From positions 744,001-808,000 of the forward strand of contig NZ_CP095757.1 in NCBI RefSeq assembly GCF_023093535.1: a stretch of 64,000 nucleotides of DNA, in the 5' to 3' direction. Under the pieces are notes generated by a model. That model searched no databases, was not told where the DNA came from, and saw only the letters and a list, made by a program, of their open reading frames with translations. A program made the position numbers and the translations under genes. This DNA is from Halovivax limisalsi (lineage in GTDB: Archaea > Halobacteriota > Halobacteria > Halobacteriales > Natrialbaceae). Positions 1-64,000 of this stretch are shown piece after piece (within the stretch, counting starts at the first letter, position 1; every line of letters starts with the position of its first letter).

Positions 1-1353
1 GACGGCGTCCGGCGCGAAGATGTGCGAGGTTCGAACGGATCCCGATCGGCGACCGATCCGATCGACCAGTGTCTCGGCGCTCGAAACCCGTTCCGCCACG
101 CCGTCCGTGACCAACGCGTCGAGTGCATCGGCTCCGGGGCACTCGTAGATGAACGTCTCTAAATCGAACGCGAGCCCCTCGTAGATCGCCGTCGAACCGA
201 CCCCGATCTGTGCGCTCGATTGCGCGAACAGTTCGTACAGCGGCGGCGCCGAACTGTCGACCACGTCGAACGGTGCGTCGACGAGCCACGGATAGTCCGT
301 TTGCCACCGGTCGTACTCACCCGGATGTAGTTTGTAGACGATTTCGAAGTCACGGTCGGGGTGCTCGGCGACCGCCAGTGCGAACTTCGATAGCTGCTCA
401 CCGATCGTCCCCTGTGAAATGAACAGGAGTTGCTTCTTGGACGCAACGTCGTCGTATCGTTCTTTCCGCAATTCCAAGTACGGATACCCTACGGGTAGTA
501 TCCGTTCGTCAGGAAGCGGAACGTCGGCGGCATCGTTCCAGAACGCCCCGAATGTGAGGAGGTAATCGGGGAAGGCCCGTTTGGTTCGCGGCGCAGGAAA
601 GTGATAGCCGTAGTGGTGCTCGGTAATGACGCCGTGCTGGAGTTCGGCCACCGGTACGTCGCGTTCGTGAGCGGCCTCGATGACGATCTCGTTGTCGTAA
701 CTCACCGCGAGGACGAGCAATTCGGGATCGATCCGCTCGATGATACGCTTATACGGCCCGAGGCGGATCGCCCGTTTGTGTAGTTCCTCGACGGCGATGG
801 CTTCGAGATCGACGGACGCATCGAACTGTTGCTCGATTGCAGCCTGCGTCTCGCGTAACGTCCTCGAAATGACCGGCGAAAGCGACGGTCGACGCACCCC
901 TAGATGCCGGAGAACTTCGCCACCGTACTTCGGCAGATCCATGTATCGAATCCGCGGAGTCGGGACGGGCACCGAATGATCGAGCTGATAGGCGAACTCC
1001 AGGTGGAGATATTCCGCCTCGAGCGCGTCGTGGATCGGATCCGTATAGAGGTCCCACCACAGCCCGTCCTCGAGCTGTTTTCTTCGCGGGTGTCCGACGA
1101 AGACGACGTCGGAGCGATCGCCGAGAAACGGGTTCTTCACGGCGATGTTTTTCGATGCGAGCCATAGGGCCTTGAGATAGGCTCGACTTCCCGCTTGAAC
1201 CTGCGTGTGCGCCTCGCCGATTCCAGCCTGTTGTCGAATCTCGGTTGCGACCTTCCTTCGCATCCGTTCCCAGATCCGGACCCCGTCGGCTTCGAGTCCG
1301 TAGAGGTCATGTTCGACCTCGAGTTCGAGAAACCGCTCGTGGTCGAAAGCCAT
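1..1353 (-). CDS. GT-B-like surface polysaccharide protein, 3' end cut by window edge
   Basis: The frame runs open from an ATG at 1353 through base 1 (451 codons) without a stop, so the gene continues beyond the left edge. The N-terminal half has no motif I recognise. The C-terminal part has a KLHPGE motif near residue 365 and a GVGSTAIYEG segment about 50 residues later. These resemble the HP and S/T-rich nucleotide-binding motifs of capsule and polysialic-acid transferases and CDP-glycerol phosphotransferases. The neighbouring neuA-type gene makes a CMP-activated sugar, so transfer of a nonulosonic acid is a plausible role, but that is inference from context. No signal peptide or membrane segment is obvious. 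It is transcribed away from the ABC exporter at 1738. Confidence 0.75.
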   Translation of the reverse strand, partial: MAFDHERFLELEVEHDLYGLEADGVRIWERMRRKVATEIRQQAGIGEAHTQVQAGSRAYLKALWLASKNIAVKNPFLGDRSDVVFVGHPRRKQLEDGLWWDLYTDPIHDALEAEYLHLEFAYQLDHSVPVPTPRIRYMDLPKYGGEVLRHLGVRRPSLSPVISRTLRETQAAIEQQFDASVDLEAIAVEELHKRAIRLGPYKRIIERIDPELLVLAVSYDNEIVIEAAHERDVPVAELQHGVITEHHYGYHFPAPRTKRAFPDYLLTFGAFWNDAADVPLPDERILPVGYPYLELRKERYDDVASKKQLLFISQGTIGEQLSKFALAVAEHPDRDFEIVYKLHPGEYDRWQTDYPWLVDAPFDVVDSSAPPLYELFAQSSAQIGVGSTAIYEGLAFDLETFIYECPGADALDALVTDGVAERVSSAETLVDRIGRRSGSVRTSHIFAPDAV

Positions 1354-1737
1354 TGCTCGTAGTCCCTCGTTGGATAGCGGAGGTATAACGCTGTCTATCG
1401 GTAATCGAGAGCCGTGGACCGGGCGAACTGCACCACTGGCGGGCTGCGATGGCACGTACGTCGCTCCCTACCGGGACTCTGTTTCGAGGGAGCCAATCGG
1501 TTCCCCTGTACCCCGTTCTGCAACCCGCTCCCCGGGCGGACGTTCCTTCAGGTTCCGAAACCGATGCGATGGACAGTCAGGTTCGTCGCTTGGAGGTCGG
1601 ACGCCATCGATTGTAGACGGTCGGACCGAACGGTCGTTTCGTGGATACTCTTCGTCCGGACGCTCGAATCTGATCGCGTCAGTCCGTTCGATGAAGTTAA
1701 ATCGCTGTGGCAGTGAGAGCACTACTGTTCCCTCTCC
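1354..1737. promoter_or_regulatory. Divergent intergenic region, promoters for both flanking genes
   Basis: This gap of about 380 bases separates divergently transcribed genes. A weak TATA-like stretch (AAGTTAAATC, near 1694-1703) lies about 40 bases before the exporter ATG, so a short leader is possible. I see no convincing coding sequence here. Confidence 0.35.
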
Positions 1738-3543
1738 ATGACGTCTGCCGATCTCGAATCGATCTCTCGACGCGCCAAACTGCAGGCGATGCTCGACGTC
1801 GCCCGTTTCGATCCCAAGTTATCGATACTCATCGTCTCGTTCGGCCTCGTTGCGGCGATTCTCGAGGGTATCGGTCTGAGTTTCATCCTCCCCATCATCG
1901 AGATCGTTCAGGTCGACGATCCAACGGCCGAAGCGGACGGGCTCATGGGCGTCTTCGTCGCCGTATATGACGTGTTGGACGTCCGACTCACCCTTGGAAC
2001 CGCAGTCGTCGGCGTCGCCATAGTGATGACCGTACGGTACACCATGAGTTTCGTCGTGGCGTGGTTTCGTGAGATCCTTCGGACGTACTACATTCGTGAC
2101 TTACAATTGCGAGCGTTCGATAACGCACTCGACGCGAAGGTCGCGTACTTCGACGAGGCCGGCTCGGACGACGTGCTGAATGCGATCGTCACGCAGACGA
2201 ACTATGCCGGTAACGTCATCCAGCATTCGATCTGGTTTCTCGAAACGGCCTTCCTTTCGATGGTGTATCTCACTATCGCCCTGTTCATCGCTCCGGAGTT
2301 AACGCTATTTGCTGCAGGGGTCCTCGGGTTTCTTACCGTCTTTCTTCGTCGTGTCGTCGAACCGGGCTACGAAATCGGCGATCGCGTCGCCGAGGCGAAC
2401 GAACGACGGCAAGAAGCGGCGCAGGCTGGAACGCAGGGCATCCGTGACGTGCGTATTTTCGGCCTTGCGGACGAGTTGCGATCGGACTTCGTCGAGGCCA
2501 TCGATATGTTCACGACGTCCCGCATCGCACTCCGACGGAACGAAGCTGCAATCAACAACTTCTACAACCTCGGCGTTGCCGTCTCGGTATTCGTTCTCAT
2601 CTATCTGGCTCTCACCTTCGCGGACCTGACGATCGGTGCCCTCGGCGTGTTTCTCTTCGCGATGTTTCAACTCGGCCCCAAGGTGAGCGAGTTGAACAAA
2701 TTGCTATACAAAGTGGAAAACAACCTCCCCCACCTGATACGCACCCAGCGGTTTATCGACGAACTCGAAGCGGAGAAGGAGTCGACTGGCGGCGACACCG
2801 CGGCTCCATCCGTCATCGATATCGTCGAGTTCGACGACGTCCACTTTTCGTACGACGGAAACGAGAAAGTCCTCTCGGGAATCGATTTCGAGGTCGAACG
2901 GGGCGAGTTCGTCGCATTCGTCGGCCAATCGGGTGCTGGCAAATCGACGATCGTCTCCCTCCTGACTCGATTGTACGAACTCGACGAGGGAGAGATTCGA
3001 GCGAACGGTATCCCGATTTCGGACATGCACATCGACGAGTGGCGAGACCGAATTGCCGTCGTTCGACAGGACCCGTTCATTTTCAACGATACGCTCGAGT
3101 ACAATCTCACTATCGGCAACCGTGAGGTTACACGGGCCGATCTCGATCGGGTGTGTACCATCTCGAAGGTCGACGAGTTCTTCGGCGACCTGCCGGACGG
3201 CTACGACACCATGTTGGGTGACGATGGCGTTCGTCTCTCCGGCGGGCAAAAACAGCGCGTCGCACTGGCCCGGGCGTTGCTTCAGGACGCCGAGCTGTTG
3301 GTTCTGGACGAAGCGACGAGCGATCTCGATTCGAATCTGGAAAAGGAAGTACAACGCGCGATCGAGGCGATGGATCGCGAGTACGCGATGATCGCCATCG
3401 CCCATCGGCTATCGACGGTCGAGAACGCGGATAGAATCTATACTGTCGACGACGGCGAGATAATCGAGACCGGGACGCACGACGAGCTAATTCGATTGGA
3501 CGGCCAGTACGCAGATCTATACGCCATTCAGTCGAGCGGGTAG
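1738..3543 (+). CDS. MsbA-type ABC exporter (permease fused to ATPase), candidate glycan flippase
   Basis: This 601-residue half-transporter has an N-terminal membrane domain of about six helices (residues 30-330) followed by an ABC ATPase. Walker A (GQSGAGKST) is near residue 396, the signature LSGGQKQR near 500, Walker B with LVLDEATSD near 520, and the H-loop histidine in AHRLST near 556. All catalytic motifs are intact. Family members export lipids, lipid-linked oligosaccharides or peptides; PglK in bacterial N-glycosylation has the same layout. Its place beside nonulosonic-acid and glycosyltransferase genes suggests flipping of a lipid-linked glycan, which is inference. A close paralogue of identical length lies on the opposite strand at 22927-24732. 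The two share long identical runs in the linker after the membrane domain and in the ATPase. Confidence 0.93.
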   Translation: MTSADLESISRRAKLQAMLDVARFDPKLSILIVSFGLVAAILEGIGLSFILPIIEIVQVDDPTAEADGLMGVFVAVYDVLDVRLTLGTAVVGVAIVMTVRYTMSFVVAWFREILRTYYIRDLQLRAFDNALDAKVAYFDEAGSDDVLNAIVTQTNYAGNVIQHSIWFLETAFLSMVYLTIALFIAPELTLFAAGVLGFLTVFLRRVVEPGYEIGDRVAEANERRQEAAQAGTQGIRDVRIFGLADELRSDFVEAIDMFTTSRIALRRNEAAINNFYNLGVAVSVFVLIYLALTFADLTIGALGVFLFAMFQLGPKVSELNKLLYKVENNLPHLIRTQRFIDELEAEKESTGGDTAAPSVIDIVEFDDVHFSYDGNEKVLSGIDFEVERGEFVAFVGQSGAGKSTIVSLLTRLYELDEGEIRANGIPISDMHIDEWRDRIAVVRQDPFIFNDTLEYNLTIGNREVTRADLDRVCTISKVDEFFGDLPDGYDTMLGDDGVRLSGGQKQRVALARALLQDAELLVLDEATSDLDSNLEKEVQRAIEAMDREYAMIAIAHRLSTVENADRIYTVDDGEIIETGTHDELIRLDGQYADLYAIQSSG

Positions 3544-3801
3544 GTGCGGACCTGGCCACGGGCGTCCGTCGCACTCCGCGTTTCAGCGACCGGATCGGTT
3601 CTCCCGAGATATCGTTCGGCGCTTCGAAACGCGATTCGACGGGCCGACACCGTCCATCGGTTCCTTCGAAGGGCTCCGGGTGTGCTCGCGTTGCGGTCGT
3701 ATCGTTCGAGGTCTTCGCCGGCAGTAGCATTCGTCCGAACCACGCGTCGGCCGACGTGAATGCGACCACAGTGCCGAATCGTCTCCCGTTTTCGGGACCG
3801 A

Positions 3802-4830
3802 TCAATCCGTCTCCCGGTCGATCTGGTCGTCGGCGATCAGTTCTCCAGCGCGGATACGTTCGGCTGCCTTCTCGTCCAACACAGTGAAATACTCCCGCGC
3901 CGGTATCCCGGTTCCAGGCCGCTTCGTCGTTAGGTTCTCCTTCGAAAACGATTCTCCAGGCTCGATGTCTCGAGATGCGACGATACTGTGTTCCGCCCAG
4001 GACTTCACGGCTGCTTCTTCACCCTGCAATCCGTCCTTTTGCCCGGACGTCTCGTGGTACAACCTGGCGAACGAACTGAGGTCCTCGAACGTGTCGGGTT
4101 CGACCGAGACGGATTGGTCCGGACCGGGCAGCCGGCGGTCGATGGTGAAGTGTTTCTCGACCATCGCAGCCCCGTTTCCGATCGCGACTTTTGCGGCTTC
4201 GGCCCCCGTCGAATGATCCGAAAATCCGATCGGAACGGACGCCAGTTCCCGGAGTCGGTCGATGGTTCCGAAGTCGAAATCGGCAGCGGTTGTCGGGTAC
4301 TCGGAAACGCAATAAAAGAGCGCAAAGTCGGCTGCCACGTCGTCGATGAACGCACAGGCCTCGGCGATCTCTTCCTCGGTGTGCATACCGGTCGAAACGA
4401 GCAACGGTTTGCCCGTCTCTCCGGCCCGCGCCAGTAGTTCTCGGTTGGACAGTTCACCCGACCCGATCTTGATCGCTGGCACGTCGATGGCCTCCAGGAT
4501 CTCCACTGCCTCGACCGAAAACGGCGTCGAAAGGAACGCGACTCCGTTTTCGGAAGCGTGCGACTGGAGTTCCTCGTGATCCTCCACCGACCACTCACAC
4601 TCGCGTACGGTTTCGTAGACCTCACCTGCCCCCACTTCGTTCATCGCCGATTCGACCATCTCGGCGTCCGCGATGTGGGTCTGGAACTTTACCGCATCGG
4701 CCCCCGCCTCCGCGGCGACTTCGATAAATCGTTTGGCCAGACGACGGTCCGTCCACGCGTTGATACCGACTTCCGCGATGAGGTACGGTTTCGCTCCCGC
4801 TCCGATCGTCGAACTGCCGATTTCGATCAT
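3802..4830 (-). CDS. neuB: NeuB-family nonulosonic acid synthase
   Basis: This 342-residue protein condenses phosphoenolpyruvate with a ManNAc-type sugar to form a nine-carbon sialic-like acid. The TIM-barrel part shows GAGAKPYLIAEVGIN near the N-terminus, DAVKFQTH, PAIKIGSGE, VSTGMHTEEE and GFSDHS motifs. The C-terminal 60 residues form the SAF/antifreeze-like domain (SRDIEPGE, KRPGTGIP). I place the start at the ATG at 4830, not at the in-frame ATG at 4866, because 4830 overlaps the upstream neuA stop as ATGA and begins at the conserved MIEIG. Sequence alone does not distinguish N-acetylneuraminate, legionaminate and pseudaminate synthases. It is the last gene of the neuC-neuA-neuB operon. 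Confidence 0.93.
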   Translation of the reverse strand: MIEIGSSTIGAGAKPYLIAEVGINAWTDRRLAKRFIEVAAEAGADAVKFQTHIADAEMVESAMNEVGAGEVYETVRECEWSVEDHEELQSHASENGVAFLSTPFSVEAVEILEAIDVPAIKIGSGELSNRELLARAGETGKPLLVSTGMHTEEEIAEACAFIDDVAADFALFYCVSEYPTTAADFDFGTIDRLRELASVPIGFSDHSTGAEAAKVAIGNGAAMVEKHFTIDRRLPGPDQSVSVEPDTFEDLSSFARLYHETSGQKDGLQGEEAAVKSWAEHSIVASRDIEPGESFSKENLTTKRPGTGIPAREYFTVLDEKAAERIRAGELIADDQIDRETD

Positions 4831-5513
4831 CGGTTCCACCTCGTCATCACCTGTTCTGCCAGCCATAAATCGAACGGCGTATCGATGTCGATGGATGTGA
4901 TTTCGTCCATCTCGTAGATGGCCGTCGTGCCGGTGAGTATCTCTTCCGTTTCCCAGTACGCGTCGACGGCCGTGATATAGATGCCGCCGTTACAGACCCA
5001 CTCGGGCTCTCGATCCTGTCGTCGCTTGCTCGCATCGGTGTAATTTCGTCGTATCGCCCCCTGTTCGGTCTTCTTCCAGCGGGTTTCTGTCGTCGGATAG
5101 GCCGAAAATAGCGAGTCGACGTCCCGGTTCCTGTAGTGAGAATACGCGTCGTCGACGTCGGCAGCCGTCCGGAGGGGCGAGGTCGGTTGTAACAGCACGA
5201 AATCGTCGTACGTTTCGCCCGCCTCGGCGAGCGTTTCGAGCGCATGTGCGATCACCGGACTCGTCGGCGCTTCGTCGGTTGCCAGGGTCGGCGGTCGCAT
5301 AAACGGAACCCGTGCACCGTATTCTTCTGCGGTGTCTGCTATTTCTTCGTCGTCCGTCGAAACGATAACCGTATCGACGGAGTTCGCCGCGGTTCCTGCA
5401 CGAATCGAGTGGGCGATCAATGGCCGTCCGGCGAGTTCTCTGACGTTCTTCCTCGGGATGCCCTTCGAACCGCCTCTGGCCGGAACAATACCGACGACCG
5501 ATCGCTCACTCAT
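4827..5513 (-). CDS. neuA: CMP-nonulosonate cytidylyltransferase (NeuA family)
   Basis: This 228-residue enzyme activates a sialic-like acid with CTP to give the CMP-sugar donor. The diagnostic nucleotide-binding motif ARGGSKGIPRKNV lies at residues 12-24, followed by IVSTDDEEIAD and LLQPTSPLRT motifs of the family. The length is typical of the single-domain form. Its start overlaps the end of neuC by 8 bases and its stop overlaps the neuB ATG, so the three are translationally coupled. In haloarchaea the same family includes the legionaminic acid enzyme LegF, so the exact sugar is open. Confidence 0.93.
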   Translation of the reverse strand: MSERSVVGIVPARGGSKGIPRKNVRELAGRPLIAHSIRAGTAANSVDTVIVSTDDEEIADTAEEYGARVPFMRPPTLATDEAPTSPVIAHALETLAEAGETYDDFVLLQPTSPLRTAADVDDAYSHYRNRDVDSLFSAYPTTETRWKKTEQGAIRRNYTDASKRRQDREPEWVCNGGIYITAVDAYWETEEILTGTTAIYEMDEITSIDIDTPFDLWLAEQVMTRWNR

Positions 5514-6705
5514 GGTTCAGCAGCTCCCCCTCGGTCACGCCGTCGAGCGCAGTCGTCGTCATCGGCCCTTTCAGGGAAATATCTAGATTCGGGATGAGCG
5601 TTGCTATCTGGTCCGCTGCAGTTCCGTCTCCGTAGAGGTCCGACTTCGGATATCGGCCGTGACGCAACTGCGTCTCGATGGCGGTGACGATCTCGTCACG
5701 GTCGCATTCGACGTCGATCACGTTCTGGCCCCGTTCGCGTGCGTGCTGGCGGTCACCGATATTGACGGTCGGGACGCCAAAGAACGAGCATTCACGGATC
5801 CCGACGCTCGAATTCCCGACCATGCAGGACGAATTCCGGACCACCGTCAAATAGTCGTGCGGGTCGAGATTGATGAAGAACCGGACCTGCTTCGATCCGT
5901 TCTGCTCGCGAAACTCCCTGATCGCCTTCGAGACCTGATCGGTTCCTGCGTCCATGTTGGGCCAGAACCAGAACGCCTGTACGTCGAGAGCGGCGTACGC
6001 ATCGAGGACGGTCCGTGCCTTTTCGTAATTCGTTTCGTATTCGGTCGGGAGGGGATGGTACTGGACGACGATATATTCGTCCGAGACGTCGACGGTGGAT
6101 CCGACTCCGCCGTACTCCTGCTGTGGGTCGTAATTCGTCCTCCCGTCGGCTTCTATCTGCTGGCAGATGTCTATCGATGGACACCCGGTTCTGTAGATTC
6201 GGTCCGCTGGTTCGCCGAGCTCGTCGACGATCCGTTCGGCTCGGCCCGTCGACACACAGTGATAATCTGCGAGTTTCGTGGTAGCGTGGCGAACTTTATC
6301 GTCGATCGATCCGGTTAGTTCTCCGCCCTCGAGATGAATAACGGGGACGTTGAGATAGGATGCTGCGAGCGTCGATGCCATGGTCTCGTAGCGATCACCC
6401 GTCATCAGGACCACGTCTGGATCGATTTCGTCGAGGGCAGTGGCAAACTCGACGAGTCCAATCCCGGTCGTTTTTGCCTGTGTCACGGGTTCGTCCCCCT
6501 CAATCAACGTGTGGATCTTCTTCTCGATCTCGAGATCGTCGCTTTCTATCGTTTCGGTCAGGTTACCGAACCGATGGACGAGCGTCCCGCCCGTGATAAC
6601 CAGGCGAAGATCGATCTCCGGTGACTCTTGCAGTGCAGTGAGCACGGTCTTGATACGGGCGTATTGAGATCTCGTCGAGATAATGGACACGACGCTCGTT
6701 GCCAT
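5506..6705 (-). CDS. neuC: UDP-HexNAc 2-epimerase (hydrolysing), NeuC/LegG family
   Basis: This 399-residue GT-B-fold enzyme releases UDP while epimerising UDP-GlcNAc (NeuC) or UDP-diacetylbacillosamine (LegG). It shows VLMTGDRYE near residue 100, the HLEGGE motif, the C-terminal MVGNSSVGIRE nucleotide-binding loop, and the PTVNIGDRQ segment typical of the family. It is the first gene of the neuC-neuA-neuB operon. No LegB, LegC or LegH homologue (4,6-dehydratase, aminotransferase, acetyltransferase) sits beside it. Either the substrate is plain UDP-GlcNAc, or the other genes lie outside this window. Confidence 0.9.
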   Translation of the reverse strand: MATSVVSIISTRSQYARIKTVLTALQESPEIDLRLVITGGTLVHRFGNLTETIESDDLEIEKKIHTLIEGDEPVTQAKTTGIGLVEFATALDEIDPDVVLMTGDRYETMASTLAASYLNVPVIHLEGGELTGSIDDKVRHATTKLADYHCVSTGRAERIVDELGEPADRIYRTGCPSIDICQQIEADGRTNYDPQQEYGGVGSTVDVSDEYIVVQYHPLPTEYETNYEKARTVLDAYAALDVQAFWFWPNMDAGTDQVSKAIREFREQNGSKQVRFFINLDPHDYLTVVRNSSCMVGNSSVGIRECSFFGVPTVNIGDRQHARERGQNVIDVECDRDEIVTAIETQLRHGRYPKSDLYGDGTAADQIATLIPNLDISLKGPMTTTALDGVTEGELLNHE

Positions 6706-7026
6706 GCGTTTCGTTGAAGACCCGCGGTCCGAAGTAGCTTGTCCTTCTCTCCTTGCTCATACTGCGCGCTGTACGCCTAACACATCGACCTGGGGTCGCG
6801 GTGGCTGGACGCCGCAATTCCCCCGGCAGCTCGCAGAGACGCGACTGTCATCGCGGCATGAAACCAGTTCTCCGTCTCGGCCCCCGTTTCGATCGGCACC
6901 CGCTCCGCCGACCGTGGTGAGTGTTCGAGACGGCACGGGGCCGGCAGCCGGTCCGAGGAGCTACTCAGTCTATAACGGGGGTCTGACCGATCGATCGGTT
7001 AGTGATTCGGCTTTCGAGCGGGTCCG
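6706..7026. other. Intergenic gap, no gene seen
   Basis: About 320 bases lie between the neuC start and the end of the amidotransferase gene. I found no credible ORF in any frame and no clear TATA box for neuC. Confidence 0.4.
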
Positions 7027-8166
7027 TCAATCGAAGTTTTCGAAATCGTTCTCGGGTTTGGGTATCGGGCCGCTCAAAAACGAGCCCTCGAACAGTTCGT
7101 CATTTTTGTGCTCTTCGACGATCTCCCAGAACTCCCGGTCCGTGTATCCAGCAAATTCGAGAAAGTCATCGAGAATCGTCTGATCGAGTTTGTGGTCGTT
7201 CGCTTCGATCAACGCTCGCGCCTCGGAACGTGAGAGGTCGAAGTGGTCGCTCCGTCGCCAGTAGCCCACCACGTCAGTCGTTCGGCCGAATCCGAGTTTA
7301 ACGTATTTCAGGAAGTAGTTGATCAGGTACCCAATGGTATCGATCTGATCGAAGTCGTCGATGTACCCCGCTCTATCCCACTCGCCTGATAAGTCTCTGA
7401 ACCCGTACCGCTTGGCGAGTTGGTAGTTATCGTATCCGTCCCACGGCTGGAAGTAACTCAGGAAAACGGGTTCGAGCTGCGAGGATTCGATCTCGTCGAT
7501 CGACGGGTACTCGATCATATTGAGCTCTTCCGCTGAGAGCCCGTAGTCGAGCCAGTACTCCATTTCTACGGGTTCCGCAACGTTGTTCTCGACCATGCTC
7601 ATGGCGCTGTATGGTTCTTCGTCCGCTTCGAGAACACCGCCGTACTCCCAGCTGACATTCTCTCCATAGATGATAAATGGAATATCGAAATTTATTGCCA
7701 TCTGTAGGGGAACGCATTGTATCGCCCGTTCCGTTGCCCAGATGGGGTATCCCAGTTCCCCCTCGAACGCCGCGCGGGTCATCTTTCGTTCCGTCTCTAT
7801 CCCCATCTCCACCGTGATGAGATCACAGTTGAACTGCTCTCTCAGGTTACGGATGTTGTGCTCTCCCGCCGCCGTGCGGCTGTAACTATCCTTCACGGCA
7901 ACTAGGAGGGGGTTCATTTCCAGTTCCTCGGCCATCACGTGCGTTTGGTAGTAACTATCCTTCCCACCACTCACGGGGATAATACAATCGTACTGGCCGT
8001 CTTTGCGCCGGTATTTCTCGGCCAGCGCTTCTAATTGGTTGAACCTATCATCATAATCAACTCCAGATCGATCTGCCGCTCGTCGACAGGCCGGACACAC
8101 ACCGTCTTCGTCCAGTTCCACGCCCGGCTTGGACTCCGCCATCAGACATTCGTGACACCGACGCAT
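7027..8166 (-). CDS. N-acetyl sugar amidotransferase (PseA/WbpG family)
   Basis: This 379-residue protein has a zinc-ribbon-like N-terminus (Cys4, Cys7, Cys24, Cys27) and a PP-loop ATP-pyrophosphatase motif PVSGGKDS at residues 64-71. That layout is typical of PseA, WbpG and related sugar amidotransferases. Known members use glutamine-derived ammonia, usually with HisH- and HisF-like partners, to convert an N-acetyl group into an acetamidino group on pseudaminic or legionaminic acid, or on ManNAc3NAcA. No HisH/HisF-like partner is visible here. Its position next to the neu genes suggests the CMP-nonulosonate or a precursor is modified, which is inference. A TATA box fits a leaderless transcript starting at the ATG. 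Confidence 0.88.
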   Translation of the reverse strand: MRRCHECLMAESKPGVELDEDGVCPACRRAADRSGVDYDDRFNQLEALAEKYRRKDGQYDCIIPVSGGKDSYYQTHVMAEELEMNPLLVAVKDSYSRTAAGEHNIRNLREQFNCDLITVEMGIETERKMTRAAFEGELGYPIWATERAIQCVPLQMAINFDIPFIIYGENVSWEYGGVLEADEEPYSAMSMVENNVAEPVEMEYWLDYGLSAEELNMIEYPSIDEIESSQLEPVFLSYFQPWDGYDNYQLAKRYGFRDLSGEWDRAGYIDDFDQIDTIGYLINYFLKYVKLGFGRTTDVVGYWRRSDHFDLSRSEARALIEANDHKLDQTILDDFLEFAGYTDREFWEIVEEHKNDELFEGSFLSGPIPKPENDFENFD

Positions 8167-8187
8167 ACCCCCGAGTGTTACTATGGG

Positions 8188-8195
8188 CTTATATA
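8188..8195 (-). promoter_or_regulatory. TATA box for leaderless amidotransferase transcript
   Basis: On the minus strand TATATAAG is centred about 26 bases before the ATG at 8166. That spacing places transcription initiation at or next to the start codon. Confidence 0.6.
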
Positions 8196-8525
8196 TCTAT
8201 TCGTTAATTTGGCGCCGACTTACGATTCCCACCTATGATTCCTCACAAACCAATTTTAATATGCTAAAAATCACATCAATATAAGTATAACCCGGGGGAA
8301 AGTTTACCTCTCCATAACTGCGGTTACACCTCGTCTGCTCAGAGTCATCGCGTATTTCACGCTCACCTTTCTCCACCGGTCACGCTGCACCCGTCGTGCC
8401 GAGGTTGTCGGTAATCCCCTTCTACGCAGTTTCACCGCCGGCAATCGTGGCCCGCCTCCGGGTTCGTCCGACTCGCGTTCGTAGAATACGAATGTATATG
8501 CCACTGGAAGCGACACAGAGGGACG
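8196..8525. promoter_or_regulatory. Divergent intergenic region with AT-rich block
   Basis: An AT-rich segment (about 8240-8295) with several TATA-like stretches sits in GC-rich surroundings. It lies more than 200 bases upstream of the next rightward gene. The rest shows no gene. The block could be a promoter region or an insertion scar. Confidence 0.35.
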
Positions 8526-9641
8526 ATGGGTCGAAACGTCGGTACGCTCCTTAAGCGAGGCCTTCGCAACCCCCGAGAGGTTCCCCCCTACCTTCTCCGC
8601 CGACTCTCCGAATCGGTATTAGGCGGTTACGGTCATCTGTACAAATGGTTGCATCGCCCCCCGGCACAGGAACGCCGGATTCACGATTTCATATCGGACC
8701 ACGATGAATTCGTTCTAATCGTGCTCGACGCATGTAGATTCGATTATTTCGAGCGTCAGGTGTCGGACTACCTCGAGGGAACGATCGAACGAACGTGGAG
8801 TCCAGGCAGTCTCACTCCTCAGTGGGGGCCGAACGTATGGACGGACCAGTACTCGCTTACATACGTGAGTTCGAATCCCATTATCGGTGACTTCGAGTAC
8901 TCACCGCGGAACAGCGATTTCGGGTATTCGACGTACTGTGCAGCCGACCACGTGGAGCGGTTCGTCGATGTCTACAATTTTGCGTGGGATCCGGACGCAC
9001 GTACCGTATTGCCCGAGGACGTAACGAACGTCGCACTGGAGGAAGCCGCCAGACCGGAGCCGACCAGACTCGTCGTTCACTACATGCAACCCCACCTCCC
9101 GTTCGTCGGCGAGAACGAATTTTCCGATTACGTATTGGAGTACCAGGAGTCGACGGTCGATGGATCGTATTCTCCCGAGGAAAAGGCCACGTTTATGACG
9201 GAAAACGATTCTATCACGCTCGAAGAGAAACTACACTACGACATCACTTGGGGGGAAGAACTCGAGTACGACCTCACCGTTGCCGATTCCAATCAGCGGG
9301 GATACCAAGCGCTTCTCAGAAGCGGGATCAAGGATGAGGCCGCCCTCAGGGACGGCTATCGTGGTAACCTCGACGCGGCATTAGCAGCCGTTCGGACGTT
9401 AGTCCAGCGCGTGGATTGTCCGGTCGTCGTTACTGCAGACCACGGGGAGCTGCTCGGTGAGTTCGGTCTCTGGGACCATCCGGAGATCCCACACCCCCAC
9501 CTTCGAGTCGTCCCCTGGTACGAGGTCGACGCCGCGATGTGTGGAACGAAACCCAACACGCACTCACCTGTAGAGCGCGATGCAGAGCGCTCAACGTCGG
9601 AGGCCACCGAAAACCGTCTCCGAGATCTCGGATATTTATAG
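8526..9641 (+). CDS. Alkaline-phosphatase/sulfatase-fold protein of a glycan locus
   Basis: This 371-residue protein shows the hallmark LIVLDACRFD near residue 66, which supplies the first metal ligands. It also has VVHYMQPHLPF in the middle and TADHGELLGE near residue 303, with a downstream His pair (HPEIPHPH). It ends in NRLRDLGYL, a tail shared with a paralogue at 32132-33121. There is no signal peptide, so it likely acts in the cytoplasm. The superfamily contains phosphatases, sulfatases and phosphoglycan or phosphonate transferases. Recurrence of this family beside glycosyltransferases suggests it adds or removes a phosphate- or sulfate-based group on the glycan, which is inference. Confidence 0.85.
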   Translation: MGRNVGTLLKRGLRNPREVPPYLLRRLSESVLGGYGHLYKWLHRPPAQERRIHDFISDHDEFVLIVLDACRFDYFERQVSDYLEGTIERTWSPGSLTPQWGPNVWTDQYSLTYVSSNPIIGDFEYSPRNSDFGYSTYCAADHVERFVDVYNFAWDPDARTVLPEDVTNVALEEAARPEPTRLVVHYMQPHLPFVGENEFSDYVLEYQESTVDGSYSPEEKATFMTENDSITLEEKLHYDITWGEELEYDLTVADSNQRGYQALLRSGIKDEAALRDGYRGNLDAALAAVRTLVQRVDCPVVVTADHGELLGEFGLWDHPEIPHPHLRVVPWYEVDAAMCGTKPNTHSPVERDAERSTSEATENRLRDLGYL

Positions 9642-9878
9642 CTTCTGAGAGCCGCTTATTCGCTCTCGATCGAATACCGCGGTAGTAATTGATCCCATGG
9701 CGACCGAGTCACTCACAGGTACCGAGCGTCTCCCGCGTTCGTCGTCCTTCGGACGCAACCTTGTCGATGCGTGACTCGGAACGCAAGCAGGACTGCACCG
9801 CCGCAGGTGGTCGCCGTGAATTCGGCCGAACCGGGTTCTCCAATCCGAAAATCGAGCTACGTGCGTCCCCTTCTCGAT

Positions 9879-11669
9879 TCACGACCGATCGATAGTATCG
9901 TATCCGATCATGTCGACTGCTCGCGACTCCAGGGAGAGACGGGCCGGATACCGGATATCCCGGGGTTTGTGTTCGATGTCGAACAGGTCTCCGAGTACCT
10001 CATTGGCGTGTATCTGTCTGATATCCTGCCGAAGTATCTCACTATCGGGGTCCGACAGTGGTTGACTCGTCACCGACGTATAGAGCGGTTCGATCGCGTC
10101 GACAGCGGCATCCGGGAGTACCTCCGCAATCCGCTGCGCGATCGTTTGTGTGCGATCGATCTCTCCTTCGTCCGTAATTTTTGCGTTCCGTCTCCCGGTG
10201 AACATGTCGACGTTCAAAATGTCCTCGAACAGCTGTTCGAGGACCGCTACCCGAATTCGTTCTCCGCGTCGATACGCTTCCGGGAAGGAAAGAACCGACT
10301 GACTAATCCGATACGTCGCCAGCGGTGCGAGATGGTACGTGAACTCGTTCACCGTGTTGACGTACTTCGACTGTGATTTTCCGTTCAGCAGTTGTATCGC
10401 CTCGACGAATTCGTCTAACGACAACGCGCTTTCTGCATCGACCGAGTCCCAGTACTCAGCGAGGAACGACCCCGCGTCCTCCGTAAGTGCATCCAGGTAC
10501 GCTTCCGACGCGGTGAATTCGCCGCGCAACTGATCTATTGCGGAAAATACCTCCGTGACGATTTCGCGAATCGTTATGGGAGTCCGATTTTCCATTTCCC
10601 AATAATAGGCGTTGGAGACGGTCCCGAATCCGTATCCGCTCATCGTGAGTTGGATGTCGGACGGCAGATCACTCGAGAGGGAGTCGAAGACCGAGGGTGT
10701 CGCCCCGTACATGCGATACCGGAATCCGTACTTGCGGAATTGCTCTTCGAGCGTTTTGCTCGAAAGCGGGTAGTCACCGGTCCAATCCATTCGAGAAAAT
10801 CGGAGGTCGTACCTGTCAGCGTACGCTTTCGCCACTTCGAGGTCAGCGGTTTCGGTGTTTGTGAGGTTCGAGTTCCCCACGCCGTACAGAATCGTTGGTT
10901 CGTGTCCATGGGTCAGCACGCTGGCGAGGACCATTCGGGAGTCGAGACCTCCCGTGGCCTGTATTCCTATCGCGCCGGCCCCGTTCACCACGTGTTTACA
11001 CTGCTGGGAGAGCAGTGCCGCGTGGGTTTCGACCACTTCATCGAAGGACCGGTCGTCGTAATTCCAGTCGGTCTCCGGTATCCGAGCGGGTTCGGTCGAA
11101 AGCGTTCCCGCACCCAGATCGATAACGAGTTTCTCGGTACCGAGCAGCCGGTTTACGCCCGTATAGAGCGTCTCCCTCGAAACCTCTGCAAACTCGATAG
11201 CTTTTTGAATCAGTCGGAACTGGTCGACGGTTCGCTCGTCCAGACACTGTGCGGTAATCGCGAGCGAATTTGAAACGAACCACTTCGAGTCTTCGGCGTA
11301 ATAGGTTTCGGATACGCCGTTGGGATCGGTGAAGACGGTGATCGTCTCCCCGTGCTTGACGAGGACCGTATAATGTCCGAAGCATGCTTCTCGAACGGTT
11401 TTGAGTGAGCCGTCGGTGAATAACGTATAGACGTCGCGTAACGCTGCACCGCCGAGCTTGTCCCCACAGAACAGCGTTCCGATAACCGCGACGAAATCCC
11501 CGTTCTCGAACGCACGGAAATTCTCGGTGTCGATTGCCCGCTTTTCGTACGTCGAGATGTAATGATCGCGTTCGCGTACCGTCGCATACGGTGTTAACCC
11601 CGCCGTTTCCTGTAACCCGTTCGCTCGATCGAACGCATCGGGGTCGTCCGTCAGATGAAACCTGGCCAT
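9879..11669 (-). CDS. Asparagine-synthetase-like protein lacking the N-terminal Cys
   Basis: This 596-residue protein has the AsnB layout. A degenerate class II glutamine-amidotransferase region (1-200) precedes an ATP-PPi synthetase domain with PP-loop ATGGLDSR at 238-245. The glutaminase nucleophile (Cys2 after Met) is absent because the protein begins Met-Ala-Arg, so it probably does not hydrolyse glutamine in the usual way. Such proteins may use free ammonia or another amine as nucleophile, as in beta-lactam-synthetase-like enzymes. It follows the racemase gene after 40 bases on the same strand and appears to be the last gene of a three-gene operon with the PLP enzyme. Amide formation with an amino acid made by the other two enzymes is a reasonable but untested idea. 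Confidence 0.8.
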   Translation of the reverse strand: MARFHLTDDPDAFDRANGLQETAGLTPYATVRERDHYISTYEKRAIDTENFRAFENGDFVAVIGTLFCGDKLGGAALRDVYTLFTDGSLKTVREACFGHYTVLVKHGETITVFTDPNGVSETYYAEDSKWFVSNSLAITAQCLDERTVDQFRLIQKAIEFAEVSRETLYTGVNRLLGTEKLVIDLGAGTLSTEPARIPETDWNYDDRSFDEVVETHAALLSQQCKHVVNGAGAIGIQATGGLDSRMVLASVLTHGHEPTILYGVGNSNLTNTETADLEVAKAYADRYDLRFSRMDWTGDYPLSSKTLEEQFRKYGFRYRMYGATPSVFDSLSSDLPSDIQLTMSGYGFGTVSNAYYWEMENRTPITIREIVTEVFSAIDQLRGEFTASEAYLDALTEDAGSFLAEYWDSVDAESALSLDEFVEAIQLLNGKSQSKYVNTVNEFTYHLAPLATYRISQSVLSFPEAYRRGERIRVAVLEQLFEDILNVDMFTGRRNAKITDEGEIDRTQTIAQRIAEVLPDAAVDAIEPLYTSVTSQPLSDPDSEILRQDIRQIHANEVLGDLFDIEHKPRDIRYPARLSLESRAVDMIGYDTIDRS

Positions 11670-11709
11670 AGTTCGGTATGTCCCAATCTGGATTCGCCGT
11701 TTTATCCGT

Positions 11710-12411
11710 TTACGCTTCCTGACTCTCCCTTCCGTCTCGGCCGAACCTCGATACGCATTCGATCGCCAAAATCCGCGACGAATCGTACGTGGTCGTGGAA
11801 TCGGGCACGTCGAGGACGGATAGATCCGTACACGCGATGATGAGTGAATCGACTGACTGGCGTTCGAAGTCGGCGATTATCGATTCGAACGTCGTTTGTG
11901 CGCTGTCGTGTTCTCCCTCTTTGATCGCATATATCACGTCCATCACGGCCTCCCTCGCTTCTGGCGCGATCAGTTCGACCGTCGAATCCGCGAAATAGTC
12001 CCGATAGATTCCGGCTTCGAGCACGGTCGTCGTTCCCAGGATTCCCACACTGCTCACCCCGGCCGATTCCACCGTCTCCCGAACTGCCTGAACCATATTT
12101 AGTATCTCGACGTCCACTGAAGCCGTCAGCGCGTCGTAATAATGGTGGGCGGTGTTACACGGGATCGCAATCGCGTCGACCCCCTGGGCTTCGAGGTTCC
12201 GTGCTATCGTCCGTAGTTTTGGCAACGGGCTCTCCGCCCCGTCCAAGATTGCGGCGTTCCTGTCCGGAATCGTCGGATCGTTGTACACGATCGTCGGAAT
12301 GTGCTCCTGGTCGGTTTCGGCTGGCGTCTCGTCGATCAGCGTTTCAACGAAATTGACCGTTGCCCGTGGTCCCATTCCACCGAGCACGCCGAGTACCTCG
12401 GGTTCACTCAT
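11710..12411 (-). CDS. Aspartate/glutamate racemase family protein
   Basis: This 233-residue protein has both catalytic-cysteine motifs of the cofactor-independent racemase family: PCNTAH (Cys85) and IIACTDLS (Cys194). It also has the N-terminal GGMGPRAT signature of the aspartate racemase branch. I use the ATG at 12411, not the longer in-frame start at 12540, because the protein then begins at the conserved N-terminus and overlaps the end of the PLP-enzyme gene by 8 bases. The expected reaction is L/D interconversion of aspartate, glutamate or a related acid. Its context points to providing an unusual amino acid for glycan or small-molecule synthesis. Confidence 0.88.
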   Translation of the reverse strand: MSEPEVLGVLGGMGPRATVNFVETLIDETPAETDQEHIPTIVYNDPTIPDRNAAILDGAESPLPKLRTIARNLEAQGVDAIAIPCNTAHHYYDALTASVDVEILNMVQAVRETVESAGVSSVGILGTTTVLEAGIYRDYFADSTVELIAPEAREAVMDVIYAIKEGEHDSAQTTFESIIADFERQSVDSLIIACTDLSVLDVPDSTTTYDSSRILAIECVSRFGRDGRESQEA

Positions 12412-13372
12412 CGGAGCGGTTATCGGATCCGAACAACGTTTGGAAGTATTGTTCCCCGCCGTCGCAGACGACCGCGACGACCGTCGAATCGGGTTCTTCG
12501 GCCACGATGTCGTGGCTAACGGAGAGGGCGGCGCCAGCACTCGGACCGATCAGCAGGCCGTGATCGACGGCAGCCGATCGTGCCTGCTCGAAGGCCCGGT
12601 CATCGGAGACGTTCCGAACTTCGTCGATGTACTCGAACCACATCGTCGGGAGTTCCCGTCCTTTTCCGAGTCCTTCGACCTCCGTATCGTACTCACCGTA
12701 TTCCGAACCGTCGAACGCGGCGGAGATGTTCGAATTCTCTGCGTCGACGCCGACGATGTTGACGTCGGCGTCTCGTTCTTGCGCTCGCTCTTTGATGAAC
12801 CGTGCCGCTCCGCTGAGCGTTCCGCCCGTTCCCATGGCGCAGACGAGGTGGGTCATGGTTTCGCCGGCCTGTTGCCAGATCTCCGGGCCGGTCCACCGGT
12901 AGTGCACTTCGGGATTCGCCTGGTTTTCGTACTGATTCACGAAGAACGCGTCGTGCTCGTCCACGAGATCCTTGGCCACGCTGTGATAGTGCTCGGAGTG
13001 TTCTTCGTCCACAGACGGACACAAGTGAACAGTTGCGCCGAACGCCTTCATATAGCCGATCTTCTGCTGGCTGGTCGTTTCGGGACACGTCACGTGACAC
13101 TCGAGTCCCAATCGGTTGGCGACGAACGCGACCGCCCCGGCGGTGTTACCGGAACTCGCTTCGACGACCGTATCGAAATCGTATTCTGAACTGGCCTCGA
13201 CCAGAATCCCCATTGCCACTCGGTCTTTCATCGATCGAGTCGGGTTCTCCGTTTCGAGTTTGCACAATACATTTTGATTCGTTGGACTTCGAACGAGTGG
13301 GGTATCGCCGACCAGGTCCAACAGGGGATCGTCGGCTTCGTATGGACGTGTGTCTCGCCTTGGAACGCTCAT
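12404..13372 (-). CDS. PLP-dependent cysteine-synthase-family enzyme
   Basis: This 322-residue fold-type II PLP enzyme has the lysine motif SMKDRVAM (Lys49), the phosphate/substrate loop SSGNTA at 73-78, and the PLP-phosphate loop GTGGTLSG at 181-188. The family includes O-acetylserine sulfhydrylase, cystathionine beta-synthase and SbnA, which makes precursors of diaminopropionate. No CBS domains follow. It heads an operon with an Asp/Glu racemase and an Asn-synthetase-like protein, an unusual partnership for ordinary cysteine synthesis. It may make a non-protein amino acid such as a diaminopropionate precursor, which is inference. Confidence 0.88.
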   Translation of the reverse strand: MSVPRRDTRPYEADDPLLDLVGDTPLVRSPTNQNVLCKLETENPTRSMKDRVAMGILVEASSEYDFDTVVEASSGNTAGAVAFVANRLGLECHVTCPETTSQQKIGYMKAFGATVHLCPSVDEEHSEHYHSVAKDLVDEHDAFFVNQYENQANPEVHYRWTGPEIWQQAGETMTHLVCAMGTGGTLSGAARFIKERAQERDADVNIVGVDAENSNISAAFDGSEYGEYDTEVEGLGKGRELPTMWFEYIDEVRNVSDDRAFEQARSAAVDHGLLIGPSAGAALSVSHDIVAEEPDSTVVAVVCDGGEQYFQTLFGSDNRSDE

Positions 13373-13506
13373 CGGTGTTCCATCCCATGCATTTCGTCGG
13401 TATCGGTTTTACGCCTGTCGTCCATCTTCTCCTACACCTCGGCGCAATCGGTACCGGTCGCGATATCGATTTGCTGCGCCGGGACCCGACTCTGTACGTC
13501 GCTCAT

Positions 13507-14189
13507 CACTGTGTTTTCTCCTTCGGTGAGAGCGTATTAAGCATTCGGGCAACCGTGATCAGCGCTGTTCAGATACGGACGAGTGTGCTCTCTTCCTGCG
13601 ACCGGTTCGAACGCCACTCGCCCGATAAGGCTCTGCTCACGGCCCAAAGCGGCCCCCTCACGGGCGGTCCCGGTTTCTGATATACGAAGGCAGTCTCGAA
13701 CTACTCGCACCGCTCGCGGAACAGACCGTTCAGCGCTGCCCGCGACTCGCGCTGTCGTTCGAAAGATCGGCGGTCGTTCGTGACCGATCGAATCGGAGAT
13801 CCCCAGTGCCGCCGGAGCTTTCGCCTGTTGACGAACGGTGCTCGCCCCGTTCGAGCCACCGCCCGTGTTGCTTCGTCCTGCGGTCCCGTTTTCGACGGTT
13901 CATCTTCCCGACGTTCGCTCCACGTCGTTGCCTCGTGACGGTCATTTCGACAGCCCTGGCAACCCACGTCCCGTCGTACCACGGTCCCGTATCGCCGTCG
14001 TCGCTTCGTGTGTCTCTCGACACCCGCGCGATTTCGATCCCGCACGGTGACCGTGTGGACGAACGGTATGGTTGCGCCAGGACTGTGTTGGCAACGCAAC
14101 CACCCTGACCGTCGTGGCGCACGGCGACTCGATCGAATCGGCCAATTGGCTGGGCGTAACTATCTCAGATGCCACATGCCTCTGGACAT
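13507..14189. other. Gene-poor stretch with degraded sequence (R1)
   Basis: No believable gene is present. Parts of 13920-14165 resemble 16975-17205 upstream of the HepT/MntA operon. Examples are GACGGTCATTTCGACAGCCC against GACGATCATTTCGACGTCCC, and ATCGGCCAATTGGCTGGGCG against ATCGGGCAATTGGTCTGGGC. The stretch is therefore probably a decayed duplicate of a toxin-antitoxin flank. Confidence 0.4.
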
Positions 14190-14265
14190 CACCGCATCGC
14201 CAGCCCGTCGACGTGCGTGAGCCGACAGCCGCAGGGTCGCGCGGAGTGGGTGCGGGCCGGTGGAC
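14190..14265 (-). pseudogene. Relic of twin Cys-rich gene B (copy 0)
   Basis: The segment matches the 3' half of gene B at 20432-20620 (core GTGAGCCGACAGCCGCAGGG), but internal deletions destroy the frame and the PCGC motif. It lies directly left of the VapBC pair. Copies of the same gene end also abut the other toxin-antitoxin cassettes. Confidence 0.55.
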
Positions 14266-14322
14266 GTGACGTCGGTGATCGATCGGCTACGCGCACCCAA
14301 ACAGCGTACATCGAGGCACAAC

Positions 14323-14352
14323 CTCTAATAGCCTTTGTGCAGAACCTGCACA
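14323..14352 (+). promoter_or_regulatory. VapB promoter with perfect inverted-repeat operator
   Basis: A TATA-like CTCTAATA (14323-14330) is followed by TGTGCAGAACCTGCACA at 14336-14352, a perfect 7-3-7 palindrome ending four bases before the vapB ATG. The palindrome sits where transcription should start, the classic place for an autorepressing antitoxin to bind. Confidence 0.7.
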
Positions 14353-14356
14353 TACT

Positions 14357-14716
14357 ATGAGTGCCGCCGACGAACCCCGACGCGTCCACTTCCAGTCCCC
14401 GGAGTATCTCGTGGAGCGACTCGATGCGATCGCCGACCTCTACGACGCGGATCGTACCGATCTCCTCGTCGAGGCGATCCGCGAGTACCTCGAAACAACG
14501 GCGGAGAGCGAGAGGTTTCAGGAACTGGTCGCGACGAAGTACTACGACGACCAGCTGGAGTTCGAGACGGTCAAACGACTCGTCGGGGCCGAGACCGCCC
14601 AGCGGCTTCGGCTCCTCAAAGCGGATCTCGAGGACGAACCCCTCGATCTCTCCGCGCCCGATGCGGACGCCGACATCTACGCGTCCGAGCCGTCCGGTGC
14701 CGACGACGAGCGATGA
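14357..14716 (+). CDS. vapB: VapB-like antitoxin (ribbon-helix-helix N-terminus)
   Basis: This 119-residue acidic protein starts with a short beta strand (RRVHFQSPEYLVERLDAIA) and two helices typical of ribbon-helix-helix DNA-binding antitoxins. A charged C-terminal tail follows, as expected for a toxin-neutralising region. Its TGA overlaps the ATG of the PIN toxin gene, so the two are translationally coupled. A palindrome immediately upstream suggests autoregulation. The RHH assignment is from the pattern of the first 45 residues; no longer family name is certain. Confidence 0.8.
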   Translation: MSAADEPRRVHFQSPEYLVERLDAIADLYDADRTDLLVEAIREYLETTAESERFQELVATKYYDDQLEFETVKRLVGAETAQRLRLLKADLEDEPLDLSAPDADADIYASEPSGADDER

Positions 14717-15282
14717 GCCAGGGGCGCCTTCGAACGACCGTCGCCGATACGAGCGCGCTCGTCAGTCTCGCCGTCCCCCGCGTCGACGCCGACTACGATA
14801 CCGAGTCAGCTCCGGACCCGCTCGGGTACCTCCTCACCTCCGGTACCGTAACGGTACCGCCGACTGTCGTCTCGGAACTGCGGACAATCGCGCAGTACGA
14901 CGACATCCACGGCGACGCAGCCGGGACCGTCCTCTCCGCGCGCGACCACTACACGGTCGACGACCCGTACGAGCGCCCGGAACCGCCCGATTCGCGACCG
15001 ACGTTCGGCCTCGACGACGGAGAGACGGACGGGATCGTGCTCGCGAACGCGCTCGACGTCGACGGCTTCCTCACCGACGAGTTTGGCGGCACGAACTTCG
15101 CGCTCGTCCACGCCGCACTCCAGGGGCCACGCATCGTCCCGACACCGCGCCTCCTCCGAGACTACGCTCGAAACGACCACGTGACGGACGAGGCGGCCCG
15201 CACCCTCATTACGGCGATTGGAACCCACCGGAGCTGGGACAACAGTCCCTACGTTTCTCAAATCCTCGCGAGACTCGAGTGA
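14713..15282 (+). CDS. vapC: PIN-domain toxin (VapC-like)
   Basis: This 189-residue protein carries the spaced acidic residues of PIN ribonucleases: Asp in VADTSAL (residue 12), Glu in VVSELRT, Asp in LDDGETDGIVLA, and Asp in FLTDEFG. The expected activity is Mg-dependent RNA cleavage, held in check by the upstream antitoxin. It is somewhat longer than a minimal VapC. The start ATG overlaps the antitoxin stop (ATGA). Confidence 0.87.
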   Translation: MSQGRLRTTVADTSALVSLAVPRVDADYDTESAPDPLGYLLTSGTVTVPPTVVSELRTIAQYDDIHGDAAGTVLSARDHYTVDDPYERPEPPDSRPTFGLDDGETDGIVLANALDVDGFLTDEFGGTNFALVHAALQGPRIVPTPRLLRDYARNDHVTDEAARTLITAIGTHRSWDNSPYVSQILARLE

Positions 15283-15430
15283 CGAGAGACGCGACCCCAG
15301 TGGCTGTCACTCGGTCAGGGTCGACGGGTTGGGCCCGTCACCCCGACATCGTTACTCGCACGCCGGCGACCGAGGCGATTGTATACCACTATATCGATCG
15401 TAGGCGATTTCGCGGTCTCGATCGGAGTCG

Positions 15431-15609
15431 CTAGTCCATCGCCCGCACGTCGACGAGCGTGAGCCGACAGCCGCAGGGGCTGGCGCTGTGGGTGTGCGGA
15501 CCCGTGGAGGTGACGGCGGCGATCGGGGTCTCGCAATAGGGACACAGCGGGAGGTCCCCTCGGCGGCATCCGTGGGGTCGGCAGACTCGGTGACGTCGGC
15601 GTCGGTCAT
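15431..15609 (-). pseudogene. Twin Cys-rich gene B, copy 1 (frameshifted)
   Basis: The first 18 codons match intact gene B at 20432-20620, but one base is missing near 15552-15555 (GGGAGGTCC against GGGAGGGTCC), which throws the CPYC...PCGC part out of frame. Bases 15449-15554 are otherwise identical to 20456-20561 apart from one A/G difference, so the lesion is recent. The ATG overlaps the gene A stop. Confidence 0.75.
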
Positions 15610-15848
15610 TGCGAGGCCACCAGGTCCACGACGTCGTGATCGGAGAGCGGACAGCCGCAGGGATCGGCGTTGTGATGGTTCGGACCGTCGGTCCAGATCG
15701 TGATGATCGGTTCGCGGCAGGAGGGACACGGCGGGTACGTCGAGCGTTTGATCAGGCCGTTTCTGTAGGGTTCGGTCGGCGGGGCCGGGTCGAGGGTGAT
15801 GGATGTCCGATCAGGCAGAGAGGTAGCCGATCGACTGTGTTGCCACAT
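15606..15848 (-). CDS. Twin Cys-rich gene A, copy 1 (5' end replaced)
   Basis: The C-terminal 60 residues are intact and contain CPSCREP, then GPNHH and PCGCPL, a four-Cys/His pattern that looks zinc-binding. The start is uncertain. Upstream the frame runs through a sequence that, in another frame, encodes the last 28 residues of a MazF-like toxin, so this copy was fused to a foreign 5' end. The ATG at 15848 (Met-Trp-Gln-His) is the nearest candidate. The protein may not be expressed. Function is unknown; see the intact copy at 20617-21072. Confidence 0.5.
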   Translation of the reverse strand: MWQHSRSATSLPDRTSITLDPAPPTEPYRNGLIKRSTYPPCPSCREPIITIWTDGPNHHNADPCGCPLSDHDVVDLVASQ

Positions 15849-15903
15849 CTTCGATACGTGTATCGACGAGCCTCGTGAGACGGTATTCAATCGAATGGGC
15901 TGC
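15812..15903 (-). pseudogene. 3' relic of a MazF/PemK toxin gene
   Basis: Reading leftward, this segment encodes a tail ending LVDTRIEDVATQSIGYLSA and a TGA. That is nearly identical to the C-terminus of the intact MazF-like toxin at 19568-19909. The rest of the toxin is gone and HepT/MntA genes now lie upstream. The join to gene A is the same as in copy 2. Confidence 0.7.
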
Positions 15904-15944
15904 TCGTTACAAACCGCCACCGCCTAGGGCGCTTACTCGCAGGA

Positions 15945-16409
15945 TTAGTCTTCGATCGCATCGTCGAGATAGGACTCGACCGCCTCGGCGAACCCAACGA
16001 ACCGATCGAGACCGGTTTGTAACGCATCGTAGACGATATCATCGTTGATTACCGGGCCGTACGTGTGCGCCAGGACGTCCCGAAACCCGACCGCGTCGCG
16101 TAACTGCTGTGCGAGGTCTTCTTCGATTATATCACGTTGTTCGAGCCCCGCGATCGTATCCTTTCTCCGACCGGGAACCGAAGTGCCTTCGGCTGCGAGG
16201 ATCGTCTCGGCGACGTCGACGGTTGCGGCGATCAATTTCTCGAACTTCCGTTCGACGGCCTCGCGCTGTTCGAGCGCCTCGTCCGCACAGTACTCCGATC
16301 GCGAGAGTTTCTGGTACCGCTCGAGACCGGACACGTTCCGCTCGATGTCTTCTATCGCATCGGCGATTCGGGTGGCTCGCTCCGCCGACAGGCCATCGTC
16401 GTCACTCAT
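15945..16409 (-). CDS. hepT: HepT-type HEPN toxin
   Basis: This 154-residue helical protein has the HEPN ribonuclease motif RX4HXY (RDVLAHTY, Arg110, His115, Tyr117). It belongs with the MNT-domain partner encoded just upstream. In characterised pairs HepT cleaves tRNA and is silenced when MntA adds AMP to the Tyr of the motif; that Tyr is present here. I use the ATG at 16409, which overlaps the mntA stop, in place of a longer in-frame start at 16496. Confidence 0.9.
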   Translation of the reverse strand: MSDDDGLSAERATRIADAIEDIERNVSGLERYQKLSRSEYCADEALEQREAVERKFEKLIAATVDVAETILAAEGTSVPGRRKDTIAGLEQRDIIEEDLAQQLRDAVGFRDVLAHTYGPVINDDIVYDALQTGLDRFVGFAEAVESYLDDAIED

Positions 16410-16834
16410 CCGACCGTGCCATCCTGCAGTCGTTCGACTGCCGCTCGCACCCGCTCGCGAGCGTTCGTCACCGACGGCGCCTCGCCGGCGTAGCACTCCG
16501 CTAACTCGGCCTTTCGGGACTCGGTGCCACGAATCAGGCGTCCCTCGTCGAACGCAACGCTGGCGAACCGCGGTTCCATCGCATGGACGTCGACCACGTC
16601 GACGGGGATCGAGAGCGTCGCTTCGAGCGCCGTCTGCAGTCGCAGATACCGCTCACTGTAGCCGTCGTCCGTCGGCCGAACGGTATCGAACTCGATCGCG
16701 ACGTCCAGATCGCTCTCCTCGTCCATCGTTCCTCGGGCACCCGATCCGAACACCATCGCGAATGACACGCCGTGCTCGCCGAGGACGCGTTCTAGCACCT
16801 CGATCGTCTCCCCGTCGAGGCCGGACCCGTGCAT
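16406..16834 (-). CDS. mntA: MntA-type minimal nucleotidyltransferase antitoxin
   Basis: This 142-residue protein has the nucleotidyltransferase signature GSX10DXD (Gly30-Ser31, Asp42, Asp44) and a later VDVVDV strand supplying the third acidic residue. Family members AMPylate HepT and so act as antitoxins. The ATG at 16834 starts directly at the conserved N-terminus; the longer open frame to 17152 has no homologous content. It overlaps hepT by ATGA. Confidence 0.9.
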   Translation of the reverse strand: MHGSGLDGETIEVLERVLGEHGVSFAMVFGSGARGTMDEESDLDVAIEFDTVRPTDDGYSERYLRLQTALEATLSIPVDVVDVHAMEPRFASVAFDEGRLIRGTESRKAELAECYAGEAPSVTNARERVRAAVERLQDGTVG

Positions 16835-17220
16835 GGATGACAGTTTATCGCGACACCACAAAGATGTATCTCCCCCAGAAAGCCATCTGCGTTCGGCGGT
16901 TCCCTGCCCGCCGACGCTCAAACTGGAGCGACCGTATCGTCGATCGGTGCGAGCGCGTACGTCTGGACGGTCCCATGTCGTGACGATCATTTCGACGTCC
17001 CTGGCGCTCTTCCCCCGCGATGGCCGATTTGCGCCGTCGGTGGGCCCGTTTCTCGACGAACGAGCGATTTCAGTCGTCCGTATCCGGCGACCGTGGGCGG
17101 ACGGATTCGATCGCTTCAGTGGGCCACCGTAACCCGCTGACCGACGTGGCACACAGCGATTCCAACGAACACGAATCGGGCAATTGGTCTGGGCGGACTG
17201 GTTGTCGGACTACGCCCCTC

Positions 17221-17260
17221 GCATCCCCTGCACGTAGACGAGTGTGAGCCGACACCTCCG
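17221..17260 (-). pseudogene. Relic of twin Cys-rich gene B (copy 4)
   Basis: A short match to the last codons of gene B and the sequence just after it (CATCCCCTGCACGT, then GACGAG/GTGAGCCGACA with substitutions). No reading frame survives. It lies between HepT/MntA and the UPF0175/PIN pair. Confidence 0.45.
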
Positions 17261-17505
17261 TTGCCAGGCCCGCTTCTCGAGGAACCCGCCATCCGACTCG
17301 CCGTCATCGCAGTCGATCGGATCGAGAATCAGTCTCGGCTGGATCGATCACGGCCGGCAGTTCGCACCGAAGTGGCCTCTCGAGGACGGACGGGCGCGGA
17401 CCGATTGGCCCGTCTCTCCTGGATGCCAGACACGATCGTGTCGTGGGTAGTTGCGCGTCGCTCCTGACCGCTATCGTCCGGGCGCCGGCGTACAGCACCG
17501 AAGCG

Positions 17506-17532
17506 TTTGTATACGATGCATATTTTGTATAC
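17506..17532 (+). promoter_or_regulatory. Paired TTTGTATAC operator at antitoxin promoter
   Basis: Two copies of TTTGTATAC (17506-17514 and 17524-17532), 18 bases apart start to start, end three bases before the antitoxin ATG. Each contains the palindrome GTATAC, and an AT-rich TATA-like segment lies between them. The spacing suits two repressor dimers on one face of the helix. Confidence 0.6.
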
Positions 17533-17535
17533 ACC

Positions 17536-17826
17536 ATGGGAACGATCTCGGCGCGCGTGCCCGACGAGTTGGAGGACGAACTCGACGCGTATCTCCAGGA
17601 CGAGAACCTCGACCGGAGTACGGCCGTTCGGAAGCTTCTCTCCGAGCGACTCGAGGAATGGCGTCGCGAACGAGCACTGGATCAACTCGCGGCCGGGACC
17701 ATCACGTTTACCAGGGCGGCCGAGTTGGCAGAGATGTCCGTCTGGGACTTCGCGCAACTCGCCAACGAGCGTGACGTGACCTGGGTAGGGGGCGATCACG
17801 TCGACGAGGATCTCGAGGCGCTGTGA
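17536..17826 (+). CDS. UPF0175-family antitoxin
   Basis: This 96-residue protein has a ribbon-helix-helix-like start (SARVPDELEDELDAYL) followed by the UPF0175 pattern ALDQLAAGTITFTRAAELA and the DFAQLANE helix. UPF0175 proteins are partners of PIN/DUF3368 toxins. It ends directly against the toxin ATG (TGA then ATG, no gap), so it is co-translated. The start at 17536 was chosen over 17443 because the operator and TATA lie just upstream and homology begins there. Confidence 0.87.
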   Translation: MGTISARVPDELEDELDAYLQDENLDRSTAVRKLLSERLEEWRRERALDQLAAGTITFTRAAELAEMSVWDFAQLANERDVTWVGGDHVDEDLEAL

Positions 17827-18339
17827 ATGTGGGTCTTCGACGCGACCCCGCTGATCTACCTCGCGACGGTTGATCACTTGACGCTCCTCGAACACTACGA
17901 GGAGCCACGCGTCATCCCCGAGCGCGTCTACGAGGAGGTCGTCGAAACTGGCCTCGATGCGGGGTATCCGGATGCCCGCCGCATCGAGCGAGCCGTCGCT
18001 GCCGAACAGTTCACCGTCATCACGGTTGATACCACTCCCCTCCTGTCGCGGTTGCAGACGAACGAGCACCTCAGCGACGCTGATTGTGCCGTCCTCGCGT
18101 GTGCTGACGAGCGCGATGGAATCGCCGTGATAGACGAACAGTACGGCCGCGACGTCGCCGCTGCCGAGGGTATCACAACCCGCGGGACGGCCTATCTGGT
18201 CCTGAACCTCGTGAAAGACGGGACACTCAGCGTCGACGACGCTCGAACCGCGATCGATGCGATGATCGACGCGGGGTGGTATTGTGCGCCCGACGTCTAC
18301 GCGACGATCACACGGAAACTCGACGGATTTTCGGAGTGA
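17827..18339 (+). CDS. PIN-domain toxin, DUF3368 type
   Basis: This 170-residue protein begins WVFDATPLIYL with the first PIN aspartate at residue 5. It continues with Glu in VYEEVVETG, Asp in LSDADCAVLACA, and Asp in AVIDEQYGRD, then the GTAYLVLNLVKDG segment common in DUF3368 proteins. It should be a Mg-dependent ribonuclease toxin paired with the UPF0175 antitoxin immediately upstream. Confidence 0.9.
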   Translation: MWVFDATPLIYLATVDHLTLLEHYEEPRVIPERVYEEVVETGLDAGYPDARRIERAVAAEQFTVITVDTTPLLSRLQTNEHLSDADCAVLACADERDGIAVIDEQYGRDVAAAEGITTRGTAYLVLNLVKDGTLSVDDARTAIDAMIDAGWYCAPDVYATITRKLDGFSE

Positions 18340-18395
18340 GTCGGTTCGGCGCTGTTCAGATAATACTGCGAGTAATCGGATCGCCGTAATCGCTT

Positions 18396-18512
18396 TAAAA
18401 GCCCCTGGTTCTCTCGACTCCCACGACTCGCTGTGGTCCTCGGTCACTCACTGCGTTCGTTCCCTGCGGTCCTTGCGTCGTCGGGGTTCGTCGAGAGAAC
18501 CAGCCCCTTTTA
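18396..18512. repeat. 117-bp element with 23-bp inverted ends, MITE-like or hairpin
   Basis: The left end reads TAAAAGCCCCTGGTTCTCTC then GAC. The reverse complement of the right end differs from it only by CCC to GGG. The interior (CTCGCTGTGGTCCTCGGTCA, then CTCACTGCGTTCG) has the codon-free, TCG-rich look of haloarchaeal dispersed repeats. No ORF is inside. It lies between two toxin-antitoxin pairs. Confidence 0.6.
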
Positions 18513-18641
18513 TTCCCGCCCGGGCCTCCTGTGCCGGCTACCTTCGCCTATCTGAACACCGCCCATTCACCAGGGCCCGGAACGGGAGCGACATCAGGTT
18601 CGTACCGAACTGTTTTATCGGTGGCACACCTGTCCTTCACC

Positions 18642-18797
18642 ATGGGAGTGTTCGCCGACGAAGCGAGCGAATTTGCGCGCTCGAACGATACGACGGGTAC
18701 TGAGCGCGAGCCCCTGGGAACTCGACTCCGTGGAATGGCAGCCGAACTCGACGTCGACTCCGTCGAAGAAGTTCGTTCGCTTCGGGAACGACGATAA
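18642..18797 (+). CDS. Small antitoxin (VapB-like) of a broken pair
   Basis: This 51-residue protein contains a helical, acidic segment (MAAELDVDSVEEVRSLRERR) of the kind found in short VapB proteins. It is followed at once by a decayed PIN gene. The stop codon TAA overlaps what would be the toxin start. The start at 18642 is the ATG after an AT-rich TTTTATCG stretch. Confidence 0.55.
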   Translation: MGVFADEASEFARSNDTTGTEREPLGTRLRGMAAELDVDSVEEVRSLRERR

Positions 18798-19179
18798 GAC
18801 TCTTTCTTGACACGAATTGCTTCATCGCGGCGGTGACCGACGAGCCTGAAACGGGGTCCGCTGCCACGGCACTGCTTGACGCCGATCACGAGTTCCTCAC
18901 GTCGACGATGAACCTCATGGAACTTCGCTCGGTTCTGACAAAGAAACAGCGTCGCGAGCGCACGAGATCCAGGACGAAATCACGACTGACGTCCGCATCG
19001 TGATCCCCGACGCATCAGATATGATGACCGCCAACCAGCTTCAGACGGACACCCTCCTCTACCCGATCGACTGTCTCATTCTGGCGTGTGCGCGTACTCA
19101 CGATGCAAAACTCGTTTCCTTCGACGCCGAATTACAGGTCGCCGGCGCCGTCGGTCCAGCCACCGTCGTTCGGGAGTGA
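18794..19179 (+). pseudogene. Broken PIN-domain toxin (VapC)
   Basis: The first 69 codons read IRLFLDTNCFIAAV and on to TSTMNLMELRSVL, a good PIN N-terminus with Asp and Glu in place. The frame then hits TGA at 19001. The rest (YPIDCLILACARTHDAKLVS) continues in another frame after a shift near 18950-18965. The start codon is also lost: ATA occupies the position where ATGA overlap would be expected, now ATAA. Two independent lesions make it a pseudogene. Confidence 0.8.
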
Positions 19180-19226
19180 TCCGTCGAATCTGAGCCGAAC
19201 AGATGGGTGGAACTTCTATCGTCGGA

Positions 19227-19397
19227 CTACACTTCTCGCATCCCCTGCACGTCGACGAGCGTGAGCCGACAGCCGCAGGGGCTTGCGGAGTGGGTGTGCG
19301 GACCCGCGGAGGTAATGTCGGTGACCGGGGCGTCGCAATAGGGACACAGCGGGAGGGTCTGGTCGGTGGCGTCGGCGGGTTCGGTGGCGTCGGTCAT
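19227..19397 (-). CDS. Twin Cys-rich protein B, copy 2 (intact)
   Basis: This 56-residue protein has an acidic, Asp/Thr-rich N-terminus and then CPYC, GPHTH, PCGCRLTLVDV. The spacing CPxC-x16-GPxxH-x4-CxC suggests a small zinc site. It has no recognised family name. It is intact even though the gene A just upstream has a 31-base deletion. No function can be inferred beyond probable metal binding. Confidence 0.65.
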   Translation of the reverse strand: MTDATEPADATDQTLPLCPYCDAPVTDITSAGPHTHSASPCGCRLTLVDVQGMREV

Positions 19398-19560
19398 CGC
19401 GAGGCCACCAGGTGCATGACGTCGTGATCGGAGAGCGGAGAGCCGCAGGGATCCGCGTTGTGGTGGGTTCGCGGCAGCTGGGGCACGGCGGGTACGTCGA
19501 GCGTTTGATCAGGCCGTTTCGGTACGGTTCGATGGGTGGTGCCGGGTCGAGGGTGAGGGA
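19394..19560 (-). pseudogene. Twin Cys-rich gene A, copy 2 (deletion)
   Basis: The sequence matches gene A of copy 3 through CPSCREP, then lacks 31 bases around 19465 that encode the segment up to GPNHH. This shifts the frame and removes PCGC. Its 5' end begins directly after the MazF stop codon, as in copy 1. Confidence 0.7.
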
Positions 19561-19567
19561 CGTCAGA

Positions 19568-19909
19568 TCAGGCGGAAAGATAGCCGATCGACTGCGTCGC
19601 CACGTCCTCGACGCGTGTATCGACGAGCGTCGTGAGATGGTATTCAACCGCGGAGGCGCTGGTGAGCGTCGCGAGGGCCCACGGAAGGGCGTGACTTCGG
19701 GTACCGAGCGATTCAGCCTCGTAATCTTCGTCCCGGAGCGTGAGCGACTCCTCGTGGTAGGTCTTCGAGGAGAGCAGTACGGTGATCAGTTGTACGCCGT
19801 GGGACGGGAACCGGGGCGTCCCCAGAACGAGCAGCGGGCGACCTTTGTCCGAGAGCGGATCGGTTCCCCAGACGATGTCCCCTCGCGCCAGGTCCTCGAA
19901 GGCAGTCAC
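19568..19909 (-). CDS. mazF: MazF/PemK-family toxin
   Basis: This 113-residue protein matches the PemK/MazF endoribonuclease pattern: RGDIVWGTDP at the start (strand 1 with the Gly-Asp turn), KGRPLLVLGTP, and VQLITVLLSS. It starts with GTG, whose bases overlap the antitoxin TGA (GTGA), which fixes the start. The expected activity is mRNA cleavage. A relic of the same C-terminus at 15812-15903 shows that this cassette was once duplicated. Confidence 0.82.
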   Translation of the reverse strand: MTAFEDLARGDIVWGTDPLSDKGRPLLVLGTPRFPSHGVQLITVLLSSKTYHEESLTLRDEDYEAESLGTRSHALPWALATLTSASAVEYHLTTLVDTRVEDVATQSIGYLSA

Positions 19910-20265
19910 TGTACGGGCTCCATCTCGTCGGTCCGAAGCTCCTCGAGACGTTCCTCACCGTACTGCTCGTTTGCGGTCTCGTACTGCTGGTGAAGCCGGT
20001 AGGCGGATTCGAGTCGCTCTTCGTCGTCCGTGATCGCCCAGTACGGGCGCTTGTGGCGTACGAGACCGCGTTCTTTCAGCCGCGAGAGGATCGCACTGAC
20101 GGCGTCCGGACTGAGTTCGAGCGCCTCGGCGATCGATGACGCCTTCCACGCGCGGTCATCGTTCTCATCGAGGAACAGGACGATCCGTTCGGTGTCGTTC
20201 CGTCTCTCGAACTCGCCGTCCTCGGCGTTCTCGAACTCGTCGATATCGATCGTGCCGCTCGACAT
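19906..20265 (-). CDS. Winged-helix protein, probable MazF antitoxin/repressor
   Basis: This 119-residue protein has a central winged-helix (ASSIAEALELSPDAVSAILS, then RLKERGLVRHKRPYWAI) flanked by an acidic N-terminus and a Glu-rich C-terminal helix. It is coupled by GTGA overlap to the MazF-like toxin, in the antitoxin-first order. The winged helix probably binds the operon promoter. This is not the usual AbrB or RHH-type MazE. Confidence 0.78.
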   Translation of the reverse strand: MSSGTIDIDEFENAEDGEFERRNDTERIVLFLDENDDRAWKASSIAEALELSPDAVSAILSRLKERGLVRHKRPYWAITDDEERLESAYRLHQQYETANEQYGEERLEELRTDEMEPVQ

Positions 20266-20431
20266 ACACGGGTGTTGGCTCCGTTGAACCATAGGTGTTT
20301 GGCATGTTTGTTTGTCGGTGATGGGCCACTGCTACAATCACTCGGACCACGAATTGTGTGGCGACGAACGGGAACTCTCACCGCCTCGGAGACGATCGGG
20401 TCCGGTCGTGGAGACGAGAACGCTTGTCGGA

Positions 20432-20620
20432 CTATATCCTTCGTATCGCCCGGACGTCGACGAGCGTGAGCCGACAGCCGCAGGGGCTGGCGCTGTGGGT
20501 GTGCGGACCCGTGGAGGTGACGGCGGCGATCGGGGTCTCGCAGTAGGGACACAGCGGGAGGGTCCGGTCGGCGGCGTCAGCCGGGTCGGCAGACTCGGTG
20601 ACGTCGGATGCGTCGGTCAT
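20432..20620 (-). CDS. Twin Cys-rich protein B, copy 3 (intact)
   Basis: This 62-residue protein has a Thr/Asp/Ala-rich N-terminus, then CPYCETP, GPHTH and PCGCRLTLVDVRA. Its ATG overlaps the gene A stop. It matches copy 2 (19227-19397) and, before its frameshift, copy 1. Proteins A and B share CPxC...GPxxH...PCGCxL, so they look like an ancient tandem duplication. No known family is recognised. Confidence 0.7.
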   Translation of the reverse strand: MTDASDVTESADPADAADRTLPLCPYCETPIAAVTSTGPHTHSASPCGCRLTLVDVRAIRRI

Positions 20621-21072
20621 CGCGATCCCACCAGGTGCACGACGTCGTGATCGGAGAGCGGACAGCCGCAGGGGTCGGCGTTGTGATGGTTGGGCCCGTA
20701 GGTCCAGATCGTGATGATCGGTTCGCGGCAACTGGGGCACGGCGGGTACGTCGAGCGTTTGATCAGGCCGTTTCTGTAGGGTTCGGTCGGCGGGGCCGGG
20801 TCGAGGGTGATGGAATCCGTTGGGTTGGTTGGGATGTGGGTGATGGGGTCGTAGTGGGGTTGGCCTGTCGGGGGCCACGGCCGGCAAAGAGACACGTCAG
20901 TCGGCGTAGACGACTGGTAGGCGGGCTGTGCGAACGGTTTATGCGTGTTCGGTTTGTAGCAGGTCATGGCTTCAGTAAACCCTTCGTCGGGGTTTGGAAG
21001 CCACGTCTCGGGTGTCTCCAGCACCCGGGGCATTTCTGCCCGTTCCGGCAAGCCGGAGAGCGTGGCTTCCAT
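20617..21072 (-). CDS. Twin Cys-rich protein A, copy 3 (full length)
   Basis: This 151-residue protein is the only full-length A. Its N-terminal region is Pro/Thr-rich without a recognisable domain, and its C-terminal 60 residues hold CPSCREP, GPNHH and PCGCPL. I use the ATG at 21072 because a TATA box (TTATAAATTAT on the minus strand, 21091-21101) is centred 24 bases upstream, which fits a leaderless transcript. It is coupled to gene B. Function is unknown; probable zinc binding is inferred from Cys/His spacing. Confidence 0.65.
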   Translation of the reverse strand: MEATLSGLPERAEMPRVLETPETWLPNPDEGFTEAMTCYKPNTHKPFAQPAYQSSTPTDVSLCRPWPPTGQPHYDPITHIPTNPTDSITLDPAPPTEPYRNGLIKRSTYPPCPSCREPIITIWTYGPNHHNADPCGCPLSDHDVVHLVGSR

Positions 21073-21090
21073 CCTTATCAAGGGCTGCGG

Positions 21091-21101
21091 ATAATTTATA
21101 A
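21091..21101 (-). promoter_or_regulatory. TATA box of the twin Cys-rich A-B operon
   Basis: TTATAAATTAT on the minus strand, centred about 24 bases before the gene A ATG, in otherwise GC-rich DNA. Confidence 0.6.
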
Positions 21102-21263
21102 CTACTGAAAACTGGTGTGGATTATAGCGGCGGGTACGATGACCGGTCTGTGTACGATCGGTGCAAAGGGTGGCTGTTCGTATCTTCGATATTGACAAGA
21201 GAGGCTATGGCTGATAGGATGCGCTAACATTCGAACCAGAATACTAACAGGGCTGTTGATCGA

Positions 21264-21350
21264 TCACAAGAACCGGACGAGTTTATCGTCCCAGTTCTCG
21301 CCCTCGCGATACCATTGGATGAATTCCCAGCCACCCTCGAATAGTTCGCT
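21264..21350 (-). pseudogene. Relic of an NAD-epimerase C-terminus
   Basis: Leftward translation gives FIQWYREGENWDDKLVRFL and a stop. This resembles the FIEWYRENxDWYxPLV ending of UDP-sugar epimerases. Nothing else of the gene remains. A second such relic is at 22716-22926. The rest of 21073-21580 shows no gene. Confidence 0.5.
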
Positions 21351-21580
21351 CCCTAATACTCGGGCCCAGGGGAACCCTTGTCAGCTGCCGACGTTGTGCG
21401 CTCTTGTTGCCGACATCGCACGGTCATCGGCTTTATTTGACGGGGCTGACCATCCGGCCCTCCAACCCACCAACGGTGAGCCGTCCGCCCTGACGATGGA
21501 GTGCAGACAGGAATGGAATCGACGAGGGGGTAACCAAAGTGGAGATTGAGCGAGTACTAGTTGACTTGGCATCGCAGTGG

Positions 21581-22078
21581 TTACTGGGAGCGTGACTCTC
21601 CCCGATAGCGAACGTACCAAGCGACCGTGGCCAGTAGCCCGGCCACGACGGTCGGCCAGCGATCGCTACTGCGGTAGAGCCCGCCGCTCGGTATTCGATA
21701 CTCGGTCAGTGGCCAGAAGACGGCATAGCTGTAGCCCGTCGGGGTGAGCAACAGGAGATCGAGGGCGTGATGGGAGAGGGCACCGATCGTGAGGAGGGCG
21801 ATGACCTGGCGGCGGTACTCCCGTGCGAGCACCAGCGAGCCCAGCAGGATGACAATTGCGGAGCCGCCGAGGGTGTGCAGCGGGGTCCAGGCAAACGGGA
21901 TGCCGAGGAGTGACGCAACTGTATCGCTCGGAACGAGGAGTCTGATCTTGACGAAGTCGGGTGACAACGCACCGATCATCACGAGCGTTACCGACTCGGG
22001 CCCTACCCAATTGTAGTGTATCGAGAGGACAGTCCCGATGGTGTACCCGATCAGAACGTGGGCCAGGACGTCCGGCAT
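21581..22078 (-). CDS. Polytopic membrane protein, YdjM-like metal-dependent hydrolase family
   Basis: This 165-residue protein has four hydrophobic helices. It carries SPDF, WTPLHTLGGS and LSHHALDLLLLTPTG, which resemble the His/Asp pattern of the membrane-bound metal-dependent hydrolase (YdjM/DUF457) family. Its start overlaps the stop of the upstream membrane gene by one base (TAATG), so the two form an operon. The substrate is unknown. Confidence 0.7.
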   Translation of the reverse strand: MPDVLAHVLIGYTIGTVLSIHYNWVGPESVTLVMIGALSPDFVKIRLLVPSDTVASLLGIPFAWTPLHTLGGSAIVILLGSLVLAREYRRQVIALLTIGALSHHALDLLLLTPTGYSYAVFWPLTEYRIPSGGLYRSSDRWPTVVAGLLATVAWYVRYRGESRSQ

Positions 22079-22611
22079 TAGCGTTCACCCCATACCGCGA
22101 GTGGCCGGTCACGTGGGACGAACGCGAGGGTCTCGCGGTCGAAGCGAAACTGGGTGACGAACCGACCGAGTACCCAGAGGCCGCCGAAGAACGAAACCGC
22201 GTACATGTACCACGCTTCCCACGGTTCTCTCGTGAGCGTCCGCTCGGCTACAAGCGTTGACGGCCCAGTAAGGGTGCCGAAGGCCGAAACTTCATCACCC
22301 CGGTCGATGGAACCGCTGCCGGGCTGGAGGGCGTCAGTCGCCCCCCGGACGGAGATTGTGGTCGAGCCAGCGTCATGTTTGACTTCGATGACGATCGGGT
22401 CCGTCTCGACGACATCGCCCTTCAAAAATACCTGCTGGCCGATATAATCGGTCGGCTGTTGGCCGACTTGTTCCTCGCTTGGAAAGCTGTTCGCTGCCGA
22501 GCCGGGCGACAGCATACCGGACCCGACAAACAGTCCACCGAGAGCAATGAGGAGGATACTGATTGTGAGGAGGCGGCCATATTGTTCGAACGGTTCTCGT
22601 GATCGCATCAA
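22078..22611 (-). CDS. Membrane protein with OB-fold-like soluble domain
   Basis: This 177-residue protein has an N-terminal transmembrane helix (LLTISILLIALGGLFVGSGM), a soluble beta-rich segment (GQQVFLKGDVVETDPIVIEV) that resembles an OB-fold, and a C-terminal helix (WYMYAVSFFGGLWVLGRFV). I recognise no specific family. It is co-transcribed with the downstream YdjM-like gene. Confidence 0.65.
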   Translation of the reverse strand: MMRSREPFEQYGRLLTISILLIALGGLFVGSGMLSPGSAANSFPSEEQVGQQPTDYIGQQVFLKGDVVETDPIVIEVKHDAGSTTISVRGATDALQPGSGSIDRGDEVSAFGTLTGPSTLVAERTLTREPWEAWYMYAVSFFGGLWVLGRFVTQFRFDRETLAFVPRDRPLAVWGER

Positions 22612-22715
22612 ATTAATTTTTGATTGGGGTGACTACATTTTCTGGACCGGCCAGCCAGTGGGTACGAGCTGTCCGAGGTTCAGCGATCACCTGTTCCGGG
22701 CTGAGGTGCCCAATT

Positions 22716-22926
22716 TCAAAATGAACGGACGAGCGGATCGCACCTGTCCTCGTTCTCCCGATACCACTCGATGAGCTTTCCGAAGCTCTCGCGGATGTCC
22801 ACGGTCGGTTCGGTACCGAGTTGTCGGTTTCCTTCGAGACGTCTGCGTGGGTGTGTGCGGCATCCCCTCTCGCGGTGTCGTCGAATCCGAGTTCGAGTGA
22901 CGGGTCGATCTTTCCGTTCTCATCAA
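22716..22926 (-). pseudogene. Decayed C-terminus of an NAD-dependent epimerase
   Basis: One frame reads RGDAAHTHADVSK, and after a one-base shift the next reads GTEPTVDIRESFGKLIEWYR then ENED. Together they match the C-terminal 50 residues of UDP-glucose 4-epimerase-like SDRs. The rest is missing because the ABC exporter gene begins immediately upstream in the same orientation. The join marks an old rearrangement. Confidence 0.7.
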
Positions 22927-24732
22927 TTACCCGCTCGATTGAATCGCGTACAGGTCCGCATACTGTCCATTTTCTTTAATTAGTTCCGAATGCGTTCCGG
23001 TTTCGATAATTTTTCCATCCTCGACGGTATAGATCCGATCGGCGTTTTCGACGGTCGACAGGCGGTGGGCGATTGCGATGATTGCGTACTCGCGGTCCAT
23101 CGCTTCGATCGCCGTCTGTACCTCCTTTTCTAGGTTCGAGTCCAGATCACTGGTCGCCTCGTCGAGAACCAGCAATTCGGCATCCTGTAATATCGCCCGT
23201 GCGAGTGCGACGCGTTGTTTCTGGCCGCCCGAAAGCCTGACTCCCTCGTCACCGAGTATCGTCTCGTATCCGTTCGGCAACTCGTCGAAGAACTCGTCGA
23301 CTTTCGCGATCTCACAGGCTCGATCAAGCTCGGACCGCGTCGCCTCTCGGTTCCCGATCGTCAGGTTGTACTCCAGCGTGTCGTTGAAGATGAACGGGTT
23401 CTGCCGAACGACGGCGACACGATCACGCCACTGACCGACGTCGTAGTCCTCGATATCGATCCCGTTAGCCCGGATCGACCCATCGTCGATCGGGTACAAC
23501 CGAGAGACAAGCGAGACGATCGTACTTTTCCCGGCGCCTGACTGCCCGACGAAGGCTACGAACTCGCCTTTATCCACGCCGAAATCGATCCCGTCGAGCA
23601 CCTGCTCCTCTTCGTCGTACGAGAAGTGGACATCGTCGAATTCGAGGTGGTCGATGGTCTCCGGAACGTCTCGCGTTCCGTCGGTTGGTTCCTGTTTCCG
23701 GGCAAGTTCGTCGATGAACTCCTGAGTCCGAACGAGGTGCGGCAGGTCGTTCTCGACGTTGTACAGCAGTGTGTTGACCTGACTTACCCTCGGACCGAGC
23801 TGAAACATTGCGAAGAGGAAGACGCCGAGCGATCCAATCGACAGGTTGGCGAACGTCAGTGCGAGGTAGATGAGTACGAAGACGGAGACGGCAACACCGA
23901 GTTGATAGAATTGGTTGATCGCGGCCTGGTTTCGCCGCAGCGTAATTCGCGAGGAGGTGAACAGGTCGATCGCATCGACGAAGTCCTGGCGCAGCTCGTC
24001 CGCCAGGCCGAAGATGCGGACGTCGCGGATGCCCTGCGTTCCGGCCTGGGCCGCCTCTTGGCGCCGTTCGTTTGCCTCGGCGACACGGTCACCGATTTCG
24101 TAGCCCGGCTCGACGACCCGTCGGAGGAAGACGGTGAGGAATCCGAGGATCCCAGCCGCGAAGATCGTCAGGAGCGGTGCGATCATGAGCGCGATCGAAA
24201 TATAAACGAGCGAAAGGAATAACGTCTCCAACAGTTTGACGACGCGTTGAATTACGCGACCCGCGTAGTTGGTCTGGGTAACAATCGCGTTGAGTATATC
24301 GTCGGAGCCCTCCTCGTCGTAGTAGGAAACCTTTGCGCTGAGGGCGTTGTCGAAAGCGCGAAGCTGGAGGTCCCGGATGTAGTATGTTCTAAGCGCTTCA
24401 CGAAACCATGCGACGACGAAACTCGTTGTGTAACGGATCGTCATAACGATTGCAACGCCGACGACGACGGTCCCGAGGGTAAACCGAACGCCGAGTAGGT
24501 CGTAGGCTGCGACGAACATACCCATGAGACCGTCCGCTTGGGCCGTCGGATCGTCGATCTGGACGATCTCGATGATCGGCATGATGAAGCTCAGACCGAC
24601 GCCTTCCAGTACGGCAGCGACGAGGCCCAAGAAGACGATTAGCACCGTGAATTTGGGATTGAATCGGGCGACGTCAAGTAACGCTTCGAGTTTGTCGCGT
24701 CGCGTTACCGATTCGGACTCGGATGCAGGCAT
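22927..24732 (-). CDS. MsbA-type ABC exporter, paralogue of the one at 1738
   Basis: This 601-residue half-transporter has the same domain order and length as the protein at 1738-3543. It has an intact Walker A (GQSGAGKST), signature LSGGQKQR, Walker B with LVLDEATSD and H-loop AHRLST. Much of the two sequences is identical, including the whole segment from VVEPGYEIGD to FGLADELR. Divergence is concentrated in membrane helices 3-4 and in the linker before the ATPase (EFIDELARKQEPTDG here). Candidate flippase for the glycan made by the 25-48 kb block; this role is inference. Confidence 0.93.
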   Translation of the reverse strand: MPASESESVTRRDKLEALLDVARFNPKFTVLIVFLGLVAAVLEGVGLSFIMPIIEIVQIDDPTAQADGLMGMFVAAYDLLGVRFTLGTVVVGVAIVMTIRYTTSFVVAWFREALRTYYIRDLQLRAFDNALSAKVSYYDEEGSDDILNAIVTQTNYAGRVIQRVVKLLETLFLSLVYISIALMIAPLLTIFAAGILGFLTVFLRRVVEPGYEIGDRVAEANERRQEAAQAGTQGIRDVRIFGLADELRQDFVDAIDLFTSSRITLRRNQAAINQFYQLGVAVSVFVLIYLALTFANLSIGSLGVFLFAMFQLGPRVSQVNTLLYNVENDLPHLVRTQEFIDELARKQEPTDGTRDVPETIDHLEFDDVHFSYDEEEQVLDGIDFGVDKGEFVAFVGQSGAGKSTIVSLVSRLYPIDDGSIRANGIDIEDYDVGQWRDRVAVVRQNPFIFNDTLEYNLTIGNREATRSELDRACEIAKVDEFFDELPNGYETILGDEGVRLSGGQKQRVALARAILQDAELLVLDEATSDLDSNLEKEVQTAIEAMDREYAIIAIAHRLSTVENADRIYTVEDGKIIETGTHSELIKENGQYADLYAIQSSG

Positions 24733-25028
24733 ATTGATTGGTTACTACACACGTTTCACCGGGGCGGCGGTATAACTTCGTCGGAACCACACTGCGTAAT
24801 GCGTAATTCTGTGCAGGCGATCAAGGAACCAACGAGGCTGAATCCGTTTTTCGTGACTGAATTACTTGACGCCGTCGACATCTAACCCACAACCGTCGAC
24901 GATGGTGATAGAATTTCGTTGGGTGGCCGCGGTACGTGTAGTGGGTTAAAGCAAGTGGCTAGAACATTTTCCCGTAGGCAAACACGGGAATGAATTCGTC
25001 TTTCAGGCATAGCGGTATCGACGCAAAG
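24733..25028. other. Intergenic region with possible insertion-sequence debris
   Basis: A rightward fragment ending in LNPFFVTELLDAVDI and a stop at about 24884 reads like the end of a lost gene. It is followed by TAACCCAC and GTGGGTTA about 40 bases apart, and by a hairpin-like CCCGTAGGCAAACACGGG. I cannot assign an IS family. Confidence 0.3.
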
Positions 25029-25490
25029 TCAGAGAAGATTAGCGTCTTCCAAATAGAGCTCCACGTATTCGTGAAGGCTCTCATCTTCATCTGAAATCCA
25101 CCGAATCCTGCTATGTTGCTCATCTAATGAAATTTCTGAGACAGCACCGTCTGGGATTACATGATAGGGTATATTTACAGTATGTCTACCTGTAGTGTTC
25201 TCTTCAGCACTCGTCTCCCAAAAGTGCGAACAAACACCGAGTCGATCTACTATCTCAACGTTTATTCCTAACTCCTCGGCTGCGATACGGTGGGCAGCAT
25301 CCTCGAGCTCCTCCCCTTTATAGAGGCGCCCTCCAGGCCAGAACCACTCGCCTTTTGCTGGTTTCTTTGTCCGTTTTGCTAGGAGAATTTCGCCGTTGTT
25401 TTCCACCACTAGTTCAACGCACACCTCTGGCATATGAGCAATGAATTCTGAGAAAAGCTCGTCCGGAATTCTTTCGTCGTGAACCTCCAT
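25029..25490 (-). CDS. Nudix hydrolase, GDP-mannose mannosyl hydrolase-like
   Basis: This 153-residue protein has a Nudix box at residues 53-75 (GGRLYKGEELEDAAHRIAAE then ELG) in which the usual Arg-Glu is Arg-Ile. Gmm-type GDP-mannose hydrolases have a similarly altered box. EWFWPGG just before it is also typical of that group. It sits divergently from a GDP-mannose dehydratase homologue, which supports a role in GDP-sugar metabolism. Confidence 0.8.
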   Translation of the reverse strand: MEVHDERIPDELFSEFIAHMPEVCVELVVENNGEILLAKRTKKPAKGEWFWPGGRLYKGEELEDAAHRIAAEELGINVEIVDRLGVCSHFWETSAEENTTGRHTVNIPYHVIPDGAVSEISLDEQHSRIRWISDEDESLHEYVELYLEDANLL

Positions 25491-25599
25491 GAGGTCTATT
25501 GATACCGACCTAGCGAAATGACTTTCGATACTGAGACATTATAAAAGACAATTCAGGTAGTAGCAACTTAGAAGTGGGGTCACCTATATCACCCAGATA

Positions 25600-26661
25600 A
25601 TGGATATTGACTCCAAAGTTGTTGATAGGCCAGTATTTGTCACGGGCGCAGATGGGTTTGTGGGTTCTCACCTAACCGACCGACTCGTTGATGCAGGCGC
25701 AGACGTACACGTTTTCGTTCGCGCGACGTCTAGCGGCGAGTTGAACAACATCGTTCACCAGTCCGAGGAAGTAACCGTCCACCGTGGGGACCTCCGGGAC
25801 AGTCATTCTGTCCGAGAAGCGTTATCGCAATTCCGAGATTACAGCGATTCGCTTATATTCCACCTCGCCGCGCAGGCCCACGTCGGTGAATCGTGGGAGA
25901 GACCGTACGAGACCATCCAGACAAATATCACTGGAACCCTGAACCTTCTGCAGGCTATCGTTGACCTCGATCTGGACGTCGCAAAGATCGACACCGCCGG
26001 GACAAGCGAAGAGTACGGGAATATCAAGGAAGAAATGCAGGACAAGCATAATTTCGAAGAGGATGGACGTGTTATTTTGGATGAACGGTCCCCCGTAAAT
26101 CCTACGAGCATCTACGCCACCTCCAAATTGGCGTCGGACTTCTTGACGATGAACTTTCACGATGGATACGGATTACCGACCGTCACAACACGAATGTTCA
26201 ACAACTACGGTCCTCGCCAGAACCCCAGGTATATTACGGGAACCATCATTACACAGGCGCTCGAACGGGACATCGTCGAACTTGGGAATCTTCAGCCGCG
26301 ACGTGACATGTGCTACGTGAGTGACGGGGTCCGGGGACACTTGCACGTGGCGCTCGAAGGGTCGCCCGGCGAACAGTACGTCTATGGGTACGGTGAGAAC
26401 ATTTCCATGCAGGAATGGACTGAACTCATTCTTGAAGTAGGCAGCGAGTACGGATACTGGGACAGGCCTGAAATCACCCAACGAGAGGACCGGTATCGCC
26501 CCGGCGATAGCGATGTTGAAGAACTTCTCGTCGGATACGAGAAGCTCAACGAAGAAACGGGCTGGGAGCCTGAAGTCGATTGGCGCCAGGGCGTTCGGAA
26601 CACTATCGACTGGTACGCGACGAATCGTGAACAGTGGTACGGGAGGGTCGACTGGCGATGA
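25600..26661 (+). CDS. gmd: GDP-mannose 4,6-dehydratase-like SDR
   Basis: This 353-residue extended SDR has the NAD(P) motif GADGFVGSH (16-24), a TSEEYG motif like the TSE-x-YG of GDP-mannose dehydratases, and the catalytic YATSK (Tyr172, Lys176). The [18 protein letters not shown] segment matches the substrate loop of this group. It would convert GDP-mannose to the 4-keto-6-deoxy sugar. It overlaps the next gene by ATGA, and that gene is a GDP-fucose synthase homologue, the usual next step. Confidence 0.82.
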
Positions 26662-27623
26662 ACCACGACTTCTGGGACGGGAAAACGGTCATGGTAACCG
26701 GTGGCGCCGGATTCCTCGGCAGTCATCTCGTGGAGGACCTCGAATCCCGCTCGGAGGATGTCGAAGTCTTCATCCCTCGAAGCGATGAGTATGATCTCCG
26801 CGAACGGGGCGACATCAGGCACGCCTTTCAGGATTCCGACGCAGACATCGTCATCCATCTCGCCGCCACCGTCGGCGGGATCGGCGCGAACCGGGACAAC
26901 CCGGGACGGTACTTCTACGACAACGCCATCATGGGCATTGAGCTGATTGAGATGGCCAGACGGTTCGATGTCGAGAAATTCACCATTCTCGGGACTATCT
27001 GTGCCTATCCCGAGAATACGCCCGTCCCATTCAGCGAAGAGGATCTCTTCAACGGGTATCCCGAACCAACAAACGCACCGTACGGGATCGCGAAAAAGGC
27101 ACTTCTCACTCAGTCGAAGGCGTACCGGAAGCAATACGATTTCAGTAGCATCTATCTGATGCCGGTCAATCTCTATGGACCTCGAGACGACTTCGATCTC
27201 GAAACGTCGCACGTGATCCCCGCGATTATCCGCAAGTGCGTCGAAGCGCGCGAACGTGGCGACGAATCGATTACTGCTTGGGGCACCGGTGAACCAACTC
27301 GGGAGTTCCTCTACGTCGAAGACGCAGCTGAGGGGATTCTTGACGCGACCGAACGCTACGACCAGAGTGATCCCGTCAATCTCGGTAGCGGCGACGAGAT
27401 CAGCATTCGCGCCCTCGTCGAGACGATCGCGGATGTGACGGACTTCGATGGCGCAATCGAATGGGATACGTCGAAGCCGGATGGTCAAATGCGACGCCGC
27501 CTAGACGTGTCTCGGGCCAGGGAGTATTTCGGCTGGGAAGCGGATACCGCCTTTGATATCGGTCTTCGTAAAACTGTGGAATGGTATGAGGAAAATAGGG
27601 GAAATATGGCAAATACCCGCTAA
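26658..27623 (+). CDS. fcl: GDP-L-fucose synthase-like epimerase/reductase
   Basis: This 321-residue SDR has GGAGFLGSH at 15-23, the family-specific [20 protein letters not shown], and catalytic YGIAK (Tyr142, Lys146). [11 protein letters not shown] near the C-terminus matches the KPDG-x-RKLLD of GDP-fucose synthases. I use the ATG at 26658 (ATGA overlap with the dehydratase gene), not the one at 26634. The product is probably GDP-L-fucose or a related deoxyhexose. Confidence 0.88.
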
Positions 27624-27680
27624 ATCATATATAGTTGGTTTATAAGGGGTCTACTGCGGGACTACAAGTTCGGGCCTTCC

Positions 27681-28802
27681 TCACATCTCACGGTCTATTG
27701 AACTGTCAACTCCGTTTCTCTCTAAGAGTTGGATATATCTCTCTGCCATTGTCCTCGCGGAATAGTTTTCAACAACCCACTCTCTAGCTGCCTCTATTGG
27801 AGCAGTTTCATCGCTTTCAACCAGGTCTCTTATTGCTGAGGCGATCTCCCTGGGGTTATTCGTATCCGTAAGCCTTCCAGCGTAAACCAGTTCGGCGATC
27901 CCTCCAGTTTTTGGAGCTACAACTGGTACCCCAGCCGATTGTGCTTCCAGTAGTACGGAGGGTTGACCCTCCGAACGCGAGGATAAAACAAAAATATCCG
28001 ATCGGTTATAATATTTATTAAGTAGGCCGTGGTCGACCCAACCTTCAAAACTAATTTTATCCCCCAAACCCAGCGATGCTGCCATATCTTTATATTGTTC
28101 GAATTTCGTCCCCTCACCAACTATTGTCAGGTGGTACTCTTTATCAACATCTGAACCCAAAATTTGGATTGTTTGTAGCAATAAATCTACCCTTTTCACC
28201 GGATCCAACCTACCGACATATAAGAGGTTTACTACATCTTCATTCGACTCCTTTTCATAACGGGGATGGAATCTGTCTACGTCCACCCCATTTGGGATAA
28301 TTGTGGGTTGGTTGCCGATCAAATTGTAGAGGTCTTCCTTGATATAGTCTCCTAACCCAACCACCTCGTCAGCTAATTTGAGGGCAATCCGTCCAAACGT
28401 TTTCGTGTATACGGTAGCAACGGTATCAACGACGTAGTTTCCGTATTTCCACTCTTCGCCCGGCAGTGCATCAACCGTTAAGATCGATGGAGTCCCTTTC
28501 GCTCTTGCCATCAGGACACTCAACACTGTCGGGATATATATACAGGAAACTGCGATTATAGCGTCGGCGGTTGTAATATGGCGACGTAATAGGAAGAGAA
28601 AACGCGGACTCGGAAGCGTATACCGGATTCCAGGTATAAACCAAGCTGGGTACGTCACAGTATCTATTCCCGATTCAGGGCTATAACTAAACCCAGAAGG
28701 CGCAAGGATTTTCACATCGTGGCCATCAGAGGAAAATTCTTCAGATAATATTTTAACCGTTTTCCGTATTTGTTTGGTTGGATTTATAAAAACTACCTTC
28801 AT
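27681..28802 (-). CDS. Glycosyltransferase family 4
   Basis: This 373-residue GT-B enzyme starts MKVVFINPTKQIRKTV and has the C-terminal donor-binding motifs LLYVGRLDPVKRVD and EGQPSVLLEAQSAGVPVVAP, with the E-x7-E pair typical of GT4. It is a retaining transferase using a nucleotide sugar; the acceptor is unknown. The ATG at 28802 is preferred to 28904 because it begins at the conserved first beta strand. Codon and base use are AT-richer than in the flanking blocks. Confidence 0.9.
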   Translation of the reverse strand: MKVVFINPTKQIRKTVKILSEEFSSDGHDVKILAPSGFSYSPESGIDTVTYPAWFIPGIRYTLPSPRFLFLLRRHITTADAIIAVSCIYIPTVLSVLMARAKGTPSILTVDALPGEEWKYGNYVVDTVATVYTKTFGRIALKLADEVVGLGDYIKEDLYNLIGNQPTIIPNGVDVDRFHPRYEKESNEDVVNLLYVGRLDPVKRVDLLLQTIQILGSDVDKEYHLTIVGEGTKFEQYKDMAASLGLGDKISFEGWVDHGLLNKYYNRSDIFVLSSRSEGQPSVLLEAQSAGVPVVAPKTGGIAELVYAGRLTDTNNPREIASAIRDLVESDETAPIEAAREWVVENYSARTMAERYIQLLERNGVDSSIDREM

Positions 28803-28865
28803 TGAACTGATGGCCGATTGTTGGCAACGCTGTCTTTTAATGCTATTGCCTCCAAGACCCGCCAT

Positions 28866-29933
28866 ATGGAAATGAGTTTCATTGGATTTACAGATGCTCG
28901 CCAATGGAAATTGGAAGAACCACTCAATTCAATTAGCGATACGAACGAGACGATAAAAATAGAACCGAGAAGCATAACCGATTACTTCTCGATGTTTCTT
29001 TCTGGTTTTAAATCAATCCGCAAAGACAATCCCGACATTCTCATAACAAATAATGATGGACTGGCTGGCTTCATCTGTGTCTTTCTTGGTCTTGTATTTC
29101 GAAAACCTACTATAATACATCTTGGAGGGAACTGCTGGTTGGGTCATCGGAAAAAATTGAAACATAGCTTTCATAATGTACATATCATGGATTTTTTCAA
29201 ACATTCCCTTTTTATCCTGCTAAATCATTTCACTTTCCGGTATGTAAGTGGTTGCTTTGCTGTTTCTGAGACGATTAAAGAGTGTGTCATTGAGAACACT
29301 ACGTTGACAGAGTCTTCCGTAGGCATTGTCCACACCCCGATAAAAAGAGACCACCACCAGTGTATAAATAAAAGTGATAGCAAAAGACTCCTCACCGTAA
29401 CGAATATGGACTTTAAGGGGAAGATTAAAGCAATAATACATTCATTGCCTGCGATTTCACGCACGCTCGAGGAACATCCTGACTGGGAATATTATATCGT
29501 GGGTTCTGGCGTATTCTCGGCTGAGTTAGAAGCTGCTATTGAAGAAGCCTGCTCGGAAGAGGTCCGTGACCAAATCAAAGTAACAGGGTACGTTGAGGAT
29601 GTTGAGAAGCTATATTCCACATCAAATATATTCATTTACCCATCTTTTGAAGATGGTTACCCATCAGTCGTGTTAGAGGCTCAACTATTTGAACTGCCGG
29701 TCATCTGTAATCGCGATCAAGGAATGAAGGAACAAATAACCGAAGGGTACAATGGATATTTTGTAAACATCAATTCACATGAGGCCTTCTCTCGCAAATT
29801 GGGGGACCTAATGGCAGAACCTAGTATGCAAGAACAACTAGGCAAAAACGGAAGAAGAAGGGTGAGTGAGGAAAACTCAATAAACAGGATTGGAGACGAT
29901 ATAAAACAAACATCAGCCAATATTCTATCGTAA
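28866..29933 (+). CDS. Glycosyltransferase family 4, N-terminus short
   Basis: This protein of about 355 residues has the GT4 C-terminal motifs VGSGVFSAELEAAI, IFIYPSFEDGYPSVVLEAQL and a clear E-x7-E. The N-terminal half (GNCWLGHRKK, FTFRYVSGCFAVSET) is less typical. The first ATG is at 28866, with a TTG at 28818 as an alternative. Only about 60 bases separate it from the divergent GT4 gene, so promoters must be compact. It is strikingly AT-rich for a haloarchaeon. Confidence 0.85.
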   Translation: MEMSFIGFTDARQWKLEEPLNSISDTNETIKIEPRSITDYFSMFLSGFKSIRKDNPDILITNNDGLAGFICVFLGLVFRKPTIIHLGGNCWLGHRKKLKHSFHNVHIMDFFKHSLFILLNHFTFRYVSGCFAVSETIKECVIENTTLTESSVGIVHTPIKRDHHQCINKSDSKRLLTVTNMDFKGKIKAIIHSLPAISRTLEEHPDWEYYIVGSGVFSAELEAAIEEACSEEVRDQIKVTGYVEDVEKLYSTSNIFIYPSFEDGYPSVVLEAQLFELPVICNRDQGMKEQITEGYNGYFVNINSHEAFSRKLGDLMAEPSMQEQLGKNGRRRVSEENSINRIGDDIKQTSANILS

Positions 29934-30577
29934 CTAGATGGGATTGATCACTATCTCTGAGATGGGGCTCATCCCCGTTGCAACTCACGATTTAGAAGGT
30001 GCAACCCCTTTGTACCAGAGCGAGATGTCGTCCGGAGCGTGGGACGAAACTTATACGCACCATGTCATCCACCGCCAGGATCCATCGTCCCGCAGCCATG
30101 GTTCTATCGTCGATGAGAACAATAGAAATTTGAAGATGATACACTTCGGGCGTCCGCGATGACGTCAACCCCGTTGATCACAACGAAAACCGAGCGAAGG
30201 ATTGACACCGACGTTCATAATGTAACGCGAACGTGGAGGACGATCTATCTCCTGCTTACGGTTATACTGTACGCCAAGTCCTAGGAGGTGATTTGGCCGA
30301 ATTCCCACTAGGTGATCTGCTAGTAAGCCTTATCAGAACGTCAGAGCTGGTCCCCCATGCCAAACCACTGGGTATCAACATCGCCGGTATTGAATTGGCT
30401 TAGAAGGAAGACTGGGTACGAGGTCACGTCCTTTGGATTTCACATTCACTGACGGTGGCTATATCTTCGGGATCAACAGGCTACACCTGGGGTGAAAACG
30501 AGGGTCCAGGAACAACCAACGATATCCATCGCGTCGGTCAAACCTGGCTAATTGGAAAGGAAGTCCGTGATTGAAAC
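29934..30577. other. Gene debris, no intact gene
   Basis: Short rightward frames of 74 codons (29938-30162) and 41 codons (30159-30284; contains TWRTIYLLLTVILYAK) overlap as ATGA. Another of 31 codons (30357-30452; WLRRKTGYEVTSFGF) follows. They read like fragments of real proteins, but none resembles a complete family I know. The stretch is probably the remains of one or two deleted glycan genes. Confidence 0.4.
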
Positions 30578-31576
30578 TTAATCAATATATCCTAACTCTT
30601 TGAGATGATCACGGGTTTCCTGACTCATGTCCATATTCACTGTCTTGGACGCGTCGGTTGTCTTGTGGTTTTGTAGTTCATCTTCCAATACGTCACGGAA
30701 GTTTTCCATTTCCACTCCCCGCTCACCCCAGAGTGGCTTCGTACTCCCGACGAACGCTCGATGAGAATGCAGTCCGGAATCCTCCATACCGTGATCAGAG
30801 ACGACCACTAACGTGTCTTCATCGGGATCAAGCTCAGCGAGAACTTGTTCGGTGATTGCATCATAATGGCGATACCATTGTCGCATGACAATATCCGAAT
30901 CGGCGAACATGTGCTGCATGAAATCCAGACCGGCAAAGTGCGAAAAGACAAGATCGTGCCCTCGAGTTGTCGCATGAAGGGTCTGGGAAAGCTTCGCTGC
31001 GTCTAGCTCAAATGCGCGCTGTTGAAATTCCGAAGCAGTGACGTTAAGAACGTTATCGGAAACGTTCGTTCCATCAGCCGGCCGATCCATCATCGCATTC
31101 AACTCGTAGTTGCGTTGGTCTTCATTGATACCAGGCAGAGAAATGAGTACGGGATCAGTAGCAGCTGACCACAGAGATGGACGCTCATGTAACATCCTTG
31201 CGCCTGCAGAGTGTTTGTCGAAGTTTATCTTGTGACGTTCGTAAAGTCCAAGTTTCATTGCGATTCGGCCGACAACAGGCTTAACCGAGTCCGGCAGTAG
31301 CCTCGCCGCAAGAGTTTCAACTCCACTCGTCCGATCATCGCCACTATCAATAGTTGATTTATATCCCGGAACTTGTTCGAAATATTCTGGCCAAAGGGTT
31401 TTCGGGTTTTCTCCTATTAGCATAGCAGGCCAGAGAACCTGCGTAATAAGTTCGCCCGCAGCGAGATTCTCAAAAGGTGCGAGTTCTTTCTGCTCCTCTA
31501 AACTCTCGATAGTTGGTGTAGGATACTGTTGATACCGACGAGCATCCCAACTGTCTAAACCGAGGACAACGAGCAT
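30578..31576 (-). CDS. Alkaline-phosphatase-superfamily protein (nucleotide pyrophosphatase/PGM-like)
   Basis: This 332-residue protein begins LVVLGLDSWDARR, supplying the first metal aspartate. It has VFSHFAGLDFMQHMF (Asp/His ligands) and VVVSDHGMEDSGLHSHRAF (Asp-His pair plus His) later. These are the ligands of the type I phosphodiesterase/phosphoglycerate-mutase branch. It ends in a KELGYID tail like its relatives at 8526 and 32132. No signal peptide is seen. A TATA-like AAATCTAAAT lies 28 bases before the ATG. The role on the glycan is unknown. Confidence 0.85.
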   Translation of the reverse strand: MLVVLGLDSWDARRYQQYPTPTIESLEEQKELAPFENLAAGELITQVLWPAMLIGENPKTLWPEYFEQVPGYKSTIDSGDDRTSGVETLAARLLPDSVKPVVGRIAMKLGLYERHKINFDKHSAGARMLHERPSLWSAATDPVLISLPGINEDQRNYELNAMMDRPADGTNVSDNVLNVTASEFQQRAFELDAAKLSQTLHATTRGHDLVFSHFAGLDFMQHMFADSDIVMRQWYRHYDAITEQVLAELDPDEDTLVVVSDHGMEDSGLHSHRAFVGSTKPLWGERGVEMENFRDVLEDELQNHKTTDASKTVNMDMSQETRDHLKELGYID

Positions 31577-32131
31577 ATTGTTGAATATAATGGACGCCGT
31601 ATTTAGATTTGCTTAAATAAAGTGATGGATGTTGACGGCAGTGGCATTGCCACCCTCTACGTTCATCGGCCAGAGAACGTCTGGGCTGGAGTCGGTGAGG
31701 CCGCTGGATTTGGCTATTTACCTACAAACGCTAATTTGTCCAGCACCGTTTTGAGAAATTTCTTCGGAATGTAGAAACCAAGTCAGGACGTGGAGTCTCT
31801 CACCGAACCGACGGCGGAGAGCGAAAACGTGGTCACGATGTTCGACCGAAGATGGTAGTTTTATCACCTATTCTAGCATTGTCTGCTGCACGGACGTGGT
31901 AACCTTCCGCTTCTCGGCCTCAGATGAGAACGATTGTGTTGGCCGGCTCGAACGGATAAGTAGTTCTGGCAGTGTAATGTTAACTGGCACGTGGTGATCG
32001 ACACGACTGGCGTCGATCGCCTGAACCTCGCACAGATCACGCAGTTCAGTCGAAGACAGCTATCCGCCGGATCGGTAGCTTCCGTTCTTGGTTTCGATCT
32101 ACAGGGTTAGTCTAAAGATTCTTTTGACGCT
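31577..32131. other. Intergenic stretch with gene fragments
   Basis: A 49-codon rightward frame (31625-31774; MDVDGSGIATLYVHRP) and a frame ending near 32109 (VIDTTGVDRLNLAQITQF) look protein-like but match nothing I can name. TATA-like TCTAAAG at 32110-32116 may serve the gene at 32132. Confidence 0.35.
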
Positions 32132-33121
32132 ATGGCGCGGGTGGAACAGCTTCATCCCTCTGGTATACTAGGCCAAGATATATATTTCCGTGATGGGAAG
32201 TCCTTCTGGATGAATGTCCTACGGCGAATGCAAACGGGTGCTCGACATCCTCGGATCGCCCTCGCGTATTGCAAACGAAAGTATCTGACAGCCCAAAGAG
32301 AGTTTGAATATTGGAAGTCCGGAGAGAGGTATAATCAATCCGGTATCGATATTTTTGACGAGGATTGGGATAACCTGATTCTTTTGGATGCATGTCGATT
32401 CGACGCCTATAAGAGCCAATCAATAATTTCTGGAAGTCTTGAGTCCCGCGAGTCGCGGGGAAGTATGAGTTCAGAGTTTATCCGCGGCAACTTCGAGGAT
32501 AAGCAGCTTCATGATGTCGTGTATGTGTCTGCCAATTATTGGTTTGAACTTCTCCAGGAAGATCTCGACGCAAGTCTCCATTCGTTCGAACCAGTTGCGA
32601 GGGATGCTTTTGATGGTGTGACGACTCGTGCAGAGAGTGTGACTGAAGCCGCAATCGAAGCAAATCAGTGTTTCCCGAAGAAGCGTCTCATCGTGCATTA
32701 TCTTCAACCACATTCCCCATATTTCCACCGTGATGGTTCTGAATGGTTCCGGCTGCCAGCTGCTGAACGGCCAGAGATGCTAACGGAGAAACCTCCCACA
32801 ATAGATAAAATACAGGAAGCTTATAAAATAAATCTCGAGTACGTCCTCGAGGAGGTCGAAAAGTTGCTTCCCGACTTAGTCGGTAAAACCGTTATCTCAT
32901 CGGACCACGGTGAGCTTCTCGGAGAGCGATTGACACCTCTCCCATTTCGGAAATTTGACCACCCAGAAGGTTATCATGTTGATGAGTTGCTCCGTGTCCC
33001 TTGGGATATTCACGAGAGTGAACAGCGCAAGGAGATCGTTTCTGAACCTCCTAATGAAAGGAACAAGATTGAAAAAACTGATATCGAAGAAAACCTGCGT
33101 GACTTAGGGTACATTGTATAG
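32132..33121 (+). CDS. Alkaline-phosphatase/sulfatase-fold protein, paralogue of 8526
   Basis: This 329-residue protein has LILLDACRFDAYK (84-91), LIVHYLQPHSPYF and SSDHGELLGE, ending ENLRDLGYIV. These are the same landmarks as the protein at 8526-9641, although the rest differs. It likely acts in the cytoplasm. Two copies of one family, one in each glycan block, suggest a specific function in modifying each glycan. Confidence 0.85.
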   Translation: MARVEQLHPSGILGQDIYFRDGKSFWMNVLRRMQTGARHPRIALAYCKRKYLTAQREFEYWKSGERYNQSGIDIFDEDWDNLILLDACRFDAYKSQSIISGSLESRESRGSMSSEFIRGNFEDKQLHDVVYVSANYWFELLQEDLDASLHSFEPVARDAFDGVTTRAESVTEAAIEANQCFPKKRLIVHYLQPHSPYFHRDGSEWFRLPAAERPEMLTEKPPTIDKIQEAYKINLEYVLEEVEKLLPDLVGKTVISSDHGELLGERLTPLPFRKFDHPEGYHVDELLRVPWDIHESEQRKEIVSEPPNERNKIEKTDIEENLRDLGYIV

Positions 33122-33225
33122 CGGTATTGGATAAGAAACGGGGTGTGGGGCTTTCCAAGGAATTACTGGGACGTTTCCCTCTGACTTATCCATATTGTAC
33201 CGGTGATTGCTGGAACCTGTCGAAT

Positions 33226-35091
33226 TCATACTCTACTACAGAAACTCCATAAGCCACCCACCTTCCCCGAGTTGTACACTCTGTTTCTTGTTTCGGTAAG
33301 TTCTCTCAACCCCGAGTTATCGACAATAAGTTGGTTATTGGCGTTTTTCACAGAATGGCCGGACCACCTCTGTGAATAAATGAATAAGCTATCTTCACAC
33401 GATTCTAGAGAGTTTCTCGTTAACACTGTGGTAGAATAATCATCAGCGCGTTCAGATACTACCGTACGGGTTATCCACATTGATGATATTCCGGGTGGAT
33501 TATGGTTCTTGATAAATTCGGCCACAATAGTTAGTTGAGCGTTTGTCTCGTCAGAGAAGGAATTGCTAGTTGGATTTGGTTCGTCGGGCCTTAGTCCATC
33601 TAGATCGTCAGCCACAGCGAGAGGAGCACTAACTGCGAGAATAATCATAAGAACGATAGCGAATACATTCACCCGGTTGCCGGTGCTTTCAAGGAACCCA
33701 TGCATAGAATACCCAATGAAAAATATGGAAAATATGGCAATTACGAGCGTAAATCTATACATTCCGGGAAAAATTTGGGGTGTTTTAAGAATAAACAAGG
33801 AACCTATCACTCCTACTATCACGAACTCAATATCTATTCCATAATCATATGTTTTGTAGACGAAAGATAGGATCCCGAATACCACTATGATAGCAAACAG
33901 AATATTATAAATCCCATCGAATGTCACAAACCAGAGGAACGTGTCAGATAAACCTGGCCCCTCACTTATGCGGAATGGCCCAAAACCCCCAACCGGTTTT
34001 CCGGTGGTCGACGGACCAGAGGTGAATAATTTAGCGAAAAGAATTGATATGAGGTCGCGAATAAACCAGGGGCCTGCATACGCCCAATACGACACGGCCG
34101 CGATTATGATAAATAGGAATGAGATAGCCGGCTTGTATGATCTTCCCCTCCCAAAAATAGTCGTGGAGAGAAGAACGGCACCAATTACTACTGAGATGAA
34201 AACGAGAGTGAGGTGATGGGTGAGTATAAGGAGTATGCCAAACAGAGCAACCATACCTTTGATTATTTTCGATTGGTTTTTATATAATGCATATATCAAA
34301 AACGATGCGACGATTACGGCTATCAACTGAGGATAGAAATACGTTGTATAGTAAGAAAAGGGGCTTATAATTATTATTGCCAGAGCACTGTACGCCCCAA
34401 TCTTTTTCCCAAACACATCAGCTCCGGTGTAGTAAAATAGGAATACAATTTGGGGGAGCAATATTATTCCAACTAGCATTACAGAATCGTAAACTGGTGC
34501 TGCAGCAATTATGGATACCGATGCTACGATCAAGTGATAGATGGGAAATCGAGAATAGGTCCCTTCGATAGCGTATATGTTATTATATTCAAGAAGATTC
34601 TGAATAGAGGGGATATGAACGAGGAGATCTCCATTCCCGAAATAGAAGCCTGTAGCGAGGTACTTTGTCAGAGGGGGTATAAAAAAGCATATGGCGACAG
34701 CAGCAATCGCGTGATCGTATTTCCCCCCTGTTATATTCGCGATAGCTAATACTGTTCCGATGGGGAGAAAAACGAGAAGTGGTATGAGTCGATGGCCAAG
34801 AGTAGCTGATACAACGATACAGAGACATGCAGCAATCAGGGTTATCTTCCAAGTATACCGGCCCCGGACGGATTGGAGCTCCGCTGACGGCATTTCCTCT
34901 CGATATATAAACATTAACCCCCCAATGATTAAAGAGAGGAGAGGATATGTGCCCCGGAGTATGACGCTGTCGTCCAGAACGTGACTGCCGATGGCTAACG
35001 CAAGTAGATACAAGATTGAACAGAGCCCAACTAACAAATTCGGCCGAAGGGGTACTTCAAATTCGTCTCGGTCAAGCAGTGGATAGTACAT
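33226..35091 (-). CDS. Polytopic membrane protein, GT-C-like transferase or polymerase
   Basis: This 621-residue protein has about 14 predicted membrane helices over the first 490 residues, then a soluble C-terminal domain of about 120 residues. An acidic-His motif (GNGDLLVHIPSIQ) after the early helices lies in the first big extracytoplasmic loop, as in GT-C transferases that use lipid-linked donors. An O-antigen-polymerase role is an alternative. It is surrounded by GT4 and GT2 genes. I cannot decide between transferase and polymerase from sequence alone. Confidence 0.72.
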   Translation of the reverse strand: MYYPLLDRDEFEVPLRPNLLVGLCSILYLLALAIGSHVLDDSVILRGTYPLLSLIIGGLMFIYREEMPSAELQSVRGRYTWKITLIAACLCIVVSATLGHRLIPLLVFLPIGTVLAIANITGGKYDHAIAAVAICFFIPPLTKYLATGFYFGNGDLLVHIPSIQNLLEYNNIYAIEGTYSRFPIYHLIVASVSIIAAAPVYDSVMLVGIILLPQIVFLFYYTGADVFGKKIGAYSALAIIIISPFSYYTTYFYPQLIAVIVASFLIYALYKNQSKIIKGMVALFGILLILTHHLTLVFISVVIGAVLLSTTIFGRGRSYKPAISFLFIIIAAVSYWAYAGPWFIRDLISILFAKLFTSGPSTTGKPVGGFGPFRISEGPGLSDTFLWFVTFDGIYNILFAIIVVFGILSFVYKTYDYGIDIEFVIVGVIGSLFILKTPQIFPGMYRFTLVIAIFSIFFIGYSMHGFLESTGNRVNVFAIVLMIILAVSAPLAVADDLDGLRPDEPNPTSNSFSDETNAQLTIVAEFIKNHNPPGISSMWITRTVVSERADDYSTTVLTRNSLESCEDSLFIYSQRWSGHSVKNANNQLIVDNSGLRELTETRNRVYNSGKVGGLWSFCSRV

Positions 35092-35245
35092 GATGTTCTA
35101 TTGAGAGCGATCGTGCGGTAGAGTATGCATTTTAGGTAGTGTTACATGTGGGTATGGTCTTTCTGACGAACCCACGTGCGGTTTTTGTAAACTTAATATT
35201 CGGACCGTCATATTAATTTTGCTGTATCTATAGCTATTAATGCAA

Positions 35246-36364
35246 TCATTTTAATACATTTTCATAGAGTTCCATATAGCGGTTGGCAGTCTCCTTCCAA
35301 CTATTAAGGTGTGTAGTGCTCCAGTTAGAACAATCGATGCTCATTAATGAATTTGAGTTAATCGCCGCATCCATGACCTCAGCGATCGATTCGGTATCTC
35401 CTGGATCTACGATTAGCGATTCTGGATAGGGTAGGTCCTCAAGCGCACCAATTCGGGGGCTAGTAATAACGGGAGTCCCGCAAGCAAGAGATTCAGCCAC
35501 TGGGAAGCTGAATGTTTCTCGATGCGATGGTTGGCAGAGGGCTTCAGCGCCGGAATAGAGAGCTGGTAGTTCTTCTCCGACATAGCCTAAGAATTGAACA
35601 TGACTTCCAATCCCCAACTCCTTGGTTAGCATTTTTATTCTTTCGAATTCATTCCTCTTCTTTCCAGCAAACACGAGACAGGACTCTTGGTGGTTTGTTT
35701 TAGCAAAAGCCCGAACAATCCGCTCAGTATTTTTTACCTTTCTAAAAGAGCTAACATGTAATATATAATTCTGTGGCAAATTCAGATTAACTCTAACGTC
35801 GTGAATTTCCTCCTCTTCCCGAGGATAGAAGACATCTCTATTGATGCCATGAGGGATTGTTTTGATTTTTTCCGTTGCAATTCCGTATCCAGATTTTATA
35901 TTTCCCCTCATCAGGTCTGACACGATAGTGAACCTACTAACCTTCTCACTGAATAGTTTGATAGCTGATAGAGATAACATATGATAGGGAGAGAGAATGT
36001 CCGTGAATGCGAAATCTGAGACGGGCTCATCACCACCGAAAGTGATGATCTTCTTTGCATCAACTCGCCAGAAGTAAGGGGGGATAACTTCACCCGGACA
36101 GTGTATTATATCAAGGTCATATTTATTTATCTCTCTGATATTGTTTAGCCGGTGAAGACAATTAGCTGGAACTGTCTTATAAGGGCTTCTGAAACCCACA
36201 ATCGGTATTTGGTCTAGATCCAATTCGTAACTCGCTTCGGTATTTGTCTCAACAAGAAAAAGGTCTAAATCACCCTCCTTAGCTAATGATGATAGTAGGT
36301 TCTCAGTGAACCGTTGTTTCCCACCAGAACGACGTATGAAATGCGAGCAAATCCCGACTCTCAC
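35246..36364 (-). CDS. Glycosyltransferase family 4
   Basis: This 372-residue GT-B protein has an N-terminal Gly-rich loop (FIRRSGGKQRFTENLL), IPHGINRDVFYPREE in the linker, ILHVSSFRKVKNTERIV, and the donor-site HRETFSFPVAESLACGTPVI with E-x7-E. All GT4 landmarks are present. AT-rich composition matches its neighbours. Confidence 0.92.
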   Translation of the reverse strand: MRVGICSHFIRRSGGKQRFTENLLSSLAKEGDLDLFLVETNTEASYELDLDQIPIVGFRSPYKTVPANCLHRLNNIREINKYDLDIIHCPGEVIPPYFWRVDAKKIITFGGDEPVSDFAFTDILSPYHMLSLSAIKLFSEKVSRFTIVSDLMRGNIKSGYGIATEKIKTIPHGINRDVFYPREEEEIHDVRVNLNLPQNYILHVSSFRKVKNTERIVRAFAKTNHQESCLVFAGKKRNEFERIKMLTKELGIGSHVQFLGYVGEELPALYSGAEALCQPSHRETFSFPVAESLACGTPVITSPRIGALEDLPYPESLIVDPGDTESIAEVMDAAINSNSLMSIDCSNWSTTHLNSWKETANRYMELYENVLK

Positions 36365-36476
36365 GGCTTAACTAACCTTCCTGTATCGGAATCTCCGTAG
36401 GGGCTTGAATCTTTTGCACCGGTGCATTCATCACCTTATGCGAAAGGTTCTAATGATGCCGGTCTGATTTGTGTCT

Positions 36477-37304
36477 ATGGTAGAACCGCGACTTTCTGTA
36501 GTTACTCCCTCCTATAACCAATCTCGATTTCTTGAACGTAATTTGAAATCGGTTATGGAATCAGATATTGAATCTCTTGAGCATATTGTGGTGGATGGTA
36601 ATTCAACCGACGAGACTATTGAGATCCTAGAAAAATATGAAGATGAGTATAATCTCCGGTGGGTATCAGAGGATGATGAGGGGCAAGTTGACGCGATCAA
36701 TAAAGGCATCAAAATGGCAGAAGGTGAGTGGATTGGTTGGCAAAACTCAGATGACTATTACGTGGAAAATGGCTTAGAAGCCATATACGATGCCACCTGT
36801 CATTACAAAACTTGCGATGTCCTTTATGGAGATATCGAAGTGGTAGATGAATACGGTAATCATGTCCAAAACAGATATCATACGGCCCCATCTAAGTTCA
36901 TCCAGCGGTATTATTGCAATTTCACAGCCAATCAATCGATGTTCATAAATAGGTCAGCTATGACGGATTTATTCCCCCTTTCGGAAGAATATGAGTATGC
37001 AATGGATGTCGAATTATTTTGGAGATTGCTGAATAAAAACATGGAGATGAAACACGTTCCGAGAATAGTCGGGGCCTTTCGGGTGCATGAAGATGCGAAA
37101 AGCAGCCAAGAACCGCAATTACAGACCTCACAGGGAAATGAGATAGAATCGCAATTGTACTCTCAAGCCCATTGGGAATCGATCACTCCGATGGGGGTAT
37201 TATTTTGGATGTCAGTTCTTCTTAGGTTCGGGTATATAATAATGGAAAGGAGGCCTGGTGTCATATTTACTGAACTGTCGCGTGCAATATATAATCGGTT
37301 ATGA
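36477..37304 (+). CDS. Glycosyltransferase family 2 (WcaA-like)
   Basis: This 275-residue GT-A enzyme has the family pattern LSVVTPSYNQSRFLERNL, HIVVDGNSTDET, EDDEGQVDAINKG and WQNSDDYY (the DXD-like metal site is here SDD). A membrane-associating stretch lies near the C-terminus. The ATG at 36477 is chosen; a GTG two codons upstream is possible. It overlaps the next GT4 gene by ATGA, so the two form an operon. Confidence 0.92.
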   Translation: MVEPRLSVVTPSYNQSRFLERNLKSVMESDIESLEHIVVDGNSTDETIEILEKYEDEYNLRWVSEDDEGQVDAINKGIKMAEGEWIGWQNSDDYYVENGLEAIYDATCHYKTCDVLYGDIEVVDEYGNHVQNRYHTAPSKFIQRYYCNFTANQSMFINRSAMTDLFPLSEEYEYAMDVELFWRLLNKNMEMKHVPRIVGAFRVHEDAKSSQEPQLQTSQGNEIESQLYSQAHWESITPMGVLFWMSVLLRFGYIIMERRPGVIFTELSRAIYNRL

Positions 37305-38452
37305 CTAACGACGATAAAATGGCCTTGATCTGGGCCACATCTATTCCATCTAATATTAATAGAACTAGGTTCCAACGCGCAAAGACTCTCACGGAGAACT
37401 ATCAAACTATTATTTTAGCAATTGGGGATGTACCAAGAGACATCAAGGAAAAGACGAATTCCATTCAGACCTTTCCCGATCGCTTGGTGCTACGACCACT
37501 CTTCCCCTTTTGGGTTTTGTACCATCTTTGTCCTCGATACTTTCGCGATGATAATTTAACCTATATCCACACTAGCCCACACACCGTCTCTATTTTTGTT
37601 GGCATCTTGACATCATTTACAAATAAAATGTGGATCCTTGATCTCTGGGATGATCCTCTGCTTCCCGCTTCTTCCCATCGGCCGAATGATCGGCTTCTTG
37701 CGAAAATCGGCCAAATATATGTTTCAATAACTTATAGGTTAGTGCGACCCTTTCTTGATCGGTCTGATTTGGTTATACTGGGCCTCGATAGGGGTATTCT
37801 TGAAGAGATGGGGTTCGAACCTGAAAATATATGTAATATAACAAACGGAATCTCCCCTAATATAAGGGAATCTCATGAGGATATCTCATTACCAGGATAC
37901 AATCTCACATATGTCGGACATGTGACTGAATCGAGAGGTCTTCATGAGATGCTTGACTTGGTGGAGAATGCAAAAAGTGAGATGCCGGAGGTCCGATTAA
38001 ACTTGGTTGGTACTGATTTGGAGGATCAAGCGTGGATTCAGGGGGAGATCTCATCACGAGGTCTGTCTCACCATACTCGAATAGTTGGTCAGGTCGCACA
38101 TGAAGCTGCGTTAGGTTACCTTGATGCGTCCGACGTTTGTATTTGCATTCTATCAGACGAAGTGAGAAACTACCGCTATAGCTACCCTATAAAAATTCTT
38201 GAGTTTATGTACTTCGGAAACCTAATAATTGCCTCGCCTTTACCCGGTATAGAGAGCCTTATTGGTGGCGAAGAATTCATGGTCTCTTTTGAAGACGATG
38301 ATTATGTTCGGACCCTTATGAAACACAACAATAACGAGGAATATCGGGAAAGGATTGAGCGACTATCGAGAGAGAAATCGAAATCCTACCACTGGAATTC
38401 AATTAATACTGAAATTGTATCATCGATAAATGAATTGAATGAGGGTGAATGA
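37301..38452 (+). CDS. Glycosyltransferase family 4
   Basis: This 383-residue GT-B protein shares LTYVGHVTESRGLHEMLDLV, YPIKILEFMYFGNLIIASPL and NITNGISPNI with GT4 members. The E-x7-E region is altered (KILEFMYFGN), as in the Wbu/WcaL-like subset that transfers amino sugars. Translationally coupled to the GT2 gene before it. Confidence 0.88.
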   Translation: MTNDDKMALIWATSIPSNINRTRFQRAKTLTENYQTIILAIGDVPRDIKEKTNSIQTFPDRLVLRPLFPFWVLYHLCPRYFRDDNLTYIHTSPHTVSIFVGILTSFTNKMWILDLWDDPLLPASSHRPNDRLLAKIGQIYVSITYRLVRPFLDRSDLVILGLDRGILEEMGFEPENICNITNGISPNIRESHEDISLPGYNLTYVGHVTESRGLHEMLDLVENAKSEMPEVRLNLVGTDLEDQAWIQGEISSRGLSHHTRIVGQVAHEAALGYLDASDVCICILSDEVRNYRYSYPIKILEFMYFGNLIIASPLPGIESLIGGEEFMVSFEDDDYVRTLMKHNNNEEYRERIERLSREKSKSYHWNSINTEIVSSINELNEGE

Positions 38453-38578
38453 AGATTACACACCCATTTTTAGCTTCATATTTGTCACTCTCCGAACATA
38501 TATCCGACTATTGAGCCATATTCGATTTATGATGGTAAACAAAAGGTATTATGTTCCTTCTGGTGGTGTGATAGGGAC

Positions 38579-39517
38579 ATGCAGGAAATGAGGGTGCTTA
38601 TCACCGGTGGGGCAGGGTTTATCGGATCAAATTTAGCCCACACCCTGTCTCAGAAAAATGATGTTATCGTTGTTGACGATGAGTATCTCGGAACTCCAGA
38701 GAACTTACCAACTGATGTCGAATATTACAACCGAAGTGTCCTTGAGGAAAATCTCCCAACCGACGTCGATGTTGTATTCCACCTCGCGGCGCTCTCCTCT
38801 TATGCAATGCACGAAGAGGACCCCCAGAAGGGGGCTCGAGTCAATGTGGAAGGCTTCGCCAATGTCGTCGAGCAAGCGCGCCGGGATGGGTGCGATACTA
38901 TCGTCTATGCTTCTACTTCCTCAATTTACGGCAGCCGAACCGAACCCTCGCCGGTCGACATGGATGTCACGGTCAAAACTGGATACGAAGCCTCCAAACT
39001 GGCCCGCGAACGGTACGGAGAGTATTTCGCAAATCACTACGACATGGCGGTCGCAGGCATGCGCTTCTTCTCGGTCTATCAGGGCTACGGAGGCGCGGAA
39101 AAACACAAAGGCGAGTACGCAAACGTCATCGCCCAGTTTGCCGATGATATCGCGAATGGGGAGTCACCGGTTCTCTACGGAGACGGCACGCAGACGCGCG
39201 ACTTCACGCACGTTTCTGACATCGTTCGCGGACTTGTTCTCGCCGCGGAGAATGAACTGACCAGTGTTTACAATCTCGGCACGGGCGAGGCCTACAGTTT
39301 CAACACTGTCGTAGAGATGCTTAACGCCGAACTCGGGACTGAAGTCGAACCCGAGTACGTCGAGAACCCGATTCCCGAGGATGTCTACGTTCACGATACC
39401 TGCGCCGACACGTCGGCGTTCGAATCCGCCACCGGGTGGGAACCAGAGGTCGACTTCGAGGAGGGACTTCGCCGCGTGTGTTCCCAGTACACGTCGGCCG
39501 AGCCCGCATCGGATTAA
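38579..39517 (+). CDS. UDP-sugar 4-epimerase-like SDR
   Basis: This 312-residue extended SDR has GGAGFIGSN near residue 10, HLAALSSYAMHEEDP, and catalytic YEASK. LYGDGTQTRDFTHVSDIVRG is the typical substrate-side loop of UDP-glucose or UDP-GlcNAc 4-epimerases. The start may be either ATG at 38579 or the one three codons on (38588). It follows the glycosyltransferases, and its GC content is closer to the chromosome average. Confidence 0.87.
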   Translation: MQEMRVLITGGAGFIGSNLAHTLSQKNDVIVVDDEYLGTPENLPTDVEYYNRSVLEENLPTDVDVVFHLAALSSYAMHEEDPQKGARVNVEGFANVVEQARRDGCDTIVYASTSSIYGSRTEPSPVDMDVTVKTGYEASKLARERYGEYFANHYDMAVAGMRFFSVYQGYGGAEKHKGEYANVIAQFADDIANGESPVLYGDGTQTRDFTHVSDIVRGLVLAAENELTSVYNLGTGEAYSFNTVVEMLNAELGTEVEPEYVENPIPEDVYVHDTCADTSAFESATGWEPEVDFEEGLRRVCSQYTSAEPASD

Positions 39518-39628
39518 TAGGGGGAGTCGACTATAGAGTCTACTTCTGAACGGTAAGTGCCCCTCAGGGTCCGTGAAGCGTTGAAGAGGATTTCCTTGAA
39601 GGTACTCATCACTCGATCTTCCGTGGTT

Positions 39629-40605
39629 CTAGACCTGCAGTGTCCGGAGTACGGCGGTCGGTTCCGATGGCTGCGGTGGCCCTGTCAGGGACTCGGACAG
39701 CGAGAATTCCGTAAGCGCCGCCTCCTTGTCGATGATTGTCGAACTCCGATGGACGTGGTCGAGCGTTGCATTCGGAAGCCGATCGGTGACTTTACATCGG
39801 CGTTGATCACCGTCGCACCGCTCATGACGTGGACTTTGGTACCGATTATTGAATCCACCACAGTGGCCGAGTCAGTAATCAGCGAGTCGCCAGCAAGGAT
39901 CCGATTGATGGCGCGAGGTAACTTCTGACGTCCCGATGCCGAACCACGCACTATCGAACGAGAACGCGTACGTCGGTTCTCGTTCTTCCAGCCTGGACGA
40001 CCTATCCCGGTTCGTCGGCGTTGCTGCCATCATCGGCGTCCATCTCGAGCAGCAACAGCGACTGCGGTGAAATGCGTAGCAGGTCACCGAGACAACTGTA
40101 CGCTTCGAATCGGATAATTTCTTGGGAGAAATGAATATAGTCCCCGTTCAACCCGGACGAGTCCGTACGATAGCGCACGGTTTCCGGAGCCCACATCGCA
40201 AACTGCGAGCGTCGGCACGTTCCGTTGCTGAAAGTACTCGACGAAGTTAGAGATCCCGAAGCCGATTGTTAGATTGACTACCGCAATAGCGAGAAGCTCG
40301 TCGTTGACGCTTTACCGATTAACGACCTTTGAGCGAACGGACGACGCCGAATTTATCGCCCTCCCTGGTTGTCTCTTTGACGGCCGGTGGGGGTTTCGCA
40401 ATTCTGCTGGCAGAGAGTAAGAGACGGATGCGGTGGAGAATTGTTCGTCCGTACTGACGAGCAGTTGGTTAATCCATTTGTACGACTCTGCCTTCTCGAA
40501 GGTCCGATCGATGACGGTCAATTCACCGATTCGGAGATGATTCTTAGATGTATGCTTTGTTATCGGCGGAAGGCGGAGGGTACATCTGCCGGCACGAGAT
40601 ACTGC
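39629..40605 (-). pseudogene. Decayed sugar-1-phosphate nucleotidyltransferase
   Basis: Fragments in order from the N-terminus: LRLPPITKHTSKNHLRIGEL (degenerate pyrophosphorylase loop), VIDRTFEKAESYKWINQLLV, NFVEYFQQRNVPTLAVCDVG, YGLVRVERG, SPQSLLLLEMDADDGSNADE then PG, YAFSFDSAWFGIGTSE, and the hexapeptide-repeat C-terminus (DSLITDSATVVDSIIG; KVHVMSGATVINADV). These cover nearly a whole haloarchaeal glucose-1-phosphate thymidylyl/uridylyltransferase. At least four frame shifts and a lost start show it is dead. Its last codons end at TAG (39629-39631). Confidence 0.85.
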
Positions 40606-40624
40606 GTCAATTGTTTTGTTGTCC

Positions 40625-41953
40625 TTATTGATTACTACTGTCGGAGAATTCTCGAAGATGTGCGTTGAGCGAGTGGAGGATGATTGAGGAGAAGGTCATG
40701 AAGGTCCCAGTTAGGGCAAAAAGAGCTGTGACAAGCGCGAACCCGACAGAGAACGTGTCCGTGGTCAGATAATTGGAGATCGTCAGGTAGCCGAATGTGA
40801 ACCCAACGATGATGCACACTGTCCCGGGGAGGCCGAGGGCGAGTATCGGCCGCTCACGTTCGATTGTCCTCAGAATGTTACTGACCAGCGTCAACCCGTG
40901 AGCGACTGGATTATGGCTACTTGGGTCGTCCACGTCGTAGGAGATCGTGGTGGGGACCTCTTCGACATCGTAATTGTGTCGATGAGCATGATACAGGATG
41001 TCTGTACTTGCGCTCATTTTCGATCCAATGGAATCGTCTTCGCTTAACGATTCGATCGCTCGTCGATTATAAACACGAAATCCGCTTTGCGTATCTTGAA
41101 TCCACGACCGTCGCCGGAGGATCCCCATACTCAGGTTCGTGAGCGTGTTTACGACCGTCAGGCCGAACCGCCGATAGAACGGGAGGTCTGTTTTCGTTCC
41201 CTCCAGAAACCGATTCCCGATGAGAATCTCCGCCCCGCTTTCCTGCTGTTGGCGGACGAATTCAGGAATGTCGTGGGGATTGTGCTGGCCGTCGCCGTCG
41301 AGAATGACGAGGTGATTCGCTCCTCGCTCGTTGGCTTCACCGAATAACGTCTGGAGCGCGCTACCGTATCCGCGATTCTCCGAGTGAGAAACGACAGCCG
41401 CACCACTTTCTAACGCCTCGCTTGCCGTGGTATCAGAGCTGGCGTCGTCGACGACGATAACTTCGTCCGCGTAATTCGCCGCTGCGGATACGACTTCCCC
41501 GACCGTACCCGCTTCGTTGTACGCCGGAATCCCGACGACGATATCCGGTCCTTCGGACAGTGTCGCTGCCTCCGTCACCGTTTCTTCTGGTTCGTATGCC
41601 TCGAGACTGCGGTCGAAGTCTATGCGTGCTGATTCGTCAGTATGCAGGATGAGTCCGCCCCGCTCGCGCAGATTGGCATACCCTTCGAGGATCTCTCGTA
41701 AACCGCCTTCTTGCTGTGGTGACCCCTCAACGTCGAGGACTTTCGCACCGAATCGCTGGGCGATTCGCGTAACAGGGCTCTCACCGCACATTGAAACGAG
41801 TACGACCTCGAAACCGCGTTCTCGGGCCTCAAGGATATTTTCGAGAGCGATCGGGTTGTGGCCGACGAGAAACCCGAGAACGGGGTCTTCCTGACCGAGG
41901 GACTGGCCCTGTCTTTCTTGCTCCATTTCCTGCACCGGTTTGCTCTCAGACAT
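40625..41953 (-). CDS. GT2 dolichyl-phosphate-sugar-synthase-like enzyme with N-terminal extension
   Basis: This 442-residue protein has a GT-A domain (PDIVVGIPAYNEAGTVGEVV, VIVVDDASSDTT, LVILDGDGQHNP with its metal-binding DGDGQH) like DPM1/AglJ. Two transmembrane helices follow at the C-terminus (LPGTVCIIVGFTFGYLTIS; ALVTALFALTGTFMTF). About 130 extra N-terminal residues (VLGFLVGHNPIALENILEA) form a separate domain seen in haloarchaeal homologues. The likely reaction charges dolichyl phosphate with a sugar at the cytoplasmic face. Confidence 0.9.
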   Translation of the reverse strand: MSESKPVQEMEQERQGQSLGQEDPVLGFLVGHNPIALENILEARERGFEVVLVSMCGESPVTRIAQRFGAKVLDVEGSPQQEGGLREILEGYANLRERGGLILHTDESARIDFDRSLEAYEPEETVTEAATLSEGPDIVVGIPAYNEAGTVGEVVSAAANYADEVIVVDDASSDTTASEALESGAAVVSHSENRGYGSALQTLFGEANERGANHLVILDGDGQHNPHDIPEFVRQQQESGAEILIGNRFLEGTKTDLPFYRRFGLTVVNTLTNLSMGILRRRSWIQDTQSGFRVYNRRAIESLSEDDSIGSKMSASTDILYHAHRHNYDVEEVPTTISYDVDDPSSHNPVAHGLTLVSNILRTIERERPILALGLPGTVCIIVGFTFGYLTISNYLTTDTFSVGFALVTALFALTGTFMTFSSIILHSLNAHLREFSDSSNQ

Positions 41954-43433
41954 CCGGTTCCGTCACCTCCTCAAATGGGATGATGGGTCGAGTTGAGGTA
42001 GTGCTATTGGCAGAAATCACTGCCAGTATCATCTCTTCGTCGTACGCGTACCCTCTGGTAGCGCCCGAATTGAACGATCTGGTGGGGGTCCTAAGTGGCA
42101 TGTCTCGTCCGACTGTATTCGTCTATGGCTTGAATGTCGCACCGCCGGTAAATATCTATCGCGTTTGACCTGTCGATATGCTTGTATAAGATATCACCAA
42201 CCGTTGTATGTGTTGCCTCCTCTTCCATTGACTAGTACCGTAACTGGTATCGTGGACCCGTTGTGTTTGTTGATCCTGATCATCATGCTGGTCAATATGA
42301 CCGATGGGTAAAGACATACATCCCAATGCATTAGGCAATTCTGGCGCTGGTCCAACCGAAAATCCCATGAGCTATTTCCACTGGTGGAACCGGAGAATCT
42401 CGATGGTTATGGAGTCCGTATGCTGCAAACCCATACTCAACATTGGTCGATATATACGCGGCAAAATTTAGGATACAAACACTCTAGCTCGATGAACGGC
42501 TGATGTGATCGTTCGAATTCTGGTGGAGATATCTACAGGAGACGGCTAGGTCCGTCGTTCCACAATGGCCGATCCGTGAGCGGACCGAACTGTACAGCCC
42601 GTTTGGCCTTCGATCGAGGCGTAAAGTAGGCACACGGCCCGCATCAAACCGGTTTGACTCCATAGATGGTGATAACCTCTATCACAACTGATGTTCTTGG
42701 CACCCTTTGACTCACGGGACCATATCTCGACTCTGAACGAAGTGGCGAATCCTCGGCTCGTGGGTAGTATCGGAGAGTCATTGGCGTTCGTGCAGTGGGT
42801 TGGACTGTCGGAAACCGCCGAGTCGAACACTGTTGAACGCGATCAACGCTACGTATCGAAGCGTCCGTGCCATCGTCGCGTGGCTGACGTCCAGGAGCAT
42901 CAGCGAGCCGGAGGCCGAGCGCGCCGGCCGGCACCGATTCAGGACAGGTGAAACAGAACGAACGTCGTCGTTCGCCGCGTTCAATCGATGAACCATGCAC
43001 CGAATTAATCTCGAAACCAATCTCGGGCGGCGAAATATCCGATGATGATCTATACTCCACTAGACCCCTAGGGCCCCCTAGCGAACCTTGGTCCTCGGCG
43101 ACGTCTGCCGAGACAGTACCTTCGGTGTATCGAAATTTGAACCCGCAGTTTGATGGAACTTGTGATTACCCTAGCGGGTGGGGTTTGACGGGTCTCCGCT
43201 CAGCACCCCTCTAATTTGAGTTATTCCCGTCCAATACAGTTTGATGTAAGAAAACGATTGAGGAATAGTAATCGTAACGTATTGATCGGATGCCTGTACT
43301 GTACTAAGTGTGAACGCAATTCGGTGTACTAGTATTATGACTATTCCACGACCGCCGATTCAAAGCCACCGAGAACTGAACGACATTTCGGTCAGTAGGT
43401 TTATGCGACCTCCCCGAAACAGAGCGGACTGTA
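41954..43433. other. About 1.5 kb without an intact gene, CTAG-rich patch
   Basis: No complete gene is found. A 55-codon rightward frame at 42304-42471 (SYFHWWNRRISMVM) and leftward frames over 42640-43060 (LMLLDVSHATMARTLRYVAL) look like fragments, possibly of a membrane protein. Between 43040 and 43180 the tetramer CTAG, normally rare in haloarchaea, appears four times. Likely an erased insertion or gene. Confidence 0.4.
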
Positions 43434-43598
43434 ATGCAAGAGGCTACGGTTGGTACGAAAGAACGCCCCCTCCTCGAGCGACTTGCTGGCCGGACGTGCG
43501 AATTTTGCAGTTCTGGAAGTCTCGCCCGGGAACAATACAACGGAAACGATGCGGTCGTCTGTCGGGAGTGTGGGACGCCGACGATGCAACTCTACTGA
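43434..43598 (+). CDS. Small double-CxxC zinc-finger protein
   Basis: This 54-residue protein has CEFC and CREC motifs 21 residues apart, ending CGTPTMQLY, which suggests one zinc-ribbon. It resembles the numerous haloarchaeal micro-proteins with paired CxxC motifs. A TATA-like TTTATG (43400-43405) lies about 30 bases before the ATG, fitting a near-leaderless transcript. It is convergent with the SDR gene at 43612, 13 bases away. Function is unknown. Confidence 0.75.
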   Translation: MQEATVGTKERPLLERLAGRTCEFCSSGSLAREQYNGNDAVVCRECGTPTMQLY

Positions 43599-43611
43599 GT
43601 ACGAGAACGAT

Positions 43612-44541
43612 TCACGCAACTTCCGAGTGGACCGCCATCCGAGACAGACACTCTTCTAGTGCCATCGTGGGTTCGTATCCCAACCGCTCCTGAGCGTTCG
43701 TGATGTCGGCCTGGCTTTCCTGAACGGCTACCTCACGATCCGATTCGTAGACGATCTCGGCGCCCGGATCAACTCGATCCCGAACCAGTCGGGCCAGTGT
43801 CCCCACAGAAGCGGCCTCCCCGCTGCCGACGTTGAACGCCTCGCCGACGTGCGTCGTCGTCGCCGCTCGCATCGTCGCGCGAACCACGTCCGAGACGTGT
43901 ACGAAGTCGCGGGTCTGCGAACCGTCGCCGTAAACCGTGATTGCGCCGTCGTCATCTAGCTGCTCCAGAAACGCACCGAGCAGTCCACACAGCGAGTCGT
44001 CCGTTGCGTCGGGGCCGAAGATGTTGAAGTACCGGAGCGCGACGGTTTCGACGTCGTACCGCTCGCACCACAGTCGCGTGTAGTGGTCGCGCAGGAGTTC
44101 CTGCTCCCCGTACAGGGTCACTGGCGCCGTCGGACCGGACTCGGAAACCGGATCCGATTGCCCATCGCCGTAGAGGGCCGCGCTCGTCGCAACCACGACT
44201 CGAACGTCGAGCTCCCGGGCCAGTTCGAGCACAGTGAGCGTGGAACCGACGGTCGTCGCGTGCGACGCTCGCGGGTTCGACCGCGTTGCCTCGTCGCCGC
44301 TGGTGGCCGCGAGGTGAAAGACGACGTCGACACCTGTCATCGCCTCCCGTAGCGCAGCCTCGTCCCGGACGTCGCCCTCGAACACGATCGCCTCGTCGGG
44401 AACTCGATCGCGGTCGTTCGACCGGAAGTGATCGAACGCGATCACGGTGTTCGTCTCGACGAGCTCCTCGACGAGGTGACACCCGACGAACCCCGCGGCG
44501 CCGGTGACGAGCGCCGTCGCATTTTGAAGTGACCCCTGCAT
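43612..44541 (-). CDS. NAD-epimerase-like SDR with catalytic Lys replaced by Glu
   Basis: This 309-residue protein has GAAGFVGCH at 15-23, HLAAT, ATSAALYG, and YGDGSQTRDFVHVSDVVRA, as in UDP-glucose 4-epimerases. The catalytic YxxxK reads YGEQE (Tyr144, Glu148, codon GAA at 44098-44100), so the Lys is missing. The gene otherwise has no lesion. It may be catalytically dead, act as a binding or regulatory partner, or differ by a recent point mutation. A TATA box (44561-44571) fits a leaderless start at 44541. Confidence 0.85.
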   Translation of the reverse strand: MQGSLQNATALVTGAAGFVGCHLVEELVETNTVIAFDHFRSNDRDRVPDEAIVFEGDVRDEAALREAMTGVDVVFHLAATSGDEATRSNPRASHATTVGSTLTVLELARELDVRVVVATSAALYGDGQSDPVSESGPTAPVTLYGEQELLRDHYTRLWCERYDVETVALRYFNIFGPDATDDSLCGLLGAFLEQLDDDGAITVYGDGSQTRDFVHVSDVVRATMRAATTTHVGEAFNVGSGEAASVGTLARLVRDRVDPGAEIVYESDREVAVQESQADITNAQERLGYEPTMALEECLSRMAVHSEVA

Positions 44542-44853
44542 CCGTTTCTTCGTACGACCGCTATGTTAATAGTTACCGCCCCATTATCCTGCGCGGATCT
44601 ACCGACGGGTACGCGGTGATTGCCCGTCTCGGCACCGATTTCAGCGACTCCCAAACAATCGATTCGTGAAATAATCTCCCATCCAATTCAGAGAGTATGT
44701 GATGAAGGCCGCACCCGTATACATTTTCGTAGAACTCTCAACCGACACGACGATTCAACGCGACGACAACTGGCGGAGAGCGCACTCCGCTCCCACCGGA
44801 AGTTATGCCAACCTTTTTCAGGGAAGACAGTTATTCAGATACTGAGTAACCCC
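44542..44853. promoter_or_regulatory. Divergent promoter region between SDR genes
   Basis: The left half holds the minus-strand TATA box TATTAACATAG (44561-44571). The right half holds AGTTATTCAG (44829-44838), about 20 bases before the sulfoquinovose-synthase ATG. No gene is seen between them. Confidence 0.5.
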
Positions 44854-46065
44854 ATGACAATCCTCCTCACCGGTGCGGACGGCTACCTCGGCTGGCCGAC
44901 CGCGCTCCGAATCGCGGATCGAACCGACGACCGTGTCGTCCTCGTCGACAATCTCGCCCGACGGCGCTGGGTCGAAGAGATCGGTTCGCAGAGCGCGACC
45001 CCCGTCGCGTCGATGGACGAGCGCCTCGACGCAGCGCGCGAGGTCCACGGCCTCGACAACCTCTCGTTCGTCGAGGGCGACCTCGCCGACAGATCGTTCG
45101 TCGACGAACTCCTCGCGGTCCACGAGCCCGAAACCGTCGTCCACACGGCGGCCCAGCCCTCAGCGCCCTACTCACAGATCAACGGCGAGCGGGCCAACTA
45201 CACGCAGCACAACAACATGCAGGCTACGCGGAACCTGCTGTGGGGCCTCGAGGAACACGACCTCACCGACACCCACTTCGTCGAGACGACGACCACGGGC
45301 GTCTACGGCGCGCCCGAGTTCCCGATCCCGGAGGGCGGCGCCACGATGGAGAACGGCGGCGAGCGCGACGAGGTTCCGTTCCCCGCGATGGCGGGCTCGT
45401 GGTACCACCTCACCAAGTCCCACGACGCGGCCAACATGCGCCTCGCGCACAAGCAGTTCGGGATCCCGATCTCGGACGTGCGAACCGCGATCACCTACGG
45501 CACGGAAACCCCCGAAACCGCGGCCGACCCCCGTCTCGCGACGCGCTTCGACTTCGACTACTACTTCGGCGTCGTCGCCCACCGCTTTGCCGCTCAGGCC
45601 GTCGCGGGTTACCCGATGACGGTTTACGGCAAGGGCGAGCAGCGCAAACCCTTCATCAGCCTCGAGGACGCCGTCGAGGGCCTCGCCCAACTCGCGCTGG
45701 CCGACCCCGACGACAGGCCGGACGACCTCACCGTCTACAATCAGGTCACCCGGGCGATCAGTATCGTCGAGATGGCAGAAACGGTCGCGTCCGTCGGCGA
45801 CGAGTTCGACCTCGACGTCGCGGTCGAGCACTTCGAGAACCCGCGCGACGAGGACGAGACCCACAAGATGGAGATCGAGAACGACCGCTACCTCGGTCTC
45901 ATCGGCGAGCAGTCGACCAGCTTCGAGGAGGGCGTCCGCGACGTTCTCGGGACCCTCGTCGACCACGGCGACACAATCCGGGCCCACGAGGATCGCTTCC
46001 TGCCGGGCGTCCTCGAGGACTGGGAGGCCGAAGAGAGCGCCACCCCCGTCCCTGAGGAGGACTGA
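44854..46065 (+). CDS. UDP-sulfoquinovose synthase-like SDR (SQD1/Agl3 family)
   Basis: This 403-residue protein has the NAD motif GADGYLGWP at 7-15, catalytic YHLTK (Tyr184, Lys188), and the family segments AAQPSAPYSQI, ETTTTGVYGAPEFPIPEGG and VRTAITYGTETPET. SQD1/Agl3 enzymes add sulfite to UDP-glucose to make UDP-sulfoquinovose, used in sulfolipids and in archaeal N-glycans. The ATG at 44854 starts at the NAD-binding strand; the longer frame to 44620 lacks homology. First gene of a three-SDR operon. Confidence 0.88.
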   Translation: MTILLTGADGYLGWPTALRIADRTDDRVVLVDNLARRRWVEEIGSQSATPVASMDERLDAAREVHGLDNLSFVEGDLADRSFVDELLAVHEPETVVHTAAQPSAPYSQINGERANYTQHNNMQATRNLLWGLEEHDLTDTHFVETTTTGVYGAPEFPIPEGGATMENGGERDEVPFPAMAGSWYHLTKSHDAANMRLAHKQFGIPISDVRTAITYGTETPETAADPRLATRFDFDYYFGVVAHRFAAQAVAGYPMTVYGKGEQRKPFISLEDAVEGLAQLALADPDDRPDDLTVYNQVTRAISIVEMAETVASVGDEFDLDVAVEHFENPRDEDETHKMEIENDRYLGLIGEQSTSFEEGVRDVLGTLVDHGDTIRAHEDRFLPGVLEDWEAEESATPVPEED

Positions 46066-46074
46066 CGAACTCCG

Positions 46075-47052
46075 ATGCACGTCCTGGTGACCGGCGGCTG
46101 CGGTTACATCGGCAGCGTCCTCGTCCCGCAACTCCAGTCGGACGATCGCGTCTCCGAAGTTACGGTCCTCGATTCGCTGACTTCGGGCTCGCCGCGGAAC
46201 CTGCTCGACGCCGCGTTCGACGACGGCATCCGCTTCGTCCGGGGTGACGTGCGCAACTACGGCGACGTCGAGCAGGCGATGCGCGACGTCGACCGCGTGA
46301 TCCACCTCGCGGCGATCACCGGCGCGGCGAGCACGCACGACCGCCGCGAGGAGACGTTCGCCGTCAACCGCGACGGCACCGAGAACGTCTACACCGCCGC
46401 CGAGAAGTTCGACGTCGAGCGCGTCGTCTTCGCCTCCTCGTGTAACAACTACGGTCGAGCGAAGAGTACCGAATTGGACGAAACCGTCGAACAGGATCCG
46501 CTCAACCCGTACGCGGAGACCAAGGTCGCCGGCGAGCGCCTCCTCGAGACGTACCTCGATCGCGACGCGTTCACCGGCACCGCCCTCCGGATGAGCACGA
46601 ACTACGGCTTCGCACCCGGGATCCGCTTCAACCTCGTCGTCAACCACTTCGTCTTCCGCGCGCTGACCGATCGGCCGCTGACGGTCTACGGCGACGGATC
46701 GAACTGGCGCCCCTTCATCCACGTCCGCGACGCCGCCCGAGCCTACCGGCAGGCGGCGCTCGACCCGGACGCGTGGGGCGCTCGCGTCTACAACGTCGGC
46801 AGCGAGGCCGGCAACTACCGGATCGAGACGATCGCCGAACTCGTTCGCGAGGAACTCGGCACGGACCTCGAGGTTACCTACATGGAGGACGAGGATCCCG
46901 GCCCCTCCTACCACGTGAACTTCGATCGGCTCGCCGACACCGGTTTCGAACCCGAGTGGACGCTTCGCGAGGGCATCAGCGACCTCGCCGACCGCTTTAC
47001 CGAACCCATGACACGACAGCACTCCATCCAGCAAAACGGTGAGATGCGATGA
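46075..47052 (+). CDS. NAD-dependent epimerase/dehydratase (SDR)
   Basis: This 325-residue extended SDR has GGCGYIGSV near residue 9, HLAAITGAAST, ASSCNNYG, and YAETK. The GDGSNWRPFIHVRDAARA loop is typical of nucleotide-sugar epimerases. It starts nine bases after the sulfoquinovose-synthase stop and its stop overlaps the start of the next SDR. The substrate is not determined by sequence. Confidence 0.88.
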   Translation: MHVLVTGGCGYIGSVLVPQLQSDDRVSEVTVLDSLTSGSPRNLLDAAFDDGIRFVRGDVRNYGDVEQAMRDVDRVIHLAAITGAASTHDRREETFAVNRDGTENVYTAAEKFDVERVVFASSCNNYGRAKSTELDETVEQDPLNPYAETKVAGERLLETYLDRDAFTGTALRMSTNYGFAPGIRFNLVVNHFVFRALTDRPLTVYGDGSNWRPFIHVRDAARAYRQAALDPDAWGARVYNVGSEAGNYRIETIAELVREELGTDLEVTYMEDEDPGPSYHVNFDRLADTGFEPEWTLREGISDLADRFTEPMTRQHSIQQNGEMR

Positions 47053-48020
47053 TCGACGATACCCCTACCGTCGCCGTGACGGGCGCGGCGGGCTACATCG
47101 GCAGTCGCGTCGTCTCCGAACTGCAGACGTACCACCCCGAGTGGTCGATCAGCGCGTTCGACAACTTCTACCGCGGCAGCGTCCGCGAGATCGGCGACGT
47201 GACCGTCGACCACGTCGATATCCGCGACGGTGACCGCCTGGAAGGCGCCCTCGACGGTGCTGACGTCGTCATGCACCTCGCCGCCATCTCCGGCGTCGAC
47301 GACTGCGACGAGAACCGAGACCTCACCTACGACGTCAACGTCGCCGCGACCGGCGACGTCGCGTGGTGGTGTCGCGAGCACGGCGCCGCGCTCATCTTCC
47401 CGGCGAGCATGGCCGTCCTCGGCGACCCCGAGACGTTCCCGATCACGACGGATCAGCCCCGGAACCCGCTCAACTGGTACGGTCGGTCGAAGGTCCTCGG
47501 AGAGCAGCTGATCGAGACGCTCGCCGACGGCGCCTTCCCCGCCCACTGCTATCTCAAGACGAACCTCTACGGCGAACACGAGGTCGGCGAACGGACCGTC
47601 TCGAAGGGGACCGTGATCAACTTCTTCGTCGGTCGCGCCCTCGACAACGAGACGCTGACCGTCTACGAACCCGGCACCCAGTCGCGCAACTTCATCCACG
47701 TCAAGGATATCGCCAGGGCGTACATCCACAGCGCCGAGTCACTTCTCGAGGACCTCGAAGCGGCCGAAACGGGCGTCTCGAAGTACGCCCTCGCCTCCGA
47801 CGAGGATCCCAGCGTCATGGCGATGGCCGAGCTGGTCCAGCGGATCGCAGGCGAGGAACTCGGCACGGAACCGCCGATCGACCTCGTCGAGAACCCGCGC
47901 TCGGGAGAGACGATGGTCGAGGAGTTTACCGTCGACACCTCGCGCACGCGGAAGGAACTCGGCTGGGAACCCCGCGAGACCGTCGAAGAGAGCGTTCGCC
48001 GGCTGTTGCGAAACGGATAG
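47049..48020 (+). CDS. NAD-dependent epimerase/dehydratase (SDR)
   Basis: This 323-residue extended SDR has GAAGYIGSR, HLAAISGVDDC, PASMAVLGDPE and YGRSK (Tyr-x3-Lys intact). Paralogous to the gene before it, with which it overlaps by four bases. Adjacent paralogous epimerases can act on successive steps of one nucleotide sugar; that is inference. Confidence 0.87.
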   Translation: MIDDTPTVAVTGAAGYIGSRVVSELQTYHPEWSISAFDNFYRGSVREIGDVTVDHVDIRDGDRLEGALDGADVVMHLAAISGVDDCDENRDLTYDVNVAATGDVAWWCREHGAALIFPASMAVLGDPETFPITTDQPRNPLNWYGRSKVLGEQLIETLADGAFPAHCYLKTNLYGEHEVGERTVSKGTVINFFVGRALDNETLTVYEPGTQSRNFIHVKDIARAYIHSAESLLEDLEAAETGVSKYALASDEDPSVMAMAELVQRIAGEELGTEPPIDLVENPRSGETMVEEFTVDTSRTRKELGWEPRETVEESVRRLLRNG

Positions 48021-48104
48021 TGATTGGGTGACCGAGGAACCGGACGGGTTCAGTACGTTTCGACCCGGCATCGGCGAGAGAAGCGACCAGTGAACCTACC
48101 GCGT

Positions 48105-48962
48105 CTAGTCCCGCTCCACGGGCGGTTCCACGCTATCGTAGTCCCAGATCAGCTCGAAATGACGAAGTAATCCGGCGATGAACGCGCCGTTTTCCGTGAT
48201 CGCCGCCTGGCGCTGGTGCAGGGGTACCTCTTCGTCTTCGACGAGCATGACGGCCCGCCCCGACTCGTAGGTCATGCTCGGGTCGGCGAACGTCCCCCGC
48301 CAGGGGAGGCGCCGTTCGCTGAAGCGGTAGGAGATCTCGGGATACGCCGCGGCGAAGCGGTCGACGATCTCCGCCTGGATGGCTCGATTCGACTCGGAGA
48401 GGTGACGCGGGTGGAGGAAGATCACGGAAACCGAGACCCCCGACTCCAGCGCTGACTCGAGGGCCGGTGCGACGTCGTCGAGGTACTCGAAGCTCTTGGT
48501 GAGGACGTAGACCGCCTCGTCGGCGTCGTGATAGAGCGAGCGTGTCTCCGCCTCGCTCGGGTTTCCGACGTCGACCACGTGGAACAACTCCTCGGTCGGG
48601 GACACCGACGAACTGGCCGATTCGAACGCGGGTTCGAACGTCTCGAGGAACTCGTCGCGGAGCGACTCGAGTTCTTGGCGCGCCGTTTCGTAGGCCTGAC
48701 GCCGGTTCTCGATCTCCCGGTCGAGGATCGTTTCGGGGTGTTTCGGTTGATATTCCTTCGGCCGTCCGGGAATGACCTTGATGAGTCCGCTGTTGGCGAG
48801 CGAGTCGAGGACGTCGTACACCCTCGCCTTCGGGATGCCGGTGGCGTCAGCGATCGTGGGTGCGGTCGTCCGACCGTGCCTGAGGAGGTGATCGAGTGCA
48901 GTGGCCTCGTACTCTTTCAACCCGAGTTCGGCCAGTAATGCATTCGAATCGGAGCGAGTCAT
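48105..48962 (-). CDS. TrmB-family transcriptional regulator
   Basis: This 285-residue protein has an N-terminal winged helix (LLAELGLKEYEATALDHLLR, ADATGIPKARVYDVLDSLAN) with the TrmB recognition-helix motif. A coiled-coil linker (ENRRQAYETARQELESLRDE) and a C-terminal effector-like domain follow. Related haloarchaeal proteins respond to sugars. I use the ATG at 48962, where the domain begins, not 49046. It is convergent with the SDR operon and divergent from a small gene at 49105, sharing an AT-rich promoter region. Confidence 0.87.
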   Translation of the reverse strand: MTRSDSNALLAELGLKEYEATALDHLLRHGRTTAPTIADATGIPKARVYDVLDSLANSGLIKVIPGRPKEYQPKHPETILDREIENRRQAYETARQELESLRDEFLETFEPAFESASSSVSPTEELFHVVDVGNPSEAETRSLYHDADEAVYVLTKSFEYLDDVAPALESALESGVSVSVIFLHPRHLSESNRAIQAEIVDRFAAAYPEISYRFSERRLPWRGTFADPSMTYESGRAVMLVEDEEVPLHQRQAAITENGAFIAGLLRHFELIWDYDSVEPPVERD

Positions 48963-49067
48963 GCCGTGCGGTTTGTTCAGGTCGAATTTAAATGTGGCTT
49001 CGTTCCGATCGCTTAACTCCGGGTGCCGGCCTCTAGCGGCCGACAAAACGTTCTATTCGACCACAAT

Positions 49068-49077
49068 ATTAATACTG
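49068..49077 (+). promoter_or_regulatory. TATA-like box of the divergent small gene
   Basis: ATATTAATAC at about 49068-49077, roughly 30 bases before the ATG at 49105 and about 110 bases from the trmB start. A likely shared control region. Confidence 0.45.
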
Positions 49078-49104
49078 GGTGAGCGCATCACAGTTACTAA
49101 GAAA

Positions 49105-49251
49105 ATGAGTAACGAGATGGTGGCCGACGAATCAGACGACGAGCATTTCGAGGAACTTCCGGACGGCGCGGGCTGTACGGAGATCTGGGAGCACATCGCC
49201 GAACGACGCGGTCGAGGTGACGTCGAATCGACCGAAGTCGATGAAGAGTGA
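49105..49251 (+). CDS. Small acidic protein of unknown function
   Basis: This 48-residue protein is highly acidic, with a central LPDGAGCTEIWEHIAERR. The pattern LPxGAGCTEIWE is reminiscent of small conserved haloarchaeal proteins, but I cannot name a family. Divergent from trmB. A possible 40-codon frame follows at 49261-49383. Confidence 0.6.
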   Translation: MSNEMVADESDDEHFEELPDGAGCTEIWEHIAERRGRGDVESTEVDEE

Positions 49252-49499
49252 GGGGTCGACATGATCGAAACTCCAGAGCGACCGAACCGCTTCGGTGCAT
49301 CCGTCGGTCCATCCAGCGACATGTTGCTGGCCGACCAATCGCTCTCGATGCGCGTTACACGCGACGGAAGTCGTTACTCGTGAACGTGAGCGACCGAGTC
49401 GACTCGCTTTGATAGCTTCCTACTCGCTGATAGCCGGACCAGCCACCGGACCGTACGAGCCGGCCCGCTCGGACCCCGCCCCCGCTGACCGGACTCCGT

Positions 49500-50138
49500 T
49501 CAGTCGGTGGCGTACGCCCGCGACCAGTAAGCGATGAGCGGAACGCCCAGGATCGTGGGCCACAGCCACGCCGCGATCCCGAGCGCGGGCGCGAGGGTGA
49601 CCGCCGAGACGGCGCTGACCGTCGCGATGAACGCGCCGGTCATCCGCTGGAGGTGGCTGACCAGCCGCTCCTCGCCTCGTTCACTCCGGAACGACCGCAC
49701 GTCCAGGAGGCCGAACGCGACGCCGATGGTGCCGAAGGCGACCAGCACGATCCCGAAGTTCCGGCCGTCGAGCATCCGGGTGCCACCCCACGCCCCCAGA
49801 CTCAGGCAGGCGAGAAGGACGCCGCCGGCGGCCACCCAGTCGACTGCGCGAACCCCGTTTCGCTCGCGGCTCCGCGAGAGCGCCCGGAATCCCGAGAAGG
49901 CGAGGTAGCCGCTGAAGATCGCGACGAGCGTGAGGATCCCTCGAGACGCGGTAGGATCGATCGCCAGCAGGGCGATCACCGTCGCGACCACGCCGCTCAT
50001 CGCGAGGAGAAAGCCCGTGCCGGCCAGTCGATGTCGCCGTCCGCCTTTGATCGTCACCAGCGCGCCGAAACCGGCTATCAGGGCGACCACGCCTGCGGCG
50101 ACGTGTATCCGGAGCGTCCACGTTTCGACCGGAGACAT
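49500..50138 (-). CDS. Polytopic membrane protein (DUF2306-like)
   Basis: This 212-residue protein has seven hydrophobic helices. The first two carry LRIHVAAGVVALIAGFGALV and HRLAGTGFLLAM, and the positions of His13 and the KGGRRHR loop match the DUF2306 pattern. Function is unknown. Confidence 0.72.
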   Translation of the reverse strand: MSPVETWTLRIHVAAGVVALIAGFGALVTIKGGRRHRLAGTGFLLAMSGVVATVIALLAIDPTASRGILTLVAIFSGYLAFSGFRALSRSRERNGVRAVDWVAAGGVLLACLSLGAWGGTRMLDGRNFGIVLVAFGTIGVAFGLLDVRSFRSERGEERLVSHLQRMTGAFIATVSAVSAVTLAPALGIAAWLWPTILGVPLIAYWSRAYATD

Positions 50139-50434
50139 AGCGGCATGTTAAAATCGATTCACAAAAAAGGTGGTCCGCCGTTGGGGACGCTGGTCGGAGA
50201 AGCGACGGTGGCCGGCAACGAACGACTCCGGGCGGGAAGGCACGAGGGGCTGGCGGTGAGCGAACGCGAGCGTGGGCGACACTCGCGTTCGCTCGCTGGA
50301 GGGTCGGGGACGCGAGCACCGCAGCGAACGAAACGAGTGAGGAGCGCGGACCGCACCGACCCGAGAGTGTCGGGGCTTTTGAAACGGTAGCAGTGAATCA
50401 ATTCCGTACCGGAGCGACGAACACCCGACCTGGA
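50139..50434. repeat. Intergenic region with a strong hairpin
   Basis: GCGAACGCGAGCGTG and CACTCGCGTTCGC (about 50258-50291) form a long stem. The sequence after it (GCAGCGAACGAAACGAGTGA) is of the CGAACG-rich type common in haloarchaeal intergenic repeats. It lies downstream of glmS and upstream of the membrane gene, so it may act in transcript end formation. Confidence 0.5.
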
Positions 50435-52357
50435 TCACTCCACCGTGACGCTCTTGGCCAGATTTCGCGGCTTGTCGATCGAGCGGCCGAGTTCGTTCGC
50501 CACCCAGTAACTCACCAACTGGAGTTGCACGTTCGCGAGGATCGGCGTGAACGCGGGCCCCACGGAGGGCACTTCGAGAACGTGATCGGCCGAGCCGCCG
50601 ACCGCCTCCGGCTGGTCGGTCACGGCGACGACGGGCGCGCCGCGGGCCTCGACCTCCCTGACGTTGCCGAGGATCTTCGAGAGGCCGTCACCGCCACTCT
50701 GTGAGTCGGTCATCGTAGCGAAGACGGGCGTTTCCTCGGTCACTAGCGCGAGCGGGCCGTGTTTCAGCTCGCCCGCCGCGAAGCCCTCCGCGTGGCGGTA
50801 CGTGATCTCCTTCATCTTCAGCGCGCCCTCCATCGCGACGGGCGCGTCGTAGCCCCGACCGATGAAGAAGAAGGCGTCGCTGTCGACGAACTCGCGGGCG
50901 ACCGCGCGAGCGTTGGTCTCGTCCAGGACGCGCTGGATGCCGTCGGGGATCGCGCGCAGCGACTCGACGAGGGCTTGCGAGCCGCCGTCGGTCAGCGCTG
51001 CGGCGAGCATCGCGAGCGCGACCTGCTGGCTGGCGAAGGTCTTCGTCGCGGCGACGCCGATCTCGGGGCCCGCGCGGACGTACGTGACGTGGTCGCACTC
51101 GCGGGCGGCGGAACTGCCGACGACGTTCGTCAGCGCGATCGTCTCCGCACCGGCTCGGTTGGCCTCCCGGAGCGCCCGCAGCGTGTCCGCGGTCTCGCCG
51201 CTCTGAGTGACGCCGACGGCGACCGTCTCGGCCGAGACTGGGACGCGATCGGTGGTGTACTCGCTCGCGAGGAACGACTGGGCGGGCACGCCGCGCTCGC
51301 GGAGCAGGCGCGCCCCGTAGAGCGCCGCGTGGTAGGAAGTGCCGCAGGCGACGAACTGGACGGGCCGGAGTCGACCGGTCGAATCGCCGTCGGTGGCTGA
51401 TCCCCGTACAAGGCTGACATCGTCGAGTTCCGACACGGACACCGACCCCGACAGCTCCTCGACGCGCTCGCGGAGGCAGTCGCGAATCGCCTCGGGCTGT
51501 TCGTTGATCTCCTTCAGCATGTAGTGGTCGTAGCCGCTCTTGCCGGCGTCCTCGGGATCCCACGAGATGGTCTCGACGCTCGTCTCGAGCGTGTTCCCGC
51601 GTTCGTCCGCGATTCGAACGCCCGTCGGCGTCACGGTCGCGAACTCGCCGTCGTCCAGGTAGATCACCCGGTCGGTGTACTCGATGAAGGCGGGGACGTC
51701 GCTCGCGAGGAAGTGGCCGTCTCCACCCACGCCAAGGACGAGCGGCGACTCGTGGCGGGCGGCGTAGACCGTCTCGTCGCCCGCGACGACCGCGGCGACG
51801 GCGTAACTCCCCGCCAGCCGCGAGACGGCCGTCCGGAAGGCGGCTTCCGGATCTGCCCCGCGTGCCAGTTCACGCTCGAGCAGGTGCGGGACGACCTCGG
51901 TGTCGGTGTCGCTCTCGAAGGCGTGGCCGTCGGCCGCGAGTTCCTCGCGCAGTTCTTCGTAGTTCTCGATGATCCCGTTGTGGACGACCGCGACGTGGCC
52001 GCTGCAGTCGGTGTGGGGGTGCGCGTTGGCGTCCGACGGCGGGCCGTGAGTGGACCATCGCGTGTGGCCGATGCCGGCCGCCCCATCGACGCTGCCGTCG
52101 GGCAGGGCGTCCTCGAGCGCGGCGAGTTCGCCCTCGCGCTTGTGGACGGTGACGTCGCCCGCAACGGCCGACGGTTCCGCGGGGGTCGATGCTACTCCCG
52201 CTCTCGACGACGCCGGTTCGGTCTCAGCTGTGCGTTCAGGCTCGCTGATGGCGACGCCGGCGGAGTCGTAGCCGCGGTACTCCAGTCCGGAGAGGCCGGT
52301 GAGGAGGACGTCCATCACGTGATCGCCGTCGCCGGTGTAGCCGATGATGCCGCACAT
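50435..52357 (-). CDS. glmS: Glutamine-fructose-6-phosphate aminotransferase (isomerising)
   Basis: This 640-residue enzyme begins MCGIIGYT with the nucleophile Cys2 once the ATG at 52357 is used in place of the longer frame to 52582. The glutaminase domain shows HTRWSTHG and HNGIIENY. The SIS domains carry CGTSYHAALYG, VTQSGETADT, and KEITYRHAEGFAAGELKHGP, and the C-terminus ends PRNLAKSVTVE, as in all GlmS. An insert of about 25 residues (ERTAETEPASSRAGVASTPA) lies in the glutaminase domain. It makes glucosamine-6-phosphate, the entry to UDP-GlcNAc. Confidence 0.96.
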   Translation of the reverse strand: MCGIIGYTGDGDHVMDVLLTGLSGLEYRGYDSAGVAISEPERTAETEPASSRAGVASTPAEPSAVAGDVTVHKREGELAALEDALPDGSVDGAAGIGHTRWSTHGPPSDANAHPHTDCSGHVAVVHNGIIENYEELREELAADGHAFESDTDTEVVPHLLERELARGADPEAAFRTAVSRLAGSYAVAAVVAGDETVYAARHESPLVLGVGGDGHFLASDVPAFIEYTDRVIYLDDGEFATVTPTGVRIADERGNTLETSVETISWDPEDAGKSGYDHYMLKEINEQPEAIRDCLRERVEELSGSVSVSELDDVSLVRGSATDGDSTGRLRPVQFVACGTSYHAALYGARLLRERGVPAQSFLASEYTTDRVPVSAETVAVGVTQSGETADTLRALREANRAGAETIALTNVVGSSAARECDHVTYVRAGPEIGVAATKTFASQQVALAMLAAALTDGGSQALVESLRAIPDGIQRVLDETNARAVAREFVDSDAFFFIGRGYDAPVAMEGALKMKEITYRHAEGFAAGELKHGPLALVTEETPVFATMTDSQSGGDGLSKILGNVREVEARGAPVVAVTDQPEAVGGSADHVLEVPSVGPAFTPILANVQLQLVSYWVANELGRSIDKPRNLAKSVTVE

Positions 52358-52430
52358 CAGTCGGCCACCTCCGCGCCGGCGGCCCCGGTCGCGCCCGGCA
52401 GGACCGCACTTCTCGCGTCCGTTGCGACCA

Positions 52431-53693
52431 TCAGGATCGCACCTCCGTCTCCGCCTCGACGACCCCCGAAACGGCCGTCCCCGGCCCGATCTGCGCGTTG
52501 GCACCGACGACCGTCCCCGGCGCGTAGGTGACACCGCCGCCGTCGCGCACCCGGTCGGCCAGGACGGCCCCGAGTCGGACATCGGTCGCTACTTCCTCGC
52601 CGACGCGGACGTCGCTCGGCCCGCCGGCCACCGTCGAACCGGTGCCGATCTCGACGCCGGGGCCCGCGACGCACTCGACGAGCGTCGCTCCAGCGCCGAC
52701 GCGGACGTCGCGATCGAGGACGCTGTCGGTCACGACGGCGTTCGACTCGATCGTCGCGTTGGCTCCTGCGGCGACCGACGGCCCGACGACGGCGCCGGGG
52801 CCGATCTCGCAGTCCGGCCCGAACGCCACCGGCTCGCGGAGGACGGCCGACTCGTGGACGACGGGTGCGGCCCGGTCGTCGGTGCCGGTGCGCTCGCTCG
52901 CCACGCCGGACGCGGTGTCGGTCCGCGCTTCGTCGACGCTCTTGCCGCCCGGTCCGTCGCCCGCGGGAGCGCTCCCGTCGACGAGGCCGCGCTCGAAGAG
53001 CGCGTCAGCCACCGTGAGTAGATCCCACGGGTAGGTCGCGTCGACCCACAGGCCCGACGATCGAACGCCCGTCACGGGTTCGTTCGACTCGAGGAGGCGG
53101 GAAATGGCGTCGACGAGCGATCGTTCGCCGGGCGAGGATTCGATCCGGCGGGTCGCGTCGAGGACCCGCTCGTCGAGGACGTAGACGCCCGCGTTGAGGA
53201 GGTAGGACCGCCCCGCGCGTGGCCGTTCGACGATCTCGCTCACCCGACCGTCTTCCAGGCGGACGCCGCCGTACTCACTGACGTCGCCGTGGTCGAGCAG
53301 GCCGAGCGTGGCGGCGGCTCCGTCGTGTCCGTCGCGTACGGCCGCGATCAGTTCCCGACCGACGAGCTGGTCGCCGTAGACGCAGAGCGTCGGCCCGTCG
53401 ATCGCCGACGCGGCCTGCAACAGGGCGTGACCCGTACCGAGCTGGGTCTCCTGGGTGACGTAGGAGAGCGGGACGTTGCGGTAAGTCGGCCCGAAGTGCG
53501 ACTGGACGCGATTCCGCGCGTGGCCGACCACGAGCGTGACGTCGGTCACGCCCGCGACGATGAGCTCGTCGAGGAGGTGTTCGAGGATCGGCGTCGTCGC
53601 CCCGGGGAGCATCGGCTTCGGCCGATTGCGAGTTAGCGGCCTCAGCCGTCGCCCTTCGCCAGCCGCGAGGACGACCGCCGACGTGTCGTGCAT
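52431..53693 (-). CDS. glmU: Bifunctional GlmU-like sugar-1-phosphate nucleotidyl/acetyltransferase
   Basis: This 420-residue protein has the nucleotidyltransferase loop LAAGEGRRLRPLTRNRPKPM at residues 9-28, the GDQLV metal site, and a C-terminal left-handed beta-helix of hexapeptide repeats (FGPDCEIGPGAVVGPSV and onward). An Asp/Ser-rich linker separates the domains. Archaeal enzymes of this form make UDP-GlcNAc or dTDP-glucose. Its position 73 bases upstream of glmS on the same strand supports UDP-GlcNAc synthesis. Confidence 0.9.
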   Translation of the reverse strand: MHDTSAVVLAAGEGRRLRPLTRNRPKPMLPGATTPILEHLLDELIVAGVTDVTLVVGHARNRVQSHFGPTYRNVPLSYVTQETQLGTGHALLQAASAIDGPTLCVYGDQLVGRELIAAVRDGHDGAAATLGLLDHGDVSEYGGVRLEDGRVSEIVERPRAGRSYLLNAGVYVLDERVLDATRRIESSPGERSLVDAISRLLESNEPVTGVRSSGLWVDATYPWDLLTVADALFERGLVDGSAPAGDGPGGKSVDEARTDTASGVASERTGTDDRAAPVVHESAVLREPVAFGPDCEIGPGAVVGPSVAAGANATIESNAVVTDSVLDRDVRVGAGATLVECVAGPGVEIGTGSTVAGGPSDVRVGEEVATDVRLGAVLADRVRDGGGVTYAPGTVVGANAQIGPGTAVSGVVEAETEVRS

Positions 53694-54001
53694 ATCACGG
53701 GAGATGATCGAACTGATATGTTAGTCTTGTGGCTTTTTTCGTTCCGCGCGATAGACCGGTGAAAATACAGGTGCGATACGGAATCCCGGGCGTGATCTAC
53801 CGTTCGTATCAGGTTGCCGGTATCTATTCGTGCGAACCGTTACATCGACGGGCGGACACTGCTAGCTAGTGGCGCCGCGGTGAGTCAGCGTGCGGTGACG
53901 GGATCGAAGGCGGGACGTCGTTTCACAGCCGGCCGACCGAGAGCTGCTGGTTCCGACGATCCCAGCTCGCCGCGGCCCGCACCGCCCGCACCCGGGCGGC
54001 G
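53694..54001. promoter_or_regulatory. Intergenic region upstream of glmU
   Basis: Contains the presumed glmU promoter; a minus-strand A-tract and ACTAACATATC lie about 25-50 bases before the glmU ATG. No gene seen in the rest. Confidence 0.4.
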
Positions 54002-54340
54002 CTACTCGTCCGCCCAGGGCGGATCGGTTCGCGGCGGACTGAAGACGTCGATCCCGACGACCGGATCCTTGCCCCGGTTCTCGGCCGCGTGCGATTCGTT
54101 CCCCTGAAACGTGTAGGAGTCGCCCGCCGAGACGACGACCTCCGACTCGTCCGCAAGAACGAACGTCAGGTCGCCGTCGAAGACGTAGCCAGCCTGTTCG
54201 TGTCGGTGGCTGTGCATCGGGACGCTCGCCCCCGGCGCGATCCGGAAGTACTGCACGCTCATCAACTCCCCGCTCGACAGTTGCGCTAACTCGACCCCGT
54301 CGACCGGCTCGTGCAGCTCGGCCGATTCGTGATGGTCCAT
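54002..54340 (-). CDS. Cupin-domain protein
   Basis: This 112-residue single cupin has motif 1 PMHSHRHEQAGYVFDGDL (two to three metal-binding His and Glu) and motif 2 GNESHAAEN. The ATG at 54340 gives a full cupin; the longer frame to 54700 has no homology. Small cupins of this kind bind a metal and a small ligand; the substrate is unknown. Confidence 0.85.
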   Translation of the reverse strand: MDHHESAELHEPVDGVELAQLSSGELMSVQYFRIAPGASVPMHSHRHEQAGYVFDGDLTFVLADESEVVVSAGDSYTFQGNESHAAENRGKDPVVGIDVFSPPRTDPPWADE

Positions 54341-54794
54341 GGCCGTAGTGACCCTCCGGTCGGTAAAAAGCCGGACGGTGGCTCCCTGCCCCCTGTGGAA
54401 TCGCCGTGGGACGCGGAATCGGCAGTTTCGTGGCCCAGAACGGCAGTTCCGGGGAGAGAAATTCCGGAATAAAGTGTCGCGTCGGTCGAGACGCACGCGG
54501 TAGCCGGCGCGAATGCGACGGCTACCAAGTCCAGGCGACGGTGGAGATCGTCCGCTTTCTGATCGGTTCCACCCGATCCAACTCGCCAGGAAACGGCGTG
54601 CCTTCCGGGGAGCCACCGTACTCGCCGGAGGTCTCCTTGCTCGTCCTCGCATTGCCACCTTCAATGTTTGTACGCTGATGTACAATTTTGAAGACCTCAA
54701 TATTGAACCTCCATTCCTCTGAATGAAAAAATATCATACAGAATATTCAGGATATAAAGATATATTGGGCTGTTGTTTGATGATGCCTACATCA
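54341..54794. promoter_or_regulatory. Upstream region of the large surface protein gene, AT-rich
   Basis: Bases 54680-54770 are AT-rich (GATATAAAGATATATTGGG at 54752-54770), unlike anything nearby. I read this as the promoter of the surface-protein gene, and not as codons, although one frame is open through it from 54723. The left part has no gene. Confidence 0.45.
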
Positions 54795-57700
54795 ATGCGT
54801 CTGGACGCGAAGCGCGTTTCTCTCGCGGTTTGTATCGCGATGGTACTGGTGGGGGCCGGCGGCGTCGTCGGCGCCGTTGGCGGTGCCGTCGCCGGGCCGA
54901 CCCAGGCCGGCGCGGGTCCGCCCGCCGGGTCGGCACTCGCCGTCTCCGATTCGGGTCTCGAACCCGTCGGGGCGTCGGACTACGCCCGGCTCGAACCGAC
55001 CGGCTCGATCGCCGTCGCCGCGAACGAGTCGAGTGACGGCACCGTCGGTTCCGCGGCCGACTATATCGAGTGGACGGAACAACCGCCGGGAACGGTGGCC
55101 GAAGGCGAGAGTTTCTACGTCACGCTCACCGGGGAAGCGTCCCAATCCGGACAGGTCTGCGTCGAGCAGGTCGGCGGGGCGGGGTTCGTCTCGTGTCAGG
55201 ATCACTCGGGTGGCGTTTTCTCGAAGATCTTCGAGGGGATCGACGTCCGGACGGATCTCGGTCTGCAGGCCGGCGAGTCGACGGAACTGATCGGGACGGC
55301 ACCCGGACTCGAGACGGACGCGGCGACCGTCTCCGTGGTCGCCCAGCCGACGGGATCGCTGTCGGTTGACGTCACCCGCGGCGGGACGGCCGTCTCCGAT
55401 ATCACGAAGCTGAATATCTACGACGCCGACACCGACGAACTGCTCGCGGAGAAATCGATCAGCGACCCGCTCGGGTTCGAACCGCCCCGAACCATCTCCG
55501 GCCTCCCGACCGATGCAGACTACGAGGTGGAGGCCTTCGTCCGAGACACGTACGTCGGGACGACCGGATCGGTATCCATCCAGGCCGACGAAACGACCGC
55601 GGCGGAGATCCAGGCGCCGGAGACGGTGTCGGTCGACGTCGCCGTGAACATGTCCGACGGCGAGACCCCGCTCGAAGGGGCCACGGTCCAGCTCCTCTCC
55701 GACGAGGGTCGGATCTGGCACGAGGACGTCACCGGCGCCCAGGGCACGACCGAGACGTTCGACGTCCAACCGCCCGCGGAGGTCCGGCAGGGCGACTACC
55801 TTCTGGCGGCGGTCATCTACGAGGGCGAGTGGGTGGGATCCACCCGGCTCGCCGAGCGCACTGCGGGAACGAAGACGATCGTGACCGACGTCGATCCGTC
55901 GTCCGTCTTCGGCTTTTCCTACGAGCCGGATTCGCCGGGGGCCGGTAATTCGGTCACGTTCACCGGGACGGCGGGCACCGACCACTACTGGGAGTTCGGC
56001 GACGGCGAGAGCGCGACGGGGCAGTACGTCTCCCACACCTACGCGGAGGCCGGCGCGTACGCGGTCTCGCTCACGGTCGACGGCGAAACCTACGAGCGCG
56101 AGGTCACCGTCGAACCGTCCGAAGGCGGGATCGACTCGATCGACCGCGAGCGCGGCGGCGTCCCCCTCGCGTCGATCAACTACCCGGAGACGTTCACCGT
56201 CACCCTCGAGGACGGGACGCCGACGCCCGATCGCGTGCGCTTCGAACTCGGCGGCCGCGAGAAAACGGTTGACGGGAGTGCGGACGCCTACGAGGCGGCG
56301 TTCGACCTCGGCGAGCTGGATGGCTCCACGCATCTCTCGGTGACGGTCGAAGACGACGACGGGCAGAACTACGTCGCGCGCGAGTACGTGAAAATCCAGT
56401 CCGTCCCCGAGTGGATGGACTGGATGGTCGACGGGAAACTGGGAACCACCGTCGGCGTCGACGAGGGAACGATCACGCTCGAGTACGGTCCCTTCAATCT
56501 GAACGCCTACGAGTTCTCGATCGGGGACGTCCCCCTCACGGTCGATCCGCCGAACTTCGACGGGGGCCCGACCGTCGGAATCAGCTACGACAGTTACACC
56601 CGTCGGGCGACGGCCTACGGGAGCGGCGGCTTCTCGACCGATCTGCTCGGCTACGGCTTCAGTATCGACGTCAGCGCGGACGCGACGTTCGAGGATAAAC
56701 TCGAGTTCGTCGAGGCGACCGCGACGGCCGACACGAGCCTCTCCGCGCAGGTCGGTCCGCCGCTACAGATCGACCCGCCGCTCGTCGACCCCCTCGGCGT
56801 CGAGACGACGCTCACGCCGTCGCTCGGCCTCCAGGGCGAGTTCAACGAGACGTTCGCGTTCCAGGAGGGGACCGTCAGCCCGGGTGCCGACCTCACCGTC
56901 GGCGTGCAGACGCCCGTTCCGGCCGGTTCCGTCGGCGTGAGCGCGACCGGCGGACTCGAGGGCAGCTTCGACGTCCCCACGGACCCGCCGAACCTGAGCG
57001 GCGAACTCTCGGTCGAGGGCAGCGGCTGGGCCAAATCGGGCGGGAAGGAGGCGGACTTCGAGGTCGGGCCGTTCACCCACGAGCTCGGGTCGGACGGGGC
57101 CGCGACCTCCGACGTCGTCGCGACGAGCGAACCCGACTGGCACCTACCCGACCGCCGCGGGCCGGCGCCGCTGTCCGGCGTGGCGAGCGTGGACGGGGGC
57201 GAGAGCGCCGTCGGCGCGACCGCGGCGCTGGCGTCGACCGATCGCCCGACGGGCCCGTTCCAGCGCCTGACCAATCGCACCATGGCGGACGCACAGCCCG
57301 CGATCGCGAGCGGGAACGGCACCGTCGCCGTCGCCTGGAGCCGCCAGGCCGCCGACAAACCCGTCGCCGACGGTCGCGATATCGCCGTCCGAACCCGCGA
57401 CGGCGGCGCGTGGTCGAACGTCACCTGGGTGTCGGACGACGCGCGCCACGACCAGCGCCCCGTCGTCGCGGCGACCGACGACGGGCGATTGCTGGCCGCC
57501 TGGACGCGGATCGACGCCTCGCTCGACTCGTTCGTCAAGCCGTCCGAGGTCTACCCGTCGTGGGAGATCGCCTACTCGGTCTACGACGGCGAGACGTGGA
57601 GCGACCCAGCCGTGCTCCAAAATTCGAGCAGGCGCGATCGCTCGCCGACGGTCGCTCCGACCGGCGACGGCTGGGCGCTCGCCTGGGCTCAGGACGCCCT

Positions 57701-60218
57701 CGTCGAGAACGAGACGGGCGGGACCTACGCGGTCGCTGGGACGGACGTCGCCGTCGCCCGGATCGACGCCGACGGCACCGCGACCCGGCTCGACCCGATC
57801 GAGAACGCGAGCCGCCCGGCGGTCGGTGCGATGCCGGGCACCACGGGCGCCTCGCTCGCGTACGTCGCGACGGACGCCGGCGAGTCGACGGTCGTCAGGG
57901 AACGCGTCGCGAACGCGACGACGCAACTGGGGTCCTACTCGGCGGGGACCGTTTCGGACCTCGTCACGGCCGGCGATCGCGTGGTCTGGGTCGAGGGCAA
58001 AGTCTCGGAGCCCCGCGTCGTCGAGGGCCGGAACGGCGAAAACAGGACACTCTCGCTCGACGGCGACCCGACGAGCGTCTCCGAACTCTCGCTGTCGACC
58101 GACGGGGCCAACGCCGTCCTCTCCTATCGCGCCCGGCTCGCGGGGACCGAGGCGAACGACCTCGTCTACCGGCTGGATCGCGGCGACGGCTGGATCCGCG
58201 ATCACCAGTTCGCGGACGCCCCGGCGCAGAACCTGACGATCTGGTACCCTGACACCGCGCTGACGGCGAACGGATCGTTCGTCTCGGCCTTCGCCGCCCA
58301 GAACGCCTCGATGACCGCGAAGAACGACGTCTTCGTCTACGACCACGATCCCCGGCCCCGCTACGCCGTCGCGGCGGACGGCCCCGCGAACGCGACCGCC
58401 GGCGACGCCGTCTCGATCGACTTCGAGGTCGCGAACGTCGGCGACGTCGACGGAACGGAGCCGGTGACGGTGACGATCGCCGATCGGGACGGCCCGCTCA
58501 ACGAGACGACGCTCGACACCATCGCGACCGGCGACACCGCGGCTGGAACGCTCACCGTCGCCGTCCCGGACTCGGGGACGGTCGACCTCTCGGTCGAATC
58601 GAACGCGACGGCGCTCTCGGGCGTCGAACACCGCGATCGGATCCTCGCCGCGACCGCGAACCGAACGATCGCGTCGGCCGGGAGTGAGCCGACTGACGCG
58701 TCGCTCCGGTCCGCCGCCTCGACCCGAACCGAAACCTCGATTCGCCTCGCACGCCCCGCGCTGTCGATTTCCAACGTCTCCGTCTCCGATCCGGCGAACG
58801 AGACGGTCGCGGTCGAGGTCGAAAACAACGGCAGCGCGGTCGCGACCGACGTCCCGGTCGCGATCACCGACGACGGCGACGCGGTGGCCAACGGGACGAT
58901 CGCCACAGTCGGCGTCGGGGAGACGGTGACGTGGATCGCGTCGGTCGATCCCGCCGCACTGAATCGCACGGCGCCCGCGACCGTCAGCATCCGCACGGGA
59001 GAGACCGTTTCGTCCGAGTCGGTGACGAACGCGACCCGGACGACCTGGCTCTACCAGCCCGCCCTCACCGTCCACGACGATATCCGTGTGCTGAACCGCA
59101 CCGACGGGATCGCCGTTCGCGGCCTGGTCTCGAACGGTGGTCCGATCGACGCGAACGCGACGGTGTCTCTGGCTACGGTCGGTCAAAACGGGTCGACGTC
59201 GACCGCGCTCGCGAGCGAGCGACTCGCGTTCGAGGCCGGCGCGGCGAACACCACCTTCCGGACGGCCCGCTTCCTGCTCGATTCCGACGCGATCGAGGCC
59301 AACGAGACGGTGCGCCTCCTCGCGGAGTCGACGGTTCCCGACGCCGATCCGTCCACGACGGCCACGAGACGGACGATCGAGGCGCTCACGCCGGCGCCGC
59401 CGACCGTCGAGCTGGCGATCGCCGACGTCACGGCCGAGCCCGTCGCCGGCGACGCCGTGGAACTGGACGTCGCGGCCGAGAACGTCGGGATGAATTCGAC
59501 GAACGCCTCGGTGTCGCTGCTCGTCGACGGCGAGCGGATCGACAGGGCCGCCGGGACCCTCAAGAGCGGCGAGAACGCGACCCGTACGCTCACCTGGATG
59601 CCCGACGCAGCCGGCGACTATCGCCTCGCCGTCCGGAGTGACGACGACCGCGCGGCGACGACCGTCTCGGTGTCGTCCGACGACGGCGGTGGCGGCGGCC
59701 CGGCGCTGCCGCCGGCGCCCTCGCCGGAACCCGACGTCTCGATCGTCGACGTGCAACCGTCGGCGACGTCACTCGCGGTCGGCGAATCGCTCTCGGTGAC
59801 GGTCACCGTCACGAACGACGGCGACGCGGCCGGCGAGATCGAGGTGCCGCTCTCGATCGACGGCGCGGTCGTGACAACGGAGACGGTGTCCGTCGAAGCG
59901 GGGGCGACGGCGACGGTAACCCTCTCGGCGCCGATCGAGTCGAGCGGCACCCACGCGATCGCGGTCGACGGCGAGTCCGTCGGAACCGTCGAGGTGACCG
60001 AACAGGACAATCCCGACGACGGCGAGGACGGCACCGACGGCGGGTCGGACGACGGAACGGACGGGCAGGACGGGACGGACGCGCAGGATGGCGAGGATGG
60101 GTCCGGCGACGATCCGACCGACGCCGACGGAAGCGCCGGCGACGGCGTCCCCGGATTCGGCGCGCTCGTGGCCGTTGTGGCGCTCACGCTCGCAGTCGCG
60201 AGGGCACGGATCGGGTGA
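54795..60218 (+). CDS. Large secreted CARDB/PKD surface protein with PGF-CTERM signal
   Basis: A protein of about 1807 residues. An N-terminal signal (MRLDAKRVSLAVCIAMVLVG) is followed by beta-rich domains, a PKD-like repeat (DHYWEFGDGESATGQYVSHT), a propeller-like region (LAAWTRIDAS; LAWAQDALV), and at least four CARDB/APHP-like repeats in the last third (for example LSISNVSVSDPANETVAVEV and PDVSIVDVQPSATSLAVGES). A Asp/Gly-rich low-complexity spacer precedes the C-terminal VPGFGALVAVVALTLAVARA. That tail is a PGF-CTERM motif, processed and lipid-anchored by archaeosortase A. Many NxS/T sites suggest N-glycosylation. The start could instead be 54780, 54783 or the open-frame ATG at 54723. Confidence 0.85.
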   Translation: MRLDAKRVSLAVCIAMVLVGAGGVVGAVGGAVAGPTQAGAGPPAGSALAVSDSGLEPVGASDYARLEPTGSIAVAANESSDGTVGSAADYIEWTEQPPGTVAEGESFYVTLTGEASQSGQVCVEQVGGAGFVSCQDHSGGVFSKIFEGIDVRTDLGLQAGESTELIGTAPGLETDAATVSVVAQPTGSLSVDVTRGGTAVSDITKLNIYDADTDELLAEKSISDPLGFEPPRTISGLPTDADYEVEAFVRDTYVGTTGSVSIQADETTAAEIQAPETVSVDVAVNMSDGETPLEGATVQLLSDEGRIWHEDVTGAQGTTETFDVQPPAEVRQGDYLLAAVIYEGEWVGSTRLAERTAGTKTIVTDVDPSSVFGFSYEPDSPGAGNSVTFTGTAGTDHYWEFGDGESATGQYVSHTYAEAGAYAVSLTVDGETYEREVTVEPSEGGIDSIDRERGGVPLASINYPETFTVTLEDGTPTPDRVRFELGGREKTVDGSADAYEAAFDLGELDGSTHLSVTVEDDDGQNYVAREYVKIQSVPEWMDWMVDGKLGTTVGVDEGTITLEYGPFNLNAYEFSIGDVPLTVDPPNFDGGPTVGISYDSYTRRATAYGSGGFSTDLLGYGFSIDVSADATFEDKLEFVEATATADTSLSAQVGPPLQIDPPLVDPLGVETTLTPSLGLQGEFNETFAFQEGTVSPGADLTVGVQTPVPAGSVGVSATGGLEGSFDVPTDPPNLSGELSVEGSGWAKSGGKEADFEVGPFTHELGSDGAATSDVVATSEPDWHLPDRRGPAPLSGVASVDGGESAVGATAALASTDRPTGPFQRLTNRTMADAQPAIASGNGTVAVAWSRQAADKPVADGRDIAVRTRDGGAWSNVTWVSDDARHDQRPVVAATDDGRLLAAWTRIDASLDSFVKPSEVYPSWEIAYSVYDGETWSDPAVLQNSSRRDRSPTVAPTGDGWALAWAQDALVENETGGTYAVAGTDVAVARIDADGTATRLDPIENASRPAVGAMPGTTGASLAYVATDAGESTVVRERVANATTQLGSYSAGTVSDLVTAGDRVVWVEGKVSEPRVVEGRNGENRTLSLDGDPTSVSELSLSTDGANAVLSYRARLAGTEANDLVYRLDRGDGWIRDHQFADAPAQNLTIWYPDTALTANGSFVSAFAAQNASMTAKNDVFVYDHDPRPRYAVAADGPANATAGDAVSIDFEVANVGDVDGTEPVTVTIADRDGPLNETTLDTIATGDTAAGTLTVAVPDSGTVDLSVESNATALSGVEHRDRILAATANRTIASAGSEPTDASLRSAASTRTETSIRLARPALSISNVSVSDPANETVAVEVENNGSAVATDVPVAITDDGDAVANGTIATVGVGETVTWIASVDPAALNRTAPATVSIRTGETVSSESVTNATRTTWLYQPALTVHDDIRVLNRTDGIAVRGLVSNGGPIDANATVSLATVGQNGSTSTALASERLAFEAGAANTTFRTARFLLDSDAIEANETVRLLAESTVPDADPSTTATRRTIEALTPAPPTVELAIADVTAEPVAGDAVELDVAAENVGMNSTNASVSLLVDGERIDRAAGTLKSGENATRTLTWMPDAAGDYRLAVRSDDDRAATTVSVSSDDGGGGGPALPPAPSPEPDVSIVDVQPSATSLAVGESLSVTVTVTNDGDAAGEIEVPLSIDGAVVTTETVSVEAGATATVTLSAPIESSGTHAIAVDGESVGTVEVTEQDNPDDGEDGTDGGSDDGTDGQDGTDAQDGEDGSGDDPTDADGSAGDGVPGFGALVAVVALTLAVARARIG

Positions 60219-60613
60219 GCGAAATTCGATATCGGTGGCCAAACCGGTTTTCGATCGTTCGACAGGGACGCTCCAGGGGCCGTCGCGGATGAGCGTCCAT
60301 CACAACGGCGACCGTCCTTCGCGGAGAACTTGGACCGAGTCATCGAGGGACTCGTCCGTCGTCCCGAGGGTGCACCGCTGTCTTCGATCGGTGCTAGATC
60401 ACCGACGGTCAGGTCAATTCCGCGCCGTACAAGACCCTATCGACGCTCTCTGAGACGTCCGTCTCCCGACGACCCGGGTTCAAACTCCCAGTAGGGATTG
60501 ATGTCAAACCGTTCGCAATCATCGTCTTCCGGATTACCCGGCACCTGCTGTCACCGCCCGTCCGTACCACTTACAGACAATAGATAGTCCGTCGCTGGCT
60601 GGGTCGTCGTCCG
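60219..60613. other. Intergenic region, nothing firm
   Basis: About 395 bases without a convincing gene. A leftward 35-codon frame starting with GTG (60446-60553; DDDCERFDINPYWEFEPGSS) may be a fragment. A CGGGTTCAAACTCCC segment resembles a tRNA T-loop but no cloverleaf surrounds it. Confidence 0.35.
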
Positions 60614-61780
60614 TCACTCCCCGCCCGGTTCCCGAACGTCGATCCAGAGGTGATTCGAGTACTCGGTGTCGTCCATCGAGGGTTCGGCGGGGACGTCGCC
60701 TCCGGGGAAGAGCAGCCAGACGACGCGGACGTTTTCGCCGGTGAACGTCGGCGACACGTTGTGGGCGTGGTGCCAGGACTGGTTGTGGTCGAGCGTCGTG
60801 GTGAACCGGTCGAGTTCGCGCTGGTCCTCGACGATCGTCTCGTACGTGACCGTCTCGTTCCCGCTCGCGTTGACCGATCCGGTGCCGCCGCTGGTCGTTC
60901 CGTTCTCGACGATCGAGACCCGCTGCTCGAGCACCAACACCGCGTAGTCGGTGCGCTCGTGCTCGTGGTTGTCGACGCCGACGACGATCTCGGACGAGTC
61001 GCCCGCGACCAGCTCCGTCGGGTAGTCGTCGGCGACCAGCTCGCCGTCGTCGTCCTCGGTGAGTACGTAGATCGCCGAGAACTGTTCGCCCTGGGGCGGG
61101 ACGACGATGGCGTAACTGACGGCGCCGACGGCGAGGAGGATCGACGCCGCGAGCGCCACGTTGAGGATCGCGTCGGTCCGCGTCGCGGGGTGAAACACCT
61201 CGTCGTGACCGGCCCGGTACCACTCGCGATAGGGGACCCGAAAGCGCTCGTCCGGCGGGAGCTCCCACCGCCTGACGGCGGCGATCACCGTCGCGAGGAG
61301 GGTGAAGCCGCTCACGCTCGCTACGATCGGAACGAGCCGGATGCCCCACGGCGTGAAGTTGAGTACCAGCCCGATCAGGGGGGAGATGGCGATGCTCAGC
61401 CCGAACGAGAGGGCGACGCGCTCGATGCCGTCGATCCCCGATCGGCCCAGCCCCGGCGTCGGCCAGGCGGCGTCGGCAGATCCGGCCGAGTCCTCGTCGG
61501 TCGCGTCGTCCCCCGCTTCGGCGGCCGCCGAATCGGCGTCCCCCTCGTCCGCCGTCGGCGACTCGCCCGCCTCGGGAAAGAGCGCGGCGATGAAGGCGTA
61601 GCCGGGCAGGAACAGGACGAAGCCGAGGCCGAACACGATGCGCAGCGGCGTCTCCCGGACGACCGGCGCGAGCACGGTCACGTTCGTCGCGACGACGAGT
61701 ACGACGACCGCGGCCAGGTCCGCGGGGAGGCGACGGACCGGGGCCGGAATCGAGAGCCACACCGAACGGGGGACGCGCAT
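60614..61780 (-). CDS. DUF1616 membrane protein
   Basis: This 388-residue protein has two N-terminal membrane helices (LPADLAAVVVLVVATNVTVL; LRIVFGLGFVLFLPGYAFIA), an acidic cytoplasmic linker, two or three more helices, and a C-terminal extracytoplasmic beta domain with several NxS/T sites. FLPGYAF is the DUF1616 hallmark. Homologues are often found near archaeal glycosylation genes. Function is unknown. Confidence 0.82.
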   Translation of the reverse strand: MRVPRSVWLSIPAPVRRLPADLAAVVVLVVATNVTVLAPVVRETPLRIVFGLGFVLFLPGYAFIAALFPEAGESPTADEGDADSAAAEAGDDATDEDSAGSADAAWPTPGLGRSGIDGIERVALSFGLSIAISPLIGLVLNFTPWGIRLVPIVASVSGFTLLATVIAAVRRWELPPDERFRVPYREWYRAGHDEVFHPATRTDAILNVALAASILLAVGAVSYAIVVPPQGEQFSAIYVLTEDDDGELVADDYPTELVAGDSSEIVVGVDNHEHERTDYAVLVLEQRVSIVENGTTSGGTGSVNASGNETVTYETIVEDQRELDRFTTTLDHNQSWHHAHNVSPTFTGENVRVVWLLFPGGDVPAEPSMDDTEYSNHLWIDVREPGGE

Positions 61781-61940
61781 TCGTCACCCTCTAGCGAAGT
61801 GGGTACCAAAAGTGGGTCGGTCCGCGCCGCGATCCGCGCTCGACGTCTCGCCGGGCCGCGGTTCGAACCCGCCCGAACTCACCCCCCGGCGAAGCAGGGC
61901 CGTCGCCGGCGTTTTTGTCCCCTCGATCCGAACGGCCGGT

Positions 61941-62534
61941 ATGACCGAAGACGCGGTCCACGTCGTCGCGGTCTCGGGGAGTCTGCGAGCGGAGAGCTAC
62001 ACCCGCCGCGGACTCGAGTACGCTCTCGACGCGGCGGGTACGGCGGGCGCGAGTACCGACCTGCTCGACCTGCGAACATTCGACCTGCCGCTGTTCGACG
62101 CCGACGACGATTCGGCGGGCGACGCGCCGGAACTCACCCGTCGCATCGGGGCGGCCGACGCCATCCTGCTCGGGACGCCCATGTACCACGGCTCGTACTC
62201 GTCGGTCCTGAAGACCGCGATCGACTACTGCGGGTTCGACGAGTTCGAGAACAAGACCGTCGGGCTACTCGCCGTCTCGGGCGGCAGCTTCCCCATCGGC
62301 GCGCTCGATCACCTGCGGGTCGTCTGTCGGGCGCTCGACGCCTGGACGCTGCCCCACCAGGCCGCGATCCCGAACGCCTCGAGCCGGTTCGAGGGTCGCG
62401 ACCTCGTCGACGCGGACATTCGCCGCCGCGTCGAGACGCTCGGCGTCCGCGCGGTCCAGTTCGCCACGATCGAACCCGATCCCGCGTCCTTCGAGAGCCG
62501 GGAGAACGTCGGCGCCGGCGCGCACTCGGAGTGA
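61941..62534 (+). CDS. NADPH-dependent FMN reductase family protein
   Basis: This 197-residue flavodoxin-fold protein has VAVSGSLRAESYTRRG (FMN phosphate loop), LGTPMYHGSYSSVLKTAIDY and VSGGSFPIGALDHLR, as in the SsuE/azoreductase family. The ATG at 61941 begins at the first beta strand; the longer frame is not homologous. It likely reduces FMN or a quinone. Confidence 0.9.
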   Translation: MTEDAVHVVAVSGSLRAESYTRRGLEYALDAAGTAGASTDLLDLRTFDLPLFDADDDSAGDAPELTRRIGAADAILLGTPMYHGSYSSVLKTAIDYCGFDEFENKTVGLLAVSGGSFPIGALDHLRVVCRALDAWTLPHQAAIPNASSRFEGRDLVDADIRRRVETLGVRAVQFATIEPDPASFESRENVGAGAHSE

Positions 62535-62604
62535 CAGGGCGTGACCTGGTGCCGACGGGCGGCCGCGGTCTCGCCCACCTTCGGTGCGTCGACGACCTCG
62601 TCGA

Positions 62605-64000
62605 TCAGTCGTCCGCTGGCGCTCCGTCCCGGGTGTCCGACCCTGCACAGAGCCGTCGAGCCCGCTCGAGCACGGCTTCGGCGGTCGCCTCGTCCGTCGG
62701 TACGGGAGCGAACGTCGCGCGTTCGTAGCCCTCGGTGACGGTCCGCAGGTCGTCGACCCCCTCGCCGCGCTCGCGATAGTGCTCGAAGAACTCCCAGTGC
62801 GTCAGCCCCGACGGGTCGTCGATCCGCGCGCCGAGCGCGCTTCGAGCGGCCGCGTAGGCACGTTCGACGGCCGTCGCCGCGCGACCAGCTGACAGCGCCG
62901 ATTCGGCGTCGGCGAGTAACGCGTCCCCCGCGGGTGCGCCCGGCGTCGCCGCGGGGATCGAGTCGGTCGTCTGTTCGTCGGTCGACCCGCTCTCGGTACC
63001 GGTCTCGTCGGTCGCCGTCCGGCGAGCCCGCCAGTACCAGACGCCGGCGCCCGCGAGGAGGAGCAGGAGGAGCGCGATGCCGGCGAGGACGACCGGCGAA
63101 TCGAGGAGCCCGCCATCGGACGCCCCGGCGGCGACCGCGACGGTCGCCCCCTCGCTGGTGCCGGCGAGGTTGCTCCCGGCTCCGTCGAACGCGGCCTCGA
63201 CGGTCACAGTGCCGTCCCCGTTCGCCCGGTGTTCGACGGTTCCGGCGAACGTGCCGTTCTCGTCGGTCTCGACGGTCGCGGCGGTCGTCCCGTCGACGCG
63301 GACGTCGATCGTCCGGCCCTCGACGGCGGTTCCGTCCGCGGCGAGCGTCCCGGCCACCCGCAGCGTCCGCGGCCCCGCTCGCTCGGCCGCCAGCGATAGC
63401 GTCGTGGCGGTCTCCGTCACGGTGAGCGTCGATTCCGCGTCGACGCCGACGGCGCCGGCGGCCCCTGTCGGCTCGACCCGCAGGGTCCGGTCGCCGTCCT
63501 CGACGGCCGCGGACAGTTCGACCGAGCCGTTCAGGGTGCCGGTCTCGTCCGTTTCGACCGTGCCGAGACGCTCGCCGTCGGCGACGACGTCGAGCGCGAG
63601 CCCGGGCACGGCGACCCCGTCGACCGACACCAGGCCCCGCGGCTCGATCCGATCGCCGAACGCCGCTCGATCCGGGGTCGCGGAGAGATCGAGATCCGCG
63701 TCGACGGGGTCGATCGACACGTTCGCAGTCGCCTCGCTTTCGAGGTACGGTGCGGTTCGTTCGGGGACGTACGCGACCCGGATCGCGTCCGCGTCGGCCG
63801 GGACGGAGACGGGCCGATAGGTGAGCGAGAACGCGCCCGTCTCGTCCGTCGTCACGTTCTGCGTCCGCTCGCCGACCGCAAGGCGGATCCGTTCGTTCGC
63901 GACCGGCGCTCCCTCGATCGTTTCGAGCGATCCGGTCATCGAGAGCGGATCGCGGAACGACGCCGTATCGTCGGCTGCCCGGACCGAGAGGATCGTCCCG
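62605..64000 (-). CDS. DUF4129-like membrane protein with Ig-like repeats, 5' end cut by window edge
   Basis: The frame is open to the right edge, so the N-terminus is missing. The visible part has several extracellular beta-sandwich repeats in carboxypeptidase-regulatory style (VETDETGTLNGSV; VETDENGTFAGTV), a transmembrane helix (VVLAGIALLLLLLAGAGVWY), and a helical cytoplasmic C-terminus with AVERAYAAARSALG and LTHWEFFEHYRER. The last matches the DUF4129 domain. Function is unknown. Confidence 0.8.
   Translation of the reverse strand, partial: GTILSVRAADDTASFRDPLSMTGSLETIEGAPVANERIRLAVGERTQNVTTDETGAFSLTYRPVSVPADADAIRVAYVPERTAPYLESEATANVSIDPVDADLDLSATPDRAAFGDRIEPRGLVSVDGVAVPGLALDVVADGERLGTVETDETGTLNGSVELSAAVEDGDRTLRVEPTGAAGAVGVDAESTLTVTETATTLSLAAERAGPRTLRVAGTLAADGTAVEGRTIDVRVDGTTAATVETDENGTFAGTVEHRANGDGTVTVEAAFDGAGSNLAGTSEGATVAVAAGASDGGLLDSPVVLAGIALLLLLLAGAGVWYWRARRTATDETGTESGSTDEQTTDSIPAATPGAPAGDALLADAESALSAGRAATAVERAYAAARSALGARIDDPSGLTHWEFFEHYRERGEGVDDLRTVTEGYERATFAPVPTDEATAEAVLERARRLCAGSDTRDGAPADD

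Follow-up and report, generated by a model that had tools for sequence, protein, structure and literature searches.

What brings a PLP-dependent enzyme, an Asp-type racemase and an AsnB-like protein together beside the nonulosonic acid genes of Halovivax limisalsi? The window analysed here, a stretch of 64,000 nucleotides at positions 744001-808000 of the 3.89 Mb genome of this haloarchaeon (G000), holds the following features.

12404..13372, minus strand: PLP fold-type II enzyme of the CysK/CBS/CapA/SbnA superfamily, 322 aa (PF00291, 7e-71)
11710..12411, minus strand: Asp-type two-Cys PLP-independent racemase, 233 aa (PF01177, 8e-35; NF052483, 231 bits)
9879..11669, minus strand: predicted Cys-less ATP-dependent amide synthetase with the AsnB/beta-lactam-synthetase fold, 596 aa (PP-loop TGGLDSR; Foldseek 1jgt/1q15/7ylz/1ct9; hhalign to sister families)
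8526..9641, plus strand: alkaline-phosphatase (AP)/sulfatase-superfamily protein, 371 aa (PF00884, 8e-7)
7027..8166, minus strand: WbuX/PseA-like N-acetyl sugar amidotransferase (TIGR03573, 303 bits, cut-off 203.2)
5506..6705, minus strand: NeuC-type hydrolysing UDP-GlcNAc 2-epimerase of the nonulosonic acid pathway (TIGR03568, 357.8 bits, cut-off 235.9)
4827..5513, minus strand: CMP-nonulosonate cytidylyltransferase, PseF/NeuA-like (PF02348; TIGR03584 below cut-off)
3802..4866, minus strand: NeuB-family nonulosonic acid synthase (PF03102, 1e-68, and SAF domain)

The first three genes form a tight operon: the racemase gene overlaps the stop of the PLP gene by 8 bp, and 40 bp separate the racemase stop from the ATG of the AsnB-like gene. 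Three leftward, closely spaced genes had already been described in the sequence-only reading that preceded this analysis, and they were found as described, except that the racemase starts at the ATG at 12411 and not at the listed ORF start, the GTG at 12540. NeuC, NeuB and the CMP-transferase occur together as a nonulosonic acid set, in which NeuC scores above the TIGR03568 cut-off and the other two are assigned by Pfam, both lying below the NCBIfam equivalog cut-offs. We propose, with a probability of roughly 0.55, that the locus encodes a surface-glycan tailoring module, in which an acidic beta-substituted amino acid would be made, racemised and amide-coupled to a nonulosonate-containing glycan.

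Recurrence of the trio and of the PLP and AsnB-like pair

We searched 391 haloarchaeal genomes for relatives of the three proteins. AsnB-like matches were confined to five genomes, namely Halovivax limisalsi itself, two with 39-43% identity (G109 and G023) and two with 29-30% (G150 and G307). The racemase matched in ten genomes at 1e-20, with close relatives (49-52%) only in G000, G109 and G023. Close relatives of the racemase (at least 49%) and of the AsnB-like protein (at least 39%) are found in the same three of the 391 genomes, which represent three families; the chance of this coincidence is about 1e-7 in a simple draw, and the co-occurrence of the trio is not due to chance. All three loci also hold the PLP gene, the AP-superfamily gene, NeuB, NeuC and the CMP-transferase, and the AP-superfamily protein, 52-56% identical across them, has been co-inherited with the trio. 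Each trio gene has relatives of 39-61% identity in loci of other families. G000 and G109 share the order PLP-racemase-AsnB-like; G023 has a divergent PLP gene, and its racemase gene comes after the AP gene. Neither of the other trio loci showed a counterpart of the WbuX/PseA-like amidotransferase gene of the window, which therefore falls outside the conserved core. No further close racemase was detected in 170 genomes of the family of G109, nor any further close AsnB-like member in 125 genomes of the Halovivax limisalsi family. The module is rare and has probably moved horizontally. The sequence-only reading had staked its proposal on finding the trio in other haloarchaea, and our search located it in two other families, accompanied by nonulosonate genes.

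The PLP gene and the AsnB-like gene recur together beyond the trio. The PLP subfamily was matched in 19 of the 391 genomes, a count that includes three divergent relatives (L044-L046) with altered PLP-phosphate loops, none of which adjoins an AsnB-like gene. In 11 of the 19 genomes, the PLP gene adjoins an AsnB-like gene or lies one racemase gene away from it, and four different AsnB-like families stand beside the same PLP subfamily. Eight of these pairs were recognised by PF00733, two (G000 and G023) by family homology and one (G371) by its PP-loop. Random placement would give 0.35 PF00733 pairs where eight were observed (P about 7e-10); this null model ignores the shared preference for glycan islands and the kinship of the genomes. 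At the nine loci where spacing was measured, with crude gene starts, no called gene intervenes in seven, a 1.1 kb gap in one and the racemase gene in one. The racemase gene is absent beside the pair in eight of the 11 loci, and pairs of this kind fit an order in which the product of the PLP enzyme would pass, through the racemase where there is one, to the synthetase. Glycosyltransferase, nonulosonate or aglB genes occur in all trio loci and in nearly all loci with the pair, several of which carry an STT3/AglB gene for N-glycosylation. None of the three genes had been regarded as a usual glycan gene; this view is not supported in that form, as the PLP and AsnB-like genes constitute a recurrent accessory pair of haloarchaeal glycan loci.

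The PLP enzyme, the racemase and the amino acid

The PLP enzyme appears to produce a beta-substituted L-amino acid. With the cysK, CBS, CapA and SbnA models it scored about 169-214 bits and exceeded none of their cut-offs; the CapA cysteate synthase model NF053679 gave 207.6 bits (cut-off 600) and the SbnA model TIGR03945 gave 169 bits (cut-off 349.95). Its best PDB match is 9k2p, the cysteate synthase CapA, which itself scores above the CapA cut-off. The motifs EASSGNTAG and EGLGKGxELPTMWF are strictly kept in the PLP subfamily, which is monophyletic in 200 of 200 bootstrap trees, and the tree with CapA, CBS and CysK has no firm deeper order. The closest non-archaeal relatives (61-67%) belong to salt-loving Rhodothermota, for example Salinivenus and Longimonas, and the gene is present in 10 of 80 genomes of the order. 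The sulfonolipid halocapnine has been reported in Salinibacter, Salinivenus and Salisaeta, unlike Rhodothermus (PMC5167729). No CapA above the cut-off was detected in eight such Rhodothermota genomes. We considered the Salinibacter lineage as proof of cysteate synthesis, but this argument was weakened by ComA, another route towards cysteate, in 8 of the 10 Rhodothermota genomes with the PLP gene. By eye, we noticed neither a cysteate acyltransferase or sulfonolipid gene beside the PLP gene nor a recurrent neighbour in the Salinibacter-lineage neighbourhoods.

The racemase had been credited with both catalytic Cys residues, and these are confirmed by its motifs CNTAH and ACTDLS, which align with PhAspR/PtAspR. 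In the alignment, it also keeps the Arg/Lys positions of archaeal Asp racemase, which we take to be the binders of the acidic substrate, and an acidic substrate is therefore to be expected. The nearest solved structures are archaeal aspartate racemases. The CuyB cysteate-racemase model NF052483 gave 231.4 bits, above its cut-off of 190. However, the aspartate racemase of Picrophilus (5b19), used as a control, also passed this model with 194.9 bits, so the CuyB model does not separate cysteate from aspartate, and we dropped it as proof of the substrate.

Cysteate is favoured by the combination of CapA as the best PDB match, the halocapnine-containing Rhodothermota kin, the score above the CuyB cut-off and the acidic-substrate residues, and its case is weakened by the frequent presence of ComA in Rhodothermota and by the lack of a sulfonolipid gene beside the PLP gene. 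In our judgement, cysteate is the leading candidate, although short of an even chance, and aspartate and any other amino acid are each a step less probable. The same module might instead couple D-aspartate, supplied by an ordinary aspartate racemase; the product of the PLP enzyme would then be another substituent with no relation to it, for instance of the diaminopropionate type. The structural neighbours of the racemase would suit this alternative, as would the inability of the CuyB model to tell the two substrates apart and the position of the PLP enzyme below every functional cut-off. On the other hand, the translational overlap of the PLP and racemase genes together with the racemase-free pairs suggests that the PLP product is the substrate of the synthetase, and the SbnA score (169 bits against a cut-off of 350) argues against diaminopropionate. 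We regard the D-aspartate alternative, the strongest of the rivals, as unlikely but deserving of serious weight.

The AsnB-like synthetase and its probable sugar acceptor

The AsnB-like protein has no Pfam match. It contains the PP-loop TGGLDSR, in which GG-DSR is invariant in the family alignment, and it begins with MARF, lacking Cys2, the nucleophile of the glutaminase domain; this residue is gone in all AsnB-like families with an aligned N-terminal domain. The motif SGEGxDE of E. coli AsnB is replaced by SGYGFGT, so that the canonical E348 and D351 are not kept, and the region of the conserved Lys is variable among the aligned synthetases. Y346 occupies the column of AsnB E348 in four of five members, and the Lys is not conserved. 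A Tyr at the Glu348 position is presumably also a feature of beta-lactam and carbapenam synthetases, a type with a Tyr-Glu catalytic dyad and Lys443. The SGYGFGT sequence and the variable Lys region leave ligase activity less than assured.

An AlphaFold2 model calculated from an alignment of 12 relatives (pLDDT 72.5, pTM 0.75) replaced an earlier model with a pLDDT of 56. Foldseek matched it best with beta-lactam synthetase (2e-14), carbapenam synthetase (3e-14) and TsnB9 (2e-13), and human and E. coli asparagine synthetases were also among the matches. By hhalign, the 596-aa family is related to a 540-aa family across 431 columns and to a 620-740-aa family across 200 columns, and the best PDB sequence match of the latter is beta-lactam synthetase (4e-8). 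Judged from the best fold matches (Foldseek ranks 1-11) and the missing Cys2, the protein is predicted to adopt a beta-lactam/carbapenam-synthetase-type fold with a degenerate and Cys-less N-terminal domain. The designation "AsnB-like" is thus upheld at the level of the fold but not beyond it.

Beta-lactam and carbapenam synthetases as the closest folds would also be compatible with a trio that makes a small compound for secretion, resembling a beta-lactam or a siderophore, and whose position in a glycan island is accidental. SbnA-type enzymes are members of siderophore pathways, which agrees with such a role. The glycan setting of all trio loci and nearly all pair loci speaks against it, and a reading of the neighbourhoods, not specific to NRPS or siderophore genes, noticed no carrier-protein or other metabolite gene nearby. 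We therefore consider a secreted metabolite highly improbable. The sequence-only reading had placed a non-protein or D-amino acid, linked through an amide, either on a surface glycan or in a secreted metabolite; of the two, attachment to the surface glycan fits best, and none of the neighbourhoods read favours the metabolite.

Sugar carboxamides in O-antigen loci are probably formed by AsnB-fold enzymes (WbpS), and by this precedent the AsnB-like protein might couple no amino acid. It would then turn a uronic or nonulosonic acid into a plain carboxamide, or modify it in some other ATP-dependent way, while the PLP enzyme and the racemase serve separate amino-acid needs. The loss of the canonical E348, D351 and Lys positions is consistent with this explanation, as are L047 and L048, two of the five loci of the 596-aa family, in which the stretch read holds no PLP gene. 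However, Cys2, which is needed to obtain ammonia from glutamine, is missing from every family with an aligned N-terminus, and the presence of four AsnB-like families beside one PLP subfamily also speaks against it. The carboxamide explanation is distinctly improbable.

Amide coupling of an amino acid requires an acceptor, for which the neighbourhoods point to a nonulosonic acid, as four of the five genomes with the 596-aa family have it in a nonulosonate locus or close to NeuB. Besides NeuB and an aminotransferase, the G150 locus carries another AsnB-like gene and a polysialyltransferase-like one, and the stretch read there holds no PLP gene. We rejected AglB linkage for the trio in the window, as aglB is located at 1.87 Mb in Halovivax limisalsi, more than 1 Mb from the trio; it is 0.8 Mb away in G109. 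With aglB far off in both genomes, we do not claim an N-glycan for the window.

The proposed module and known systems

The operon layout, its gene content and homologies, and its recurrent linkage to nonulosonate genes are observations, on which the substrates, the acceptor and the orientation of the amide are inferred. In the proposed tailoring module, the PLP enzyme would form an acidic L-amino acid with a beta substituent, L-cysteate made from O-phosphoserine and sulfite being the most likely, and the Asp-type racemase would convert it into the D-form. The synthetase, Cys-less and of the AsnB/beta-lactam-synthetase fold, would then activate a carboxylate with ATP and couple it to an amine that is not ammonia from glutamine. 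The product would be an amide linking the amino acid to the nonulosonic acid, or to a uronic acid next to it, in the surface glycan; the amide may also run in the reverse direction, from the amino-acid carboxylate onto an amino sugar. Counting against this module are the CapA score of 208 against a cut-off of 600, about equal to those for CysK and CBS, and the full gene set in three genomes only. In its most specific form the proposal is doubtful: some haloarchaea would carry D-cysteate amide-linked to a sialic-acid-like surface sugar, and the ligases responsible would be a new Cys-less clan of the asparagine-synthetase fold, recurring in haloarchaeal glycan loci together with a synthase dedicated to a beta-substituted amino acid. 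If cysteate is the amino acid, haloarchaeal glycans would have a carbon-bound sulfonate as an alternative to their sulfate esters, made by an enzyme family common to halophilic sulfonolipid-making bacteria.

We found no published account of this module in the open-access literature, which leaves out most subscription journals, but its components can be compared with known systems. Beta-lactam and carbapenam synthetases (1jgt, 1q15), the top structural matches, share the AsnB fold, the Cys-less N-terminal domain and the PP-loop, but identity is 12-15%, no Lys is conserved at the expected place and the neighbours here are glycan genes. The hydroxyamidotransferase TsnB9 (7ylz) has the AsnB fold, the top TM-score (0.57/0.58) and the sole, weak PDB sequence match to the family profile (E 0.56); unlike the Halovivax limisalsi protein, it begins with MCG and thus keeps Cys2. 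CapA (9k2p; NF053679) is likewise a fold-type II PLP enzyme with the common SSGNT and EG(I/L)GK motifs, whereas our enzyme stays far below its cut-off and does not branch firmly with it. CuyB and archaeal aspartate racemase share with our racemase the two-Cys fold, the acidic-substrate Arg/Lys and an NF052483 score above the cut-off. The legionaminic acid N-glycan pathway of Halorubrum sp. PV6 also places NeuB, NeuC and CMP-transferase in a haloarchaeal glycan locus, but the available part of that account describes N-formyl in place of an amino acid and does not name PLP, racemase or AsnB-like genes (PMC6137143). The closest chemical parallel is the N-glycan of Methanococcus voltae and M. maripaludis, in which ManNAcA6Thr carries Thr at position 6, on the sugar carboxylate (PMC2952790). 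As proposed here, an archaeal surface glycan bears an amino acid on one of its sugar acids, but the amino acid is Thr, the organisms are methanogens and no PLP/racemase pair has been described. The enzyme attaching this Thr had not yet been identified in 2010 (PMC2952790); for such glycan-linked amino acids of archaea, the PLP and AsnB-fold pair is a concrete candidate, and in the window it is associated with a sialic-like sugar and a predicted D-amino acid.

Surroundings of the trio in the glycan island

An ABC transporter gene stands on each side of the block of nonulosonate and trio genes; the two resemble each other at about 75% and are inverted relative to one another. The glycan island also holds a toxin-antitoxin pair.

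1738-3543, + strand: MsbA/HepA/PglK-like ABC transporter gene
15945-17152, - strand: HepT-like/MntA-like toxin-antitoxin pair
22927-24732, - strand: MsbA/HepA/PglK-like ABC transporter gene

Between 14193 and 20814, segments of 60-205 nt are repeated in three to seven copies that are 60-94% alike. The GC content at 27000-38500 is 42-49%, versus 55-70% in the surroundings; this patch includes glycosyltransferase genes and encodes a 621-aa protein with few acidic residues, for which a Pfam search returned no match.

Relatives of the trio enzymes in other genomes

Three PLP relatives have an altered SHKDR motif and lack the GTGGT phosphate loop, and the first catalytic Cys is replaced by Ser in two racemase relatives.

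L044:9323-10423: divergent PLP relative
L045:8949-10124: divergent PLP relative
L046:9268-10335: divergent PLP relative
L046:13769-14389: Cys-to-Ser racemase relative
L129:9771-10442 (genome G201): Cys-to-Ser racemase relative

The racemase relative of L046 lies 3.4 kb away from the divergent PLP relative of that locus, and the called neighbours of the G201 one included no PLP-subfamily match. In genome G344 (L040:7847-8983), a DUF1611 gene adjoins the PLP gene in place of an AsnB-like gene. The nonulosonate locus of genome G150 (L047:4597-5862 and 5944-6972) contains a further AsnB-like gene and a polysialyltransferase-like gene.

ComA as another route towards cysteate

The window's genome also carries a gene for ComA, of the phosphosulfolactate synthase family (G000:C1:3730248-3730997), as does the majority of the Rhodothermota genomes tested.
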